A stretch of DNA of 64,000 bases from Nautilus pompilius (Eukaryota; Mollusca; Cephalopoda; Nautilida; Nautilidae). Shown piece by piece: positions 1 through 64,000 of the stretch (positions are counted from its first letter, which is position 1; the number at the start of each line of letters is the position of its first letter). Position numbers and translations under genes: made by a program. The notes beneath the pieces were generated by a model, which saw only the letters and a list, made by a program, of their open reading frames with translations, had not been told where the DNA came from and searched no databases. The DNA lies in the NCBI GenBank assembly GCA_018389105.1, contig JACATO010000066.1, forward strand, positions 124,001 through 188,000, in the 5' to 3' direction.

Positions 1-230
1 GAGATCATCTGTTCCAGTTCAGATATCCAGTGCTCTGATTCACCCCCCCTTTTTTTTTCTGAAATAGTTCACATTATGTGACTATGACCATTTTTTTACC
101 ATTGGTAAGCAATGTCAACAATCAAGATAATCCAATCAACACTGCACCAAAATATGCAAATTTTTAATCCACAGTGTGAATTACTAACTTTTTACAAAAC
201 AGTAAAATATAATGAAGGAAGGAAACAAAA

Positions 231-930
231 TCACACTCCTGTGAAAATATTGCTGCAACAGATCAACATAACGTTCTCCAGAACCTCCTCTGTCAAGTTT
301 GTTCTTTGTGGTAAAAGGCATGAGACCAAAGGCAGGTTGTTTCAACTGTAACTTGTGTTGATGGAACCATCAGTGTAACTTTAGCCAATATGTGGGCATT
401 TCTTTGCTGATGCCACTATTTAAAAATGTTTTCATTAAAAAAATCTAAAATTGCAGCAATGTTATTTTTAACACAAATTCATGACAAGATGGCTCTCTCA
501 TTTTACTGGATTCTCTGTCCTGCAGAAGAAACTCATCATCTTTCTCCTTGGTGTTCATTACTTTTTCTATCTGCTTTACTTGATAGCTGTTTGCTACTGT
601 TGCTGATCCAGCAGACAGCATTTCATTGTTAGTACATAGCTTGGTAAAGTGAGCAAGTGAGCTTTAGCCTTGTTTTCTTCTTCCTCAGATGCCAACAGCT
701 GGTACCTTGGATAAAGAAAGATTGCAATGAGAAAAGTGTTCTTTTCACGCAGAACCTTTTCCCTTCTTTCCGTCAAGTTCAGCAGTCTCTCTGAAAAAAG
801 TGTTGATACTTTTAAGGTTTAAAGCTGACAGGTCAACCATATGCCATAAGTCTTCCATAGTTAGCTGTTCTGAAAGACTTTTCAGGTGAGCACACAAAGC
901 AGACAGAAGCAGTTAGTTCAGTGCCTTTGT
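231..930 (-). pseudogene. hAT-superfamily transposase, C-terminal fragment (decayed)
   Basis: Read on the minus strand, about 930 to 780 gives a patch like LKSLSEQLTMEDLWHMVDLS, followed by FLIAIFLYPRYQLLASEEEE at 780-594. After stops and frameshifts comes LMVPSTQVTVETT, then TEEVLENVMLICCSNIF, ending at a stop at 231-233. The order (DPRY-like block, acidic run, then the V-P-x-T-x-V-S-x-E-like dimerisation block) is that of the C-terminal half of hAT transposases. Several in-frame stops show that it is dead. The N-terminal half was not found upstream. Bases 1-230 hold nothing recognisable apart from A/T-rich sequence. The superfamily call is fairly safe; the subfamily is not assigned. Confidence 0.65.
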
Positions 931-1264
931 TTTTTCCTTTTTTTTGCTACTCCAGTTCAATTCCAGTTTAGAGAGAAAAAAAAAAGTGTGCTTCAAACCA
1001 ATACACATTCCAGTCGACTCCAGATCTGACCAGCATCCACATAAAAAATGTGTGAGACTATAAAATATGACAAATTAATGTTTCTTATCAACAAATCTTC
1101 TGCTATAGTTCAATAAGTCAGTAAAACACTGTTGTTTCAAAACTTATCCAAACTAGACTGAATAATGTGGCATGGTTCTCACCCATACAGATATCTCAGT
1201 TAGCCCACCATACCATAAGGATTCTGTCAAAACCAACTGCTTATTTATTTTCCTAATACACCAA

Positions 1265-1535
1265 TGTCTACAAGGAAAAAAACCCTGGCAACGAATCATA
1301 GTGCTGCGGTCATCCTCTAAGAAGAATTTCCAATCCAATACAAGGGGGCTGGTGGAATTTCCAACTTTGGCAGGAAAAGTCTCACTAAAACTCTTCATTT
1401 CTAGATACCCATGTGGCCAGCTGGTCAAGAAGAGCAAGACAAAACCATAACCGAATTGAGGCAGTCCTGACAGAAGTTCAAACTAGTGCATCAACTTAGC
1501 AGTCTAGGCTACCATTGGCCAACCACAACCCGCCA
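1265..1535 (-). mobile_element. tRNA-derived SINE copy (family A), degraded
   Basis: The core shares blocks with the copies at 15.3, 18.9, 36.5 and 61.5 kb. Examples are an ACTAAAACTCTTCATT block and a CAGCTGGTCAAGAAGAGC block, then a tail resembling degraded tRNA A/B boxes. The tRNA-like head lies at the right end, so the element reads leftwards. The B box is eroded here; the call rests on similarity to the better-preserved copy at 61.5 kb. Bases 931-1264 and 1536-1771 hold only AT-rich sequence and homopolymer runs. Confidence 0.5.
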
Positions 1536-1771
1536 GCTCTGTTTAAACTTGGACAGATTTAAGAGTGGACAAAACCCGCAACAGTTTCCGTGACAATGTT
1601 ATTATTATTACTGCAATACATGTCCTCTATAATGATTTTAATAACTACTAAACGACGTATTATAACCTAAATAGATTCAATGCTGTTCTTTTTCTCTCCC
1701 CCCCCCACCCACCTCTCCTTTTTTTTTCGATTTCATTACAATTTTTTTTTAAAAAACTTGTTGCAGCCAGA

Positions 1772-1836
1772 GGTGTTCAAATGAAACCCGGCTGAATACC
1801 ATTATGGCGATGGTATTTCAGCCGAATGTTCCTTCT
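1772..1836 (+). repeat. Short inverted-repeat element (family B), copy 1
   Basis: It begins GTTCAAATGAAACC and carries a central ACCATTATGG block. The same arrangement recurs at 29.99, 33.68 and 40.45 kb. In the other copies the right end is the inverse, GGTTTCATTTGAAC; here it is eroded. It looks like a roughly 70-bp non-autonomous inverted-repeat element, possibly mariner-like. No target-site duplication is certain. Confidence 0.5.
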
Positions 1837-2072
1837 GGTAGTTTAAACAAGGGAAGGAGAAGCTCAGCGTAGCGTTGGAAGAATTAAAATATTTTTATCT
1901 TAAAAATTACGATAACTTAGGAGGAGGGCGGCGATTAGTCGCTATTTCATTGGCATCCATCAAAGTTCCATCCAAGCGATGGTTCGAATACGCGCTAAAA
2001 AAACAGATTATTCGCAAAACAATATAAATCTAGATTTACATTATTTTGGGGCCTTAACGGGAGGCTCGCTCC

Positions 2073-2196
2073 ACACCTGGCTTCGGCCACACACACACAC
2101 CTCCACTCCTCGGAGAGAGAGACACACACACACCTGGCTTCGGCCACACACACACCTCCACTCCTCGGAGAGAGAGAGACACACACACACACACAC
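2073..2196. repeat. Two-copy 57-bp tandem repeat with CA and GA tracts
   Basis: A 57-bp unit beginning CACCTGGCTTCGGCC occurs at about 2074 and again at 2131. It contains CA runs, CTCCACTCCTCGG and GA runs. A separate (CAGCT)n run lies just downstream near 2277-2300. Both are low-complexity sequence next to the CpG-rich promoter at 2.7-3.2 kb. Bases 1837-2072 show nothing else. Confidence 0.7.
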
Positions 2197-2738
2197 GAAC
2201 TTTCACAAGCAAGCACCACAAAAAGATTTTTTAAAAAGATGGAAATAAAAAAACAACAAACCAAACCAAACCATACAGCTCAGCTCAGCTCAGCTCAGCT
2301 CTTGGGTAATTACAGGTGTATTTCATGCACGAGGAATACGAGATTTCCCCCAGATTCCAGACTCAGTATATCGAGGGCAAACGAAACAACAAGAAAAGGG
2401 AGGTTGCCCATACTAACGAGCACACCTCATTTCCAAAGTAGAGTACTACTACCTGTGAAAGTTTTGAAGGAAGGAAGGAAGGGGGGGATTAAACGTTAAT
2501 ATATTATTATTTTTTTAAAAATTTAGGCTGCAGCGGTCAGTCACCCGCCGTCCGTCGGTCGGGGACCCAGCACCGGTGTTACGGCGACATTTTCCTTTTA
2601 CACCCTCCGGTTAGACCATCCACAGAAGGCTGAGGAGCAGTGCGCGTGTTCTTGATCTAACCAAGAGAGAGAGGTGGTGGGGGGGGTCGGTCGGGCTCCC
2701 CACCGCGCGCCGACAACAGAACAACGGTGAAGCCTTAC

Positions 2739-2832
2739 CTCGCTGGCTTCCCGACAGGTGAGAAGCGCCATTCCCAGCAGTGTCCTTCCCGTCGGAGGCG
2801 TTCTCAGCCTCAGCGACTCCCTCGATGAACAT
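2739..2832 (-). CDS. Candidate first coding exon of an unrecognised minus-strand gene
   Basis: ATG at 2832-2830 opens a 31-codon reading frame (MFIEGVAEAENASDG..., acidic and Ser/Gly-rich). It ends at a strong splice donor, GAG|GTAAGG, at 2738, in phase 1. It sits in a CpG-rich island directly downstream, in the minus direction, of a ZNF143-type site. The rest of the gene would lie to the left and possibly outside the window, since no second exon was identified in 1-2738. I do not recognise the peptide; it looks like a disordered N-terminus. A longer reading continues in the ORF past the donor, but the donor and CpG context favour an exon. Confidence 0.4.
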
Positions 2833-2976
2833 TTCGGCGGTTTCAACCCCCCTTTTTTTTCTTCTTCTTCTTCTTCTTCCTTTAAATTTTAATTAATTAC
2901 GCAGGACCCATGTAGACCAAGAACCGGCGACGCGCGGTTTATTATTACCGTCTGCTAGACTCCATGATGAAGGCAT

Positions 2977-2992
2977 CCCACAATGCACTGCG
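2977..2992 (+). promoter_or_regulatory. ZNF143/STAF-type binding site in a CpG-rich, possibly bidirectional promoter
   Basis: CCCACAATGCACTGCG fits the known STAF/ZNF143 core (CCCA-Y-M-ATGCA-YY-GCG) at every position. In animals this motif is typical of housekeeping and divergent promoters. It lies about 145 bp upstream of the minus-strand ATG at 2832 and about 200 bp from a plus-strand spliced leader that ends at 3242. Confidence 0.6.
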
Positions 2993-3149
2993 CGACACTT
3001 TAGAATGCGTGTGCGGGATATTAATAAATGATATTAAGAAATGGTAATAGAGTTGGTTTATACAAATTGATATCAGATTTATCTCAGGCGTGGGCTTAAA
3101 TCCAGAATTCTTACCAATGGACTCTTTTATTTCTTATTCTTTATATAAC

Positions 3150-5629
3150 TAAGCATTCTCGGACTCTCAAGACTGAAGGCGAACGGCAGTCACGTGACGG
3201 GCACCGCTCAGACTGAAGGTCCCAAAGTCAACGGTCAGCGAGGTAAGTCAAACGGTTGATTTAGTGTCTGGAGCAGGATATGATATTAAAGATGCAGTAA
3301 AGATTGAGTAATTCGATGAAAAAGTACATCATACGGTATTTACTGTAGCCTACTTCCATTGTCCTGCTCAATATTGTAATAAGTGGACTCCAAGTGTTGC
3401 TGGGATAATTCAGATAATTCACCAAAGCTTAACCAACATTAACTTCTGAATAGTTTGAATGTTTGTTCATTACTGTAAATTGTTTCATGAACATTTTATT
3501 ATTATTATTTTATTATTTTTTTTTCAGTCCTACGTAGACACCTTCTTTAAAATAAAGCAGTCAACTCTGGAAAAATTTTTTCTTAAAAAGACTCGTCTGA
3601 AGTTCCTGGGACCAGTTCCCCTCAGCCCTTGGAGAAGGGTGACAAACGAAATCTGGAAGAATTTGACCACAAAATGAAAGACATCGCCATTGTGGTAAAT
3701 ATTACCAATCTTAGTACAGTACAGGAAATACGTCGAGGGCTATGTTGCTTGCGGATTTTATCTGCCTAATGACCAGACGTTTTGCTCTGAACCAGAAGGA
3801 AAATCTCTAATTTGTGGAGATCGGCTGTGCAACTCTTCTCTGGCTCCAGCGCAACTGAAGAGGTATCATCTTAGGGGAAAAGCCCAAAGAATATAAAACC
3901 AAAACAAATGCATACTTCAAGATGGGCCAACTCTCCTGCGAGCAGAAAGATTCCTTCAAGTCTACAGCGATATCTAATAGGCGACATACGGACCTGTTGA
4001 GAGCATCATATTGCATTGCTGATGTATTGTGAAAGCAAAAGCAACCATTCCTGAAGGAGTCGATGTCATCAAACTGAACCTTATCGTTGCAGCTGAAACC
4101 CTTCATGATAGAAAAGGCTGTCGAGAGAGTTAAGGACTTCATCCTCCTTTGGCCTGCAGATCTGTGAATCTACTGACACGAATAGCCGAGCTTAGCTGTC
4201 TTGATTTTGAGACCAAGAAGAATACCTTTTGCTGCTTGGATGTGGGACCGTCGACAACAAGTGAAGCCATTTCCATGAAGTTTCAAAACTTCATGAAAGA
4301 CAACCATGTTTTCTGGAAGAGTTGTTACCACAGATGGAGCAACAGCAATAATGGGGATAGTTTTGGGAGTAATTACCAGGATATGAGCAGTTGCTCCCCA
4401 TTGTGTTTCAAAGCACTGCATCATTCGTTGCGAAGCACTTGCTGTGAAATGATTTACTACTGCAGGACATCAGAAACTGCAACAAAAGATGAACTTGAGG
4501 TTGAGTTGGAAGATGTGATAAAAACTGTAAATTATGGGCTGGTGGAATGGGAAAACCTGCGTATGTTCCAGAAATGCTCTTGCTTCACTCAGGGGTACAT
4601 TGACTGTTGGGGGGAGAGTTCTCAACAGGTGAACTTCCTCTCGTTATTTGAACTAGTGATTTTGACAAAGGAGAAGCAAGAGAAGGCATCCCTTTTCATG
4701 GATCCTGTTTGGGTATCAAACTTGGCTTCCCTGACATCTGTTTGATCTGATGAACTCTGAACCTGAGCCTGTTGTCTTCACTCAACACAGCAAAGTGGAG
4801 CCACTCAAGATGAAGCTCAGATTGTGGAAAGACAAGGTAGAGCCTAGAGATTGAAGATTTCTGACCTAATAACAGGTTCTTCCAGACGCTCATGCAGATG
4901 ATTTTAAAGAGATGAAAAAACTCCTCTCTTATTTAAGAGGCCCAGAAGAAAAAATTTTGTGATATACCTTTCCACGCAAGGCGTTGGATTCTGGATCCAT
5001 TTTATACTCAAAACCTTTATGCAGCCTCTCATCAAGCTCCGCCCTGATGTTACTCTTAAGAACCTCTTTCAGAGACTCAGTGGCAACAGAAGAGGATTCT
5101 GGGTGCCCCCCTGTTGACAAAAGATGATGAGCCTGTAACTTCTGAGGATTGCTCTCAAAAACCCTTGTTCAATTTTCAAACGCCTACCTTTGTGACAAGG
5201 GAGTTTGTCTCAGAGGAAATCTAGATGTTGCAGTGCGGCCTATCCAAACATTGCACGGTTTGAGGTTATAATTAAATTAAAGCAGCAGCAAGCTATTCAT
5301 TAACTGTTTCACTGCTACAGGCCCAGCATTGTGGCTTGCTGAACTTGTAAAACAGCCACTTTGATTTGTTAATAGTAATTTTTTATTACATAACTTTACC
5401 ATTACCAAAACTTGATGAGTGTTTTTGATTGATTAAACCTTAGCAGCAAAACAGTTAATTAAATCTAGTACTTCATGTAATTCTTGAATCATATTTGTAA
5501 TGTGCCCATGTATGGTTTGCCATTAAAGTTCCTTTCTCAGATGTTTTTTGGTGAAGAGGAGCATGGGGTTCTGCAATGCAGTGTCCAGCTTCAAAAGGGT
5601 TCTTGCATCAAATAAGATTGAGAAGCACT
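3150..5629 (+). pseudogene. ZBED5/FAM200-like hAT transposon, near full length, inactivated
   Basis: A leader ending in AGCGAG|GTAAGT (donor at 3243) could splice to a strong acceptor (T-rich tract, CAG at 3525-3527). Downstream, shifting between frames, come KQSTLEKFFLKK, then a BED-finger-like stretch (KYVEGYVACGFYLPND... CNSSLAPAQLKR). Then come DLQICESTDTNSRA near 4150, TTDGATAIMG near 4330, a C-H-x-x-H-like block near 4400, KLRLWKDKVEP near 4810 and a CDKGVCLRGN-like C-terminus near 5200. This order matches the hAT-derived ZBED5/FAM200/GTF2IRD2-type transposases. Many stops and frameshifts make it a pseudogene. A terminal GATTGAGAAGCACTG at 5612-5629 may be the 3' inverted repeat; the 5' partner near 3150 is weak. 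Whether the leader belongs to the transposon or to a host promoter is open. Confidence 0.7.
3189..3198. promoter_or_regulatory. Palindromic E-box GTCACGTGAC
   Basis: A perfect 10-bp palindrome with a CACGTG core (USF/MITF/CLEAR-type bHLH-ZIP site), 45 bp upstream of the donor at 3243. A related GGTCACGTGATC lies in the MAO promoter. Binding is inferred from sequence only. Confidence 0.45.
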
Positions 5630-7345
5630 GATTTGACTGATGTACATCTGGTGTAATACTAAAGTTACTGAACAATTAGAGATAATAATACACAGGCAAA
5701 AAAATTCTCAATCAGGAAGATGTTTGTTTAAAACTGAGAGAGAACATCATTCATGACAGATAAATGTTCAACAAGATATTACAACAGAAATATAATTCTA
5801 TTTATACATTGACTTGAAGAAAAAAAGATTTATCTTCATGCTGAAAGTATTTACTAAATCCAAATTGCGAAAGAATAACAAGTTTACCATTCAGGTCTTG
5901 CAAAACTCTGCTAAAAGTTTAACTGTAAAGCATGCTATGAATGATGGGATAGATTCCAATAAAAAAAGAGTAGATTGTACCCATGTTTTGTGGAGAGAAG
6001 TGGCTTGGCTAACAGCTTTTATAACAATTCCTCGTGGGGAAATTTTTTTTTTTCATTTTTTAAAATCATTTTCAGAAATAAGCTTGTTTCTGAGTTCATC
6101 CCCTGCTTTAAATTTTCAATTCAAAACATCTGGCAGATATTGCGTAATCCCTTGTCTCTAAAATTAATAACTTTATACTTCCCATCCATATCATTCACGT
6201 GGCAGTGTGAGTTCTATCGTTTACCCAAATATACGAATAAATTAAAGGACTCACAAATAAATAACATTGTTTAACCTTCACACCACATGAGGTTTTTACT
6301 TTATTTTTATACCACCTTGGGAACATTTGCACCCCAGCCTATAAGTGCTATTACTTGTGCTAAAATGGCTGTATAATTAGCCAACACACTCGTAATGAAA
6401 AACATGGATTGGAGGAATAGATTTGTCATCACAATGTTATATTAAGGAGAAAGGTTACCACTTGTCAGCTCCTAAGGCTTGACCTATGCTGAACGATACA
6501 GATCTGAAGAGTAATGGCATGCAAATGTATCGCAGGTGGTATAAAGAGTTTAAAATGTTTTGGTTTTGTTTTTCAATGTTTCTATGAACTTAGCAACATG
6601 AGTTTTTCACAATTTGTCCACACAGTCATCTGAAAGAATGAATGCCAGATTAAAATCTCAACAGAGGTGTTTAACATTTTTAATAGTAAAGAGCACATCA
6701 GCATCCTGGAGCACTTTTTCAAAGCAACTTATACATTTAAAAATTAAAACCAAGATGCATTTAGTCCATAATGGGCTTTATGAACATTTCTCACCACAGT
6801 ATTTTTGCTACAATAGCTAATGCACTGGCTTTGACCAAAGGCAAGTCCAGCTAATTAATAAAAAGCCCGTAATGCAGCCTCTCTTCAGAAGAAACAGGGC
6901 ATGCCTTGTTCAGGTGTTGGACATTTATTGGTCACAAGTTGCTACAAATGTTGTGATGGCTCTGGGGTATTGCAGACTCCCCACTGGATATTAAGGTTAG
7001 TGGAATAAATCGGTAAGTAAAAACTTCTTTCCATGGCACTGAGGAGCAAATGTCTAACCTGGCCCCACAGAATCACACCTGCAGTAGTCATTGAGATCTT
7101 TGTCTCATCTCAGAATTCCTACTGACAAGTTTCAAATGACATGCACATTTGCTTACCTTTACTATTAAATTTCTTTGCGAATTCTTCATTGGTAAGTTCA
7201 AAAGGAGCTGAAGAAACCTCTGTGTAAAAGATAAAGAGGATTTTCCATGACACAGTCTCCTCTTTCAGATATTTCTTTAATGACTGCTAGTGCAGAAAGT
7301 TAATTCAAGTTGTCTTTAAAAACAAAAAAACAATCACACAAGAAC
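5630..7345. other. AT-rich intergenic stretch
   Basis: No convincing exon on either strand. It is CpG-poor and carries many A/T runs. A repeat at 6456-6513 is shared with 11800-11857 (separate entry). It lies between the hAT pseudogene and the likely 3' end of the MAO transcript. Confidence 0.5.
6456..6513 (+). repeat. Dispersed repeat (family C), copy 1
   Basis: TGTCAGCTCCTAAGGCTTGA... through ATACAGATCTGAAGAGTAATGG resembles 11800-11857 over roughly 57 bases (TGTCAGAGCCCCTATGGTTC... ATACAGATTTGAAGGGTAGTGG). The second copy directly follows a Tc1 remnant, so this may be a transposon end. Identity was judged by eye. Confidence 0.5.
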
Positions 7346-7349
7346 CTGA

Positions 7350-8384
7350 TTGCTGTCAAAGACCAAAGTTTATTCCAGAGCATTTATGCATGCCGAATTT
7401 CCAATAACAAAATTTAGTTTCTATACTCATTTACTACCAAAAAAAGAAAAGCCAACAGTAGTACAAATCACAATTACATGTTAATCTATATAAATTTTTT
7501 AACAATGTCTTCACGTCTGTAACATAAAATGTACAATTATTTGTTTTTTTAACAATTTTTTTTTAAAGTTTTTTTTTTTTTTAAACTAAATTTCATTAAA
7601 AATATTTCTTGTACCATAACTGGATGGCTGCTGATTCCTAGTCAGTGGATGAACGAACACATTAAGGACTTTTATCACAAGTACACTGGGAAAACAGGTG
7701 TAGTAGCTGTTGTGCTTTGACTAATTATCGCCTTGGCATTGCTTTCATACCCAATCACACTTCGCCTTGTCAAATGGTTTCACATCTGGATTTCATGTAT
7801 AAAGGTAAAGTCGGAACAAACAAACAAAACAAAAAAAGGTAAAATAACAAAAAGATAATCGATGGTAACAGCAATTTTTTTTTTAAAATGTGGTCAGATT
7901 TACATAGTATACCTCATCCTAAGACTAGTAATAAAAGTATAAAAAATACAAGGATTTCTAAGATTCATAAGTACTGCAGACAGACCATATGTATGGTGAC
8001 AGGGACAAGAGATAAAACAGAAAATGTGTGGGGGGGGCACATAAAGAAAGTGGACCGGGTTATTTATTCATTTAATTTTTTATTCCTTAATTTATTGACC
8101 ATAGAGGTTATAGTAAATTTGACCCAATAGCTAGAGCTGTAAGGGGTGGGGGTTAACGCAAAATAAGTAAATGCACCATCAGATAAACAGAAATAATTTT
8201 TATACACATTATATATATATATATATATAATGTGCATGTGTATATAACTCTTTTTAGGAGGTAAACTTATCCACACTGCAGCTTGTGAATTAATCAAGAC
8301 TAGGCATTATTCTTTAACTGTGACAGTCAGACTCATAGCTAGAACTAATTCACAACCTGTAGCTCCTTAAAGATGATTCATTGT
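7350..8384 (-). other. MAO: Probable MAO 3' untranslated region
   Basis: Non-coding, AT-rich sequence between the MAO stop codon and the best polyadenylation signal. It includes an (AT)n tract at about 8208-8230 and a T-rich block near 7550-7590. No other gene was seen on either strand. Confidence 0.4.
7369..7374 (-). terminator. Likely MAO polyadenylation signal AATAAA
   Basis: AATAAA on the minus strand, followed 20-50 nt later by a GT- and T-rich stretch (TTCTTGTGTGATTG then T runs, 7320-7348), the usual layout of a cleavage site with a downstream element. It implies a 3' UTR of about 1 kb (about 7350-8384). Other T-rich sites exist nearer the stop codon, so the choice is tentative. Confidence 0.45.
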
Positions 8385-8528
8385 TCACTTGAAACATCGA
8401 ATATAGATGACAGCACCAGCGCCTGATGCTGCCAGCACCATGGTGAATCCAAGCAGACGCAGAAAGCATGGCACAGACGGCAGGTTTCTTTCCCAAAACG
8501 ATGTATTAAATGGTCGAGCTTTCACCTC
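8385..8528 (-). CDS. MAO: MAO exon 15 (membrane anchor, stop)
   Basis: Acceptor TTCTAG|GAG. 47 codons plus TGA at 8387-8385. Encodes [20 protein letters not shown] then [20 protein letters not shown] and [16 protein letters not shown] is a MAO signature. The hydrophobic run that follows, ending in a short basic tail, is the tail anchor for the outer mitochondrial membrane. Confidence 0.95.
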   Translation of the reverse strand, partial: EVKARPFNTSFWERNLPSVPCFLRLLGFTMVLAASGAGAVIYIRCFK

Positions 8529-11500
8529 CTAGAATTAAAAAAAAGGAAATAAAATGTATTTATTTAGTTATTCTCATTTAAATGAAAGATACTACATTCA
8601 TTTATCAACTGTATATAATTGTATGGATTCTCTGTATTTTGAAATTGTGATTGATCCATCTTGTCTTAGCTTTGGGCATTGGCCAGACATCAAGAGATCT
8701 TTATAGGCAATAATGTGCAACAGCCCATTTCAAGATTTGTAAATGCTAAACTCATACCAGATATTGTTTTCTCTAATTGATTTTACATGTTAGACATTTT
8801 TATTTTAATCATTTACAATCATTTAGCAAAAATCTTTTTAAATATCCTGAGACTTTTGAAGAGTACTGTATAATGAAGATAAATTTTATAATTATACCAA
8901 TATTAGACTGAATTTTAATCTTGGATGTGAAGACAATAGAAAATTTTTTTAAGTATGCTATACATCAATATAAGTAAAATAAGAGATTCAGCAGCAAAAA
9001 TGGGAATGAACTCTTAACTATTGTAGAAAAAAGAAATTGAACTTTCAACCAATGTCAGAAATATTTGTCCCTGATTCTCCAAAGTACATTGATCAAAAAA
9101 AATATAGAAATGCTATAATATACATTATACAAATTTGTTGAGAATAAAAAATTTACACAATTCAAAAGAGACCCTAAAGTTTAACCTACAGAGATCATAG
9201 TCTGTAATACCTGGACATTGCTCATTGTTTTAATGATGTCAGACTGATGATAAACAGTTCCTGCATACCCTAAAGTCATATGACCATTAGTAGTACAAAT
9301 GTCTGGCTCTGGCTTGCATTACAGCATTGCAGCTATATCTCATGAATGCCTGACAGTGTCTTGTGGTGGTGCATTCCACTCTTCTGTCAAGGCTTGACAC
9401 AGTTCCAAAATGGTTTCAGAAGAATGTGGTTAAGTGTTCAATCTACCCAGTCAGTATTTATCCAAAACTTGTGCCATAGGGTTTAGGTTAAGGGAACAAA
9501 CAGGCCATGGAAAACATTGGTTATTTTCATCCTGAAGATGGTTTATGACTGTTCCTGCATGATTGGATGCTGCACCATCATCAAACGAGGGCAAAGAGAT
9601 TGCTGTGACTTCATACAAATGGTAAAAACAGATCTAGTGACCTCATCCTGGTAATGCTGACCTGTAACAGTTCTGTCAAAGATAAGCAGCTCACTTTTGT
9701 GGTCCACACCCAAACTAGAATACTGCCACTGCCAAACTATCTTGATCAGTACTCAGCAAACAATCAACGACAAAGTGACGGTTGGATTTTACTCTCAGAG
9801 AAAGATAATCTGAATCGTCGTCTACCAAAACCCACTCCAGCTGTGCTGGTGTAAGGAAAAGGTATATTTAATGTACAGATCAGCAGAATACATCTGATTT
9901 CATTTTCAAACAGAACAGTTGGCTGAATAGATGATATGGTCCTGCACCAATTTATTCTGGATGAAAAATGATGAGCTGGTGTGGTTTTGTCAGTCCAACA
10001 TGATGATCACCATAGCAGCCACTACCGCTACATCACCTTTGTCAGTTCCTCCGTAATGTACCTCTGCCAAGGTCAGCTGACAACACTGCTATACCAAGTT
10101 GAGCAGCCAAATTGGTCTTCTGCTTGCCTATTTTCAGTCTGTAGCCCAGCTATGTACCACTATTCTCTCAATGCTCAGCACATTTATTATGCAAACATCT
10201 GCAATATGTTCTACAACCAATAAGACCACTGTTGTGCAAACTTGGATTCATATGACTGGAATTTTTGCAGGTGTATTGCATTCAGACAAAGATCGATATG
10301 CAGCACTTGAAGCAACAGAATTGTCACATGACTAAAGTCTTGGGGATTACAAATATCCATACAAGAGGTCTCACACAAAATATGCTTATATTGTTTTGTT
10401 ATGTTTGTATATTCATAGATATTTCTCCTAATACTGTAGCAGACAAAAGTGAAATAAACAAAATTAGAAGTCAAAGATGCTATTTGTTGTAAAAAAAAAT
10501 TAATAGTGACTTCCCTTTAACCCACTCATTAGTCATTGATGAATATACTTCACCCTTCTTTAGCAGTTGCAAAAGGGTTTTTTGCATTCTATCAATCTTG
10601 GAAAATTTGGAAGTGAATTATACTCTCTTTTTTTTCTCCAGCAACAATAATAGCAACACTTATTCCGCAATGGAAAGTAAAAATATCGGTTGATTTGCTG
10701 TCTTTGCAATTTACTTAAATCATCTACTGCACCTGGCCACCAAGTCAAATGTTTATGTTACTATGCAAGCAAATTAGTGCACAGCTGAGTTGTTCAGATG
10801 TGCTTGTCTCTATTCTGGCGGTCAGTCATGCTGCACCAAGACTGACTGAGACAACCACAGTTCAGAGGCTACAAGCTGGAATGACCTGGTCTGGAGTCGC
10901 TGCCACCCTGTGTGCCCAGAACACCACTTCCAAAGGCACAGAGCATAAGGTAGGTAGATATATATCCAACTATAAATGCTTGCAATCACTTATGGGATGC
11001 TGCTACTTTACAATGTTGACCTCTATAACACATTTTACCCAGGTGCGTAAGCAAACACAGCTTCAGTGGTATTGATAGCACTGAATTTTGGCCTTGGATG
11101 TAGCAGAATAGTGCAATGCTTAGTGATTGATGCCGTCAACAGTGTTCATTACTAAAATTACTGTTACACATCCACCTGTACACATATTGATTTGGTAAAA
11201 GAATTATAGTATCTAGAAGAATGTTCTACAACTGCTATGCTGAAAACTTAATGGCAATCAAATACAGAGGTAAGGCTCTTCGGTACCATGTTTTCCCATT
11301 CCTGCAGATTCATGATGGGATATTCCAGAAAAGATTACATTGCCAGGGAGTTCCAGGAGTATGCTACCATGGTTATCTTGCTTCCCAGATTTAAACTGTA
11401 TCAAACAACTTTGATGTGGACTTGATCACCATGTGTGTTGTTCACAGCCACTCTCTCAGACACCAGAAACTTCTCCAGGTCTAAGAATGGAAGAACACAG

Positions 11501-14500
11501 CAGGTTATAAAATGGTGTCAGGCTGTGGTCAACTGATATGGTGTGCACATAAGGTACTAGACTCTAAACACCTCCACCCACTGTGGTTTCTTTTGTACCT
11601 GCTGATTCACATTATGTAACTTCTGTAAAAATTTATATAAGGCCAGGTGATAGTAAATAAATTTATTATGACCCTAAACATAGTCATTGCATAATGCATT
11701 TTTCTCAACCCTCTGTATACCACGTCAGTTTTTTACCTTACTTATTCCACACCCAAACACAGAAGGGCTTTCTCACGTTTTTTTTATTATAAGTGCTGTG
11801 TCAGAGCCCCTATGGTTCAACCTGTGCTAAGCAATACAGATTTGAAGGGTAGTGGTAGGGGATTATGAATTTATTTTTATTAACTTAAAAAAAAAAATTT
11901 TAAAAAAAATCAAACAAACTTAAGAGAAAATAACTACCACAGTTGACAAATATAAAGCACTAATTTTAGAAAACACCTTGTTATTTAAAAAAAAAAAACT
12001 ATTCAAATTTTGCATAACTTAGATAAATAATCAAAATAAGAGGAGTTTCTGTAATAAAAAGTGCTAACAAAAGTAATAAGTTATTGCTCGCTGGTTTCTC
12101 TGCTAAGCCAGCAGTCTAGAAAGAGTTTTAAAAAATTTACATAATCTTCTGGTTCAGCTTTCCATATCTCGTTTTCTTTAATCTTGTCCATGTTAAAAAG
12201 AATCTGAAAATAAGAAAAGAGGGGGTGGGGGTGTCAACGTTTGGCTGAAGAGCAGATGTGCGCAGAGTAGACAAAGCAGAGATTCAATGTTACACCGGGG
12301 ACACTGAAAACCTAGTTGTGGGATCAATGAGAAAAACTAAACTAAATATCACTTTGCAGCAGAAAATCCTTAAAATTCACTCTCAACTGTATATCAAGTA
12401 AACAAAAAACCCTGTATTCAGTAACTACCCCCCAACCCCTTTTTTCTTTCCTTAAATGTAAATAGAAACAAAAAAAAAAAAAAAGAGTTGTCCCTTACAA
12501 TGAATGTGTAACAATAATGGTAAACAGATATTTACACTGGTTTGTTTATTAAACATTAAATAATATATCATGTTTCAGGAATATGGCAGGTTACCTTAAA
12601 GTTACAAAACTAACTTAACTGGGCATATACAAGAGTCATAGACAATACACTGAGCTTGCAGATTTTGCCACTTGGGCACACCACTTATACTATGTCGTCG
12701 CTGTAACAGGAAACAGTAAAATAGCAAATTATCGACAGCAGGAAGTTCCTGCAGTCTTCCCAATATTTTCATAGTTTTTGTTGTATTAGTGTAAAAATTA
12801 CATAAGTAAGACTTGTTTATTGTCTATTTATTCACAGCAATGGCTGTGAAAAGTCATCAGTTCTGATTGCCATAGTTACAGATAAGCTTTATAGAACAGT
12901 ATTTAGTTTATGATTTAGGGATCTGCCTCTTACATACAAATATGATTTATAGTAAAAAAGGTAGTACTTAAAACCTGGAACCATTTCAGTGAAACAATGC
13001 CAAACTCTATTTTTTCCTTATCCACCCTCAAATAAAAACTTCATCAATGCTCAGGATGAGGATGCACTATAGATTTACATAATACACCTAATACTGAGCA
13101 TGATCCTGAAACCAGTTTTCTAACTTTTCAAGTGATTTCCGCTGAACAAACTCTTGCTATTCCATGCAGTGATTCGTTTAAACAGCAATAACCAGTGATG
13201 CTATAACATATATGCTAAATTTCATTTTACAATTAGCTGAATACTTACCTCCCTTGCAGCCCGTTCTCCAGACTGAACAGCTCCCTCCATATAGCCTGAC
13301 CACTCAGTCGCTGTTTCTGTTCCAGCAAAATGCAAACATCCAAAAGGTTTTCTTAATTCCCTGAAAATCATTTTTTTTAAAGAAAAATTGTTGTTGTTTT
13401 TTTTCCACATGTAGACATTTTTAAATTCTGACTTTAAATATTAATCTCTCTTTTTTTTTTTTTCCAATCTTCATACACTTTCTTAAGACAGTGTTTTCAA
13501 CCATAAATCCCAAACTTTCCAAAAAGTGACTGAAACCAGGAAGTGCTCCAAGAGATAACCAGGGATTTAAAATGGACATAAACACCTATTATCAGTATTT
13601 AATAAATGTCATAAATAACCCGATTATGTAATTGTCAGACTCTATTCAGCAAAAATCTTATGCTTTGATTGCGTACTTACCTGTATGTTGGATTCACCTT
13701 TTGTTCTAATCCATTATTGTGCTACATTGGACTTTTTACTACAACCCCATCCTAAATCAAGTAAAATACTGTACCATTACCTAGTTTATAGTCATTACTA
13801 CATTGACTAAGGAAACATGCTACTGCACAAGTTTCCTAATATCCAACACAAAAACAAGTTTTTATTTTTCTAAATGCAGCTCTTGTTTCAACGAGTAGTT
13901 TTTTTTTCCTAAATGCTAAAAAGATGCATGCTTTCTCCAGTAATCTGGGTATTATTTATTAAAGATTGAAAACTAAAGAGAATTTCTCCTCTTTAGTTTT
14001 CAAACTGCTGCTGTTTCAAATCTACAGTACAAATTATGGGGGTTAACATATTACCAAAAATTCCATTCTATAAAAATTTTAACACAAATATAAGCAGTTG
14101 GTGAGCTGTAAAAGCAAGCATTTGCAAAATATTTACTACCAATCATGTTGACATACACATATCAAAAGAACAATTGTTTTTCTATCAGTGCAATGCCCAA
14201 GCTGGAATGTCTATTTTTTTTTACATACATGTCAATTTATGTTTGTTCTGCTATCATTCTTTTGTCTGTCACTGTATGCTTGCACATATATATAATGCAC
14301 GCATACAAATTTTGTTACATTAGGTTTAAATTAGAACTGCGATAACTTTTTCATCAAAATGTCCTTTTCGTTTTCATTGGTGTTCAATCAATTGTGGCTG
14401 CCAGTGTATATAACATTTCATCATTTTTTCCCCCATTTCCTGCTGCATCATCTTTTCTATTATAACTACAAAAAAAACAAACAACAAACAAACAAACAGA

Positions 14501-17500
14501 GTAAGTAATTCAGTCATGGGAGCCACATTATGCAAAGGATGTAGGTATCTTGAAAAATCATTCAGAGATGGGCTCACTAGGATGATTGGTAGTTTGTGTA
14601 ATCTTAGTTATAAATACTAAAGCTCCAGTTGCCTAGTTTCAGATGCTGTGTCTTCTCTACCTTTTAGATGAAGTTAATAATCCTCTATTATCTATTAAAA
14701 TAACTGAGCATCAGTGATATTGAAATTGTGGCTATTATGATTTACAGATTTAAATAGATATGTGGTATGCCATTAGCATCAAAAACCAACTAGGGATATA
14801 ATGTAAAAGATGAGGAATGCCTGCAGCTAGACATGTTTCTTCACTAATCATGCTGCTTTTTCCTGGAATACTTTACCAAATCAGGTAGCAGAAGCAGGTG
14901 TGTAAACACTTAAGAACAGACTAGACGAGCACCCTTTTTTTTTGGCAAGAAGACGTTTTATATAATATATGGAAGATCTGGTTTTATGTGGATTATAACA
15001 TAGTTAATGACGAACCATTACTGCTATGATTGAAATTTGTATTTCTACATTTCAGTAAGTATATTCTCTTGCTGATCTAGGTGCAATGGTTTCCTTAAAT
15101 GTAAATAGCCTCAGTCTAATCATTGCTTTAAGATCAGAGGTTATGTACCTGGGATATCTTAACATTAGCAAATGTCAAACCCTTCTCGTTATTGTCCAGT
15201 CCTCTATCTGAAAATATTAGGTAGACACAGAAATAAGGCAAGGGGAAGGGGTGGTACCAGAAATCATGACTAGCATAACAGTACCCACTGTACTCCAACC
15301 AACATAATGAAAGTCCCTACCAGGACCCTTCGCTTTTCAGGTGTCGAAGGAAAACCAGCATGTCCTATGAAAATCCATGCAGCCAGCTGATGAAGAGCAA
15401 GGAGAAACTATACTAGTGAGAATGATTCAGCAGTAGCAATTTTTTTCTAGCAGGCTGAAGAGTTAACTGATGCTTTAATAAGAAATAAATGACATACTTG
15501 CCAAACTTTGTGAGAAAACCTGGTGGCATCATTGCTGTATAGCAGCCTCCAGACCACTGCTCCTCCATCCAGTTTTTCTCTTCGTAATGAACCGGCTACA
15601 AAAACATGTACGTACATGTATACATATACACATATACATTTATTTCAGGAACAAATCAGAAACATACATTCCCAAGTCAGTTATTGTTAAAACAATATTC
15701 CTAAAAGAATATTACATTTCAATTTTTTTAAAAAAATGTTCAGATATATTTAGGAAGACAAAGTAAATACTAGTAAATCAAACAACTCAGAGCTGTTTTT
15801 GTTACCGTTATCTCTAGCAAGTACAGAGTTTGCTTATCTCCCTTGAAAATTCATTTGTTTAAAAAAACAACAACATAGTCAAAAACTTTTTAAAAAAACA
15901 TCTTAAAGTCAAAATTTTAAAAGACAGCAAACAACAAAGCCAAATAGATTTCTGAGTTGCAAATACATTTTTTTTTAAATATCTAAGAATTGTTATTTAA
16001 ATTAAGATTAGTTTTGTGAATTCCTATCTGTCTCTGTTATTTGAAGATTTAAGCTTAAGTATTTTCAATTTTTGTTTTTGTTGACTATAATCAAAGGTGA
16101 ATTCTTTTTTAAAACTAACTTTTTCTCCACTAATTCATGGTAAAAGGGCGCTGCAGTCTGTTAATAGGAAATAACCAAACAACACACCTCACCTCTCTAT
16201 CTCGGAATTTATAGACACTTCAGTCGGTTTAAACTATTTTAAACATGCACGGGGTCACCATTGCCATTGTTCTTCTGTCAAGAAGACTGCAAACAACTTT
16301 GTGTGCTTCACACCTGTGACAGGTGGCCCTTGTATAGGGTGGCGTAGCAAAAGTTTGTGCCGCCCCGATTGGGGGGGGTCCTTAATTCCCCCCCCTCCCC
16401 CACAAGAAAAACCTTTTTTTTTTTTTAAATTGCAATAGACCAAGAAATCCCTTCACAATGGGTGGTTTGTTTTTTAAGGTCCCTACTAGAACTCCTCCTC
16501 TTTTTTTTTTTTAAATTCTCTCCTCACAAGGGTTCAAAAAGACAGCAGTCTTCGAACTACTGGTTTGAAAAATAAGATTTTTCCTTCTTTAAGCATTTGA
16601 TAGTTTGATTGATTCTGCTTATCGAAACTGAATGATGAATAGCGGTGACACGTGTCAGCAGCGTGTAGACTCTCAGTCTTTTGGGGTGATGACAAGAAAC
16701 AAAACGTTTTGTGGAATCCTTACATGCAGCGCTTCCTCGCTCTGGAACACCTTTGAGTAGAGTTCGGCGATTTTATTCTTCCGCTCCTCTTTAGTAAGAC
16801 CTGTGTACCTACGAGCTTTGTCAGCTAAAATAAATCTGCAAATGAAACAGAAGTGCAGGTTTTATGCGAGGCCAGTTGGAGAAATGAGTGCATGGCGCAC
16901 AGCAGATCTCTGGCTTTGGAAGCCTTTAAAAAAAAAAAAAACAGAGAGAGAGAGAGAGAGAGAGACAGAAACGCCTAGAGAAAATTGAAACATCAATTTT
17001 GCCGAACCCTCACGCACGCGATCTGGCAGTACTGTTTTTAATTTCTCTAAGTCCCATCTATAATAAAGTTTCTCCTGGCTGGTTGCTAAGAAACCATTCC
17101 CCACAATGCTTTTGGATTGACTCTAGTTGCGTCGAGTTTCATAACGGGTGCGTGATGTGAACGTTTTCCCATTTACCGACAGAGAGCAACACGTTTCCAA
17201 ACTGAACCCAATTTATAAAAAAAAAAAGAAAAACCACCACTGTTAAAAAAAATTGCAAGGTTTCTGTTTCCTAGAGAGAAAAAAAACAAAACAATACCAA
17301 AATCTCTTGTCAGTTGTACTAGAGTATTAGCAGTTATCTCCCATTTGGTTCTCACCGCAATCACAAGCCAAGACTTAACAGCTATCCCCCCGCCTCCCTC
17401 CACCATTCTTTCACTTTATGATTGAAACTTCAAAACTGATTTGTAAGCTGAAATTTTACTAATTAGCACTTTGACCATACCCCATCAAAGCAGGATGTGT

Positions 17501-20500
17501 TCCATCTGGTTTCAAATGGTCCAGTGTGAACCCAATAAGCGCTCCATCATCGTCGATAGCAGATGAACCGCACATACCTACAACAGCAAAGGAAACGCAA
17601 TGCTGGCAAACCAATAACTCATTATAAGAGAAAGGGGTAAATTATTTATTTTTTTTTTTTTAAATTTCTGAAATTTTTCAAGATTAAAAAAGAAAGACAC
17701 CCAATATATAATATTTATATATTTAAATTTTGGACATAATATTATCTGCTAATCCAATTTAACCTATCTCGTGGTTTCATGGAAAAAAAAAAAAAAAAAA
17801 CAAAAAAAGAACAAGTCACCAGCAGCAGAGGTGCAGTTTATCAATGACCCCACCTTCCCATCAAAACCGACAGTGCGACGATGACGACAATGACGACAAC
17901 CAGCTGTTATCATGCTGCTTTGTCAACAGCATCGACGTAACTGCCGGGGATGATGCTTCTTTAAACGCTTCTCGTCATCATCGACCTCAGACGTTACAGA
18001 ACAAACGCCACTGACCTTTCTCTCTCCAGAACGGCCGTTTGTAGTACATGAACGTTTTGATTACAGACCCCATCGGAATCCGCTGAAGCAGCTGGTTGCG
18101 CAGGCACGGCAGGGGCGGGTCGTAAATTATCTTGTACTGGAGCGGAAGGGGGTTGGCCAGTATTACAAACCTTGCCTGAAAAATAAACCATCACCTGGTA
18201 AGCAAGACGTTTTTGATCCAAAAATTTTTTTACAAAAATGAAGACTGTATACCTTCAAATGCAGGGGTGGGTGGTGGTGAGGGGACTATATAAAAATTAA
18301 AAAAAGCTACATTTATTAAATCAGATAGATTTTTTTCTGTCTAGATCCAGTAAAAACTGAAAAGGTAAAGAGAATCTGCATACATACCACAATGACTTTC
18401 CTGAGATCTTCAAAAAGTAAAGAAACTTTACTTAATATTTTCATTATTATTGTTAGCACATTAGTAATGGTAGTAAAGAAACTTTACTTAATATTTTCAT
18501 TATTATTGTTAGCACATTAGTAATGGTAGTAAAGAAACTTTACTTAATATTTTCATTATTATTGTTAGCACATTAGTAATAGTAGTAAAGAAACCCCCAA
18601 AAATATAATTTAGTAGGGGGGTTGTTGTTTTTTTTTTTAATATCAGGGTCCAGACACTAACTCTGTTTGCTTGGTTGAAGCAAATACATGTAACGGAACA
18701 TGTCCTCCTAGCTGTTGTGTAGTACACCAAATTTATACAAGGGGGGATAACTTTTTGTTTTACATTAGAGACAACCTTGATGAGCATCCAGTGGCAAGGT
18801 TATCCGCTAGAAAGCAATGGCCATCCTGTGACAACTCTTCGTCTTTAGCTGTAGAAAGAAACTGAAGTGTTCAAAGGAAACCAGTTGGTAAAGAAGAGCG
18901 AGAGGAAAACAATGCCAGAAAGGTCCAGCAAACTGAGCCAGTCCTGATTTGGGGATCAAAGTTGGGCCCTTAGCCTTGGCAGTCTGGTTATGTTAACCAC
19001 TGGGGCACCGACCACCCTTCAAACGTGTAATATCAAGAGATAACCAAACAAGGGAGATGAAGATAGTCCAATACTTAAAGCTTGTGTATGCTATATTCTA
19101 TTCCAAGCTTCTAAAAAAGGGGGAAAAAATTTTAAAGGGATAACTTCAAATTACTGATTCACATTGCAGTGCAGTTACAATCTACCATGGATAAATCACT
19201 CAGCCCCAATACTCATAACTGCCAGAATCTTACAGAATAATATATAATAAAACATATTTTAAAAAAATAAACTCCTTTTGCTCAATATTTAGTTTTTTGA
19301 TCATGTAACACAACAACAAAAAATCAAATGAAATTTATGAATTTGCCTTATTTTTGGTGCAGTCAAAAATTCTCAAGTAAATATTAGCTAGTGAAATCTT
19401 GTGATGGTTTCCTGACTTCCTGTGATCTACTACAACTGATGAAAATCTTAATTTTCTCTACAGAAAATAATTAGAGTCCAGAAATTCTTATAGTATCAAA
19501 AGCTACGATAGTTTGTGGGCATTGGGATAGGCTACAGTTGGCCACGTCATAGCTTTAGTACCTTCCCAGTTGATGTTTAAAGGGAGGAGGCATGGGGTTT
19601 TGTTAGGCATTAAAGCTATGACGACACTTTGGTAGCTGATCTTGCACCCTGCCACAGTCTATACTAAGGTGTCATCACCCATTCATACCAGTCTTATTGT
19701 TCAGACACTTAACCATGAAATCCAAAGTCGATGAATACCTGTATTTGAGAGTAAGTGTTCTGTGCCCTAACACAGTAATCTAAGATTAGTTTTGTTTGTA
19801 GACTTACTATGAATTCACGACCAGTGATATCTTTGACCACGGCCTCTGAAGAATTCTGTGTGATTGTGATGACTGGATGTCTGAGTAGCACGCGATCTGC
19901 TGAAAAATAAAAATAGAAGAGAATGTCTGTAAGTACTTATGATTTTATTTCTTGTACGCACACCTGTGTATGAAGTGATAAATCTCAGGATAATGGCTGA
20001 TGCTTGGGTTTTCTCATGTTGTCAAGTTTCTTCATTACGCTTCTGCAAAATGTCAGAAAGAGGGGGAGGGACTGATAAAAAACACTTATTCTCCATAGAG
20101 ATTATGCTAAATTTTATAGTGTAGGTGAACCACATGCAAGCACAACTGGAAACTCTGACTGCTCTTAACAGTGACCTGAAGTTTATCTAAAATTTCAATA
20201 TCAAATGCACACACCATTACCAGCCTAGGTAAACATAAGATAGTCAGCAGGCCAGAAAAGTTTCTAAACTTATCTGCATCTCCCCCCCCCTTTTTTCTTA
20301 TAAAAAAATCTTTGATTTAATTGCCTGGACATGCAAAATTATTCCTAACAAATGATACAATTATCAAAGAAATGTCTTATATCCATTTGCAAGTGTTCTG
20401 TCTCTCTTGTACCTGTCATGATGGCTTCCTGCTTCCTTGTAACTGCCAATCTATGAGAGTCATAATTAAAGTATATCTCTGATTACTTACAGGAAAACCA

Positions 20501-23500
20501 CAATTTAGATAAGTCTGTGATGTTATTCACACAAAATAGCATCACTTTTCTATACAATCTGATTTTTAACAACATGTTATTCCTTCTAGTGTTATCAGCC
20601 AGCAAAAGCCTCACTGCAAAGAAAATAGTTCATCATACGCTTGACTACGACGACTCGTTGCAACCTCTAACTGATGCTAGGCCAGCTTCTAGTTGTAATT
20701 TAAAACCAACCTCCTAGTCGATCCGCCATCTTGATACTGATCTGCTGAGAACCGCCACAAAATTTTCGTTCCTGAAACAGAATAAAATATTTTCAATAAC
20801 TAATGTAGGATAAGAAAAAAAAACACCAAGCACAGATTTTTTTTTTAAAATTATATAAATACTTTACTTTTACAGTTCATAACTATTCCAAATTAATATT
20901 AAATTTGCAACCATAAAGAAACCATGGAAAAACAAAAACAAGCAAAAAAATTTATTGGTATATTTTCTTCTTAAATGCTATTGTTACATATTATTTGCTA
21001 CACATTGGGAAAGATACACAATTTTGTCATTAATGGGTAATTCGTAAAAGTTAACTATAATTTCGAGGGGAATACTTTTAGAGAACAGAACACTCGAAGA
21101 CATCTAGCCTGTGATGACCCAAATAATTTCGGTTTTCCACCCATAACCCTCTCAAAGTGTAAGAGCATGTACTGAATAATTACACCATGGTGTACACAAG
21201 ACAAAGTATCCAAGACCAGTCTTGATCACATACCTACAAACACTAAACACCATGACACAATGGAGTAGAGTCTAACCAAACCCACTCCAATTAGCTAGCT
21301 ATCCTTCATTACACCGATATTCATTAAGTGCTTTTGTATTTCTTTTATGTCGACCACTCTTTGATAAAAAAATACAAATCTAATTTGGGATTTAAACATG
21401 TAAACCAAGAAGCATTTTAAAATATTTTTGATGAAGGAATATGCATTAAAATAAAAACTATTTCTTCTCTACTGGTGACACCTGTATCACTCAAGGTCTT
21501 GAAGATGCTGCGCGTCCAATCGGAATCTTGTTTTTAATCTGGTAAAAATTTAGAAAACCTTCCCATAGTGCAGTGCTACAAAAACTGAAATTAGGTTCTA
21601 AACTGCTGTAGAACACGTTCAGCTATGAAATCACTGTAGACCTTAAACTCATGTCAGACACACCAAGATGTAAATTTGAATACAGCTAATGAGCTAACGT
21701 GTCTTTGTCCATTGGCCATAGTTCCAGTAATTAAGAATCTTTACATTTTTATAGTTTACTAATAGAAACAATTGAACAATATTGCATAAATGGACAGGTT
21801 GGTGATACAGAGAAAATCTCTAAACTACTTTGCACTAAGAAAAATCCAGCAGGGAAGTCAACCACTCATCTGAAACCTGTTACTCTCTGCACATTTGTAA
21901 GTGTCCAACAATTTAGCCATTACCACTTTGTAAACTTTAGCATCTTAGTTTTTTTTTTAAAAATAATAAAATAGAGAAACAAAACATTGTTAACTGCACC
22001 TGACCCCCGTTGGTGGTAGATAAAATCCTCTCTACACCTCCACAGCGCTGGATGTAATTCAGAAACCACAAGAGGGAGCACTCGTAGGGTTCAGAGGTCA
22101 CATTCACATTGACAAACAAGTTTGCAAATCTACGGACACTTCTACAACAAAAATCAAACTTAATTATTCATGCAAAACTGAAAGTGAAAATAATAAAGCA
22201 GATGTCGATAATTGGCAACCATCAAAGAGTCCAAACACTGAGGAAACTGAAGGTTAAAAATAAAGAAAAAGAGAGATTTTGAACAAACCAACCTGTGTAC
22301 AGAAACAGCAGGATCAACTATAATTAAATTTGATTAAATAAAAGAAAATTCTGTATTTATCTTTTTATGAGGTGTGGATAACAGCCAGTCCTGCGTATAG
22401 GACATACTGCAAAACAATCGTAAAAACTTAAAATCCAGAGAGGAGAATAATAATAATAATGAGCAAAAGAAACAGAGATAAGTAGATTTTTATAAAAGAA
22501 AGAAAACAAAAATAAAAGCATCACATTAAAACAACAAACTGCAAAAGCACTACGCGGTCATGCTTGAATGCTCATAAAAGGTTATTCTGCCCAGACAGAG
22601 CTGACTTAACCATCTGGTTTCAGCAAAACCTGGAATAATTATAATTCCCTTCAGTTCTTCAGGGCCCTGGAGACTGCAGAATTTTGCAGACAGTATAAAG
22701 AAAGCTGATGCGCACTATTCTAGCAGTGCTACGAATATTTATTTATTTATTATTACTATTATTATTATCATTATTATTATGGAAGGTTCAGCTTAAATAA
22801 TTTTTTAATGAAAAAAATTTGCTACTTTTAATTGAAGTTTTTAGCCCCAGAAGCATATTTAAAAAAAAATGAAGTATAGAACAGCGATAAGGTATTTATA
22901 GAAATGGACTGATCAAAATTAACCCTTCCATATCTAAATCCCCTGCCCACCTTTTTGGAATCACATTTCCATTAGCACTGTGTTTTCTGAAAATTTCTCC
23001 ACTTGTGATGCAGTGTATACCTCACCCTTGTAGTGCTGCTGCTGCTGTATGTATGTTTATTAATGAGCCAGGAGACCCTGGGTGAGAAAATGGATGGCAC
23101 GTTTACATAGGGGGCCTCAAGAGGCCAAGGCTGCCATGAATGGGTAATAATGAGACCAGTATTTACTAAAAGCTTCTTCTGCGAAACAAGAATCTGTCTG
23201 CTAGTTCCAGGTGTATCAACTTCTACTGGAGGATAAAACAATTTAAGTCAGGGTGAGAGTTCTCTTAAAAAAAAAACAAAAAACAAACAAACAGGTTAGA
23301 GAGATTGCAAGTTGGAAATGTGAAACAGAGAACAGAATGTGTTTGAGGTGGCAGAAGAGCTTAAACAGGCAGAAAGAAAGAAGCGCGAAGTAATCGGCTA
23401 AGGATTGGCACCAATCACCAACAACAACCAAGATGGCTGGTCTGCACAGTAAAACAAAAAGCGGTGACAAACCGGCGTCTCCCTGCTAGCCACAGTCGAC

Positions 23501-26500
23501 TTGTTTGGTTCAGTTTCTTCCTGTTGAGGGCAGGTTTCTCAGTTAAATATGGAACATCCTGGGTCAACTTTAAGAATTTAACTTCTCTTCTTCTGACTTG
23601 TCTTTTTATTGCTAATGTTTTTGTTTTTTTTTTGTGAATGTCTGCTTATTAGAACTTCCTTGTTCGTCCAAGTTTTTTTTATTTTCATTAGCATTTCCCC
23701 TCCCCTTCCCAGCAAAAAATGATGATACTGTACAGCACGCAATCAGAAATTGCTCCTTTGCAAGTCTGAGCAAAATGACCTCCTATGAAAACTATAACAA
23801 AAACCATGGCATGAGCCATCTGCTGGACATATAGGTGGAGAACATTAAAAAAACAAAAAAAAAAAAAAATCACCTGACCACCATTGGTGGTGGAATAGAT
23901 TCTCATAGCTCCACCTCCACCCTTGACATACCACAGAAACCATAGCAATGAAATTTCATAGGGTTCAGAGGTGACATTAACTTCTATAAACTGACTCCCA
24001 AAGGCTTTTGCTGCCCTGGAAGAAAATTGTGAGTTCAATATGTAAATATTAGATTTCTGTCACTTTTTAAAAGCTGTTGCATGGCACATGTATTAACCGT
24101 TTGTCGTTTATATAGTTACCTTTGAATACAGCCTACTTAGATGGAGTAGATCACCCACTTAAAGTAAAAGACAGTGAAGCCAATGATAATCACTATACAG
24201 TTCATTAAAACATTTCAAATTTTGCAGTTAATAAAAGGATGTTGCCATTTAAAATAATAACTTAAAACTATCCATCCATAAAAAACAAACAAACAATGTA
24301 AAGTATGCTTTCTGATCCTTTCTCCCATATTAACAACAACACATAAGTATAAGCTAAGTTCCTAAACAGATGTCCATCTCCAAAAGAAGTCAAACCGGAT
24401 TAAAAACAAACAGAAACAATACACAGAATAATTCAGACAAACGATTTCCCCCTTCCATATTAATAGTAACAAATACAATAAGTTATTTAACAGGCAGAAA
24501 TTGCAAGTGGCCATTCACACCATGAGCCAGACCTGTCTAAAAAAAAAAGACAAAACACCCAAAAAGCAATTGTCATATTAACAATTTAATAAATCTAGTT
24601 ATTATCAGAATAACTATTGTTCTAGCAAAACCTGACAAAGCTTCATTTTTGTTGATTTAGATAAAATTTGAAAAATGAAAAATGTGGGGAATAATAAATC
24701 TGTATGGCATGTTCATGCCAGTTGATTTTTCAGAGTATGAGAATAGAAGAAGAAAACTGTAGAACTGATCTGCACCTTTTTTTTTGTTCTTGGGGTTCTT
24801 TCAACAACAGTAAAAGATCTCTTGTGAACCTTTACTGCCAGCTTTCCCTAAAGCATTAAGCTACTATCGCACCATATAATCTAATTTTGTGTGTGTGTGT
24901 GTGTGTGGTGTGTGTGCGTGCGCGCGCACGCAACACATTTATAGAAATATAATCAAACAAACATGTGATTTTTACATTAAAACAGACAGATCCCCCTTTT
25001 TTTTCCACTCCCTAACAGTAAAGTCAAAATTTACAATTGTGATCAATTTCTTACAAATTCAGGTAATGAAATGCGTTATTGTTTCTAAAATTCTAGAATC
25101 ACAGCTATATTCCAGATGTTTCATCTGGAACAAATGTAAATGCAGTAACATTTCCAGTTATGCTAAACTTTGGCATTTGGTTTTAATTCATACCTGTCAC
25201 ACACTCATGGCCTTTGTACATCTTTGACTACACAAAGATTAAAAAGCTGGTGCTACCATGGCTGGTCAACAGTCAGCGTGAATCTGGCGGACCACATTAT
25301 GTCCGAGCAGTAATGCTACCCTAAAGTCGTCATCTTCCTTTTAACAAAAACAAACTACTCAGTGCAAAAAAACAAGACAGTGAAAGACTGGCAGAGATAT
25401 GCCTTCTACATTGAATGATCCCGGGTTGACCAGTTTAAAGCTCTGGCCACAGACATTACTTTTACACTCTTCTGAACAGAAAACGTCTGAAAATAAGCAA
25501 ACAGAAAAGTCAGGAATTCACATAAGCTGCCTAGAAGACCTTGTTGCGCCTGGAATTCAGCACAACATGGATTGGCCACAGCTGAGAATGTGTTCCCAGA
25601 AATAAAATTTAAAAAAAGGAAAAACCAATAAAGTCAGCTGACTTACTTTGTCCAGCAGACTTTGTTGAAGAACTCCTGCATCGTCATGTTGTCCCATTCT
25701 TTTGCATGCGGAGCCATCCAGGGTGCATCCATTGGAATCTAGAAGGCGAAAAAGGGGAAGCAAGAGATCAGTGCCACATTGGAAGCTTCCAGTCAATCAG
25801 CTCTAACCAATCTGTACCCAGATTTAATGCCTAAAAGTGCAACTACTCGCAGCAATAAAAACTGATTTAAAACTGCGGACGCCTTTTCTGACATTCCCTT
25901 CACAGGTAAACAGTTACAGTTTTGATAGTTTTTTTTTTTTTTAATTACTGCCTCTCAAATAATAAAGTGCTCTAAGTTTATATTTATGATATTTGTGTTC
26001 CTCTTTTATTGGAGAGGTATTGATAATTTCAAACTGCAAAATCATTTTATTCTAATGGTAAAATGCATGCAAAAATATAGGGGATGCTCAAAAATAATTT
26101 TTTAAAAAAAATTAATAGTTAGTCTATCTAGTTACCATGACTACTAAATTCATCTAAGCACTTAGTAAACTGAACTATGACCATAGTTAGACTTGCCCTT
26201 AGATGCTCATTAATTTGTGACTAAGAGATTAGCTGACTTATACTATATGAGTACTACAGTTACAATTTACTGGCCAGCAAGATCAGCATCCTTGAGCCCT
26301 GGGCTGGTTAACTTGAATGTTTCCTTATCCTGAGGGAGGGAGAGCAGGGAAAATGGTAAAATTTAAAACAAAGATAAGGAATCAACAAGAAATACTCTGC
26401 TATGCTTAGAGCTGGGGCAAGCAATTCAGAGAAAGAAGACATTATGTGGAGGTGGGTGGAAATAGGGGAGGAAACAACCAGATGTTTTTCATTGTCTTTT

Positions 26501-29500
26501 CTTCACAGAATCAAAGCATATGATGAGACTTCATTTAAAAAATATGCTGCCCTCCCTTACCCACAACAGGTAGCGTTTTATGCAATTCTTTAAAATAGTG
26601 GGGCTTCCTCTTCAATATGGTAGAGAACGTTACCTTCACCATCCATCTTCGAGTGAACCAGCATTTGCAGAAAGATTACAAATTATTCAATTTGGTATAA
26701 TTGTCCTGGCTGAAAACTGTGGTCATGTTGTGTACTCTAACGCAGTCCAAGCAAAATGAAGCACACAGCATTTGCTGCACACACTGGCTACTATAACTGA
26801 AGACTGTAAACAAGCTAACTAAGACTTTAGCATTAACCCCAACGTACTTTTTAGAAAAACTCTCCTGATGATGGCGGTGGAGGGGTGCTGGGGGGGGGGA
26901 GGGTACATTAATTAATGTGACCCAAATTATCCCTCCACTTTCTGAAGTCACCAATAACTTTCTGTTCTGAACAAAATTACCTTCTTTTTTTTTTTCTTAC
27001 CTCTTCTGCCATTTTGTCCATCAAGCGGAATAAATTGTTCATGTCCAGAGATCCTAAAATTCCTAACGGCGGAAACGCACTACGGAATCTTTTAGATTTA
27101 CCCTTAAAAAAAAAAAATTTAGTGTTAATCAAAAGAATTTTGCAATATGAATATTATTATTTAACCTTTTTTTTTTAATTGAATCTGAAATATTTTATTT
27201 GTATATTTTTTGTAAGAAATTTCTGTGCAGCAGGTTCGGTTTCCATTTTTTTTTTTTATTTTCCCAATTAAAGTTTAAACTTATTACAATAATTATAATA
27301 AAGAAGAACAATCGTCATTGTTGTTGTTAGTATTCCAAGATAATTTAGAAGTCAATTAAACCACAATTCTTTCTAATCCATACTACCTTAAGTAGAGAGC
27401 TCCGTAGTGGAATAACCTACATCATATACTTACATATGAAAAACAAAAACAAAATTCAAGCATCAGGAGAGAAGATTCGTTTTGTTCATCCAATTTAGGC
27501 TCTTTTTTTTTTTCCTTCAAAATATGAGAAGAATTCCATAATGCATAATCTAAAATCATGATTTGGCTGAAATCTTCGCAGCAGGATCAGAATTATGCTA
27601 TAATATTCAGTGAGTTTAGTTAAATCTTCCACCTTCTGAAAGAATGGATCATTCAACAGTGTATTCAAAATATAGTTTTGACAATCCATGTGATATACCG
27701 TGTAAAACAAAGACTAAGGTGGGCGGAAGTAATTCTGAAATAATAGTAACTTCTAAATAACTCATTATGCCTTTAAATACTGTGGGTGTGTGCGTGTGTG
27801 TGTTTTTTTAAAATTACCTTTAATTTATCACAAAACTATCAACATCTAGTGTGAAGTATATCCATTGATATAGTTAAATGTTACCTAAAGAGATATTTAA
27901 TAGAGATCTATATATATATATATATTTATATACTAGCAGTTAACCTGACCTGAATGTGTTAAAGATACCAGTAGGTGCATAAGATGGTTCTAAATCATTA
28001 CCTTATAGTAAAAGACAGAATCTTCCACTTCATTGGTAAGAAATGTCTTGACGCCAAATTCTCTGGCGAGTCGTAAAATCCGATTTTGCGTTGGACCAAC
28101 ATAAGCACCTCCAAGATCAAGGTAATCAACATTTGGATTCTGTATGAAGAAAATTAAACAAACAAGAGGTTCAAAGACGAAAAGTTAGGCATTTTGTGTT
28201 AAGGGATTATCAAATTAAATTATATTTCTCCATGCACAATGTCAAATCAAAGTAACTTTCCAATTGATAATACCTTAAAAGGACTGATACAGTCAAGAAT
28301 GCAAGTGTTAAAACTAATATTGTGTTGGGTAAACAAACTAAGACTGAAGAAGCAATGTAGCCCAGGTGTACAATCTTTGCAAAGTTAACAGCAGCAGGAA
28401 AGAAAAGTGAAAAGCCTGCGTTTTGTTAAATCATAAATTCTCAAATGCACATCAATAGTTAAGAGACATCTGTGAGGTGGGAGGGGAAGGGACCAACACC
28501 AGAACCCACACAAAATTGCAAAGATCACACCAACTTGCGAAACAGTGATAAGGCTGGACGGCACCATCATCTTGCACAACTGTGACGGACGCAAAGCTGC
28601 TTTAGGTAGTCTCACCATGATATCAGTGCACGTTTGAAAAAAGCGTCGCAAGTTGGAATTTACTAAAAGTCTCTTGGAATCAATGGCTAAATGTTAGTTG
28701 TTATGAAAGCTTAGTTACAGAGTGAATGAAGCCTGTTTATCACTCCTCTGAAAAGAAACTTGGTGGATGTGTTTACCTGGATAAAAACCCAATTCTAAAA
28801 AGGAAGAAGAAGAAAAGGTTTTACGTAAAAGATTACCTGAAAAAAAAAATTCCCATAGCACAGATAATAATAATAAAAAAAAAAAAATCCCACCTTTGTT
28901 CTTAATGTGAAGCATTTGTGCAATGCTAATCAACACCTGAATCATTTTCAACTGTATTTTGTCATCTTGTAATAAGAATAGGAAAGTCACCTCGTAATTA
29001 ATTTTCATTTAAAGAAAACCTACCCAGTGCCTTTATTATTGGTTTCTGCTTCTGAATTTTACTCAGTAAACTAATCAAATACTTTTTTCTTTTTTTTTAA
29101 CAAAAGAAATGTGAAAATTCAATTTATTACACAACTTGATTGAAAATTTACAAATCTATCAACATTAATAACCACTAAGGCCTGGATATTTGATCTTGGT
29201 TCCAAGTTTACTTAAAGTTTTACATCCTTTTTTTAGTTTTTTTTCCGACCTTTCTGAATGTCTACTTACATCGAATACGATCAGAAGAGTAAAAGTTGTC
29301 TAATAAAATTTATACCTAAAGTCTTCGTAAATTCAACTATAATGATTTCTCCCATAATTCAAATTTAGATCAATAGTGGGATATCTATCACTTGGCATGC
29401 GCACACACACAAAAAGAAAGCAGGGTTTGTTTCTTGGTTGGCACTTTTTATTTGTTTGAAATCAGAAAACAACGTATGGAGGTTTTTCCGCTTCCTCTGT

Positions 29501-32500
29501 CCGTGACAGTCAACCCACAATCAGATTAGTACTATGTGGAACTGCTATCAAAATCACAGTCTGTCAGCATAACCAACGTCGTAGGTTACCTTACTTCTGA
29601 TCATCTTAGAGTTCAGTTTTCCATCAAGACAACTCTACCTGGGAGAACATGCAGGGCTACTTCATCAGATTAGCTCTTCCAACAATAACTCTGTTCAGTC
29701 AAAAAAAAAAAGCTGCATCATTATCTCCTCTCTCTTTTTTTTTGAGAAAATAATAAGTTGTCCTATTTGCAGAAGCCAAATATTTAAGGAATGTAGCATT
29801 AAATAGCCTAAGTTCCCTCCCCCGCTACCTTAAACTCTTGTAATGGATTCATATGACCCCTCCATGTATGCTCACTCACTCCCGTTAACACATGTCAGGG
29901 TGTGGGACCTATAAGGAACCAACTGGAGGAATTAGCTTTTTGATCACTTGGTATACAAAATTATATCTTGCCACAGATACTATGGTTATTCAAACATAGC
30001 CGGGGCCAGACATGATTATGGCAATTCTATTTCCAGCAGGTTCCATTTAAATAACTCTAGTACTAAGAAGAGCTCTTACTTCGCAATCTGTGGTCAGTCT
30101 ATGGTATATGTCTTGACTTGCACCCTGTAGTAAGCAATATTAGAGGTTTTACTATAAGAAGAATTTTAGTTTTTAAAGGCCTACTTATTAATGTTCGAAA
30201 GCAGAAATTGCTTTTTGATGGGTTTGCATGGCAGCTTCCTCATCAGATGGAACATGTTGTAGCAAAACATACCATCAGAAAAGCATAAATAATATTCGCA
30301 TGAATTTACCCAGATTCTTCATTTACACAGACAAAAAAAACAGGACGACGGAATATAAAACTGGAGTTCTTGTCTTTAAAAAAGACGAAGCAAATTAGAA
30401 CTGACCCCGGTTTCCGCAAAGCATTTCACTTATACCCAGTTCCCCCCCACCTTAATTTTTGTTTTAACTGTTCGAAGTGAATGCTCAAGCCAAGGTTTTT
30501 AAAAATAACAGCTGAAGGGATGGAAGAGGTTGGTTCAACATTGGACAAATATGGCCAGCACACACGAGTCTAAGATGCACTGTGTTTGACCAGCTTAACA
30601 GAAGAATAATCCAGCAGAATTGCAAAGGAACTGGGGAATGCATAGGAGACCCAAGCCACTGAGTAGGGAGAAACCAAAGTACCAAACCCTGGAAGATTAG
30701 AAATCCTGCTTTGAAAACAATGCCAAAGAACCACGAAGGTATAGAAGCTGCATTTGCATCATTAATCTTGAGTGTGTCTTATTGATTAGATTTATTTAAG
30801 GTAATCTGAAGAACCTTTGCCCATTGTTAAAACCACATGAAAAAAAGTATCCCCAAACCCTTCCTGCAGTTTAACACGCACCGGTTAAAAGTGATTAGCT
30901 TGGAGAGAGAGAGAGACTTCAAATAATTCCATCCCAGCTCTCTTGCATGATCAATAAGACATCCCCTATTTTTTTTTTTTTTTTAAGGGATGCTGCGGTA
31001 CAGTGCAAACAAATGTTTTTTCACCTGAGTCCTGAAATTTCCACTTGTCGTTAAAACTCACGTGAACAGTAAATGTGCGTCCGCCAACTCTGTCTCTTGC
31101 CTCCAGAACAAGTACATCCACCTTATATTCGTTGAGAAGTTTGGCAGCAGACAGACCTTAAAAAAACAACAAAATCTCGTTTTTATTTGAAACAATAACT
31201 GCACACCACCAAATATATTAGAGAAATGACAGCTTCGTGGTCATTTTTTTGGAAAGGATTTGAAACTGTGAAGCTGCGTATTATCGGTAGATAAATGTTT
31301 TACTTCACCTGTGAAAAAAACAAAAGAGTGGAGGCAGGCAATTTTATTTCATACTTTACAGACTTCAGGTAAAATACGGTTATTTGTTGAAGAAATTTTG
31401 GGAGAATTCGAGCAAGAGAGCGTGAGTGTGACAGATGGAAAATGGGGTCTCAACTAACTCAAAAGAAATCGGTGCTAACCTGGAACTCAGTATTACAAGT
31501 AGAATCGAATACTGGAGATGGATTATCGTTTCACTGCTGTGCACTCTACTTCCTGGACCAAAATTGTGAAAATAGAATAGTTTCTGTTTGTTACATTAAA
31601 GAGGAAAATGAAGTCCAGTGATTTGGTTTGCATAACAGAGAAGCTGATGCCGATAACAAAAAATGTCCTATCCATTCCCCCCCCCCAAAAAAGTACCTAA
31701 ACAAGCTTGAGACAGTCATTCAAACACCTGATCACTGACAGAACATCGTTCCTTCAAACAAGTAAAAAAATAATCATGGTATTAAAACGGATCAGAAGTT
31801 AAATATCAAATGCACTTTTCTACTAAATATCCACCACAGGAAACGTCTGAGTTAGTTGAGGAGGAGGGTTAACCGTTGTCACATTCTGTTGCAAACTTGC
31901 TCTGGTTTAAAGTCCTACCAACTTTATTAAATATCTGATTTCTGGCTAGAACCTAAAACTAGGCTACATCTCCCCCTCCCCAATAGCCAGCCATTTAATA
32001 TGTACCCACCTCCCTAACCTCTGCAGTTACTATTAGAATCTGACTCCTTTTAGTCAGCAGCTGATGATTTAAGATAAACTTTCAGAGCCCTTGATGCATG
32101 GGGTTCTAATATTACATGAGTGGAACCATTCCCATTAGAATAAACATACTGGTAAGTTAACAGGGTTATCTCTTACCCAACCAAACACAGCCTTGAAACT
32201 AGCTTGCTTTCTGAATGATGATTCATTAAGAGAGTTCAATAGATAAGCTATTTATATATATAGTACAGCAATGATTAAACCTTTGTTCTTTGCCTGTATA
32301 TGAGTTTTAGCAAGTGAAGAGATTAAATCTCTAAAAAATGAATAGAATCAAAAGTTAGCATAAGGAAAAAGAAAAACTCTCTTCCTGAAGTCAGATAAGG
32401 AAGAGTATCCCTTAAAATCAGGTCCTGAGGCCTGTTCAGGAAGACTGCTGAAAGATTAGAGTTAAAAGGATTAAGGTTTAGTATCAAAATTAATTCTATG

Positions 32501-35500
32501 CATCAGAAAAAAAACTGTTTAACTTCTAATAAACAAGTGGGCATTCCCAATATAACACCCATTAATTGTTAAACTGTATCAATGTGTGAGAGTGTGAGAG
32601 AGAGAGGGAGAGATAGGAGAGAGATCAAGAGAGAGAGAGGGAGGGATAGAGAGAGATCAAGAGAGAGAGAGAGAGGGGGGAAAGGGATAGAGAGAGAGGA
32701 GGAATAGAGAGAGGGAGGGATAGAGGGGGGAGGGGGGATGGATAGAGAGGGAGAGAGAGGGGGAGGGGGGATGGGGGGATGGATGGATGGAGAGAGAGAG
32801 AGACTGTGTGTACTGCATTTAAAATCAAACTTTCTAAACCTAACTCTGTGTATTTAAGATTATTTTACTGTAAAATATTTTGTGATCCAGAGAAGATTAA
32901 TTTTTTTCTAAACTATTCCACTTTTGCTATAAAGATACATTTGAGAGGAAAGCAATAATGCAGGTCAAAAACAGCTGAAAGCTACTAAACACTAATTGCG
33001 CCACAAGAACCGATGGCAATCAAATGTGGTTACCCAACTTTGCTTTAGAAGCCTTCCAGCAATTTGATGAATCAGACATTCAATATTAGAAAATATAAAG
33101 ATGAAAGAAAAAAATGCATTATAAGAATGTATGCTCGAGGAGCACGAGCGAATGTTCTTTTATGAGATACTTGAGATACAATTCAGAGATTCTTTATTTG
33201 CTGCATCAATTATAAGCCAAGATTCTCTACAATCATCAGGCACTCTGCTGAAGAAATTGCTAGGCAACTGTCTGTACTTTTCAGGTACTGCCAAGATTTT
33301 ATTTTCCTTGATTATGCATCAACCTAAATCTGCTGTCGCCAGGGTTACAGTTGTGGAGAAAAAAGCCAAGAATCTCAGCAGTAGTAGCTGACAGAGATGC
33401 AAACCTAAAACAAATTCCTTCTTCAAGTGTTAAAAATAACTTTACCAAAGTAAAACACATGCGCACGCACAGAAATTCATCTTGTTTTTTAAAAAAAAAA
33501 AAGCTTCTTTAATTACATATTTTCATTCAAAAATCCATTAGCACTGTTAACCGTCTTTTTTAATATCCTGCTTTCCCATTGCATCTTAGAATCAAAACAG
33601 CTGCAAAATATGCATAAGGATACAAAAAGTTAATAAAGCCATCTTAATTTGCATGAAAAAAATAGAAATAAGGGGGGGGGCATTCAAATGAAACCCAAGT
33701 CATATCAATAGCATCACCATAATGGTATCCACACAAGTTTCATTTAAACATCCAAAGTATATACTCATTTTTATTTTCTTTCTTTGTCAAATAGATTGCT
33801 GACTATTTACAATGTATCACTATCTTACATATCCACAGCCCTAACAGCATTTTACATCATAAGAAAGTATATTATGTATTGCCTTTGAAAATCATGTATC
33901 ATGTTTCCCATTAAGAGGCCTTATCATGCATTGATTTTGCAACAAAAAGGATAAAATAGTGAACAATTTTTCTTCCCACTCAACCTTTCAGTAATTTGAC
34001 AAAATGTTTCCGATAAGCATTTTGTCATTCTATGATGTAATAAAAGTCCATTTCTGATCCTTTGGCCTTATATCCCTAATCTATAAATAGACGGGCTATT
34101 TGTCCAGTTACATACTCAACATCAATATCCAGTAAAGTTACCCTGCATCTGTCAGTGTATCGAGTTGCAGCATCAATATGCCATCATTACTATCATTCGG
34201 TTTTGCAAAATTTAATTCCAGCTGAGAGGGTGCAACTTCCTCCAGTCCTGGAAAGGAATCAGGAGAGCTGACATCATCCAAAAAGTCTCCAATAATAAAT
34301 AAAGTCTTCCAGCATAGATGGTTGTCGAGATTTTTCTAACTTTCCAAAATGAATCTAGCAGTGCAGTCAACTTTCAATAATCAGCAATGGTTTGGTACCA
34401 GGAATCAGGCAATCTTATTACATGTTCAAAAGCACTGGCAATCCAGAAATCATTGTAGCAATTTTAAATAAGCAAATGGAAAAGGAAAATCCAGTGACCA
34501 AAATTCTTGTGGATACAGTTGAATTTTGATTTCAAGAAAAGTTGGCTGATGAAATATTCCACAACATATAGTAAGGTATAATAATTAGCTTGAAAAAACC
34601 TTCATTTGAAGGTCAAGATCATGCCAAAAACACAGTGCCACTTTATACCCTTTGTTCCAATTTAAAGAGGGACAGACACTGTAATTGGAACATTTGGTAA
34701 CCATGACGACCTACACTTTGGTTGAAATGAGACCAGACAGAATTGTTTCTCTTTGAGTCTTAGCTAGTGAAGGCTTCTCCAAGGCAGATTGTAGCCTGAC
34801 TTCATGTTTCAGAATGAGCTATATGCAAAACTGAGGAGGATACACAAAACTGGTACTGTTGACAATAGATGGAGTTGAAAAAGAAAGCCAGCCCAGTGTC
34901 CAAAAGTGATTAAGTATCTCAAGGCATTTTCTCTACATGATAGACAACTAGCCAGTAAAGATCTTGCAAATGGACCTTACTGCAAGCACAAGTGGTAATG
35001 GTTTCTTAAAGAACAGTAAGATACACAGTGTGAAGTGCTCTCATTGGATGTGTAGCAGCCCAAAAAACCTTCGCTGAGAAGAGGTAACCAAACAATGAGG
35101 TTGAAATGAAACAGTGGGATGACCAAACGCAGGTGTTCTTTACAGATGAGTTCAAGTTTCAACTGTTTAGCAATAATCAATGACAGTTTGTTCAAAAGTG
35201 GAGAGAGAGGAGGCAGTAGTCAGTGTACAGCTGCTACGGTGAAGCATGGGAGTTGTTCAATACAAATGTAAAGCTGTGTGTCAGCCAAGAGTTTTGGCAA
35301 TTTGCATAAAATTAAAAATATACTGACTACCAACAGATACAGGCAGGTTCTATTCACTTCGGGAAGACATTTTGTAGGCAGGGATTTATCGTGCAACATG
35401 ACAATCACCCCATGCATACAGCCAATGTGGTGAATGACTATCTGGAATGTAAAGAGGCTGATGGAACTCTCACAAAAACGCCCATCAAAAAGTCTTGATA

Positions 35501-38500
35501 TAAACATGGAGGCTATATGAAGTTATATGGCTACTGAAAAAGTCAATGGCAACAAAACACTGGGTGAATTGTGGAAAGTGCTACAGGATATTTGGAACAA
35601 CATTCCAGTCCATCCACTGACAGCCTGTATGGGAGCATGAAAACAAGGTTCACATATCAAGTAATGTTTTTGTATATTTTCTGTAATAATGCAATTTGTA
35701 TGTATTACCTACGTCTCTCAGTTGCATTTACTCATTATTTATTTTTCCTGTGTTACCATAATTATTTCCAGTACTGTATATATTCTAAATGACAAATGCA
35801 GCCTGCTAAAGTTTCAAAGATCTGTAATTCTAATGGACTTAAAAGCAATTTCCCATAGTAACTTAAATGCAGGGTTCTTTTCTAACAGAATTTAAGAAAT
35901 AATTCTGTCAGTTACACATCAAATTTTTCGGAATACTCTCGTCTTCATTTGATCAAGAGATCAATGAACACAACCACCACACCCTGAAGGAAAAACATGC
36001 TGTAGACCCAGGCCACCACAGTTTGGAAGATGCATAAATTGTAGGTGCTTCCTGGTGCTGCAAAGACCAGAAACAAAACCCCAATGAACAACTTTTTGGA
36101 AGCGTCTTTGTGTACAACTTATGGAAAAACAATTAAGATCAACCTCACAGCAGAATAAACCAAAGAAATACCTGAAAGCCATGTGGAAAACCCAGGCCAG
36201 GCCACCATTGATAACCCAATAAGTTCCACACCTAAGCCCCACATAATGCAAGAGATTTAATACTTAAAAAGCCTCTTTGAACAGTTATTGTACATGCATT
36301 AGAAAATAAACATGCACGTGTAAACTCTGATCTGTTCAAATTATTATGGCAGGCAACTGTATCTAATTATTATGGAAAAACAAACTGATAAATGACAAAA
36401 AAAATCTCTACAGGGAAAACTACTCTGGCAAGGGAGCATAGTGCCATGGCTATTGGCTAGAGGGCATTATTCTGCACCATAAGGCCCAAATACTGTCACC
36501 TTCAGCAGGGAAATCCCTACTAAAACTCTTCATTTTTAAATGTGGGAGGAAGCTGGAGACTGAAAAAAACCATGCCAGAAGGTACACTAAACCAAGCCAA
36601 ATAAAGATCAAACTTGAACTCTCAGCCTGGGCAGTCTTACAGTTTAGCTCGGTATCAAAACATCACTTAAACTTTATAAATTGTTGCAAACATTTTAGGA
36701 TCTGGTTTACACTTAAAGATTCCATAGCCCTTTATCGTTGTGGAAACAATATTCATTACTACATGAACCAAGATAATTAACCACTCAATAGTTCAGTAAC
36801 AAATTACCACAGGATTTATTCTGCATCAAAGAAATTTAGGTACCTGCCACATTTAATAAAAAAGAACGGCATAGAACAACTTGTCCACCGATTTTGTCCA
36901 AACATTCCTGCGGTCAACTACTTACAGGATGATTGTTACCATAATTCAAGACTGATTTCGCATATGACCTCCATTATTATTTCTTGGAGTTCAGCAATGC
37001 TGTATGGTTTCTCATATACAACTTTTGTTTGCAACACCTCACAAGAATGTCTGGAGGTGCCAAATACCATGATCTCAGGGTCCACTTTATAAAACTATCT
37101 ACTCAACCATCACTCAAGAAACCTTTAATTCAGTCACTGTCTAATCGTATAGTAATAGTGAGTGCCCATCTTGAAGATGTCCATGTGTTGAATTTCAGGG
37201 TACACAGTCACAGTGTTGTGCAATACCTGCAGCTACAACTCAGCCATGACCCTATACTCAAGGAAAATCAAGCTAATAATACCACCACTCTAATTCTTCC
37301 CCAGAGCATGGCATCAGGACAGTTCATTGATGTCTCTTGTACAATACAGAAATTATCATAATGCCTTGTGATGTTAAATATGTTGATGTGCTTCAACAAA
37401 CTTTTATCACTCCACAAAATGTCCTACAATACAGGGTCAGTGGCAATTTTAGCAGGCCAAATCTCAAAAAGTTCCACTTGACAACTGTAATTAATTATTA
37501 CAGGAGGCCCCAGTGTCAAAGGTCACACAAATTACAAGAGAGAGTTGACATGTATAGTTTTTCAGACTTTCCCTATCAAAGTTCTGGAATTATAACAACA
37601 ACTCACAAGCTAATAGTTTCTAAAATAAACATGCTTTTCCAGTTCCAGGAAATGTAATTTCATTTGAATTCTATACCCCTCTCCTGTTTTATAGTCAGAT
37701 GTAGAACTATCTCCATCCGTTAGAGACACAATTAGCTACAGTTGAATGTTCAGAAACTGCTGACAAATAGCCTTTCAATTAACTCTACCAAAAGCTCTTA
37801 TTCTCATGTGATTTTAGTTTTTCAGCAAAACAAAACACACTCTTCTCTGCCAATCAGTATGCATAAATCTAGCGATTAGGGAGACTCCATAAACAATTTA
37901 ATTAAGTCAGATGTGTTCATTAGCAGAGTGACAACTTCAGTGGTGAAGAAGCCAGCTTAGCAGGATAAGAGAACAGGAAAAGGTAATGAGTCTTTGACAT
38001 TAATGGACTGAAAATCCCAGTACAAAGAACAGCCCAGTTGAAGCTGAATATTTGCCCTGGTGAAGCAGCAGCTGGGAGCCCAGAAATTATGGGGGCGGGA
38101 TCAATAAGCTGAAAACGGCAAGTAGAGAAAAGCAACCAACTGCAGCAATGTGCCAACATTGTCTCCAAAATGAGAAAAAACATTCAAATATTTGATTATA
38201 AAATAAGAACATCGAAAAGTCATCATATGATGCATTATTCGAGCACTATGGCACGATGCTTGTATGTAGTTAATTTTTTTTTTTTAAATTCTGTTGGAGT
38301 CTCTATGAAATAAAAAATATATATATATACATAAAAAATACATACTGAAAATGCACATGAACAGTTAAAAGAACACTGTAATGTACTGTATCAAACAAAA
38401 ACAAAAATCAAATATTTCATCAAGTGGAATACTGTCTGAATACTAACTTTTCCCCAGTTTGCACAAGGAAAAACTTGTACAGGCACTCTGATATTTACTA

Positions 38501-41500
38501 AAAGTAATCAATACAAAATCTAACATTAATCAAGAACCGCAGCAAAATAATGTTATATTTTTTATTAAAAAAAAAACAATGAAGTCAGGAATATAATCAC
38601 AATTTTTGCGAGAAAGGTCATCAAAGAATAAAATTAGCTAGATTATTTCCATTTACATCCACTTGTTATTAGTTAAGACTCAAAAGTCCTCATTCAATAC
38701 GGAAAATCTTTTTAAAAATTAGAATATACTTTATGCAGAATTGGTTTCAGTACTAAAATTACTACTTGTTAAGAAATAAATGTAAAGACGTGGCATCAGA
38801 ACCCAAAGAGCATGCCATCTTGCGCAATGCCATATAGCTCCACCAACATAAAGAAGGGAACTCTTGGCAAGAAAGATATTGCAAAAAAAAAAAAAAATGT
38901 CTGTTGAAATGATTTGCCCACATCATTAATTATGAGATAATTTCAGTAAAACGTTCAATACTTTTCAAACATGTAGTGGGAAGCACATCAGAGCTCTTCT
39001 GTCAAGAAAGCAAACAAGTTTACAAGTGTCATAGTTGTGCAGAGTACTATATGCCATCTGGTTGTGCACTGTAGCACTTTAAGATGGTGTTCTGCACATG
39101 TTCTCACTTCATTATCTTTCATATTTTTGTTTCAAGAGCTAAAAAAAAGCAAAAAAAAAAAAAATGGAGTTTTTAAATTTAAACAGTTAAGCAGTTATTT
39201 TTTGTATGAATTTAATAACCCTATAATTATAATAAGTAGTTTAGCAGTGAAACTGAATCATAAATTGCAGTTCATTTATTTACTTATCCTAAAAGGTTGA
39301 CTTTAATTTAAGCTGTCCAGCTGAAAGTATTTTCAAATAAGGAACATGATAAAATCCAAAATTAAAAAAAAAAAAAAAAACAATTGCTGCAGTTAAGTAT
39401 TAAATTTCTTCATGTTGATGAGTCAGATTACTTTGAAAGAGTCATACTAACAAAATTAGGCAAAAAGATAAAGACAAGATTGGCCACAAATTATAAAAGG
39501 GGACAATTTTTCACACAGCATAGATAATGCAAAAAAAAAAAAAAAAAAAAAGAGCAAATTTTTTGTTTATAAACATATTTTACTACTGATTAGTCTAACT
39601 ACAGAAGTAACCAAAATTATTAAATAACCTTTTTCTTAACCAATGTATTGAGTGTTTAATACAATGTAGAAAATAGAGCCAACTAAGCATTGTTTTAATA
39701 TTCGCAGTGCTTCTGTAATAATCGTCATCTAACATGGTCATTTGTTGTGGAGATGCAAATTACAGAGAATAAAAACGCCGTGATGAAACTGATTGTACAA
39801 AAAATGTTCCAAACAATAAAATGCTGAAATTGGAAATTTGTTCCATGATTTTGATGAGAGAAAATGGGAAGATTTTAAGAGGTAGTAAGCTGTAAAAGCT
39901 TCACAGCAGATTTTCAATTCTAGAATGCCAAAGAAATTTGCCCACCTGGAACACAACACATGCAGGGAAATTATTAAATGGTTTTAGAATGTCAAGAGAG
40001 CTGAAACAGAGTGTGAAAGATAGTGATTTAGGAAAAGCAAGCCAAAAAAAAAAGAAAGAAAGAACTAGCTGGAAGGTGAAGAATGAAGTGTGCACAAAAG
40101 ACTGTGAGAGGTTTTGCAGATTATTGTTCCTGATGGGAAACCGGATGACCCAGATATGACTGCTAATGAAAGGATTCACTAAAGCATGGGCTCTGAGAAA
40201 ATGAAGCAACAGCTACATAACTGCTTAGTCTCTCACTCACTCACTCACTCACACACACTTCATTCAGTATTCTAGAATTAAAGAACTCGCTTCTTTTTTT
40301 TCTTCTAATGCGTGTAAAATTTTACTTAAAGGAACAAATGAATCTGCTAATAAACAAGAGTTTACGCCATGACTTCTTTTTAAAATAATAATCCAATATT
40401 TTATGCAAATTTGAATACTGCAGTATTAAGATTTAAGATTTAAAAACATGAGGTATTCAAGTGAGATCCAGCCAAAATAGCAATCACCATAGTCTTATCC
40501 AACCTGGTTTCATTTGAACAAGCTTAGCGTATAAGTCACATGTATAAAAATCTATAAAGTAAGGTACTTATTTAGCACAGAGTCATATGTAAAAAAAAAA
40601 CAAAAAAAACCACAACTTATCTTTAAGAAATAAATTAACCTCCTGGCTTCACTGTAGCCTTCTCCTGAACACAATTTAAAAGGCTTATTTAATCAATACT
40701 CACTAGAAATAATGAAACAGAGAATATAGTGTATCTCCCAGATGTTAACATTTATATACACAAGTAGTTAACCCTTTCTGTTGGTGACTGGTCAGTTTTT
40801 AACATTCACATAAAAGAACAACGAAGCCCAATCTCAAAGGAGAGGGCTTCGACAATTTTTTACAAAAGCTGATATCCAAAGGTTGTTGTTGTTTTTTTTT
40901 TGGTGGAGAAAAAGTAGGATGGAAGAGAGAGCATTGTTTTTGTCGTTGTTGTTGTTTTGTTTTTTTAAAGAGAAAAAAAAAGTGTTTACAAAAGGCAACA
41001 ACAACAGACTGGGTTAAAAAAAAAAAAAAAAAGAGCAAGAGCAAGCAGACAAGCATTCCTTTCATTGCCACCAGGGGGTGGGAGGGCTCTCAGCTCTTGG
41101 CTTTAGAAGTGAGGATAATAACAGCCAGCGGGAAGAAGGATCCTGTGAAAGGAATTATAAGAAATAACTTAGATTAGAAAATGTAAAAAAAATTTTAAAA
41201 AATTGAAATTACAAACAGACCAACTAGCGAGTTGGGAGGGGAATGTAACTTTAAAGTCTGCTAGCGAAAAAGCAGCTGAAAGTAGCAAAATCTGAGGCCA
41301 AAAAAGAAACTACGAACCAACAAACGTGGGTTTTTGTGGTAGGGGCAGATCTGAGGGAGAGAGGGGGCATGAAATTTCTCCACCCCCCCTTTTTTCCTTC
41401 TTTATGATTATTGTGTTTGGAAGTCAGAGGGAGGCTTTTTGTTGTGCTTTTTTTTTTTACTTTTGTTAACATAAATATATATACTACCTGGTTTGTTTTC

Positions 41501-41678
41501 TTCCAGGATTGTGTTTGCTTTATCTTTCTTCTTCTTTAATCCCCACTATGGCAACCACCAGGTGTTCAGATTATTAGTCCAACTTTAAATTTAAAAACAA
41601 CTCAGAAGCAATGCCAGCCAGCCACTCCACACCGGTCCAGTCAGGTAAACAGAACAGCACCCCGCCCCTACAGACTTG

Positions 41679-41712
<34 letters not shown>

Positions 41713-42491
41713 AGAGAGGGAGAGAGAGAGAGAGAGCGAGCTTCTGTTTTACCTACCATCCAATGGAGGATGAGAAAGAGAGCCATGCAGCTGTGGTATG
41801 GAATACAACAAGAATGACAGTAAATAAGTTTTGCCCCAATGTATTAGCATGCCCTGCATTCTGTATAATTTGTTCCATCCACATATTCCACCCTATCTAT
41901 TATGTATTCTCTATAATTCATATTTACATATCTTCCTTTCGTTTATATATTCATATCTACATTCTTCATTTCATTTCTTCTCTTCCATTCATTGCATCCT
42001 ATATACCTGCCAGCCCCCTCGGAGAGGCTACTAATTGACTATAAATCCATACTTTCTTTATAAAAATTAATTATCATCATTATTTCCACCAAGGTTCCAG
42101 AATGTATTGCAGGAGTTGCTTTGAATTTACTGGATGTAGGGAGCTTTTCTTATGAATTGAACTGTTCCCAAAAGCACAATCGTCTATACCCGCCCCTGCC
42201 CTTCCTCACAAGTCCTAAACGCACCTACCTATCACAACAAGGAAGTTGATAGCCTTTATTTCCCCACACATTATGATTATTTCTATCTCCAGGTCTTTTG
42301 GATTTTGGTAAAACCCCCCCCCTCCAAAGCCAATTGCATCGACAGGCACAGACTCTATCTCTCCTTTAATTTGTACTCTTCCACGCTCCGCTGCTGACCC
42401 CCCGGGTGGGTTGCAGATTCTCTGGTGTGTGCATCATGTACCCCGCTGTCTCTGCTGGATTGCCACTACACACAATCTATCTACCATATGT

Positions 42492-42524
<33 letters not shown>

Positions 42525-42966
42525 TATTATTATTATTATCTGGTAGAACCTTAGAAACATACCAGAAACTGAGCCAAAGGGGGGAGGGGGGTGAGAGAAG
42601 GTTAGTTAACTACCCTGACAACCGCGCACCTGTTATTATCGCCGATGGAATCTCCACTCCAGTCCACACACACACACACAACTGACTGAGGTCAAGTACC
42701 CAACCCCCTGACCCCCGGGGGTGGGGTAGGGGACGGCCTGGCAAAACAAACGAACGCCGGTGGAGCCCTCGCTTTATTAAAAAAAAAAAAAAAAAAACTG
42801 CAGCGAACTAACCACCTCACCACCCAGCAACCCACCCAGGATAGAAGAACCCGTCTGCATTGTTTACGGTCGCCTATCCACCGCCACCCCGCCCTTCCTC
42901 CCTCATGCACTACTCACCGCTCAGGCCGGCTCCGACCACGATCACGTCCCTCCTTCGGTCGGGCAT
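8385..42966 (-). CDS. MAO: Flavin monoamine oxidase, 15-exon gene with duplicated exon 6
   Basis: The product oxidatively deaminates biogenic amines (serotonin, dopamine, tyramine, octopamine class) using covalent FAD, on the outer mitochondrial membrane. Spliced exons total 1554 nt, or 517 residues plus stop, against 527 for human MAO-A and 520 for MAO-B. Visible landmarks are the Rossmann motif VGAGLSG (residues 11-17), [11 protein letters not shown] (34-44), [14 protein letters not shown] (about 59-72), NVTSEPYE (172-179), TNGGQ (202-206), Lys296 in MGSVIK, SGGCYT with FAD-linking Cys397 and cage residue Tyr398, [17 protein letters not shown] with Tyr435, FWERNLPSV, and a C-terminal hydrophobic anchor (about 490-513). 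From exon 5 on, numbering coincides with MAO-B. Position 326 is Phe. Exon 6 has two alternative copies. No stop or frameshift interrupts the product, so the gene looks functional. The vertebrate split into A and B is absent here. Confidence 0.95.
9210..10210 (-). pseudogene. Tc1-like transposase remnant in MAO intron 14
   Basis: On the minus strand, mixed frames give RRPIWLLNL-like, [13 protein letters not shown] near 9.75 kb, a decayed DD(N)A block ([12 protein letters not shown]) near 9.57 kb, [13 protein letters not shown] near 9.47 kb, [17 protein letters not shown] near 9.39 kb and a GHTRY-like end near 9.29 kb. The order is that of the Tc1 DDE domain. There are many stops. Confidence 0.65.
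10749..11560 (+). pseudogene. Second Tc1-like transposase remnant, head-to-head with the first
   Basis: Starts with [20 protein letters not shown] near 10.83 kb. It continues with a block near 11.35-11.4 kb that reads as a broken P-D-L-N-P-I-E-H motif, [20 protein letters not shown]-like residues to about 11.48 kb, and AVVN-YGVHIRY (Tc1 C-terminus) at about 11.55 kb. Stops interrupt it. The pairing with the minus-strand copy could mean two insertions or one rearranged element. Confidence 0.55.
11800..11857 (+). repeat. Dispersed repeat (family C), copy 2
   Basis: Partner of 6456-6513, with the same direction and block order. It lies about 240 bp beyond the Tc1 C-terminal remnant. Confidence 0.5.
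12081..12140 (-). other. MAO: In-frame read-through of MAO exon 14 (possible anchorless C-terminus)
   Basis: If the GTAAAT donor is not used, the frame continues for 19 codons ([19 protein letters not shown]) to TAA at 12083-12081. Such a product would lack FWERNLPSV and the membrane anchor. Use is hypothetical. No polyadenylation signal was specifically assigned to it. Confidence 0.3.
12141..12203 (-). CDS. MAO: MAO exon 14
   Basis: 63 nt (TTTTCAG|ATT ... TAT|GTAAAT) in phase 0, encoding [20 protein letters not shown] and Y. The donor is weaker than most and lies in an open frame that runs on for 19 codons (separate entry). The next intron (8529-12140) holds two head-to-head Tc1 remnants. 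Confidence 0.88.
13249..13360 (-). CDS. MAO: MAO exon 13 (Tyr435)
   Basis: 112 nt (TTTCAG|G ... GAG|GTAAGT), ending in phase 0. Encodes [20 protein letters not shown] then [17 protein letters not shown]. Tyr435 is the second wall of the aromatic cage; FAGTETA is the conserved FAD-contacting strand. The next intron (12204-13248) shows nothing beyond homopolymer runs. Confidence 0.96.
15240..15420 (-). mobile_element. SINE family A, partial copy in MAO intron 12
   Basis: Contains GTCCCTACCAGGACCCTTCG, aligning with the ATCCCTACTAAAACTCTTCA block of the 36.5-kb copy, and CAGCTGATGAAGAGCAAGG. The tRNA-like head is missing or eroded. Confidence 0.4.
15498..15595 (-). CDS. MAO: MAO exon 12 (covalent FAD Cys397)
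   Basis: 98 nt (TTGTAG|CCG ... CAA|GTATGT), ending in phase 2. Encodes [20 protein letters not shown] then [12 protein letters not shown]. The Cys codon at 15544-15542 is residue 397, the 8-alpha-thioether FAD attachment point; the next residue, Tyr398, forms one wall of the aromatic cage. The next intron (13361-15497) contains a SINE at 15.24-15.42 kb and no other recognised feature. Confidence 0.96.
16724..16835 (-). CDS. MAO: MAO exon 11
   Basis: 112 nt (TTTGCAG|A ... CAT|GTAAGG), ending in phase 0. Encodes [20 protein letters not shown] then [17 protein letters not shown], a helical segment conserved in all MAOs. The next intron (15596-16723) is AT-rich; a GC-rich patch at 16.3-16.4 kb holds no recognised gene. 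Confidence 0.94.
16941..16964. repeat. (GA)n microsatellite
   Basis: A run of GA dinucleotides in MAO intron 10, preceded by a poly-A run. Confidence 0.9.
17481..17577 (-). CDS. MAO: MAO exon 10 (Phe326)
   Basis: 97 nt (TTGTAG|GT ... GGG|GTATGG), entering in phase 1 and leaving in phase 2. Encodes (G)[20 protein letters not shown] then [12 protein letters not shown]. Phe occupies residue 326, equivalent to MAO-B Tyr326/MAO-A Ile335, so this gate position is aromatic as in MAO-B. The next intron (16836-17480) contains a (GA)n tract at 16.94 kb. Confidence 0.93.
18016..18175 (-). CDS. MAO: MAO exon 9 (Lys296)
   Basis: 160 nt (TTTCAG|GCA ... AAAG|GTCAGT), ending in phase 1. Encodes [40 protein letters not shown], then [14 protein letters not shown]. 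Lys296 in GSVIK is the conserved lysine that bonds flavin N5 through water. Unusually GC- and CpG-rich for this gene. The next intron (17578-18015) has only A/T runs and a CG-rich patch near 17.88 kb. Confidence 0.95.
18416..18594. repeat. MAO: 56-bp unit repeated 3.2 times in MAO intron 8
   Basis: Units at 18416-18471, 18472-18527 and 18528-18583, then an 11-base partial. The first two full units are identical; the third differs by one base (GGT to AGT). Each unit starts with AGTAAAG-AAA-CTTTACT, a 7-bp perfect hairpin, and ends in an AT-rich segment. Near identity points to recent amplification. Confidence 0.9.
18790..19020 (-). mobile_element. SINE family A copy in MAO intron 8
   Basis: Includes CAGTTGGTAAAGAAGAGCGA, AACAATGCCAGAAAGG and, at the right, GGTTATGTTAACCACTGGGG, the inverse of a tRNA A box. 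The B box is degraded. Confidence 0.5.
19545..19623. repeat. Perfect 13-bp inverted repeat
   Basis: CGTCATAGCTTTA at 19545-19557 and its exact inverse TAAAGCTATGACG at 19611-19623, with 53 bases between them. It could be the ends of a tiny deleted transposon or a hairpin in the MAO transcript. Confidence 0.6.
19808..19896 (-). CDS. MAO: MAO exon 8
   Basis: 89 nt, ending ATA|GTAAGT in phase 0, encoding (D)[19 protein letters not shown] then [10 protein letters not shown]. It can start at 19896, giving LGDRV as in vertebrates, or at 19899, giving LGADRV (see the tandem acceptor entry). The next intron (18176-19807) holds a SINE near 18.9 kb, a 56-bp tandem triplication and a 13-bp inverted repeat. 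Confidence 0.92.
19896..19902 (-). promoter_or_regulatory. MAO: NAGNAG tandem splice acceptor at MAO exon 8
   Basis: The acceptor reads TTTTTCAGCAG|AT on the minus strand. Either CAG can be used, and the choice inserts or omits one Ala between Gly and Asp without changing the frame. The distal AG gives the residue spacing of vertebrate MAO and is the likely default. Confidence 0.6.
20711..20771 (-). CDS. MAO: MAO exon 7
   Basis: 61 nt encoding [20 protein letters not shown], following the TNGGQ of either exon 6. Acceptor TTTCAG|GAA; donor GGAG|GTTGGT, which is weaker than the others (no A at +3 or +4). Ends in phase 1. The next intron (19897-20710) shows only A/T-rich sequence and a C-run near 20.28 kb. 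Confidence 0.9.
22000..22141 (-). CDS. MAO: MAO exon 6b (alternative copy, Leu199)
   Basis: 142 nt (TTGTAG|AAGT ... CAG|GTGCAG), the same length and phases as 6a. It encodes [35 protein letters not shown] and [11 protein letters not shown]. Residue 199 is Leu, similar to MAO-B Ile199. The N-terminal half (RRFANLFVN) is closer to vertebrate MAO than 6a is. The reading frame and both splice sites are intact, so this is a working exon rather than a relic. The next intron (20772-21999) holds nothing recognisable. Confidence 0.92.
23874..24015 (-). CDS. MAO: MAO exon 6a (alternative copy, Tyr199)
   Basis: 142 nt (TTCCAG|GGCAGC ... CAG|GTGATT), entering in phase 2 and leaving in phase 0. Residues 160-206 include [31 protein letters not shown] and [11 protein letters not shown]. 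The residue at the MAO-B Ile199/MAO-A Phe208 position is Tyr. It is identical to exon 6b at 29 of 47 residues. The stretch between the two copies (22142-23873) holds no other exon that I can see. Confidence 0.93.
24886..24932. repeat. GT/GC alternating dinucleotide tract in MAO intron 5
   Basis: (GT)n followed by GTGCGTGCGCGCGCACGC, an alternating purine-pyrimidine tract. It is CA-rich in the MAO transcript and lies about 870 nt upstream of exon 6a. Confidence 0.9.
25647..25738 (-). CDS. MAO: MAO exon 5
   Basis: 92 nt (TTCTAG|ATT ... ACAAA|GTAAGT), ending in phase 2. It encodes [20 protein letters not shown] then [10 protein letters not shown]. Because it ends two bases into a codon, exactly one copy of exon 6 must follow to keep the frame. 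The next intron (24016-25646) contains a long GT/CG dinucleotide tract at 24.89 kb. Confidence 0.95.
27001..27102 (-). CDS. MAO: MAO exon 4
   Basis: 102 nt in phase 0 (TTTAAG|GGT ... GAG|GTAAGA), encoding [20 protein letters not shown] then [14 protein letters not shown]. This covers the loop around residues 99-112 that gates the entrance cavity. It is one residue shorter than in MAO-B, which brings later numbering into register. The next intron (25739-27000) shows no feature beyond T-rich and G-rich runs. Confidence 0.93.
27781..27804. repeat. GT microsatellite in MAO intron 3
   Basis: Short imperfect GT run (CA in the transcript). An AT repeat follows at about 27.906-27.930 kb. Confidence 0.8.
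28002..28139 (-). CDS. MAO: MAO exon 3
   Basis: 138 nt in phase 0, between CATACAG|AAT and AAG|GTAATG. It encodes [20 protein letters not shown] and then [13 protein letters not shown]..., the strongly conserved FAD-contacting segment, including the Tyr equivalent to MAO-B Tyr60. The next intron (27103-28001) carries an AT repeat near 27.91 kb and a GT tract near 27.78 kb (CA in the transcript). Confidence 0.95.
29986..30052 (+). repeat. Inverted-repeat element family B, copy 4
   Basis: ATTCAAACATAGCCGGGGCC, then GATTATGGCAATTCTATTTC, then GCAGGTTCCATTTAAAT. This is in the same order as the consensus of the other copies (GTTCAAATGAAACC, ATTATGG, CTATTTTGGCTGG, TTTCATTTGAAC). The most diverged copy. 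Confidence 0.4.
31062..31156 (-). CDS. MAO: MAO exon 2
   Basis: Acceptor TTTTAAG|GT, donor CAC|GTGAGT. It completes the Gly codon of GLSG and encodes [19 protein letters not shown] followed by [12 protein letters not shown], with the Glu35 that binds the FAD ribose. It ends in phase 0. The next intron (28140-31061) contains one inverted-repeat element near 30.0 kb and no other recognised feature. Confidence 0.95.
32585..32806. repeat. 220-bp GA/GGA-rich low-complexity tract in MAO intron 1
   Basis: Continuous purine run of GAGA, GGGAGG and GGAT motifs, almost pure R on the plus strand and pyrimidine-rich in the MAO transcript. Confidence 0.9.
33681..33753 (-). repeat. Inverted-repeat element family B, copy 2
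   Basis: Ends ATTCAAATGAAACCC and GTTTCATTTAAAC are inverse to each other. The centre CACCATAATGGTAT is nearly palindromic. Reverse of copies 1 and 4. Confidence 0.55.
34560..35640 (+). pseudogene. Tc1-like transposase remnant in MAO intron 1
   Basis: [16 protein letters not shown] near 35.05 kb, VFFTDESKFQLF near 35.14 kb (D-E-S-K-F, around the first catalytic Asp), TVKHGGGSVQVWGC-like near 35.24 kb (with one shift), [20 protein letters not shown] at 35.38-35.44 kb (second Asp block) and a C-terminal [18 protein letters not shown] near 35.56-35.62 kb. Stops and frameshifts are present. It lies opposite to MAO in the large first intron. Confidence 0.75.
36420..36665 (-). mobile_element. SINE family A copy in MAO intron 1
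   Basis: GGGAAATCCCTACTAAAACT, CTTCATTTTTAAATGTGGGA, AACCATGCCAGAAGG and, at the right end, an eroded B box (CAAACTTGAACTCTC) and A box. One of the longer copies. Confidence 0.55.
36960..37560 (-). other. Possible further Tc1-like remnant (weak)
   Basis: Long partly open frames on both strands and a stretch reading [12 protein letters not shown] on the minus strand suggest a decayed transposase. No signature block is clear. The region 35.64-36.42 kb shows nothing recognisable. Confidence 0.2.
40451..40520 (-). repeat. Inverted-repeat element family B, copy 3
   Basis: AGGTATTCAAGTGAGATCCA at the left and AACCTGGTTTCATTTGAAC at the right, with the centre ATCACCATAG. Same orientation as copy 2. 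The rest of 37.56-41.68 kb holds poly-A/T runs and no recognised gene. Confidence 0.5.
41681..41740. repeat. (CA)n(GA)n compound microsatellite
   Basis: About 28 bases of CA followed by about 30 of GA in MAO intron 1. Confidence 0.9.
42491..42540. repeat. (ATT)n microsatellite
   Basis: Trinucleotide run in intron 1, with one interruption. A similar run follows a SINE-like fragment at 50.97 kb. Confidence 0.9.
42918..42966 (-). CDS. MAO: MAO exon 1 (start, FAD-binding motif)
   Basis: ATG at 42966-42964 encodes [16 protein letters not shown], the first half of the dinucleotide-binding loop, and ends G|GTGAGT in phase 1. There is no in-frame upstream ATG nearby. The following intron (31157-42917, about 11.8 kb) is the largest. 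It holds a Tc1 remnant at 34.5-35.6 kb, a SINE at 36.5 kb, two inverted-repeat elements, and CA/GA and ATT microsatellites. Confidence 0.93.
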
Positions 42967-43125
42967 AGCTAAAACCTCCGACAGTCCCACCACGGATTTC
43001 GATATCAGCGCGCGGCGGCTGGGGTAAGTGGGAGGAGGTGAGGGGGGGGAGGATCTTGACGGCCGCGGTCACGTGATCGCCAATGACGTCTGCCAACGAG
43101 AGAGAGAGAGAGAGAGTGGAGGGGG
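42967..43125 (-). promoter_or_regulatory. MAO: MAO proximal promoter and 5' UTR
   Basis: CpG-rich region just upstream of the ATG. It holds an E-box, GGTCACGTGATC (core 43070-43075), then a plus-strand CCAAT at 43080-43084 abutting TGACGTCT (CRE/ATF-like, 43084-43091), and then a GA repeat. No TATA box was seen in a suitable place. The transcription start is not determined. Confidence 0.5.
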
Positions 43126-45790
43126 GTAGAAAAGAAGATACGCTGATATATATTTTTTTTTAAGTTAACTAACAACGATAAACATCTCGGAATCAATTTT
43201 GAAAAAATATATATTTTATTTAAAAAATGCAGAATTTGTTTGGTTTCATTCCCGGGAATCAGCTCGGCCTGCAGACGAACGCTCTCGCGCGGGCTGCTGC
43301 GACGCTTTGTTTCCTCCAGTCGGGGCGAGGGAAACAATGGAACTGTTACCGACTGCAGTCGGAAATCGATCAGGTTTTTGTTTGTGTTTTTTTTTTTTTT
43401 TTACCGGGGCTGGATGGAAGCTTTGTTATGGACAGGGAGTCTCTCCCTCTCCCTCTCCCCCCCCCCCAAATGGGTTTTAAAAAACCAAAACTTCAAGTGC
43501 CATGTGGACGGTACCGAGAACCTGTAACTTCCATTTTTAACCCTTTTCTTCCTTCCTTCCTTATATAACCACGTGAATTCTCACTAATGGCAAAAGCAGA
43601 CGCCGTTAATGTTCAAGGAAACAGTTCCCGCACTATCCCCCTTTCACTTCATGGTGTCTTACTATAATTATAAAACCTTTCGAAAGGCCCGTTCTCGAAT
43701 TTTTAAAATCCCCGAGTGAGACCCTATTTCCTCTTCTGCGCACGCGTGACATAACTGTTTTATTAAAAGGCGTACCCAATAAATAGTTTGATTTAAAGTT
43801 CGTCCGAGGTATCGATATTGGAAAATTTGAAATCGATTATCTGAAAACAATATTTCGTTGTCGGAGAATTAAGCCACCTTAAAAACAAGAAAACTAATGA
43901 GCCATTGCTGAATGCCTCTTTTTCAGTGTTGGGGTTTTCAGGGGAAACAACCGCCGTACTTTTCAATTAGGGGAAGAACTCTTTGCGTGTTCTGACAGCC
44001 CTACCAATTCATTTCATGTTAATGCACCATCTATGAACTGATGCCTTCAATAGCAGAGCTGCACATGACATATCATGGTTGCCATCGCTATGCTTTAAGT
44101 CAAGGGTTGCTGCATTGAGAAATTCTTACTGGAAAAGGCGGATGTTTCTGAAGCTGCTCTGGATGGGGGTTGGAGGTAGGACTTTCGTGTCGCGGTCACC
44201 TGTCTCGTTTCGCTCGCGACAATAGGTCCGCTGCTGCGAGTAAAAGCTTCTCGACTTAAGTGCACGCTGACGATTCAAATATAAAGTGTGCTTCCTATAC
44301 ACACCTTTTTCACCTCATCCTCCAGACTCCCGCGATTTATAGCCTCCTCCTCACCAGGCGGAAGAGCTGCTGCGGTGATCTGACATTTCTCAAACCAGGA
44401 TTAGACGAGCACAGATCTAACTGCAACAAAAAAAGGAAGCCTAAGCTTTACACATTCACAGGCACAAAAACCGGAACATAACATATATGAAAAAGGCTGC
44501 GATATAGAAAGAATTTATGCTGGACCACACCACCATGAAAAACATATTGCAAGAATTTGCCACTGTATCATCATTTCTGTCTCAAGAGCAACAGGTAAAT
44601 CATTACAACAAGCACAAAATCAGTCCTAAAGCGATTAGACGGAATATCAAGATCCTCCCCGGACTATTTGTGATCTGTGAAGTTTTATTTCAATCTGCTC
44701 TGGCAGCCATCATATGTAGTTTATTTGTGGCCGTTTGTTTATTCTGCAAAATAAAAGGTTTAATCAGCGACTTAAAAATCACAAGACAAAAAATGCCCCA
44801 CTCTACACCCAGAGAGAGAGAGAGAGGTTATGGTGGCTACCAGCGGTCACAATAACATCTACACACAATCTTATTCTAATTTATGATTAGATTAATATAT
44901 ACTTACTTTACCCAGATTCTTTCTTCTTTTTTTTTCCTTTTTGGTTCATACTCGATTGGTTATGGTGTCTATCAGCAAACTTCATCCAGAGTCAGTGTCG
45001 CCCCATTTGTTTGCGGTTTGAAAAACGATACAATTTTATACTTTTATTGTCTCGTCTTTCGGATACATAGAGTCCACGCTGCAAGTACCCAGGATATATA
45101 TATATTCATAATCTTCTGCTAAATATAAGTCCTAATCAACGAACTAAACGAAAGCTTGAACACAAAAGATGACAGCCTAGGATTGCCATATTGGTGAACA
45201 AACTTGCTCAATTCATTAGTCAGCCCACGTAGATGTGTCAGGGTCGTCGATATGTTAATTGCTTAAATGACTGTCCAGGCACGAAAATGTACTCAAGTGG
45301 ATCGCATGTCACGTGTTTTTGTTTCAATTTATCTCCTCAAAACAAATTCCGGTTTGGTGAAAGAAAAAAATAGCGTAGTTTCATCTCATATCAAATGTCT
45401 CTCGTGAAAGCTTCAAATAGCCCTTAAAGCCTCAAAAACGTAGGATGGTTCTATTACCAATAACAAGGTGGTGGAAAAGGTCTGGTTTAACCCCTCACGT
45501 TTCTATTAACCCTATGTCATGAATAAATTAGAGCCCGTTAATATTGTGCCGATTTAACTACTGCACTTTCTGGCCCGTTTTGTGAGGTTTTTTTTTTTTT
45601 TTAATTTGGCCAAAATAATTTGCGTAAGTTTAACGCATATTTCGTTTAACAACTAGATTTTGTTTTGTGTCGCCTTGGTTACACTCATGAAGATGACATA
45701 ATAAGAGAATGGATCGAACAGCTTGCGGGTAATGGATCAGGTGCTGGAACATGCTTGTTAAGAGAATCTCTTTCATGTTTATTTAGAATA
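43126..45790. other. CpG-rich intergenic sequence upstream of MAO
   Basis: CpG density rises sharply from here. Several open frames (for example plus 44517-44855) have no recognisable domain and no splice or homology support. Long T runs lie at 43.39 and 45.59 kb. I see no gene. Confidence 0.4.
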
Positions 45791-45796
45791 ACGTAC

Positions 45797-45849
45797 TTTG
45801 TCCACCTGGAACGAAGGAGGATCGATGAGTAGCAAGCGCCTGGTTTTAC
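45797..45849 (-). CDS. Candidate second coding exon of an unrecognised minus-strand gene
   Basis: 53 nt between a strong acceptor (TTTTTATCTTTCAG|GT) and donor AAA|GTACGT. Joined to the seven-base exon at 46113-46119 it gives a clean 20-codon start, MSRKTRRLLLIDPPSFQVDK, ending in phase 0. I do not recognise it. It cannot join MAO exon 2, which needs phase 1, so it is not simply an alternative MAO start there. Confidence 0.35.
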
Positions 45850-46112
45850 CTGAAAGATAAAAAGAAAAGACAGAAATTATCTTATTTGTAGACTAAGGAA
45901 GATTCTGTTCACCTGGGTATGTTTGGTATCCTAAGTGTATCAATGTTCCGGTAGGATAACAAAATTTTGGAATCCTTATAATTAATAAAGCATATCTAGT
46001 GAAAAGGAGAGGATAAAGGTCACGGCTCTGCCATTTAAGGGAAGAACCGCCGGACGTTTGAAACCTTGGAGTATTTTCCGAATACGTTAAAGCTCCAGCC
46101 GTCGCTACTTAC

Positions 46113-46119
46113 GAGACAT
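46113..46119 (-). CDS. Candidate first coding exon (ATG TCT C)
   Basis: ATGTCTC|GTAAGT with an ideal donor. It lies in CpG-rich sequence with a minus-strand CCAAT-type box (plus CGATTGG, about 46143-46149) upstream. Its support comes from how precisely its phase fits the next exon. Confidence 0.35.
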
Positions 46120-48191
46120 CGTGAGCGGCCCTTTAGCTGCTGGGCGATTGGAGGCTCAAATCTTTCACGATCGAACAAATATTAGACAAAAACTTTGGAG
46201 AAGAGAAAAACACAAGAATTCGCCGGAGAGAAATTGAGCTAAAATATGCAGCCAAAGGGGGAGGGTACAAAAGCAAAAGCATTAGTTCCGGGTCTGCTTC
46301 TGAAGACTGGCAGATGTTTTAGCGACTTCTCGTAAGCACTCGTGAGCTTTCGCAGCGTTGCATGGTGAGGGGTCGGTTCTGAGCTATCGACAGACGGAAA
46401 CTATATTCGGGCTGCATTAGCAGGTGCTTTAACATCACAGCACCGCACACAACGCCATGCGCACTAAGTAAAGGCCCCCGGCGATTTGGGAAATCTGGAT
46501 ATTCACCAGCACAGAGCCTTGAGCGAATAACTGGTGTTTTTAATAAGTTATCTCCGGTTTTGTACGCGTTAGGGTTTACCGTTTCTTTGCGACGGTTCTG
46601 TTCGCAGACCGGACTGCTTTCCGCGAGAGTGCCGCGCCCCCTACCGTGAGACAGGGAGCGGAGTAACTCGTGCACCGCTATTAGTGGCGAGTCCTGCTTC
46701 GGTATTCTCGGGTTCTGCTTAAAGCGGTGAAAATCGATCCGGGATTAAGTTTTCCCTCCACCACGAAGACGAATCCGATTGAGTCCGGTGGCGGGAAACA
46801 ATGGACGAGCTGGCCGGCGGGCAAATTTCCAAAGAGGAAAAGTGGTTGTATTCCTTTAAAAAAATGGGGGTGCGGAAATCAGTTGGGAAGGCAAATCACT
46901 TTATTGTTTGGACTTGTTTTATGTCTCTTTATGACCCTATCATAATTGTTATGGATGTATATGTCGTGTATACTTAGCTAGGTGTCGGTCAGAGACTCTA
47001 TAGTTGGCGTGGACCGGGATTTCTATTCCCTCGTACTGGAGAAAATATGGTCCCAAAGTTAACTTTCTAGATGTCTCCCTACTAAGATCTCTATAAATAC
47101 ATTTTTAGAATTTTTTTACTGCCAATGCATAACATTTTATATTTTAACCCAGGATTTAAATCCATAATACACCTTTTTTTTTCAAGGTGCATGGGTACCT
47201 GTGTTAAATCCGCTCTGAAGACGGATCACTTTATTATTTTTTTTTTAAATGGAGAAAAAACAACAACAACAATAACATAGATTGCCACGAAGTAATTCTA
47301 ATAACATGACAATAAAACCATCCATTAGTCTTTTCATTCTTTTTTTCTTATTCTCTCACGCGCATTTACTATTGCGACCCAATATATCAATCCGATTATT
47401 AGTAGATTATACCTGGCATTCTGCTGAAGCGTATTTATATATGTGTGTGTGTGGTGTGTGTGTGTGTGTGTGGGGTGAGAATGCAATTAATCAATTCCCT
47501 GGTGATGGAAATTCCTATGGATCAGAGGAGGATGAAATTTCATTTCTGAGGAACTGGCGAGGTACACCTGCCTTCTGCCATTCTCAGCGGACTGAGGGAG
47601 GGAGAGAGAGAGAGAGAGGTCGCGTGCGGTCGGCCCTTTAATTTTCACCCGAGTGTGCTAGACTTCGTGACAATCTAATCTCGTGGCGTAAACACTGCTT
47701 CTGGTGCCGAAGAGAATTTACAATCAATAAAGTCTGGGTTTAAACAATCGCAAACGTTAGAGAGTTTTAGGGGTTAGGGACAACGACGTCGAAATTATAG
47801 TACGAAATCGGAGAGAATGTTACGGGTGGGGTGAGGTGGGGTGAGGTGGGCGCGAGCGAAGGTCCGTCCGTACGCTTTGCCCCCTCCCCCCCAGTCAAGC
47901 TGTTCCTTGTATTTTTGGTTCCAGTCTGGGTTAGGGTTCTATGGTTTCTTTCTATTCGTTGAAATTTAATCCGCTAGCAGCCACAGCTTGTTTGAAAGAC
48001 GTTGCCTTTACGCCAGCTATCTCTCCGATGGAAAATAAATAGATAAATAAAGCTAGCGTGTGTCTCGGGTTTCTAAAACTCTTAAGAACAACACTGAAGC
48101 CCCACGTGTCTGGCGCTGGTACTGAGCCATTCCCTTATCGGCTTCTTCGGAGAGCGACAACCCGAGAGTTTTAAAAGACCAAGGGCGCTAG
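46120..48191. other. CpG-rich stretch without recognised gene
   Basis: Open frames such as minus 46319-46675 have no recognisable domain. It contains a GT repeat at about 47446-47473, a GA repeat near 47600, and a G-rich tract at 47824-47850. Confidence 0.4.
47824..47850 (+). repeat. G-rich tract with quadruplex potential
   Basis: GGGTGGGGTGAGGTGGGGTG continues to GAGGTGGG: three runs of at least three G plus two GG runs, in a (GGGGTGAGGT)n decamer repeat. Confidence 0.6.
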
Positions 48192-48199
48192 TGACGTCA
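48192..48199. promoter_or_regulatory. Consensus CRE TGACGTCA
   Basis: Exact CREB/ATF palindrome in a CpG-rich stretch, 143-150 bp upstream of the candidate plus-strand exon at 48342. Confidence 0.5.
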
Positions 48200-48341
48200 G
48201 CGCTGCTCGAGAGCACACCGTCGCGCGCTCTGCACAACTGTGAGGTTTCCCACCCCCACCCCCTCCACGGGCGAGGTCATCCATGGTCAACTCGACGATG
48301 GAGATTCTTCGAAAAATAAATTTGGGTGTCGTCATCTTTAG

Positions 48342-48396
48342 ATGGCAAACAACATGCCTGCATGTACCCGGTACCATCAAGGTGTGACAGAGTCAG
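48342..48396 (+). CDS. Candidate first coding exon, plus strand, unrecognised
   Basis: ATG at 48342 opens 18 codons (MANNMPACTRYHQGVTES) ending at an ideal donor, CAG|GTAAGT, at 48397, in phase 1. It lies downstream of a consensus CRE. No further exon was identified to the right. The exon could also be non-coding. Confidence 0.25.
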
Positions 48397-50135
48397 GTAA
48401 GTCAACAAATGCTATGGGCTTCTTTGTTGGACTCCACTCCCCTCCATCCGCGCGAGCCGCCTATCCTTGTCCTGATCCAAACCGATCGACTACTACGCAG
48501 CGGCTGCTTGTTTACATCGAGATTAGTGACAGAGATGGTAGAAAGGACAAACAGAGCAACGACGTGAGCTGGCTTCCTTCCCAGTGTTTGTTGGCGCCCA
48601 CTGAGGAGGGCGCTCTTAACGGCTCACGTCGGAGGACCGGCATACATCTTAACCGGAACACTCAATGCGCACGCACTCCCTTCTCAATGGAAAATGCGCA
48701 AATGTCTACGTAAATTTTCGTTTATCTTCCGCTTACATTAATCCAAAGAACGACAACTCTTCTAAATACATTTGATTAATCAGATGTATGCGTCACTATT
48801 AGAATACCTGTTTATGATTTATCTATCACTACTTTGAAAAGGGTGTTTGGGATACGTAAATTATATAATAAAAATAAGGGGTCCCATATTTTTGTCCATC
48901 TTTGTTTCTGTGCCAATAATAGATGACCCTGGTGCAGACTTTCGGATTGGCCATTTAACACTGTCAATCTTAATTATACGATCTGTTACACTCGAAATAC
49001 CCAGAGACAACTGATCATTTATTTATGCAGGTGTTTCCAAACTCTAAACCGGCTTTGCTTTAGGAATATTTACTGCCAATTTTATTGTAAACCATATGAT
49101 GTTATCCAGTTCTCAATGTCGAATCCCCCGGTCTGGAACCGCCACCGCACGCGGGACTATTGATAAAAAAAAGTGATGGTTCTTTCTGTTTCAGCGCCAA
49201 ACAGCTGAAAAAACGTAAACAAATCTCGCCAAGCAGCAACTTCGCAAAACCGCATTAGTTGAATGTCCGCGCCAGGATCTCCATCCTTTACAGGATGTTG
49301 TACCGTTCTTTGAATCCCTGAAACTCAGCCCGAAACATACATGTCCATAAATAAAGACACTGTGTAAAATAAGGTGCCCGACGTGAAGATACGCTTCTCG
49401 GGTCCCTATTAAAAATCCACTTGCATTTCCATCTTTAAGGGACTGCCATGAAGGAGCCATTAAATCATCCTCGTACAGCGCGTTCACGCGAAATTTTTAA
49501 TCCCTTTACGCAAAGTTTTTGGTTGTTCCTAATTATGAGGAATTTATCAACTGCGTAGTTTCGCGACTTCCGCAGAGGCGCGCGCTAATGGCTGGCTGTG
49601 CTGGCTGGTCGACAAACCCGGCGGTATTGAAGAGCATGGGAAATACGGTCAGCGGTCGGGTGACAGCCCTGCGCGACGGGGATCTATCTATGACTTAGTC
49701 GCTGTCGTTCGCTTTCGCTATCTCCTCGCGGTACGACTGACACGCATTCAAAGCAGAGCGACCCTTTTAATTCTCTGCTAACTGAATTCGCACAAAAATG
49801 TTTCTGCTTTGCACCGAACTTGGTTGGTTGGTTGGTTGGGTGGGCGGCGGCAAATAAATCTAACAAGAGACGAGAGGGATTGGTGAAGAGACCCGTCTCA
49901 AATTCCGCAGGCAGCCCCTCTCCCTAACTCAAAAATAGAGAGAGACCAATGTGGGTTAATAAGAGGACTTCTTCACACGGCTGAGCGATATCATAGTTTT
50001 GGTGGTTGTTGTTGTTTATCTGTTTTGATCGCGGCATAAAGCAACAATTAGTTAGCTAGCAAATATAATGGCCGGATGTTAAGAAAATGTTTTTGCTCTC
50101 AATAAATATTATTTCTAGGAAGGTTTCTGGAACAC

Positions 50136-50168
<33 letters not shown>

Positions 50169-50630
50169 GGTGGGTGCACGTAGCTTAGTGGTGGAGAGGT
50201 CTGGAGAAGGGTCGACAACTGCGAGGGGAGGTTATAAAAAGAACAACCGATAACACGTGGCGCCCTCTTTGGAACATGAAAAACTCCTAACAAAAATCGA
50301 ACAGCCTTTAAATGCATTTACTGAGCGTAGTGCAGTGGCCCAAGATAATTGAACGCGAACGTTTGAAATAACTCTTGTTTTGTACTGGGGAGAGGCTGCC
50401 TTTGTTTTCCACCACCAAAGGAAACAAAATGGCGTCATCCCTCCCAAAAAAATCCCGCCTTCCTGCTTTCTCTTTCCAAGCTTCTGCATTATCGTGTCAC
50501 CTGGAGTGGGTCAGAGCTCGAGAGACTCCGAGACCGCGTATGTGGGCTTTTTAAAGGCAGCTTCGAATCCGCTGCTAACTCGGTTTTTACCAGGTCAAGA
50601 ACGTGGGGGAGGGGGCCCCCTGCCGGTTGG

Positions 50631-50638
50631 TGACGTCA
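50631..50638. promoter_or_regulatory. Consensus CRE TGACGTCA
   Basis: Part of CGGTTGGTGACGTCA, a 15-mer that recurs exactly at 57206-57220. No exon was assigned next to it. Confidence 0.4.
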
Positions 50639-50924
50639 CCCAGCCTCGATCTGGAAAGCGACGCTAATATACGAACGACCCGGAGGTATCGATACAGATT
50701 TAATCACCAACAATGATGAAGGCGACAACAGCCTTGAGCTCTTTTTTTTTTTTAAATATTTTTTTAGATGAGTAAGATGCTGATAGATGAGTAAACAAAT
50801 TGATAGGTGAGGATAGCGATCCTAACTTTTAAAATTCTTTCCTTTTTTTGTACGTTGACCCACCCCCCGCCACAGGGGAGACAACCCATGATGAGGGAAC
50901 TTTTCCAGTCTAGCGCCACACATG

Positions 50925-50975
50925 ACCTCGGTACTTTCGATTTCGGCAGAAAAATCCCTATTATACTCTTCATTT
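50925..50975 (-). mobile_element. SINE family A fragment followed by (ATT)n
   Basis: GGCAGAAAAATCCCTATTAT and ACTCTTCATTT match the core block of family A, then run into an ATT microsatellite to about 51.015 kb. Confidence 0.35.
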
Positions 50976-51530
50976 ATTATTATTATTATATTATTATTAT
51001 TATTATTATTATTATGAAGAACCTTGGATTATCAAGTTACCTCTTTTTAAAAAATTTGATTTTCTGGTTTTATAAATTAACTCAATATCCACTACGGTTT
51101 TATGACATGAGCTGTATAGCCCGTAAGGCCAAAAGGGGTATGGAAGATGAGAGAGGGGTGGAATGGAGCGCTCTGTTTATTTTCTGCAGAGACCTTATGC
51201 TGCTATACTCCCTCCATGATAATATAAATAAAATAATAAAATAAATAAAAGGATTAGAGAGAATAAACCACATTTGTTTTGAACATCTTTGTTTATGCTA
51301 CAATACAGATAAGGAGAGAGAATCCACATTGAAACATCCTTTTATATTGCAATGCAGATGGGATAATCAGAAGACATAATATTAGTAAAAAGTAAAAAAA
51401 AAAAAAAAAAGATAGATAGGCTTAGTATTTACTTTTTAAAAAAAAATAGCTTTCCTGGCCCCTTTTTTTTTTGTGAAAAATTTCGAATCACAGCATGAAA
51501 ATGAATTGTTCTGGCGGTTTGATTCAATAC

Positions 51531-51760
51531 TTAGCCTGACAAATCCACAAGACGTTCCTGAGACATTGTAGACCTTAAATAATTCTTAATCAGCTTGAGT
51601 TTGCTACATGGCCTCTCTGCAGAAGCTACTGTTGCTGGAATTGTTAGTCGTATTCTTAAGCCAACATAAACATTTGGAAACAGGTCACCCAGTCTGCACT
51701 CTGTTAACAAGCTCAACAGATCTAATGGCTTTAACTGTGCATTTACAAAATTTGCTTTAT
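51531..51760 (-). pseudogene. hAT transposase C-terminal dimerisation fragment
   Basis: Minus-strand frame reading LLSLLTECRLGDLFPNVYVG, LRIRLTIPATVASAERPCSK, LKLIKNYLRSTMSQERL, then a stop. This is the classic hAT C-terminal block (LT-x-P-V-T-VAS-x-ER-x-FSKLKLIK). The conserved SER-SF core has become AERPC, and upstream parts are missing. Confidence 0.85.
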
Positions 51761-53240
51761 GCACTGAGGGCAAATGTTGCATTTCTTTTCCAACCGGGCC
51801 CCCTTTTGGACCCCGGGCCCGGATACGATGTATCCCCTGCAGGCGCGCACACACACGCACCCTCTCGCAGGCCCCGCTTCCCGACCCACCTGATCATACC
51901 GGGATTGCCGAGCAGACCACGCCCAAGGGAACCAAACCAAATAAGCTCGGTGGTGACTCATTTTCAGGTTAATTAACTGATCGATAAGTGGGTTTCCTTA
52001 CTCTCAATACAATTGTTCGTTGTTGTTTTGCTCGTTTTCGATTTTTCAGATCTGATTTGCCTGCCCTCCTTTTTGTTCTGTATGTTAATCAAAGCTATTG
52101 GTTTGTTGTGGCGGGCTCGGGCAAGTATTTGCCCCGATTTAGACATATTGTCACCTCATAAAATGGATGCCTAAAAATCACCCTCTGGTTTAAGTATTAT
52201 AAAATGGTGGGAGGGGGGAATAGGGAGTTGCGTTTCTCTATTTTAAATTTATTAGATTTATGGGCCTAAAATACTTCGTCAAATATGTAAGACTCTAGGC
52301 ATATGCCGCCTGCCCCTTATAGTAAGTAGAGATTCACCCGTCGAGCAAGTCTTTCGAGAGTCAATCAAAAGACAAATGCTTTGTAGGAACAATAGTAGTA
52401 GGATCATTTACATTCTGAAGTATTTACCCAAGGAACCCATCTTGCCGCTTAACCTCAACAGGTTTCGAGTTTCCATCCAGCTCGCCCACAGGCCTTTTAA
52501 ACTAACCAGGCTTTGATAATAATGGGTTCGACGTCTTCACTTATTCACGAATACAATCATGACTTTGTCAAATTTTTATTTATTCCCGAGTTTTTGTAGT
52601 TACCCCCCTTTTTTAAAAAAAAAAACAAAAATCCATTTATCCTCCCCTCCCTTTTTTAAAGCCTCTCCCCCCCCTTCTCTCGCTTTCTTTTACAGAAAGA
52701 AAGACAACTTCAGGCAGTTAGCTCCCCACCAGCGAATAACGATCCAAACAGGTATTTTACTTACAAAAGCTTTCAATTATTTCAAAGTAAAAAGAAAACA
52801 AAAGAAGTTGGGGGCCGAGAAGCCGAATTTGAGTCGAGCAGTCCGTCCAATGGGTTAATATAACCATTGACTACTGGGTCGACCCTCAATGCTTGAAGGT
52901 TTGTTTTAAGGGATGCTTACAGTAAAAGATAAATTGCCTTAAAATTAATTACGGTGTCCAAAAAGGGGAGGGATTTGACCAAGAGTTCCCGCGCATTGGC
53001 ACCTGAAAAGAGGGGTTTTCTTTACAAACCAGAGGGGGGGGGTAGGCAAGACCGTGTACCCAAGTTTTCACGGCTATTTCTATTTAATAATAATAATAAA
53101 AAAGTACCGTTTATTTTAAAAGTCCTTCGTTGCTTCTTTTGTTTCCCCATGTTCGAACAAACACGCTACAGCACGCGAGCCGCTCTACGTGGATAGGTCG
53201 CTAACAGGTGGCGCTCCTCGCTCGCTCTCCTCGGCACCGT
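51761..53240. other. No recognised gene
   Basis: Mixed AT-rich and CpG-containing sequence with C/T and A runs near 52.6 kb. I see no exon, repeat family or RNA gene. Confidence 0.4.
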
Positions 53241-53300
53241 ACTTTCTATAAACAGTAGCGTTTTGGTCTGCACTCCTCGAGACAGTGCCGCCGTCGGTCG
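53240..53300 (+). promoter_or_regulatory. Possible TATA promoter in a CpG-rich patch
   Basis: CTATAAAC (TATAAA at 53247-53252) is followed after 25 bases by an initiator-like GCACTCC (A at 53272). A CpG-dense, GC-rich stretch follows to about 53.5 kb. No clear coding exon follows, so this is only a candidate. Confidence 0.25.
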
Positions 53301-54289
53301 GTTCCCGGCGGAGATCGGTACTTTTCGGCAGAGATCGTCGACCCGTGTCGCCACAGATCAAACCGTCGTGGATCTCGGCAGTTCCCCATCCCACGGAGCG
53401 CTTTCTTACTCCTGACATCGCCCCGCACCAAGAGTCGATCAGCCGCGCAGAAGAATCCATGGCAACGAAAGAAACGGCTTCCGGCTGATTCCGGTCGATC
53501 GCCCGGCCCCCACCACTCGTCCCCTTAACGAGACGCCACCTTGTCTTTTGGTGGCCTTCCTTTATTTTGTCAGGGTTGTCGCTTGTAACAAAAACAAGCA
53601 GAAGAAGAAAACTGAATTAAAAAAACAAAACAAAAAACAAACGAATTGACAGATTATCGGTTCGTCGCTTTCATCGATCGTCGATGTACTTCACAATGTA
53701 AACTCGACGACGGCAGAAGTACATGTACCGTGCATAAAATTTGCTCGACTCCTCGATATACGCCGCCGGCCTCCTAAGAACTCACTGCATCATCTTCCTA
53801 TTCCGGCTGAAAAGGAGTGAACGAGAACTAAGCAGCTGACGGAACCTATCGGATTATCACTACAACAATGGATCTGCAGCCCGTCTGGTTTAAAGCTGGG
53901 ATGAAGAATTATTCTGGCTGGCTGGCGGGTCACGCCCTTTTATCCATGTGAAATTGTTTAAGAATAGCTCAGATCCATGTCTTCCTTTCGTACGTAAAAG
54001 AAACCAAGGGATACATTATCGATATCAGTTTAGAATTAGGTTATAGGACAACAAAATCATTTAGCAGACATTTATTCAAATCAACGTATTTACATATTAA
54101 TGAGATCTGGAGAGAGTTTTCAGTCTATGGAACGAATGGATGCGTCGACGTACAATTGTTGCATGAAATAAACAAGCTAAGTGAAAAGAAACTGCGTTTG
54201 TCTAAATGAATAAAAAAAAAAAAAAAGAAAAGCAACTCATCGATCAGGTACTCATTCCATATTTTATGGGTCATTCGAAACGTTTGATG

Positions 54290-54470
54290 GAGATCTGAGA
54301 ACTTCTTTCGATTGGGAAGAACAACAGCGCTGGCGCGAGCGTCAACCGAACTGCTGAAGTCCACCATCATCATCGCAGATCTAAGTCCCGATTTCTTCAG
54401 TCTCATCACAGAAAATGTCTGCTCGCGTATATGTACGCTGACCCGGACAACACAAAACGCATTCTTTGAG
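54290..54470 (-). pseudogene. Possible hAT C-terminal fragment
   Basis: The minus frame reads VHIREQTFSVMRLKKSGLRS, resembling the CE-x-x-FS-x-M-x-x-x-K-S-x-x-RS block of ZBED5-like hATs. No catalytic region is visible nearby. Confidence 0.35.
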
Positions 54471-55849
54471 CGCCAGCCTTTAATTGAGAGGCGGCGTCGC
54501 TGATATGAACTGCTCCTAAAGCGATACATTAGATCGCAAAGCTCGAGTTAAAGGTCAAAAATTGGTGGGGGGGGGGGCCACCAGCATCAGGAGAGAAGGG
54601 AGAGGCGACTAAGGACGCGGAGGTCTTCGATCGGCGTGAAATCTTGGAATCGGCGAGTGAATCCGGTGCGTAATTCAGGCGCCAACAAAGAATACTTTTT
54701 AGGGGTTTTTTTTTCCGTCACAAACTGTAATCCGCTGCAAAGGGGTCTAACTGACCGTTTCCTACCCGACGAGATAAAAGAAGTAATTTCGTCATAAATT
54801 CCTCGACACTGTAACATAGCTCACGCGCAGAAGACCCCCTCCCCCGTTTTCCCTTTGCGGTTTTGAATTCGGTTCGTTCATGTAGCCCAGGACACGAGGG
54901 GCGAGCCAGATCGAATCAGTTTGAGGGCCGTATTTTCCCCCCACCCGGTTTAAAGCAAACTCTACTCCAGGCGGCGACGCTGCAACTCCCGCTGTTATCG
55001 TCCTAGCTCCGGAACACCGTCTAAGAACCAGTCGGTATGATCCTCTCGCGGATCTATTCCAACGCCAGGGGTGCATTCAAGATCCTCGTCGGTCTATGCA
55101 ATGTTCCCAGCATCCTTTGCTGTGCCTCGGGTACGATAAACGGCCGGACATTTTTCCTCAACGGTATCCGGTGTTACAAAATTCTCGTGTATCCGAAACA
55201 GTGTGGGAATGAATACAACTATAAAGTCATGTAATTTTGTTTCCTTGTTAGGAGTTGAATATTTCATTATAGGTATTCGTGCATATTTTAATTGTTCACT
55301 ACCAGCAACAAGGGATACGCCATAATTTTCTTGCATACTTGCGACTGAATTCTCGCGAAGCTACGAATCAAAATTAAAATCATTAAAAGAAAAGAAAAAA
55401 GGACGACAATCATCTCCTTATATGAATATATACATAAACATACGTGACAAGATCCCTCTGTTTTTTAGAGAGTTTACAGCAGGAAAATGAACATTTACCA
55501 AAATTTCGATCTGTGTTGCAGTAGCCGCCTTCATTCGTAAACGCCATCACTATGATAACTTGCACACCTCATATAACCTGAAATAAATCCATCACATTCA
55601 TCGGAATCTCCATTCTTCTCACAGAAAACATCTATCATACACTTAAACTGTTAAAATCCGTAATTTTTTAACAGCAGGGGTTTTTTTTTAGGAAGTCACA
55701 ATAGCGATATCTACTGTAAAAGTACGGGGATGTATTTATTAAAAAGGCAAAAGTCCACTGACGTAGATAGAAGATTGCCAGGTTTGAGAAGTATCCATAG
55801 GTATTATAAGGTACCACCATGCGGCCATATTAATTTGATTATCCCCGCA

Positions 55850-56636
55850 TGTTGGAAGGGACGACCAAGGCAGATCTCGCGATATTTTTTTCCGTTTTCC
55901 CGAGATTTGGGCTGTTCGGTGGCCAGAGTGAACTACAGACCGCTAAAGACCTCGATATTTCTCGAGGATTCGTGGCCAATATTATCTCGAAGTTTACCGA
56001 GGAAAAATATTAATGTTGCGCAGTGCGACCTGGAAGCTCAACCGTGACACCATGACAAGAACTCGCCATGACCCGATTCCCCGCATACAACAAAAATGAG
56101 CCAGTCATCTATACCGACTTGGATACAGGCGAGGAGGGAGGAGGGATGTGTCGCTTAAGGAATTCCTTCTGCCCAATAAGAATAAAAGGCTTCAAAAAGG
56201 TGCGGTCTGAGGACCCGCTTGGTACAACTCTCATGTATTGGCGAAGTGTGCTCTTTCCCATGGCCTCGAGTTTCAGGAATTCCTCTAGGTTTGGAAATAA
56301 CCCAACGAATAACCTCAACCACAGTGTCTTCAGCCCAAGGTTAAGTATAGAAGAGAAATTTTCATTTTATAAGTTGCAGTCTGGCATGATGAAAAACTAT
56401 ATCGAAGGACGTTTAAATTCCACCGGACACATTGCCAAATAAGGCATACTGAGGTGTTTATGGAAGAGGAATCAAGGCAATAAACATTTTGCTTAAGTAC
56501 TCCAAAGCCCTGATATGAATCTAATCGAGCAGTTGTGGGAACTTCTGCATTCTCAGCTAAAAGAAATCTGTCCACGTCCAGCCAATGTAATGAAACTGAA
56601 GGAAGCTCCCCAAAGGATTCAACAAAATGTCCATAG
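55850..56636 (+). pseudogene. Tc1-like transposase remnant
   Basis: Helix-turn-helix-like ELQTAKDLDISRGFVANIIS near 55.94 kb; KCALSHGLEFQEF and QCLQPKVKYRREI (TVKHGGGS block) near 56.25-56.36 kb; SPDMNLIEQLWELLHSQLKE at 56.51-56.57 kb (D-x-N-P-I-E-x-L-W block); and a C-terminal QRIQQNVHS. Frameshifts and stops make it dead. 54.5-55.8 kb otherwise holds nothing recognised. Confidence 0.7.
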
Positions 56637-56637
56637 T

Positions 56638-56940
56638 TGATAAGGTATGGCATTTACAGAGAGACGGGAAAACACGACAGCTTATACAAGGCTCGCTGGT
56701 TTAAAAAAAAAAAAAAATTATCCGTAGATAGTAGAGTATGGTGGGTACAAGAAGGCGGGAGACCATGACAGTTTGTTCAAGAGCATCCTAATTGAGAAGT
56801 CTATAATAATATAGTACAGTGGTTACAGGAAGACAGGAAGCCATCAGGCCTTATCGAAGGCTTTCAGATTCGGGAACTGTTCGTAGATACTGTAGTACAT
56901 TTGGTCGTAAGAAGATTAGAAACTGCCGCAGCTCGCTTCA
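56638..56940. repeat. Degenerate tandem repeat, about four units of 75-90 bp
   Basis: Four successive blocks follow the pattern GTAGATA-x-TAGAGTATGGT...TACAAGAAG..GGGAGACCATGACAG: at about 56638, 56727, 56800 and 56877. One unit carries a 15-base A run. The last unit runs into the minus-strand frame described next. Confidence 0.6.
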
Positions 56941-57181
56941 TCCCGTTTTTGCGCGGCTTCCCTAACGACCGTTGCAGGCATCGAAGACTTTCGGCGGCTC
57001 CCAATTCGGAACAGAAAGCTGCTCGACGTTGCTTCGTGTGTATTCGTCGTATTTCTTTCACTTGACTTTGGCGATCGTTAACGCCGTGGCGTTTTCTCCG
57101 AGTCCGAATGCCGTGGCGGCCACGCTCATCGGTTAGAAGTAATCCTAGCGAAGATGAAAGAAGATATTTGATGTCGGCCAT
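56864..57181 (-). CDS. Unrecognised 105-codon frame with CRE and CCAAT upstream
   Basis: ATG at 57181 in a good context (AGAAGAATGG). The frame is basic (LTDERGRHGIRTRRKRHGV...) and ends at a stop at 56864-56866. Upstream on the minus strand lie TGACGTCA (57213-57220) and CCGCCAAT. Against it: the last third overlaps the tandem repeat, and no domain is recognised. It might be a first exon, a transposon remnant or chance. Confidence 0.25.
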   Translation of the reverse strand: MADIKYLLSSSLGLLLTDERGRHGIRTRRKRHGVNDRQSQVKEIRRIHTKQRRAAFCSELGAAESLRCLQRSLGKPRKNGMKRAAAVSNLLTTKCTTVSTNSSRI

Positions 57182-57212
57182 TCTTCTGCGACTTCTGATA
57201 ATTGGCGGTTGG

Positions 57213-57220
57213 TGACGTCA
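57213..57220. promoter_or_regulatory. Consensus CRE TGACGTCA
   Basis: 32 bp upstream of the minus-strand ATG at 57181, beside a minus-strand CCAAT. Shares CGGTTGGTGACGTCA with the site at 50631. Confidence 0.45.
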
Positions 57221-60200
57221 TGTTACCAGGAAGACGTCGGCACCATGACGACGGAAATAACAAAAAAAAAAAAAAAAAGGGGGATAGATATTCGCCGGAG
57301 ACTTCGGTATAGCGAAGGGAAAGTGTACACGGAAGAAAAAAACACACGAGGACACGATACAATTCACACGATTAACTGAAGGTAAAGATGCATTATTTTA
57401 CTATACTCTTTTCTTTTAAAAGAGGTAAAATGTTGTTGTTTATTAGACAGTTAAAATAAAAAAATATATATATAATATATATTTTTAAAATCATTTATTG
57501 AGTTAAATTTGCCGATATCTTCTATGTGTTCATCAGCCGAGGAGACAGGTGAACTAATGGATATTTTCTGCTGAGAAACGTAGAAGAAAAAAGATTGTTC
57601 TGGGTAAAAGAGGAGGAAAAAAAACAAAACAACAACGATAGTAAACAACAGGGGCATGTAACGAAAAGAGAGAGAACAACAAAAAAAACACATTATTGGG
57701 AACCGACCTCCCTTGAAACGTAGAAGCCGCGTGATCGATCAGGTTAATTTACGCAAGCATCTTAAGGCGTTCTCCAAAATTAGGAGCCATGAAATCTGCT
57801 GAACAGATTTTCTTTTTAGATCCCCCTTTTATTTACTGTGGATTAAAATTCTATTTAAAAAAAAAACAAACAACAAGAATTACAATTTCGCAAAAGATTG
57901 GAAATAGACGAGCGATCGTTTATGACAGTTAAAACGGTATTCTTCTAGTATTTATGAGATACGTCTGTCGTCGCCATTATTATCGATGCGCGTATCGATC
58001 AAAAGTTTGGAAGCAAAAGCGCACACTTAAAAGACCAGAATTTACAGACTTTTACTTCCTGGCGGTGGTTTTATTACCATGAATTACGACTTGAACTACC
58101 GAAAGAAAAACAAACAAAAAACAAGTTTATTTCAACTTAAAAGCTTTGATTTACCTTTGGCCTTTGTAACCCCTTGGCAGCTGTTAATTAATTTATCAAA
58201 ACTATCAGGGCTACTATAGTGTGTTTCCGGAGAATAGTGTAATGGCGTTCCTTCAGTTCTGTAAATATCTCTTAGACCGTTCAGGCCAAAAGAGGCTAAA
58301 ATCACGGCACCGGCTGAGCTCCCTACTCTTGTGCTTTACTGTAGAAATAATACGTGGCTTCTATCGCTAAGCGAACACGTTTTCCTCTGAATAAAACACC
58401 GCAATTAGGTTCGTTTGACAACAGCAGCATTTCGCTATTGTCTAAGTTCACACCTAGCTTTGCCTACTTGGTCCTTCTAGTTCTGCTTGCAGCTTCTAGC
58501 AGCGACTTCCATTCACGACTACAGGTCCTTTTTTATCCGGCAGATCTAAGGCGCCCCTCTTTACCGCCAGTGTAGCCTTCTCCGTCGTCATACGCCTTAC
58601 CTTCCTGGCACGATTTCTTTTCGCCTCTTCTTCTTCTTCTTCTGCCAGCTCTGGGTGGCTGAAGAGCACCGGCGGAGATCTCTGCAGGAGTCCCTACTGA
58701 GATGCTGCAGCCTCGAGTCGATCTGGGCACGATGTTACGACTACTTGCCATTGGGGTCTCGCGGGAGGGAACCGCTGCTCCTGGTCGTAGATCTACAACA
58801 CGCCCTGCTGCACGCATCAGAGAGTTCTGAGTACCGAGGCGTCATCCCGTAACAAGAACAAACAAAGAATGGAACAGGAAACACGCCATTGTCTGTGTCT
58901 GTGAATTTCGCGGCTCTAAGATGATTGTGTACCCCAACTCCCTTGCTAGCTTAGTATAATGCTAATCATGTCTCCTCGTTATTAATCTTTGATATTTGTC
59001 ACAGTCAGTTGGAGGTAAGTCGGGACCTTTACCTAAAGACTTTAATATTGGGTTCATCAAATGACGCCTCTTCATCCTTATAGGTGCTGTGTCTTTAATG
59101 TACGGGGTACGTTTACCTTTATTTTACCTTTGCAATCGTTTATATCTGTAATTTCATTCCCACCAGAAAATGACCATAAAAAATTAAATAAAAAATCTGA
59201 AAGCACTTTCTCTTCCAAACTTTATAAATGTATCATTGTTTTGTCTGATTTGATCGGATAATGTCAAAGGTCAGTTCATTTTTATGATCTTAGTTGGGCA
59301 GCGGTCCTCTGACAAACAGCTTCTGCCGAAATGGAATTCAGCTTCACCAAACTACCAACCTGACCACAATTAGGGATTCCCTTTCAAAATTCAAACCCCA
59401 CTATTTTGCAATACCGAGAAAGTCTCTTGGCACCGTGCAGCAGTCATGAGGTTATGTGTCTACCGACAGTTTCTAGTATAGAAATTAACTAGCAGACAGG
59501 GTTAAAATCTTTCATTTCTCTTAATTTGCGTTCATCAGATATTTGCGTTCATTTATCGATTTACTATGGGGGAAGCAAAGCAACCTAATACCTGTTGGAT
59601 AAGCCCTGAGGCTATATCTGTCCAACGCATTAAATAATACATATCTTAGCTAAACTAGCTTTAACTTTAAAGGAAAAAGAAAGAATCATTTTCATGCTAG
59701 AAACAGATATAATTTTCTTTTGTTTTGCCATTTTATTATTCTTAACACGAAACTAATTTTTTTATTGTTATTTAAATATTTAACAAGTAGTTTAGCGAAG
59801 GTGACCATCTGTATTCCAACAACGTTCGGAGAATGACATAAGGGAGGCATTATTCAACAGAGGTCACAATGCTATTCTACACCGGTGCTAACCTAAAAGG
59901 AAAAGGAAAAAAAAATGGGTTATTAAGATTCTGTGCAGGATCGATAGCTCTAAACCTAGAGCTAATAAGAGAAATCTTCAGACACCGAGACAAGGATAAA
60001 GACAGCCGAGCATGTTTTGAAAAAGAGAGAGAGAGAGAGATGACGTCACGATTTAGTGATATCTCCAGATCGCCACGCATCGTTGAAAACTCGATGGATT
60101 CAGCCTCGGCAGAGCAGAAGAGAACAAGAAATGGAATCGATAAGCTTGATACAGATGTTAACTGAAATGCTCTGTTTCTTTCAATTCATTTTTTTTTTTT

Positions 60201-61339
60201 TTTTTGGATTTGACAGAAGCTGCCATCGACAACGCTGTTGCACCATTCATCTATGTACTTCCCCAAGTGTTCCTTTTAATATATATAATTAGTAGCATAT
60301 CACATAAAATAAATACCTAAATAGCATGTTTCGTGGGTCGCCATTTTGCGATATGCATGTGCTTCTCTGACGTCGGGATAGGAACAGTAGTGGCGTTATA
60401 ACGCAAACAATCGCCAAACTGCCTACCTTCTTGCAAAAGTATGACGCGCACAGTTATTTGTGATCTTCAAGACACGAGAATTATGGCGTCTCTTATACGT
60501 ATTTGTAAAGTATCGTAAATTTGAAGTTATGGAAATCTCCTTGAGATGGATGAAACAGGTGTTTCTATTTCTCTCCACTAGGTGGCTAAAATTATATAAG
60601 TACGCGTGCACAAAGAATAAACCGGTTCGCCATGTGTTCGACACATCGCCTTTTCCTCTCTGTTATTCTGCAGCACACACGGAATACAAACACGGCGGAA
60701 GCTTACTTAAGACTGTTTTCAGGTATGAAGTTATGTCAGTTTATTTAAAAAATGTTTTCCCTTAAGCAGATGCAATGCGGTAACCGATATTTTCACGGTC
60801 AGTCACACAGAGTGATGAGTGCAGATGTCTGTAGCCCACCATATCGGAGAAACTCGGAAAGACGATTTATACGAACGTAATATTGATTATAAAACGGTGC
60901 AAGGGATCTCTGTAGCTCGAAATCAATTCATTTCGAAGATAATTCTTGGTAACTAGTAAAAAATAAACAATGAAATCTCATAAACAGCTGCAACGCAGTT
61001 TACTTTGATGAACCTGATGATGATGATGATGATGATGGAGAAAAGTTGCTTTTTATTGGCATGTCATCATTTCCACAGCCCTTCTTGTTAAGAAAAATAT
61101 TACAACAAGTGAACAGATGTGAAAACAAGTAAACAACAACGAAAGGGAGAAGCGTCTTTGTGTGGGAGGGAATCGCTCAGTAGAGTTGTCAGGTTCTCAC
61201 TAAGATGAAATTCTTCCGCACATGATGCTGTTTTATCAACGGATAATACGCACAACAACAAGATACTTCTGGACTTCACACATCAAATGATGTTTTCCAG
61301 ACTAAAAAAATTTTACGTCATTTCGGTGAAGCCATATGA
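57221..61339. other. No recognised gene
   Basis: CpG-containing sequence with a (TTC)n run at about 58.62 kb, a GA repeat and consensus CRE at about 60.02-60.05 kb, and a (GAT)n run at about 61.01 kb. Frames at 58.35-58.85 kb and 60.46-60.77 kb have no recognised domain. Confidence 0.4.
60041..60048. promoter_or_regulatory. Consensus CRE TGACGTCA
   Basis: Follows a GA repeat directly. No adjacent exon was assigned. Confidence 0.35.
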
Positions 61340-61605
61340 CAAACTAGGTGAGAAAAAAAGCGTAACTTTGAGCCACTGCACGTTATGCAGCGCAGGGCTT
61401 CCAGGAATGAAAGTCTCTGCTAAATCTCTTAATCTTTTAGACGTGGGAGGAAAGTTCCGCGGTCGGCTGCTGAAGAAGAGCGAGAAGAAACCATACCACT
61501 TTAGGTGAGCCGAATCAATCTGGTCCCAATCGGGATTCGAACTCGTTCCCTCAACCTAGCGGTCCAGTAAGCTAACCACAGAAACACCACGATGCCTTGA
61601 ATAGA
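61340..61605 (-). mobile_element. SINE family A, best-preserved copy
   Basis: On the minus strand, from the right end: an A-box-like TGGTTAGCTTACTGG, then the B box GAGTTCGAATCCC, both Pol III promoter boxes of a tRNA. They are followed by a body (CTTCTCGCTCTTCTTCAGCA and CTTTCATTCCTGG) shared with the intronic copies. A tRNA-derived SINE; the source tRNA was not determined. Confidence 0.75.
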
Positions 61606-63939
61606 TTACTACAACAAAACAACAAAAAAAAAAACCAAACGGAAAAAGCGTAAATGATTAGCGTTAAAACTGATAGTTCAGCTTTAAGACATTTTAATAT
61701 ATATTTTCTAAAGTCTGTACTTTGATTCTGTAGGATAAATTCAAGTTGTATCATGTTTGTAAGTCATTAATGCACAGCTGCGATTAACAAGCATTTTTTT
61801 CGTTTAATTTATGCATTCCGTCGTTACTGTTATTAGGTTACCATTGGTGACAGGTTTGCTAAAGCATGTATGTACGTACGTACGTATATATATATACTTT
61901 TCAAGGGAGATAAACTAGCCGTTGGTATCAGTAGAGATCTCAGTGTTTTGTTTGCCAAGGGAGGTAAACAGACACTGCGTATTGCTATGAAAGCCGTTTT
62001 ATCACTGTAACCAAGGTGATGGGCGCAATATCCTGTTGGTTTACGACCCAGGTGATAAAAGAAACTCATTTTTAACTGAAATATAACGAACATATGGTAA
62101 CCGCGAAGCAGATGGATGCGTTTTCCCAATGTAGAAGTATTTTGATTTTTTTCTTTCTTTTTTTTTAAAGAAGAAGGGATAAAAAAAAAAAATTACTGAA
62201 TGGCTGTTATTTTAAAAGAACTCAATCAGCCGACGACCCTCGAGATGTTTGGATAACTCTTGGAGGCGCGTTAACCGTAAAATCCTAAGTGGACTGCCGA
62301 GTGTGCCAGGGTCAGGGCGCGTGCGACGATGGAGCTTGGAGAGTAGTCATTCGACAAGAAAACCGAAAGCGCTGACCAGTTTATTGGTGGGAGGGTTAGG
62401 GTTAACACACACCCCCCCATATATTTTTCTTAAAAGTTCCTGACACGAATCTGCACGAAGTAGAAGGTTAGTTGCCTTATAATTTTTACGGTGGTTTGGT
62501 CGTGTATGAGAGTGGACGAGAAAAGCTGAAAGAGGGGGGATAACGAAGATCGAAAAACAAAAACAAAAAAATTAACACAAAATCGATCTCTGGGTTTATG
62601 ATTTAAAAAAAAAAAAAAAAACCCGAGATCAATGAAAAATTCCCAAACCCTTTAGATTTCATTCTACTTTAGCTCCTTGCTGTTTAAAGTCAACAAAGGT
62701 TCAGTGTAGGGTGGATTACTGTAGAAGCCCATAACTGACAGAAGTTAATCAATTCAGTAAATATAAGCCACTTCCAATTCCGTATCCGGGACTTTTATAA
62801 AATATACAGACGCCTCACGATACTAACGCAGGAACGGAATTGATAACCTTTACAAATAAAATTTTATATACATGAAATTATCAGAGAGTTCAGCATAGAC
62901 ACTTCCGAATTACTTAGAATAGACGACATGACTAGTATTACTTTTATCTACCAAATGTTTCTGAACAGACATGATAGAGAATTTGAAGATAATTAAGAGT
63001 TTGCAGCATACAGACAGAGACAACTTTCTTGTTGGGGGGGTGTAGGTTGTTTGTTTTGTTTTTTTTAAGTTTTCAACGTTTATTGACTTCAAACGTTACA
63101 ATTATAACCTGGTAAAGAATTTATCGCGGCTGGATGTTAGGAAAGGATAAGGAGAGAGAATCTCGGTCGGCGGAAACACCTATCTCCCCTCCTTATGTAC
63201 AGCGTGGTAGCTTCCCAAGCCTCCATGTAAAAATTAATATAGTTTTAAAGACATTCACTCATTTTTGACGCATTAGTTTATCCGGCAAATATAAATCTGC
63301 ACTGAGAGAGAGAGAGAGAAAAAAAAAGGGGGGAAGGGTTTAGATGCTGCGTGGTGACGTAATACAACTACAGCTATCACAATACGGCTAACGAGTGGAC
63401 TAACGGGCAAAGTCGAACAGACGCCATTGATGGCGGCATCAAGGTCGTTCTATACCTTTCTAATGTAGCGCATTATGCCGTAATCGAGCCTTATAATAGC
63501 CGTTACTTATCTTTACTTATTCTAGTTCCTCGTTCGGGGTAACAATCCTACGGTCATTCACCAATTCTCAGCAAAAACGAAACTGTCCGATTTTTCAAGA
63601 CTGCGAGCTTTGACATTCGATTACTACGCCATCATTTCCACTTTTTCTTCATACTTAGTTTAATTTTTCTCTGTCTCCTCCCCCCCCCCCGAATGCGGAT
63701 TCTTTTCTAAGCCGGTACAGATTAAAAAGCAGGCTGGCTGACGAATAAGTAAAGCCAGGCAACGAACCAACACGCTCTGCGCGACTTTCGTTCCTTTCAT
63801 TCAAGACGCAGGGAGTGTTTCCGCCATTGTAAACAAAGAAGAAGCTATTTCAGTCCCGGCATCCACTAGGCGCGAGATCGCACCTTGCCATCCATTCGGT
63901 GGTATCCCCGTTCTTTCGGGGTCCGCTTGTCAGAAGTGA
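61606..63939. other. No recognised gene
   Basis: Contains an (ACGT)n(AT)n run at about 61.87-61.90 kb, A/T runs, a GA repeat at about 63.30 kb and, in the last 600 bases, CpG-rich promoter-like sequence with TGACGTAA (63353) and GCCATT (YY1-like) motifs. Confidence 0.4.
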
Positions 63940-64000
63940 ATGGAGGGAGGCGAAAACGTGATGAGACGCGTTCGGGAAAGGAAAAGGGGATTGAGCTCTT
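63940..64000 (+). CDS. Possible start of a gene running off the right edge
   Basis: ATG at 63940 opens a frame (MEGGENVMRRVRERKRGLSS) that stays open to the window end. Upstream sequence is CpG-rich with CCGCCATTGTAAACAA-type motifs and a CCCCG/CGGGG hairpin at 63906-63921. Too short to identify. Confidence 0.25.
   Translation, partial: MEGGENVMRRVRERKRGLSS

Follow-up and report, generated by a model that had tools for sequence, protein, structure and literature searches.

Known systems and the present locus

Mutually exclusive exons are a known phenomenon, also in metabolic enzymes: PKM (exons 9 and 10) and CYP4F3 (exons 3 and 4) carry such pairs, which change enzyme properties in a tissue-specific manner. 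Both resemble the locus described here in the swapped exon of a metabolic enzyme, but concern other enzymes and are proven at the transcript level. The closest analogue is coq-2 (PMC7434440), likewise a conserved enzyme with two mutually exclusive exons. According to that study, the pair occurs in helminths, annelids, and molluscs, and the exon switch decides whether rhodoquinone or ubiquinone is the product; one of the exchanges, Phe to Leu near the substrate, can be likened to the monoamine oxidase (MAO) pair considered below. However, coq-2 is a different enzyme, whose exon splicing is supported by RNA-seq and by exon removal in C. elegans and occurs in several phyla, whereas the mollusc MAO pair is known from the genome sequence of one species. 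Mutually exclusive MAO exons were not reported among the matches listed in the open-licence literature.

Within the MAO family, tetrapod MAO-A and MAO-B also represent two forms with the same catalytic residues and a difference at the gate equivalent to position 199 (MAO-B numbering is used throughout). Yet these are separate genes, divergent over their whole length, whereas the mollusc has one gene with one swapped exon and a common residue 326. PMC11833248 places the origin of MAO-A and MAO-B in the tetrapod ancestor and assigns a single gene to jawless vertebrates. The sequence-only reading of the locus had suggested the exon pair as an alternative to the vertebrate gene duplication; the vertebrate part of this comparison has to be narrowed to a duplication in the tetrapod ancestor.

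Structure of the MAO gene and of the exon 6 pair

The window, i.e., the whole 64,000-nt stretch of DNA that was analysed, contains on its minus strand a complete MAO gene of 15 exons and, in addition, another intact copy of exon 6; all coordinates below refer to this strand. In-frame joining of the exons yields a 518-aa protein with either copy. The coding part of exon 1 (42918..42966) has the start ATG and the FAD-binding GAGLSG motif, joins in frame to exon 2, and aligns with MAO-A and MAO-B from query residues 5-7 onward. Exons 2 (31062..31156), 3 (28002..28139), 4 (27001..27102), 7 (20711..20771), 8 (19808..19899), 9 (18016..18175), 11 (16724..16835), and 14 (12141..12203) were placed by frame and homology. 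Exon 5 (25647..25738) ends in phase 2, its last two bases opening the codon of Lys159. Exon 10 (17481..17577) encodes Phe326, the partner gate residue; the flavin-linking Cys (397) and a cage Tyr (398) are encoded in exon 12 (15498..15595), and the second cage Tyr (435) in exon 13 (13249..13360). Exon 15 (8385..8528) contains the stop codon and a hydrophobic C-terminal segment, likely a membrane anchor.

The two isoforms match the family profile PF01593 (Amino_oxidase) with E 1.1e-76 and 5.4e-77. The 6a isoform is similar over the full length to MAO-A (2z5y, E 8.3e-199) and MAO-B (1gos, E 1.3e-197), 290/500 residues being identical to MAO-A. Cys397, the Tyr398 and Tyr435 pair, and Lys296 are all present, and the catalytic and cage positions 60, 206, 296, 343, 397, 398, and 435 are the same in both isoforms and both human enzymes. 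By family match, full-length similarity, and key residues the gene is a monoamine oxidase, with amine oxidation as its predicted activity.

Exons 6a (23874..24015; Gln167, Tyr199) and 6b (22000..22141; Leu167, Leu199) are both homologous to human MAO exon 6. Each is 142 nt long, lies between AG and GT borders, and leads from phase 2 to phase 0; an intron of 1,732 nt separates them. They agree at 85 of 142 nucleotides and at 29 of the 47 whole-codon residues, so that a swap covers residues 160-206 and changes 18 of them. The 6a-6b join reads QKCP and then terminates, codon four of 6b being a stop, with nine exon junctions downstream. Skipping both copies destroys the frame and leads to termination at codon 178, which lies 18 residues past Lys159 and has eight junctions downstream. 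Those of these features that the sequence-only reading had described were confirmed. Its statement that every transcript is forced to carry a single copy holds, by frame logic, for productive transcripts, not for transcripts generally. The predicted architecture, frame-enforced mutually exclusive exons that swap a gate residue, is supported.

The explanation that we consider probable is an old tandem duplication of exon 6 in the mollusc MAO gene, the copies being used as mutually exclusive alternatives that would alter the gate. Each productive mRNA would contain one copy, and transcripts with both or neither, carrying an early stop, would be expected targets of nonsense-mediated decay.

Gate residues and active site

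Selectivity of the human enzymes is assigned to the residue pair 199 and 326 (208 and 335 in MAO-A; PMC12860832, PMC12223828, PMC11833248), in agreement with the role given to these residues in the sequence-only reading. Position 199 of MAO-B is described as a gate, and the Ile199Phe mutation makes the entrance narrower (PMC12860832, PMC12223828, PMC6442233) and hinders large inhibitors (PMC12223828, PMC6442233). Alignment verified that position 199 is Tyr in the 6a form but Leu in the 6b form, and that Phe, common to both isoforms, stands at 326; in the protein's own numbering the gate pair is 199 and 327.

The human Ile199Phe mutant, represented by PDB chain 2bk4_A with Phe at position 199 in the alignment with exon 6a, is the closest to 6a, both having aromatic residues at 199 and 326. 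It is, however, an engineered single change in the human enzyme, whereas 6a and 6b differ at 17 further residues. Among 20 positions, which we take to represent the cavity and the catalytic site, the two copies differ just at 167 (Gln/Leu) and at the gate, 199 (Tyr/Leu). The shared cavity residues are mixed, Ala102, Phe164, and Asn172 being as in MAO-A and Thr201 as in MAO-B.

The earlier proposal of an A-like and a B-like enzyme is too strong a label, because Phe326 and other listed positions are shared by the isoforms and the Tyr/Phe pair of 6a matches neither human gate. The MAO-A pair (Phe208, Ile335) occurs in neither isoform, 6a having Tyr/Phe and 6b Leu/Phe; in place of the Ile/Tyr pair and Cys172 of MAO-B, 6b has Leu/Phe and Asn172, the latter as in MAO-A. 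The Leu/Phe pair belongs to the same residue classes as Ile/Tyr, and, as selectivity is assigned to the pair of 199 and 326, 6b would resemble MAO-B and 6a neither human enzyme. A putative narrow-gate form (6a) and flexible-gate form (6b) fit better. In 6b, an aliphatic residue 199 opposite the aromatic 326 would make a movable, MAO-B-like gate; in 6a, aromatic residues at both positions would make the entrance narrower and stiffer. The isoforms would then share their chemistry and admit different amines and inhibitors to the flavin.

A different role of the swap has to be weighed here. The exons could be mutually exclusive but tune stability, dimer or membrane contact, or turnover speed, with the change at 199 being incidental. 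Since 16 of the 18 changed residues fall outside the 20 listed positions, the difference could indeed concern stability or the dimer or membrane surface; moreover, the changes cluster at residues 160-170 and 187-199, a degree of clustering reached in 342 of 20,000 shuffles. On the other hand, exon 6 contains the cavity residues 164-172 and 198-206, and position 199 switches from aromatic to aliphatic while its neighbours 197, 198, and 200-206 are identical in the two copies. We regard this alternative as unlikely, and the gate-altering exon pair as the preferred reading.

Splice sites and routes to exclusion

The donor of 6a reads CAG/GTGATT, with a stretch of 15 T after it; that of 6b reads CAG/GTGCAG. 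Both lack the G at +5 that is present in 11 of the 13 other donors. Scored against a donor consensus, the 6a donor ranks 5th and the 6b donor 15th of 15; in predicted U1 pairing both are among the top five. The strengths of the splice sites do not clearly speak for regulation.

Several mechanisms of exclusion were considered, although a mutually exclusive pair need not have a physical one. First, steric exclusion by a short intron was rejected because the intron between 6a and 6b has 1,732 nt. Second, there was no sign of mixed spliceosome types, GT-AG borders being used throughout the gene. Third, an RNA pairing switch among introns 5, 6, and 7 found no support: with low-complexity stretches excluded, the best duplexes did not stand out from shuffled controls, of which 7, 7, and 13 out of 20 reached the same strength. 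Inverted repeats amounted to 87 pairs, the 25 longest of which were mostly A/T-rich. Fourth, 10 motif patterns were counted in the three introns: UGCAUG, YCAY, and UGUGU showed no excess there, and the only motifs in excess were T runs (25 vs 10.2 expected) and CUCUCU (3 vs 0.5 expected), both in the intron between 6a and 6b. The 15 T after the 6a donor could represent a TIA-1-like element, and the one UGCAUG, a short way upstream of 6b, an Rbfox-like one, though chance may explain either. Frame-based selection and protein regulators remain as routes to exclusion.

Constraint and copy number

The two copies differ with pS 0.83 and pN 0.27. Constraint on the pair at the protein level is clear, as an estimate that pools the history of both copies rather than separating the present-day constraint on each. 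Different codons encode 15 of the 29 identical residues. In 20,000 simulations without selection, identity at 29 of 47 residues was never retained (the best kept 23), the frame being still open in 2,970 of them. Neither copy looks decayed, given the identity of 29/47 (6a) and 32/47 (6b) to MAO-A, against 290/500 for the whole 6a isoform.

These data bear on the possibility that one copy alone makes protein, the other being a regulatory, or "poison", exon that lowers MAO output when both are included. The early stop in the 6a-6b join, in codon four of 6b and followed by nine exon junctions, would suit such a role. Yet a poison exon has no need to conserve a frame or a protein sequence of its own, whereas in both copies 47 MAO-like residues stay open in the correct phase despite near-saturated synonymous change, which makes this alternative very improbable.

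It is also highly improbable that one copy is a relic no longer spliced in. The 6b donor has the lowest score of the 15 (0.45, by the same consensus), close to the donors of exons 14 (0.50) and 7 (0.97), but it ranks 5th of 15 in predicted U1 pairing. Furthermore, in both copies the frame is open, AG and GT flank the exon, length and phases are as required, and the resemblance to human exon 6 is ordinary; no unselected simulation retained such protein identity.

A scan of the whole window for pairs of open segments of 90-240 nt bounded by AG and GT(A/G), equal in length and frame and at most 6 kb apart, compared 6,514 pairs (minus strand 3,443, plus strand 3,071); a single pair, 6a/6b, was at least 40% alike. 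As a positive control, taken from the coq-2 exon pair known in molluscs, the scan was run on C2008, where COQ2-like exons were seen; it gave no pair, and a motif scan found one clear COQ2-like exon copy there, so the scan is not validated on that known pair. A tblastn search of the window with all 16 exon peptides found neither a third exon 6 nor another duplicated exon, the best match other than 6a/6b having E 0.006; exon 10, with residue 326, was found in a single copy. In the 728-Mb genome, each exon 6 peptide matched just the 6a and 6b sites at E up to 1. An assembly error or a chance resemblance is hardly credible, with 57 of 142 nucleotides differing between the copies, each peptide matching just two genome sites, and no further pair of like quality in the window.

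Wider significance

From the observed gene structure, frames, homology, and signature of constraint of the pair, we infer that both exons are used, that splicing factors may regulate them by tissue, and that specificity may be altered. More tentatively, tissue-controlled splicing might let one MAO gene of this mollusc yield two gate forms, an arrangement perhaps widespread among molluscs or lophotrochozoans, with the exon duplication as a very old counterpart of MAO-A and MAO-B. Being a splicing counterpart of the tetrapod duplication, it would mean that two distinct genetic routes had each led to a diversification of gating at position 199.

Should both gate forms exist, what neurobiologists and ecotoxicologists measure with substrates and inhibitors in molluscs would depend on how each tissue splices the gene. 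In one oyster study, MAO was measured as one gene and one activity (PMC5834419), and a review of antidepressants in molluscs found no reports on MAO inhibitors (PMC12737102). The pair would further serve as an independent natural experiment at a residue by which inhibitors of MAO-A are distinguished from those of MAO-B. It would likewise clearly exemplify an exon duplication in the part that a gene duplication played in tetrapods.

Related loci and other scans

Two viral-contig scans and one prokaryote-genome scan, of collections unlikely to hold molluscs, returned no exon 6 pair in another species. Rfam and tRNA scans of the window gave no matches. A second canonical MAO gene was not found in the genome search, which a diverged MAO could escape. 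Searching with exons 12 and 13 revealed the MAO gene and two diverged relatives (C2095 and C279), matching at 63% and 72% over about 30 residues and at 39% over another 36. A stretch of 10 kb at each locus, which at C279 covered just about 5 kb upstream, had no convincing match to exon 6 (best E 0.40). More distant amine-oxidase relatives exist in the genome as well, among 22 matches of which three lie within the MAO gene. In keeping with a lophotrochozoan host, the same genome also encodes a molluscan-type hemocyanin.

Gene Structure and the Exon 6 Pair

The minus strand of the window carries a complete monoamine oxidase (MAO) gene whose 15 exons, each modelled on the basis of its open frame and splice sites, encode a protein of 518 amino acids. 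Two copies of exon 6, 6a (23874-24015, minus strand) and 6b (22000-22141, minus strand), each of 142 nt and identical to one another at 85 of 142 nucleotides and 29 of 47 residues, are found between exons 5 and 7. Both resulting protein forms belong to PF01593 and retain the flavin-linking cysteine, the tyrosine pair, and Lys296. With 6a alone or 6b alone the frame stays open to the same 518-aa end; joining 6a to 6b gives QKCP followed by a stop, and skipping both copies leads to a stop at codon 178, 18 residues past Lys159. The sequence-only reading had described this two-copy architecture, as well as the disruption caused by including both copies or neither; the former is confirmed, and the latter was reproduced in the spliced-frame test. 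Exons 6a and 6b are likely to be mutually exclusive. A stop with exon junctions downstream of it leads to nonsense-mediated decay, and, as nine junctions follow the stop in transcripts with both copies and eight in transcripts with neither, both kinds would be expected to be removed in this way. The pair is singular in the window: when segments of 90-240 nt with open frames and AG..GT(A/G) borders, equal in length and frame and at most 6 kb apart, were compared on both strands, 6a/6b was the one pair out of 6,514 to reach 40% identity.

Several other features of the gene were observed. Exons 7 (20711-20771) and 8 (19808-19899), of 61 and 92 nt, are separate here, whereas human MAO genes have one exon, exon 7, for this region. 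Two human exons seem to correspond to exon 11 (112 nt). The intron that separates exon 8 from exon 9 contains a 56-nt unit in 3.2 near-identical copies (window 18416-18594). An open frame (51534-51893, minus strand), one of 10 frames searched, has similarity to hAT transposases in their C-terminal dimerisation region (PF05699, E 3.2e-8); it is situated about 8.6 kb upstream of the start of MAO translation.

Residues Changed by the Exon Swap

The two forms differ at 18 residues, clustered at 160-170 and 187-199 (MAO-B numbering). At 20 cavity and catalytic positions, several of them backed by papers (PMC12860832, PMC12223828, PMC6442233, PMC11833248), the differences are limited to 167, where 6a has Gln and 6b has Leu, and 199. 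MAO-B is gated by residue 199, whose rotation joins two cavities (PMC12860832), and the Ile199Phe mutant is reported to be stiffer, with a narrowed entrance (PMC12223828, PMC6442233). As the 199/326 pair, MAO-A has Phe/Ile, MAO-B has Ile/Tyr, and two fish enzymes have Phe/Leu and Phe/Met (PMC11833248). Here, as originally read, the pair is Tyr/Phe in 6a and Leu/Phe in 6b. The forms do not differ at Ala102, Phe164, and Asn172, which match MAO-A, at Thr201, which matches MAO-B, or at Val171, Ser314, and Ala316, which match neither human enzyme. It had been proposed that one gene makes an A-like and a B-like enzyme. Since the 6b pair has the residue classes of MAO-B, the 6a pair is unlike that of MAO-A and similar to that of the Ile199Phe mutant of MAO-B, and the other listed positions are common to both forms, the notion of two gates is kept, and the A/B labels, being unsupported, are dropped. 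An effect of the swap on enzyme specificity is plausible.

Age and Constraint of the Two Copies

Synonymous change between 6a and 6b is near saturation (pS 0.83) and nonsynonymous change is lower (pN 0.27), both values pooling the history of the two copies; of 13 fourfold sites that could be compared, 7 are different. When the same number of random changes was placed in 6a, none of 20,000 simulations retained 29 identical residues (the best retained 23), and 2,970 retained an open frame. Identity to human MAO-A is 29/47 for 6a and 32/47 for 6b, a level comparable to that of the whole protein (290/500), and the distance between the copies is about that of each from the human exon. The duplication is either very old or was followed by fast divergence, the data coming from one species. 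As Tyr178 and Leu182 are common to both copies and occur in neither human enzyme, we lean towards a duplication that would postdate the split from the vertebrate line.

Possible Control of Exon Choice

The likeliest arrangement is one in which splicing factors would set the choice, and the reading frame would remove mistakes. G at +5 is absent from the 6a and 6b donors and present in 11 of 13 others. Its absence does not make these donors weak, because 6a ranks 5th of 15 against the consensus (6b ranks 15th), and the predicted U1 pairing of 6a and 6b is the 4th and 5th strongest (-8.2 and -6.8). A run of 15 T (window 23855-23869, minus strand) starts at +5 of the intron after the 6a donor, and T runs are in excess in the 6a-6b intron (25 vs. 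10.2 expected). UGCAUG occurs just once in the three introns flanking or separating 6a and 6b, about 33 nt upstream of 6b (position 1699 of 1732, minus strand); it is a possible Rbfox-type site, though with 0.7 expected in this intron it may be a chance occurrence.

Intron-intron pairing around the exon pair was not above that in shuffled controls. Given intron lengths of 1,631, 1,732, and 1,228 nt and GT-AG borders throughout, the exclusion does not seem to be due to steric clash or to mixed spliceosomes.

Known Systems and Other Loci

Vertebrate MAO diversification is attributed to gene duplication, MAO-A and MAO-B having originated in the ancestor of tetrapods and MAO still being single-copy in jawless vertebrates (PMC11833248). 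No report of mutually exclusive MAO exons was found among the matches listed in the open-licence literature. The interest of the pair lies in the well-studied drug-target residue that it affects. The closest published system found is coq-2 of helminths, annelids, and molluscs, whose mutually exclusive exons reportedly differ by changes that include Phe for Leu near the substrate, the product being decided by exon choice (PMC7434440). At a COQ2-like locus of the N. pompilius genome (G000:C2008:259500-269499, with an open frame starting near contig position 266923), the YPLAKRYTYWPQ exon was seen in only one clear copy, although a pair is reported for molluscs (PMC7434440); the scan for exon pairs, applied to this locus as a positive control, gave no pair.

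In the 728-Mb genome (G000), of which the window is C66:124001-188000, the 6a and 6b peptides have two matches each at E up to 1, both within the MAO gene. Diverged MAO relatives are located on contigs C2095 and C279; one 10-kb stretch searched at each gave no convincing match to exon 6. The former (G000:C2095:106500-116499, around 8045-9326) is a flavin amine oxidase gene with GGCF in place of the GGCY of MAO, two of its exons showing 32% and 65% identity to MAO.

The genome also encodes a multi-unit hemocyanin of the type with the molluscan beta-sandwich family PF14830 (14 matches), in two clusters of seven matching units each (G000:C557:780470-791999 and G000:C1362:511129-522124) that represent either two genes or two haplotypes. 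All 14 PDB sequences listed as matching are named hemocyanin, including KLH1; KLH1 and the best match, 6r83, are gastropod proteins. A molluscan host is assumed on the basis of the hemocyanin. Finally, a COX1 fragment is free of stops under the invertebrate mitochondrial code, which was our choice of code. The COX1-like matches, 117 genome-wide (96 of 180 candidates scored), many of them fragmentary and with TAA/TAG stops, suggest either that mitochondrial DNA has been copied abundantly into the nucleus or that the assembly contains many organelle fragments.
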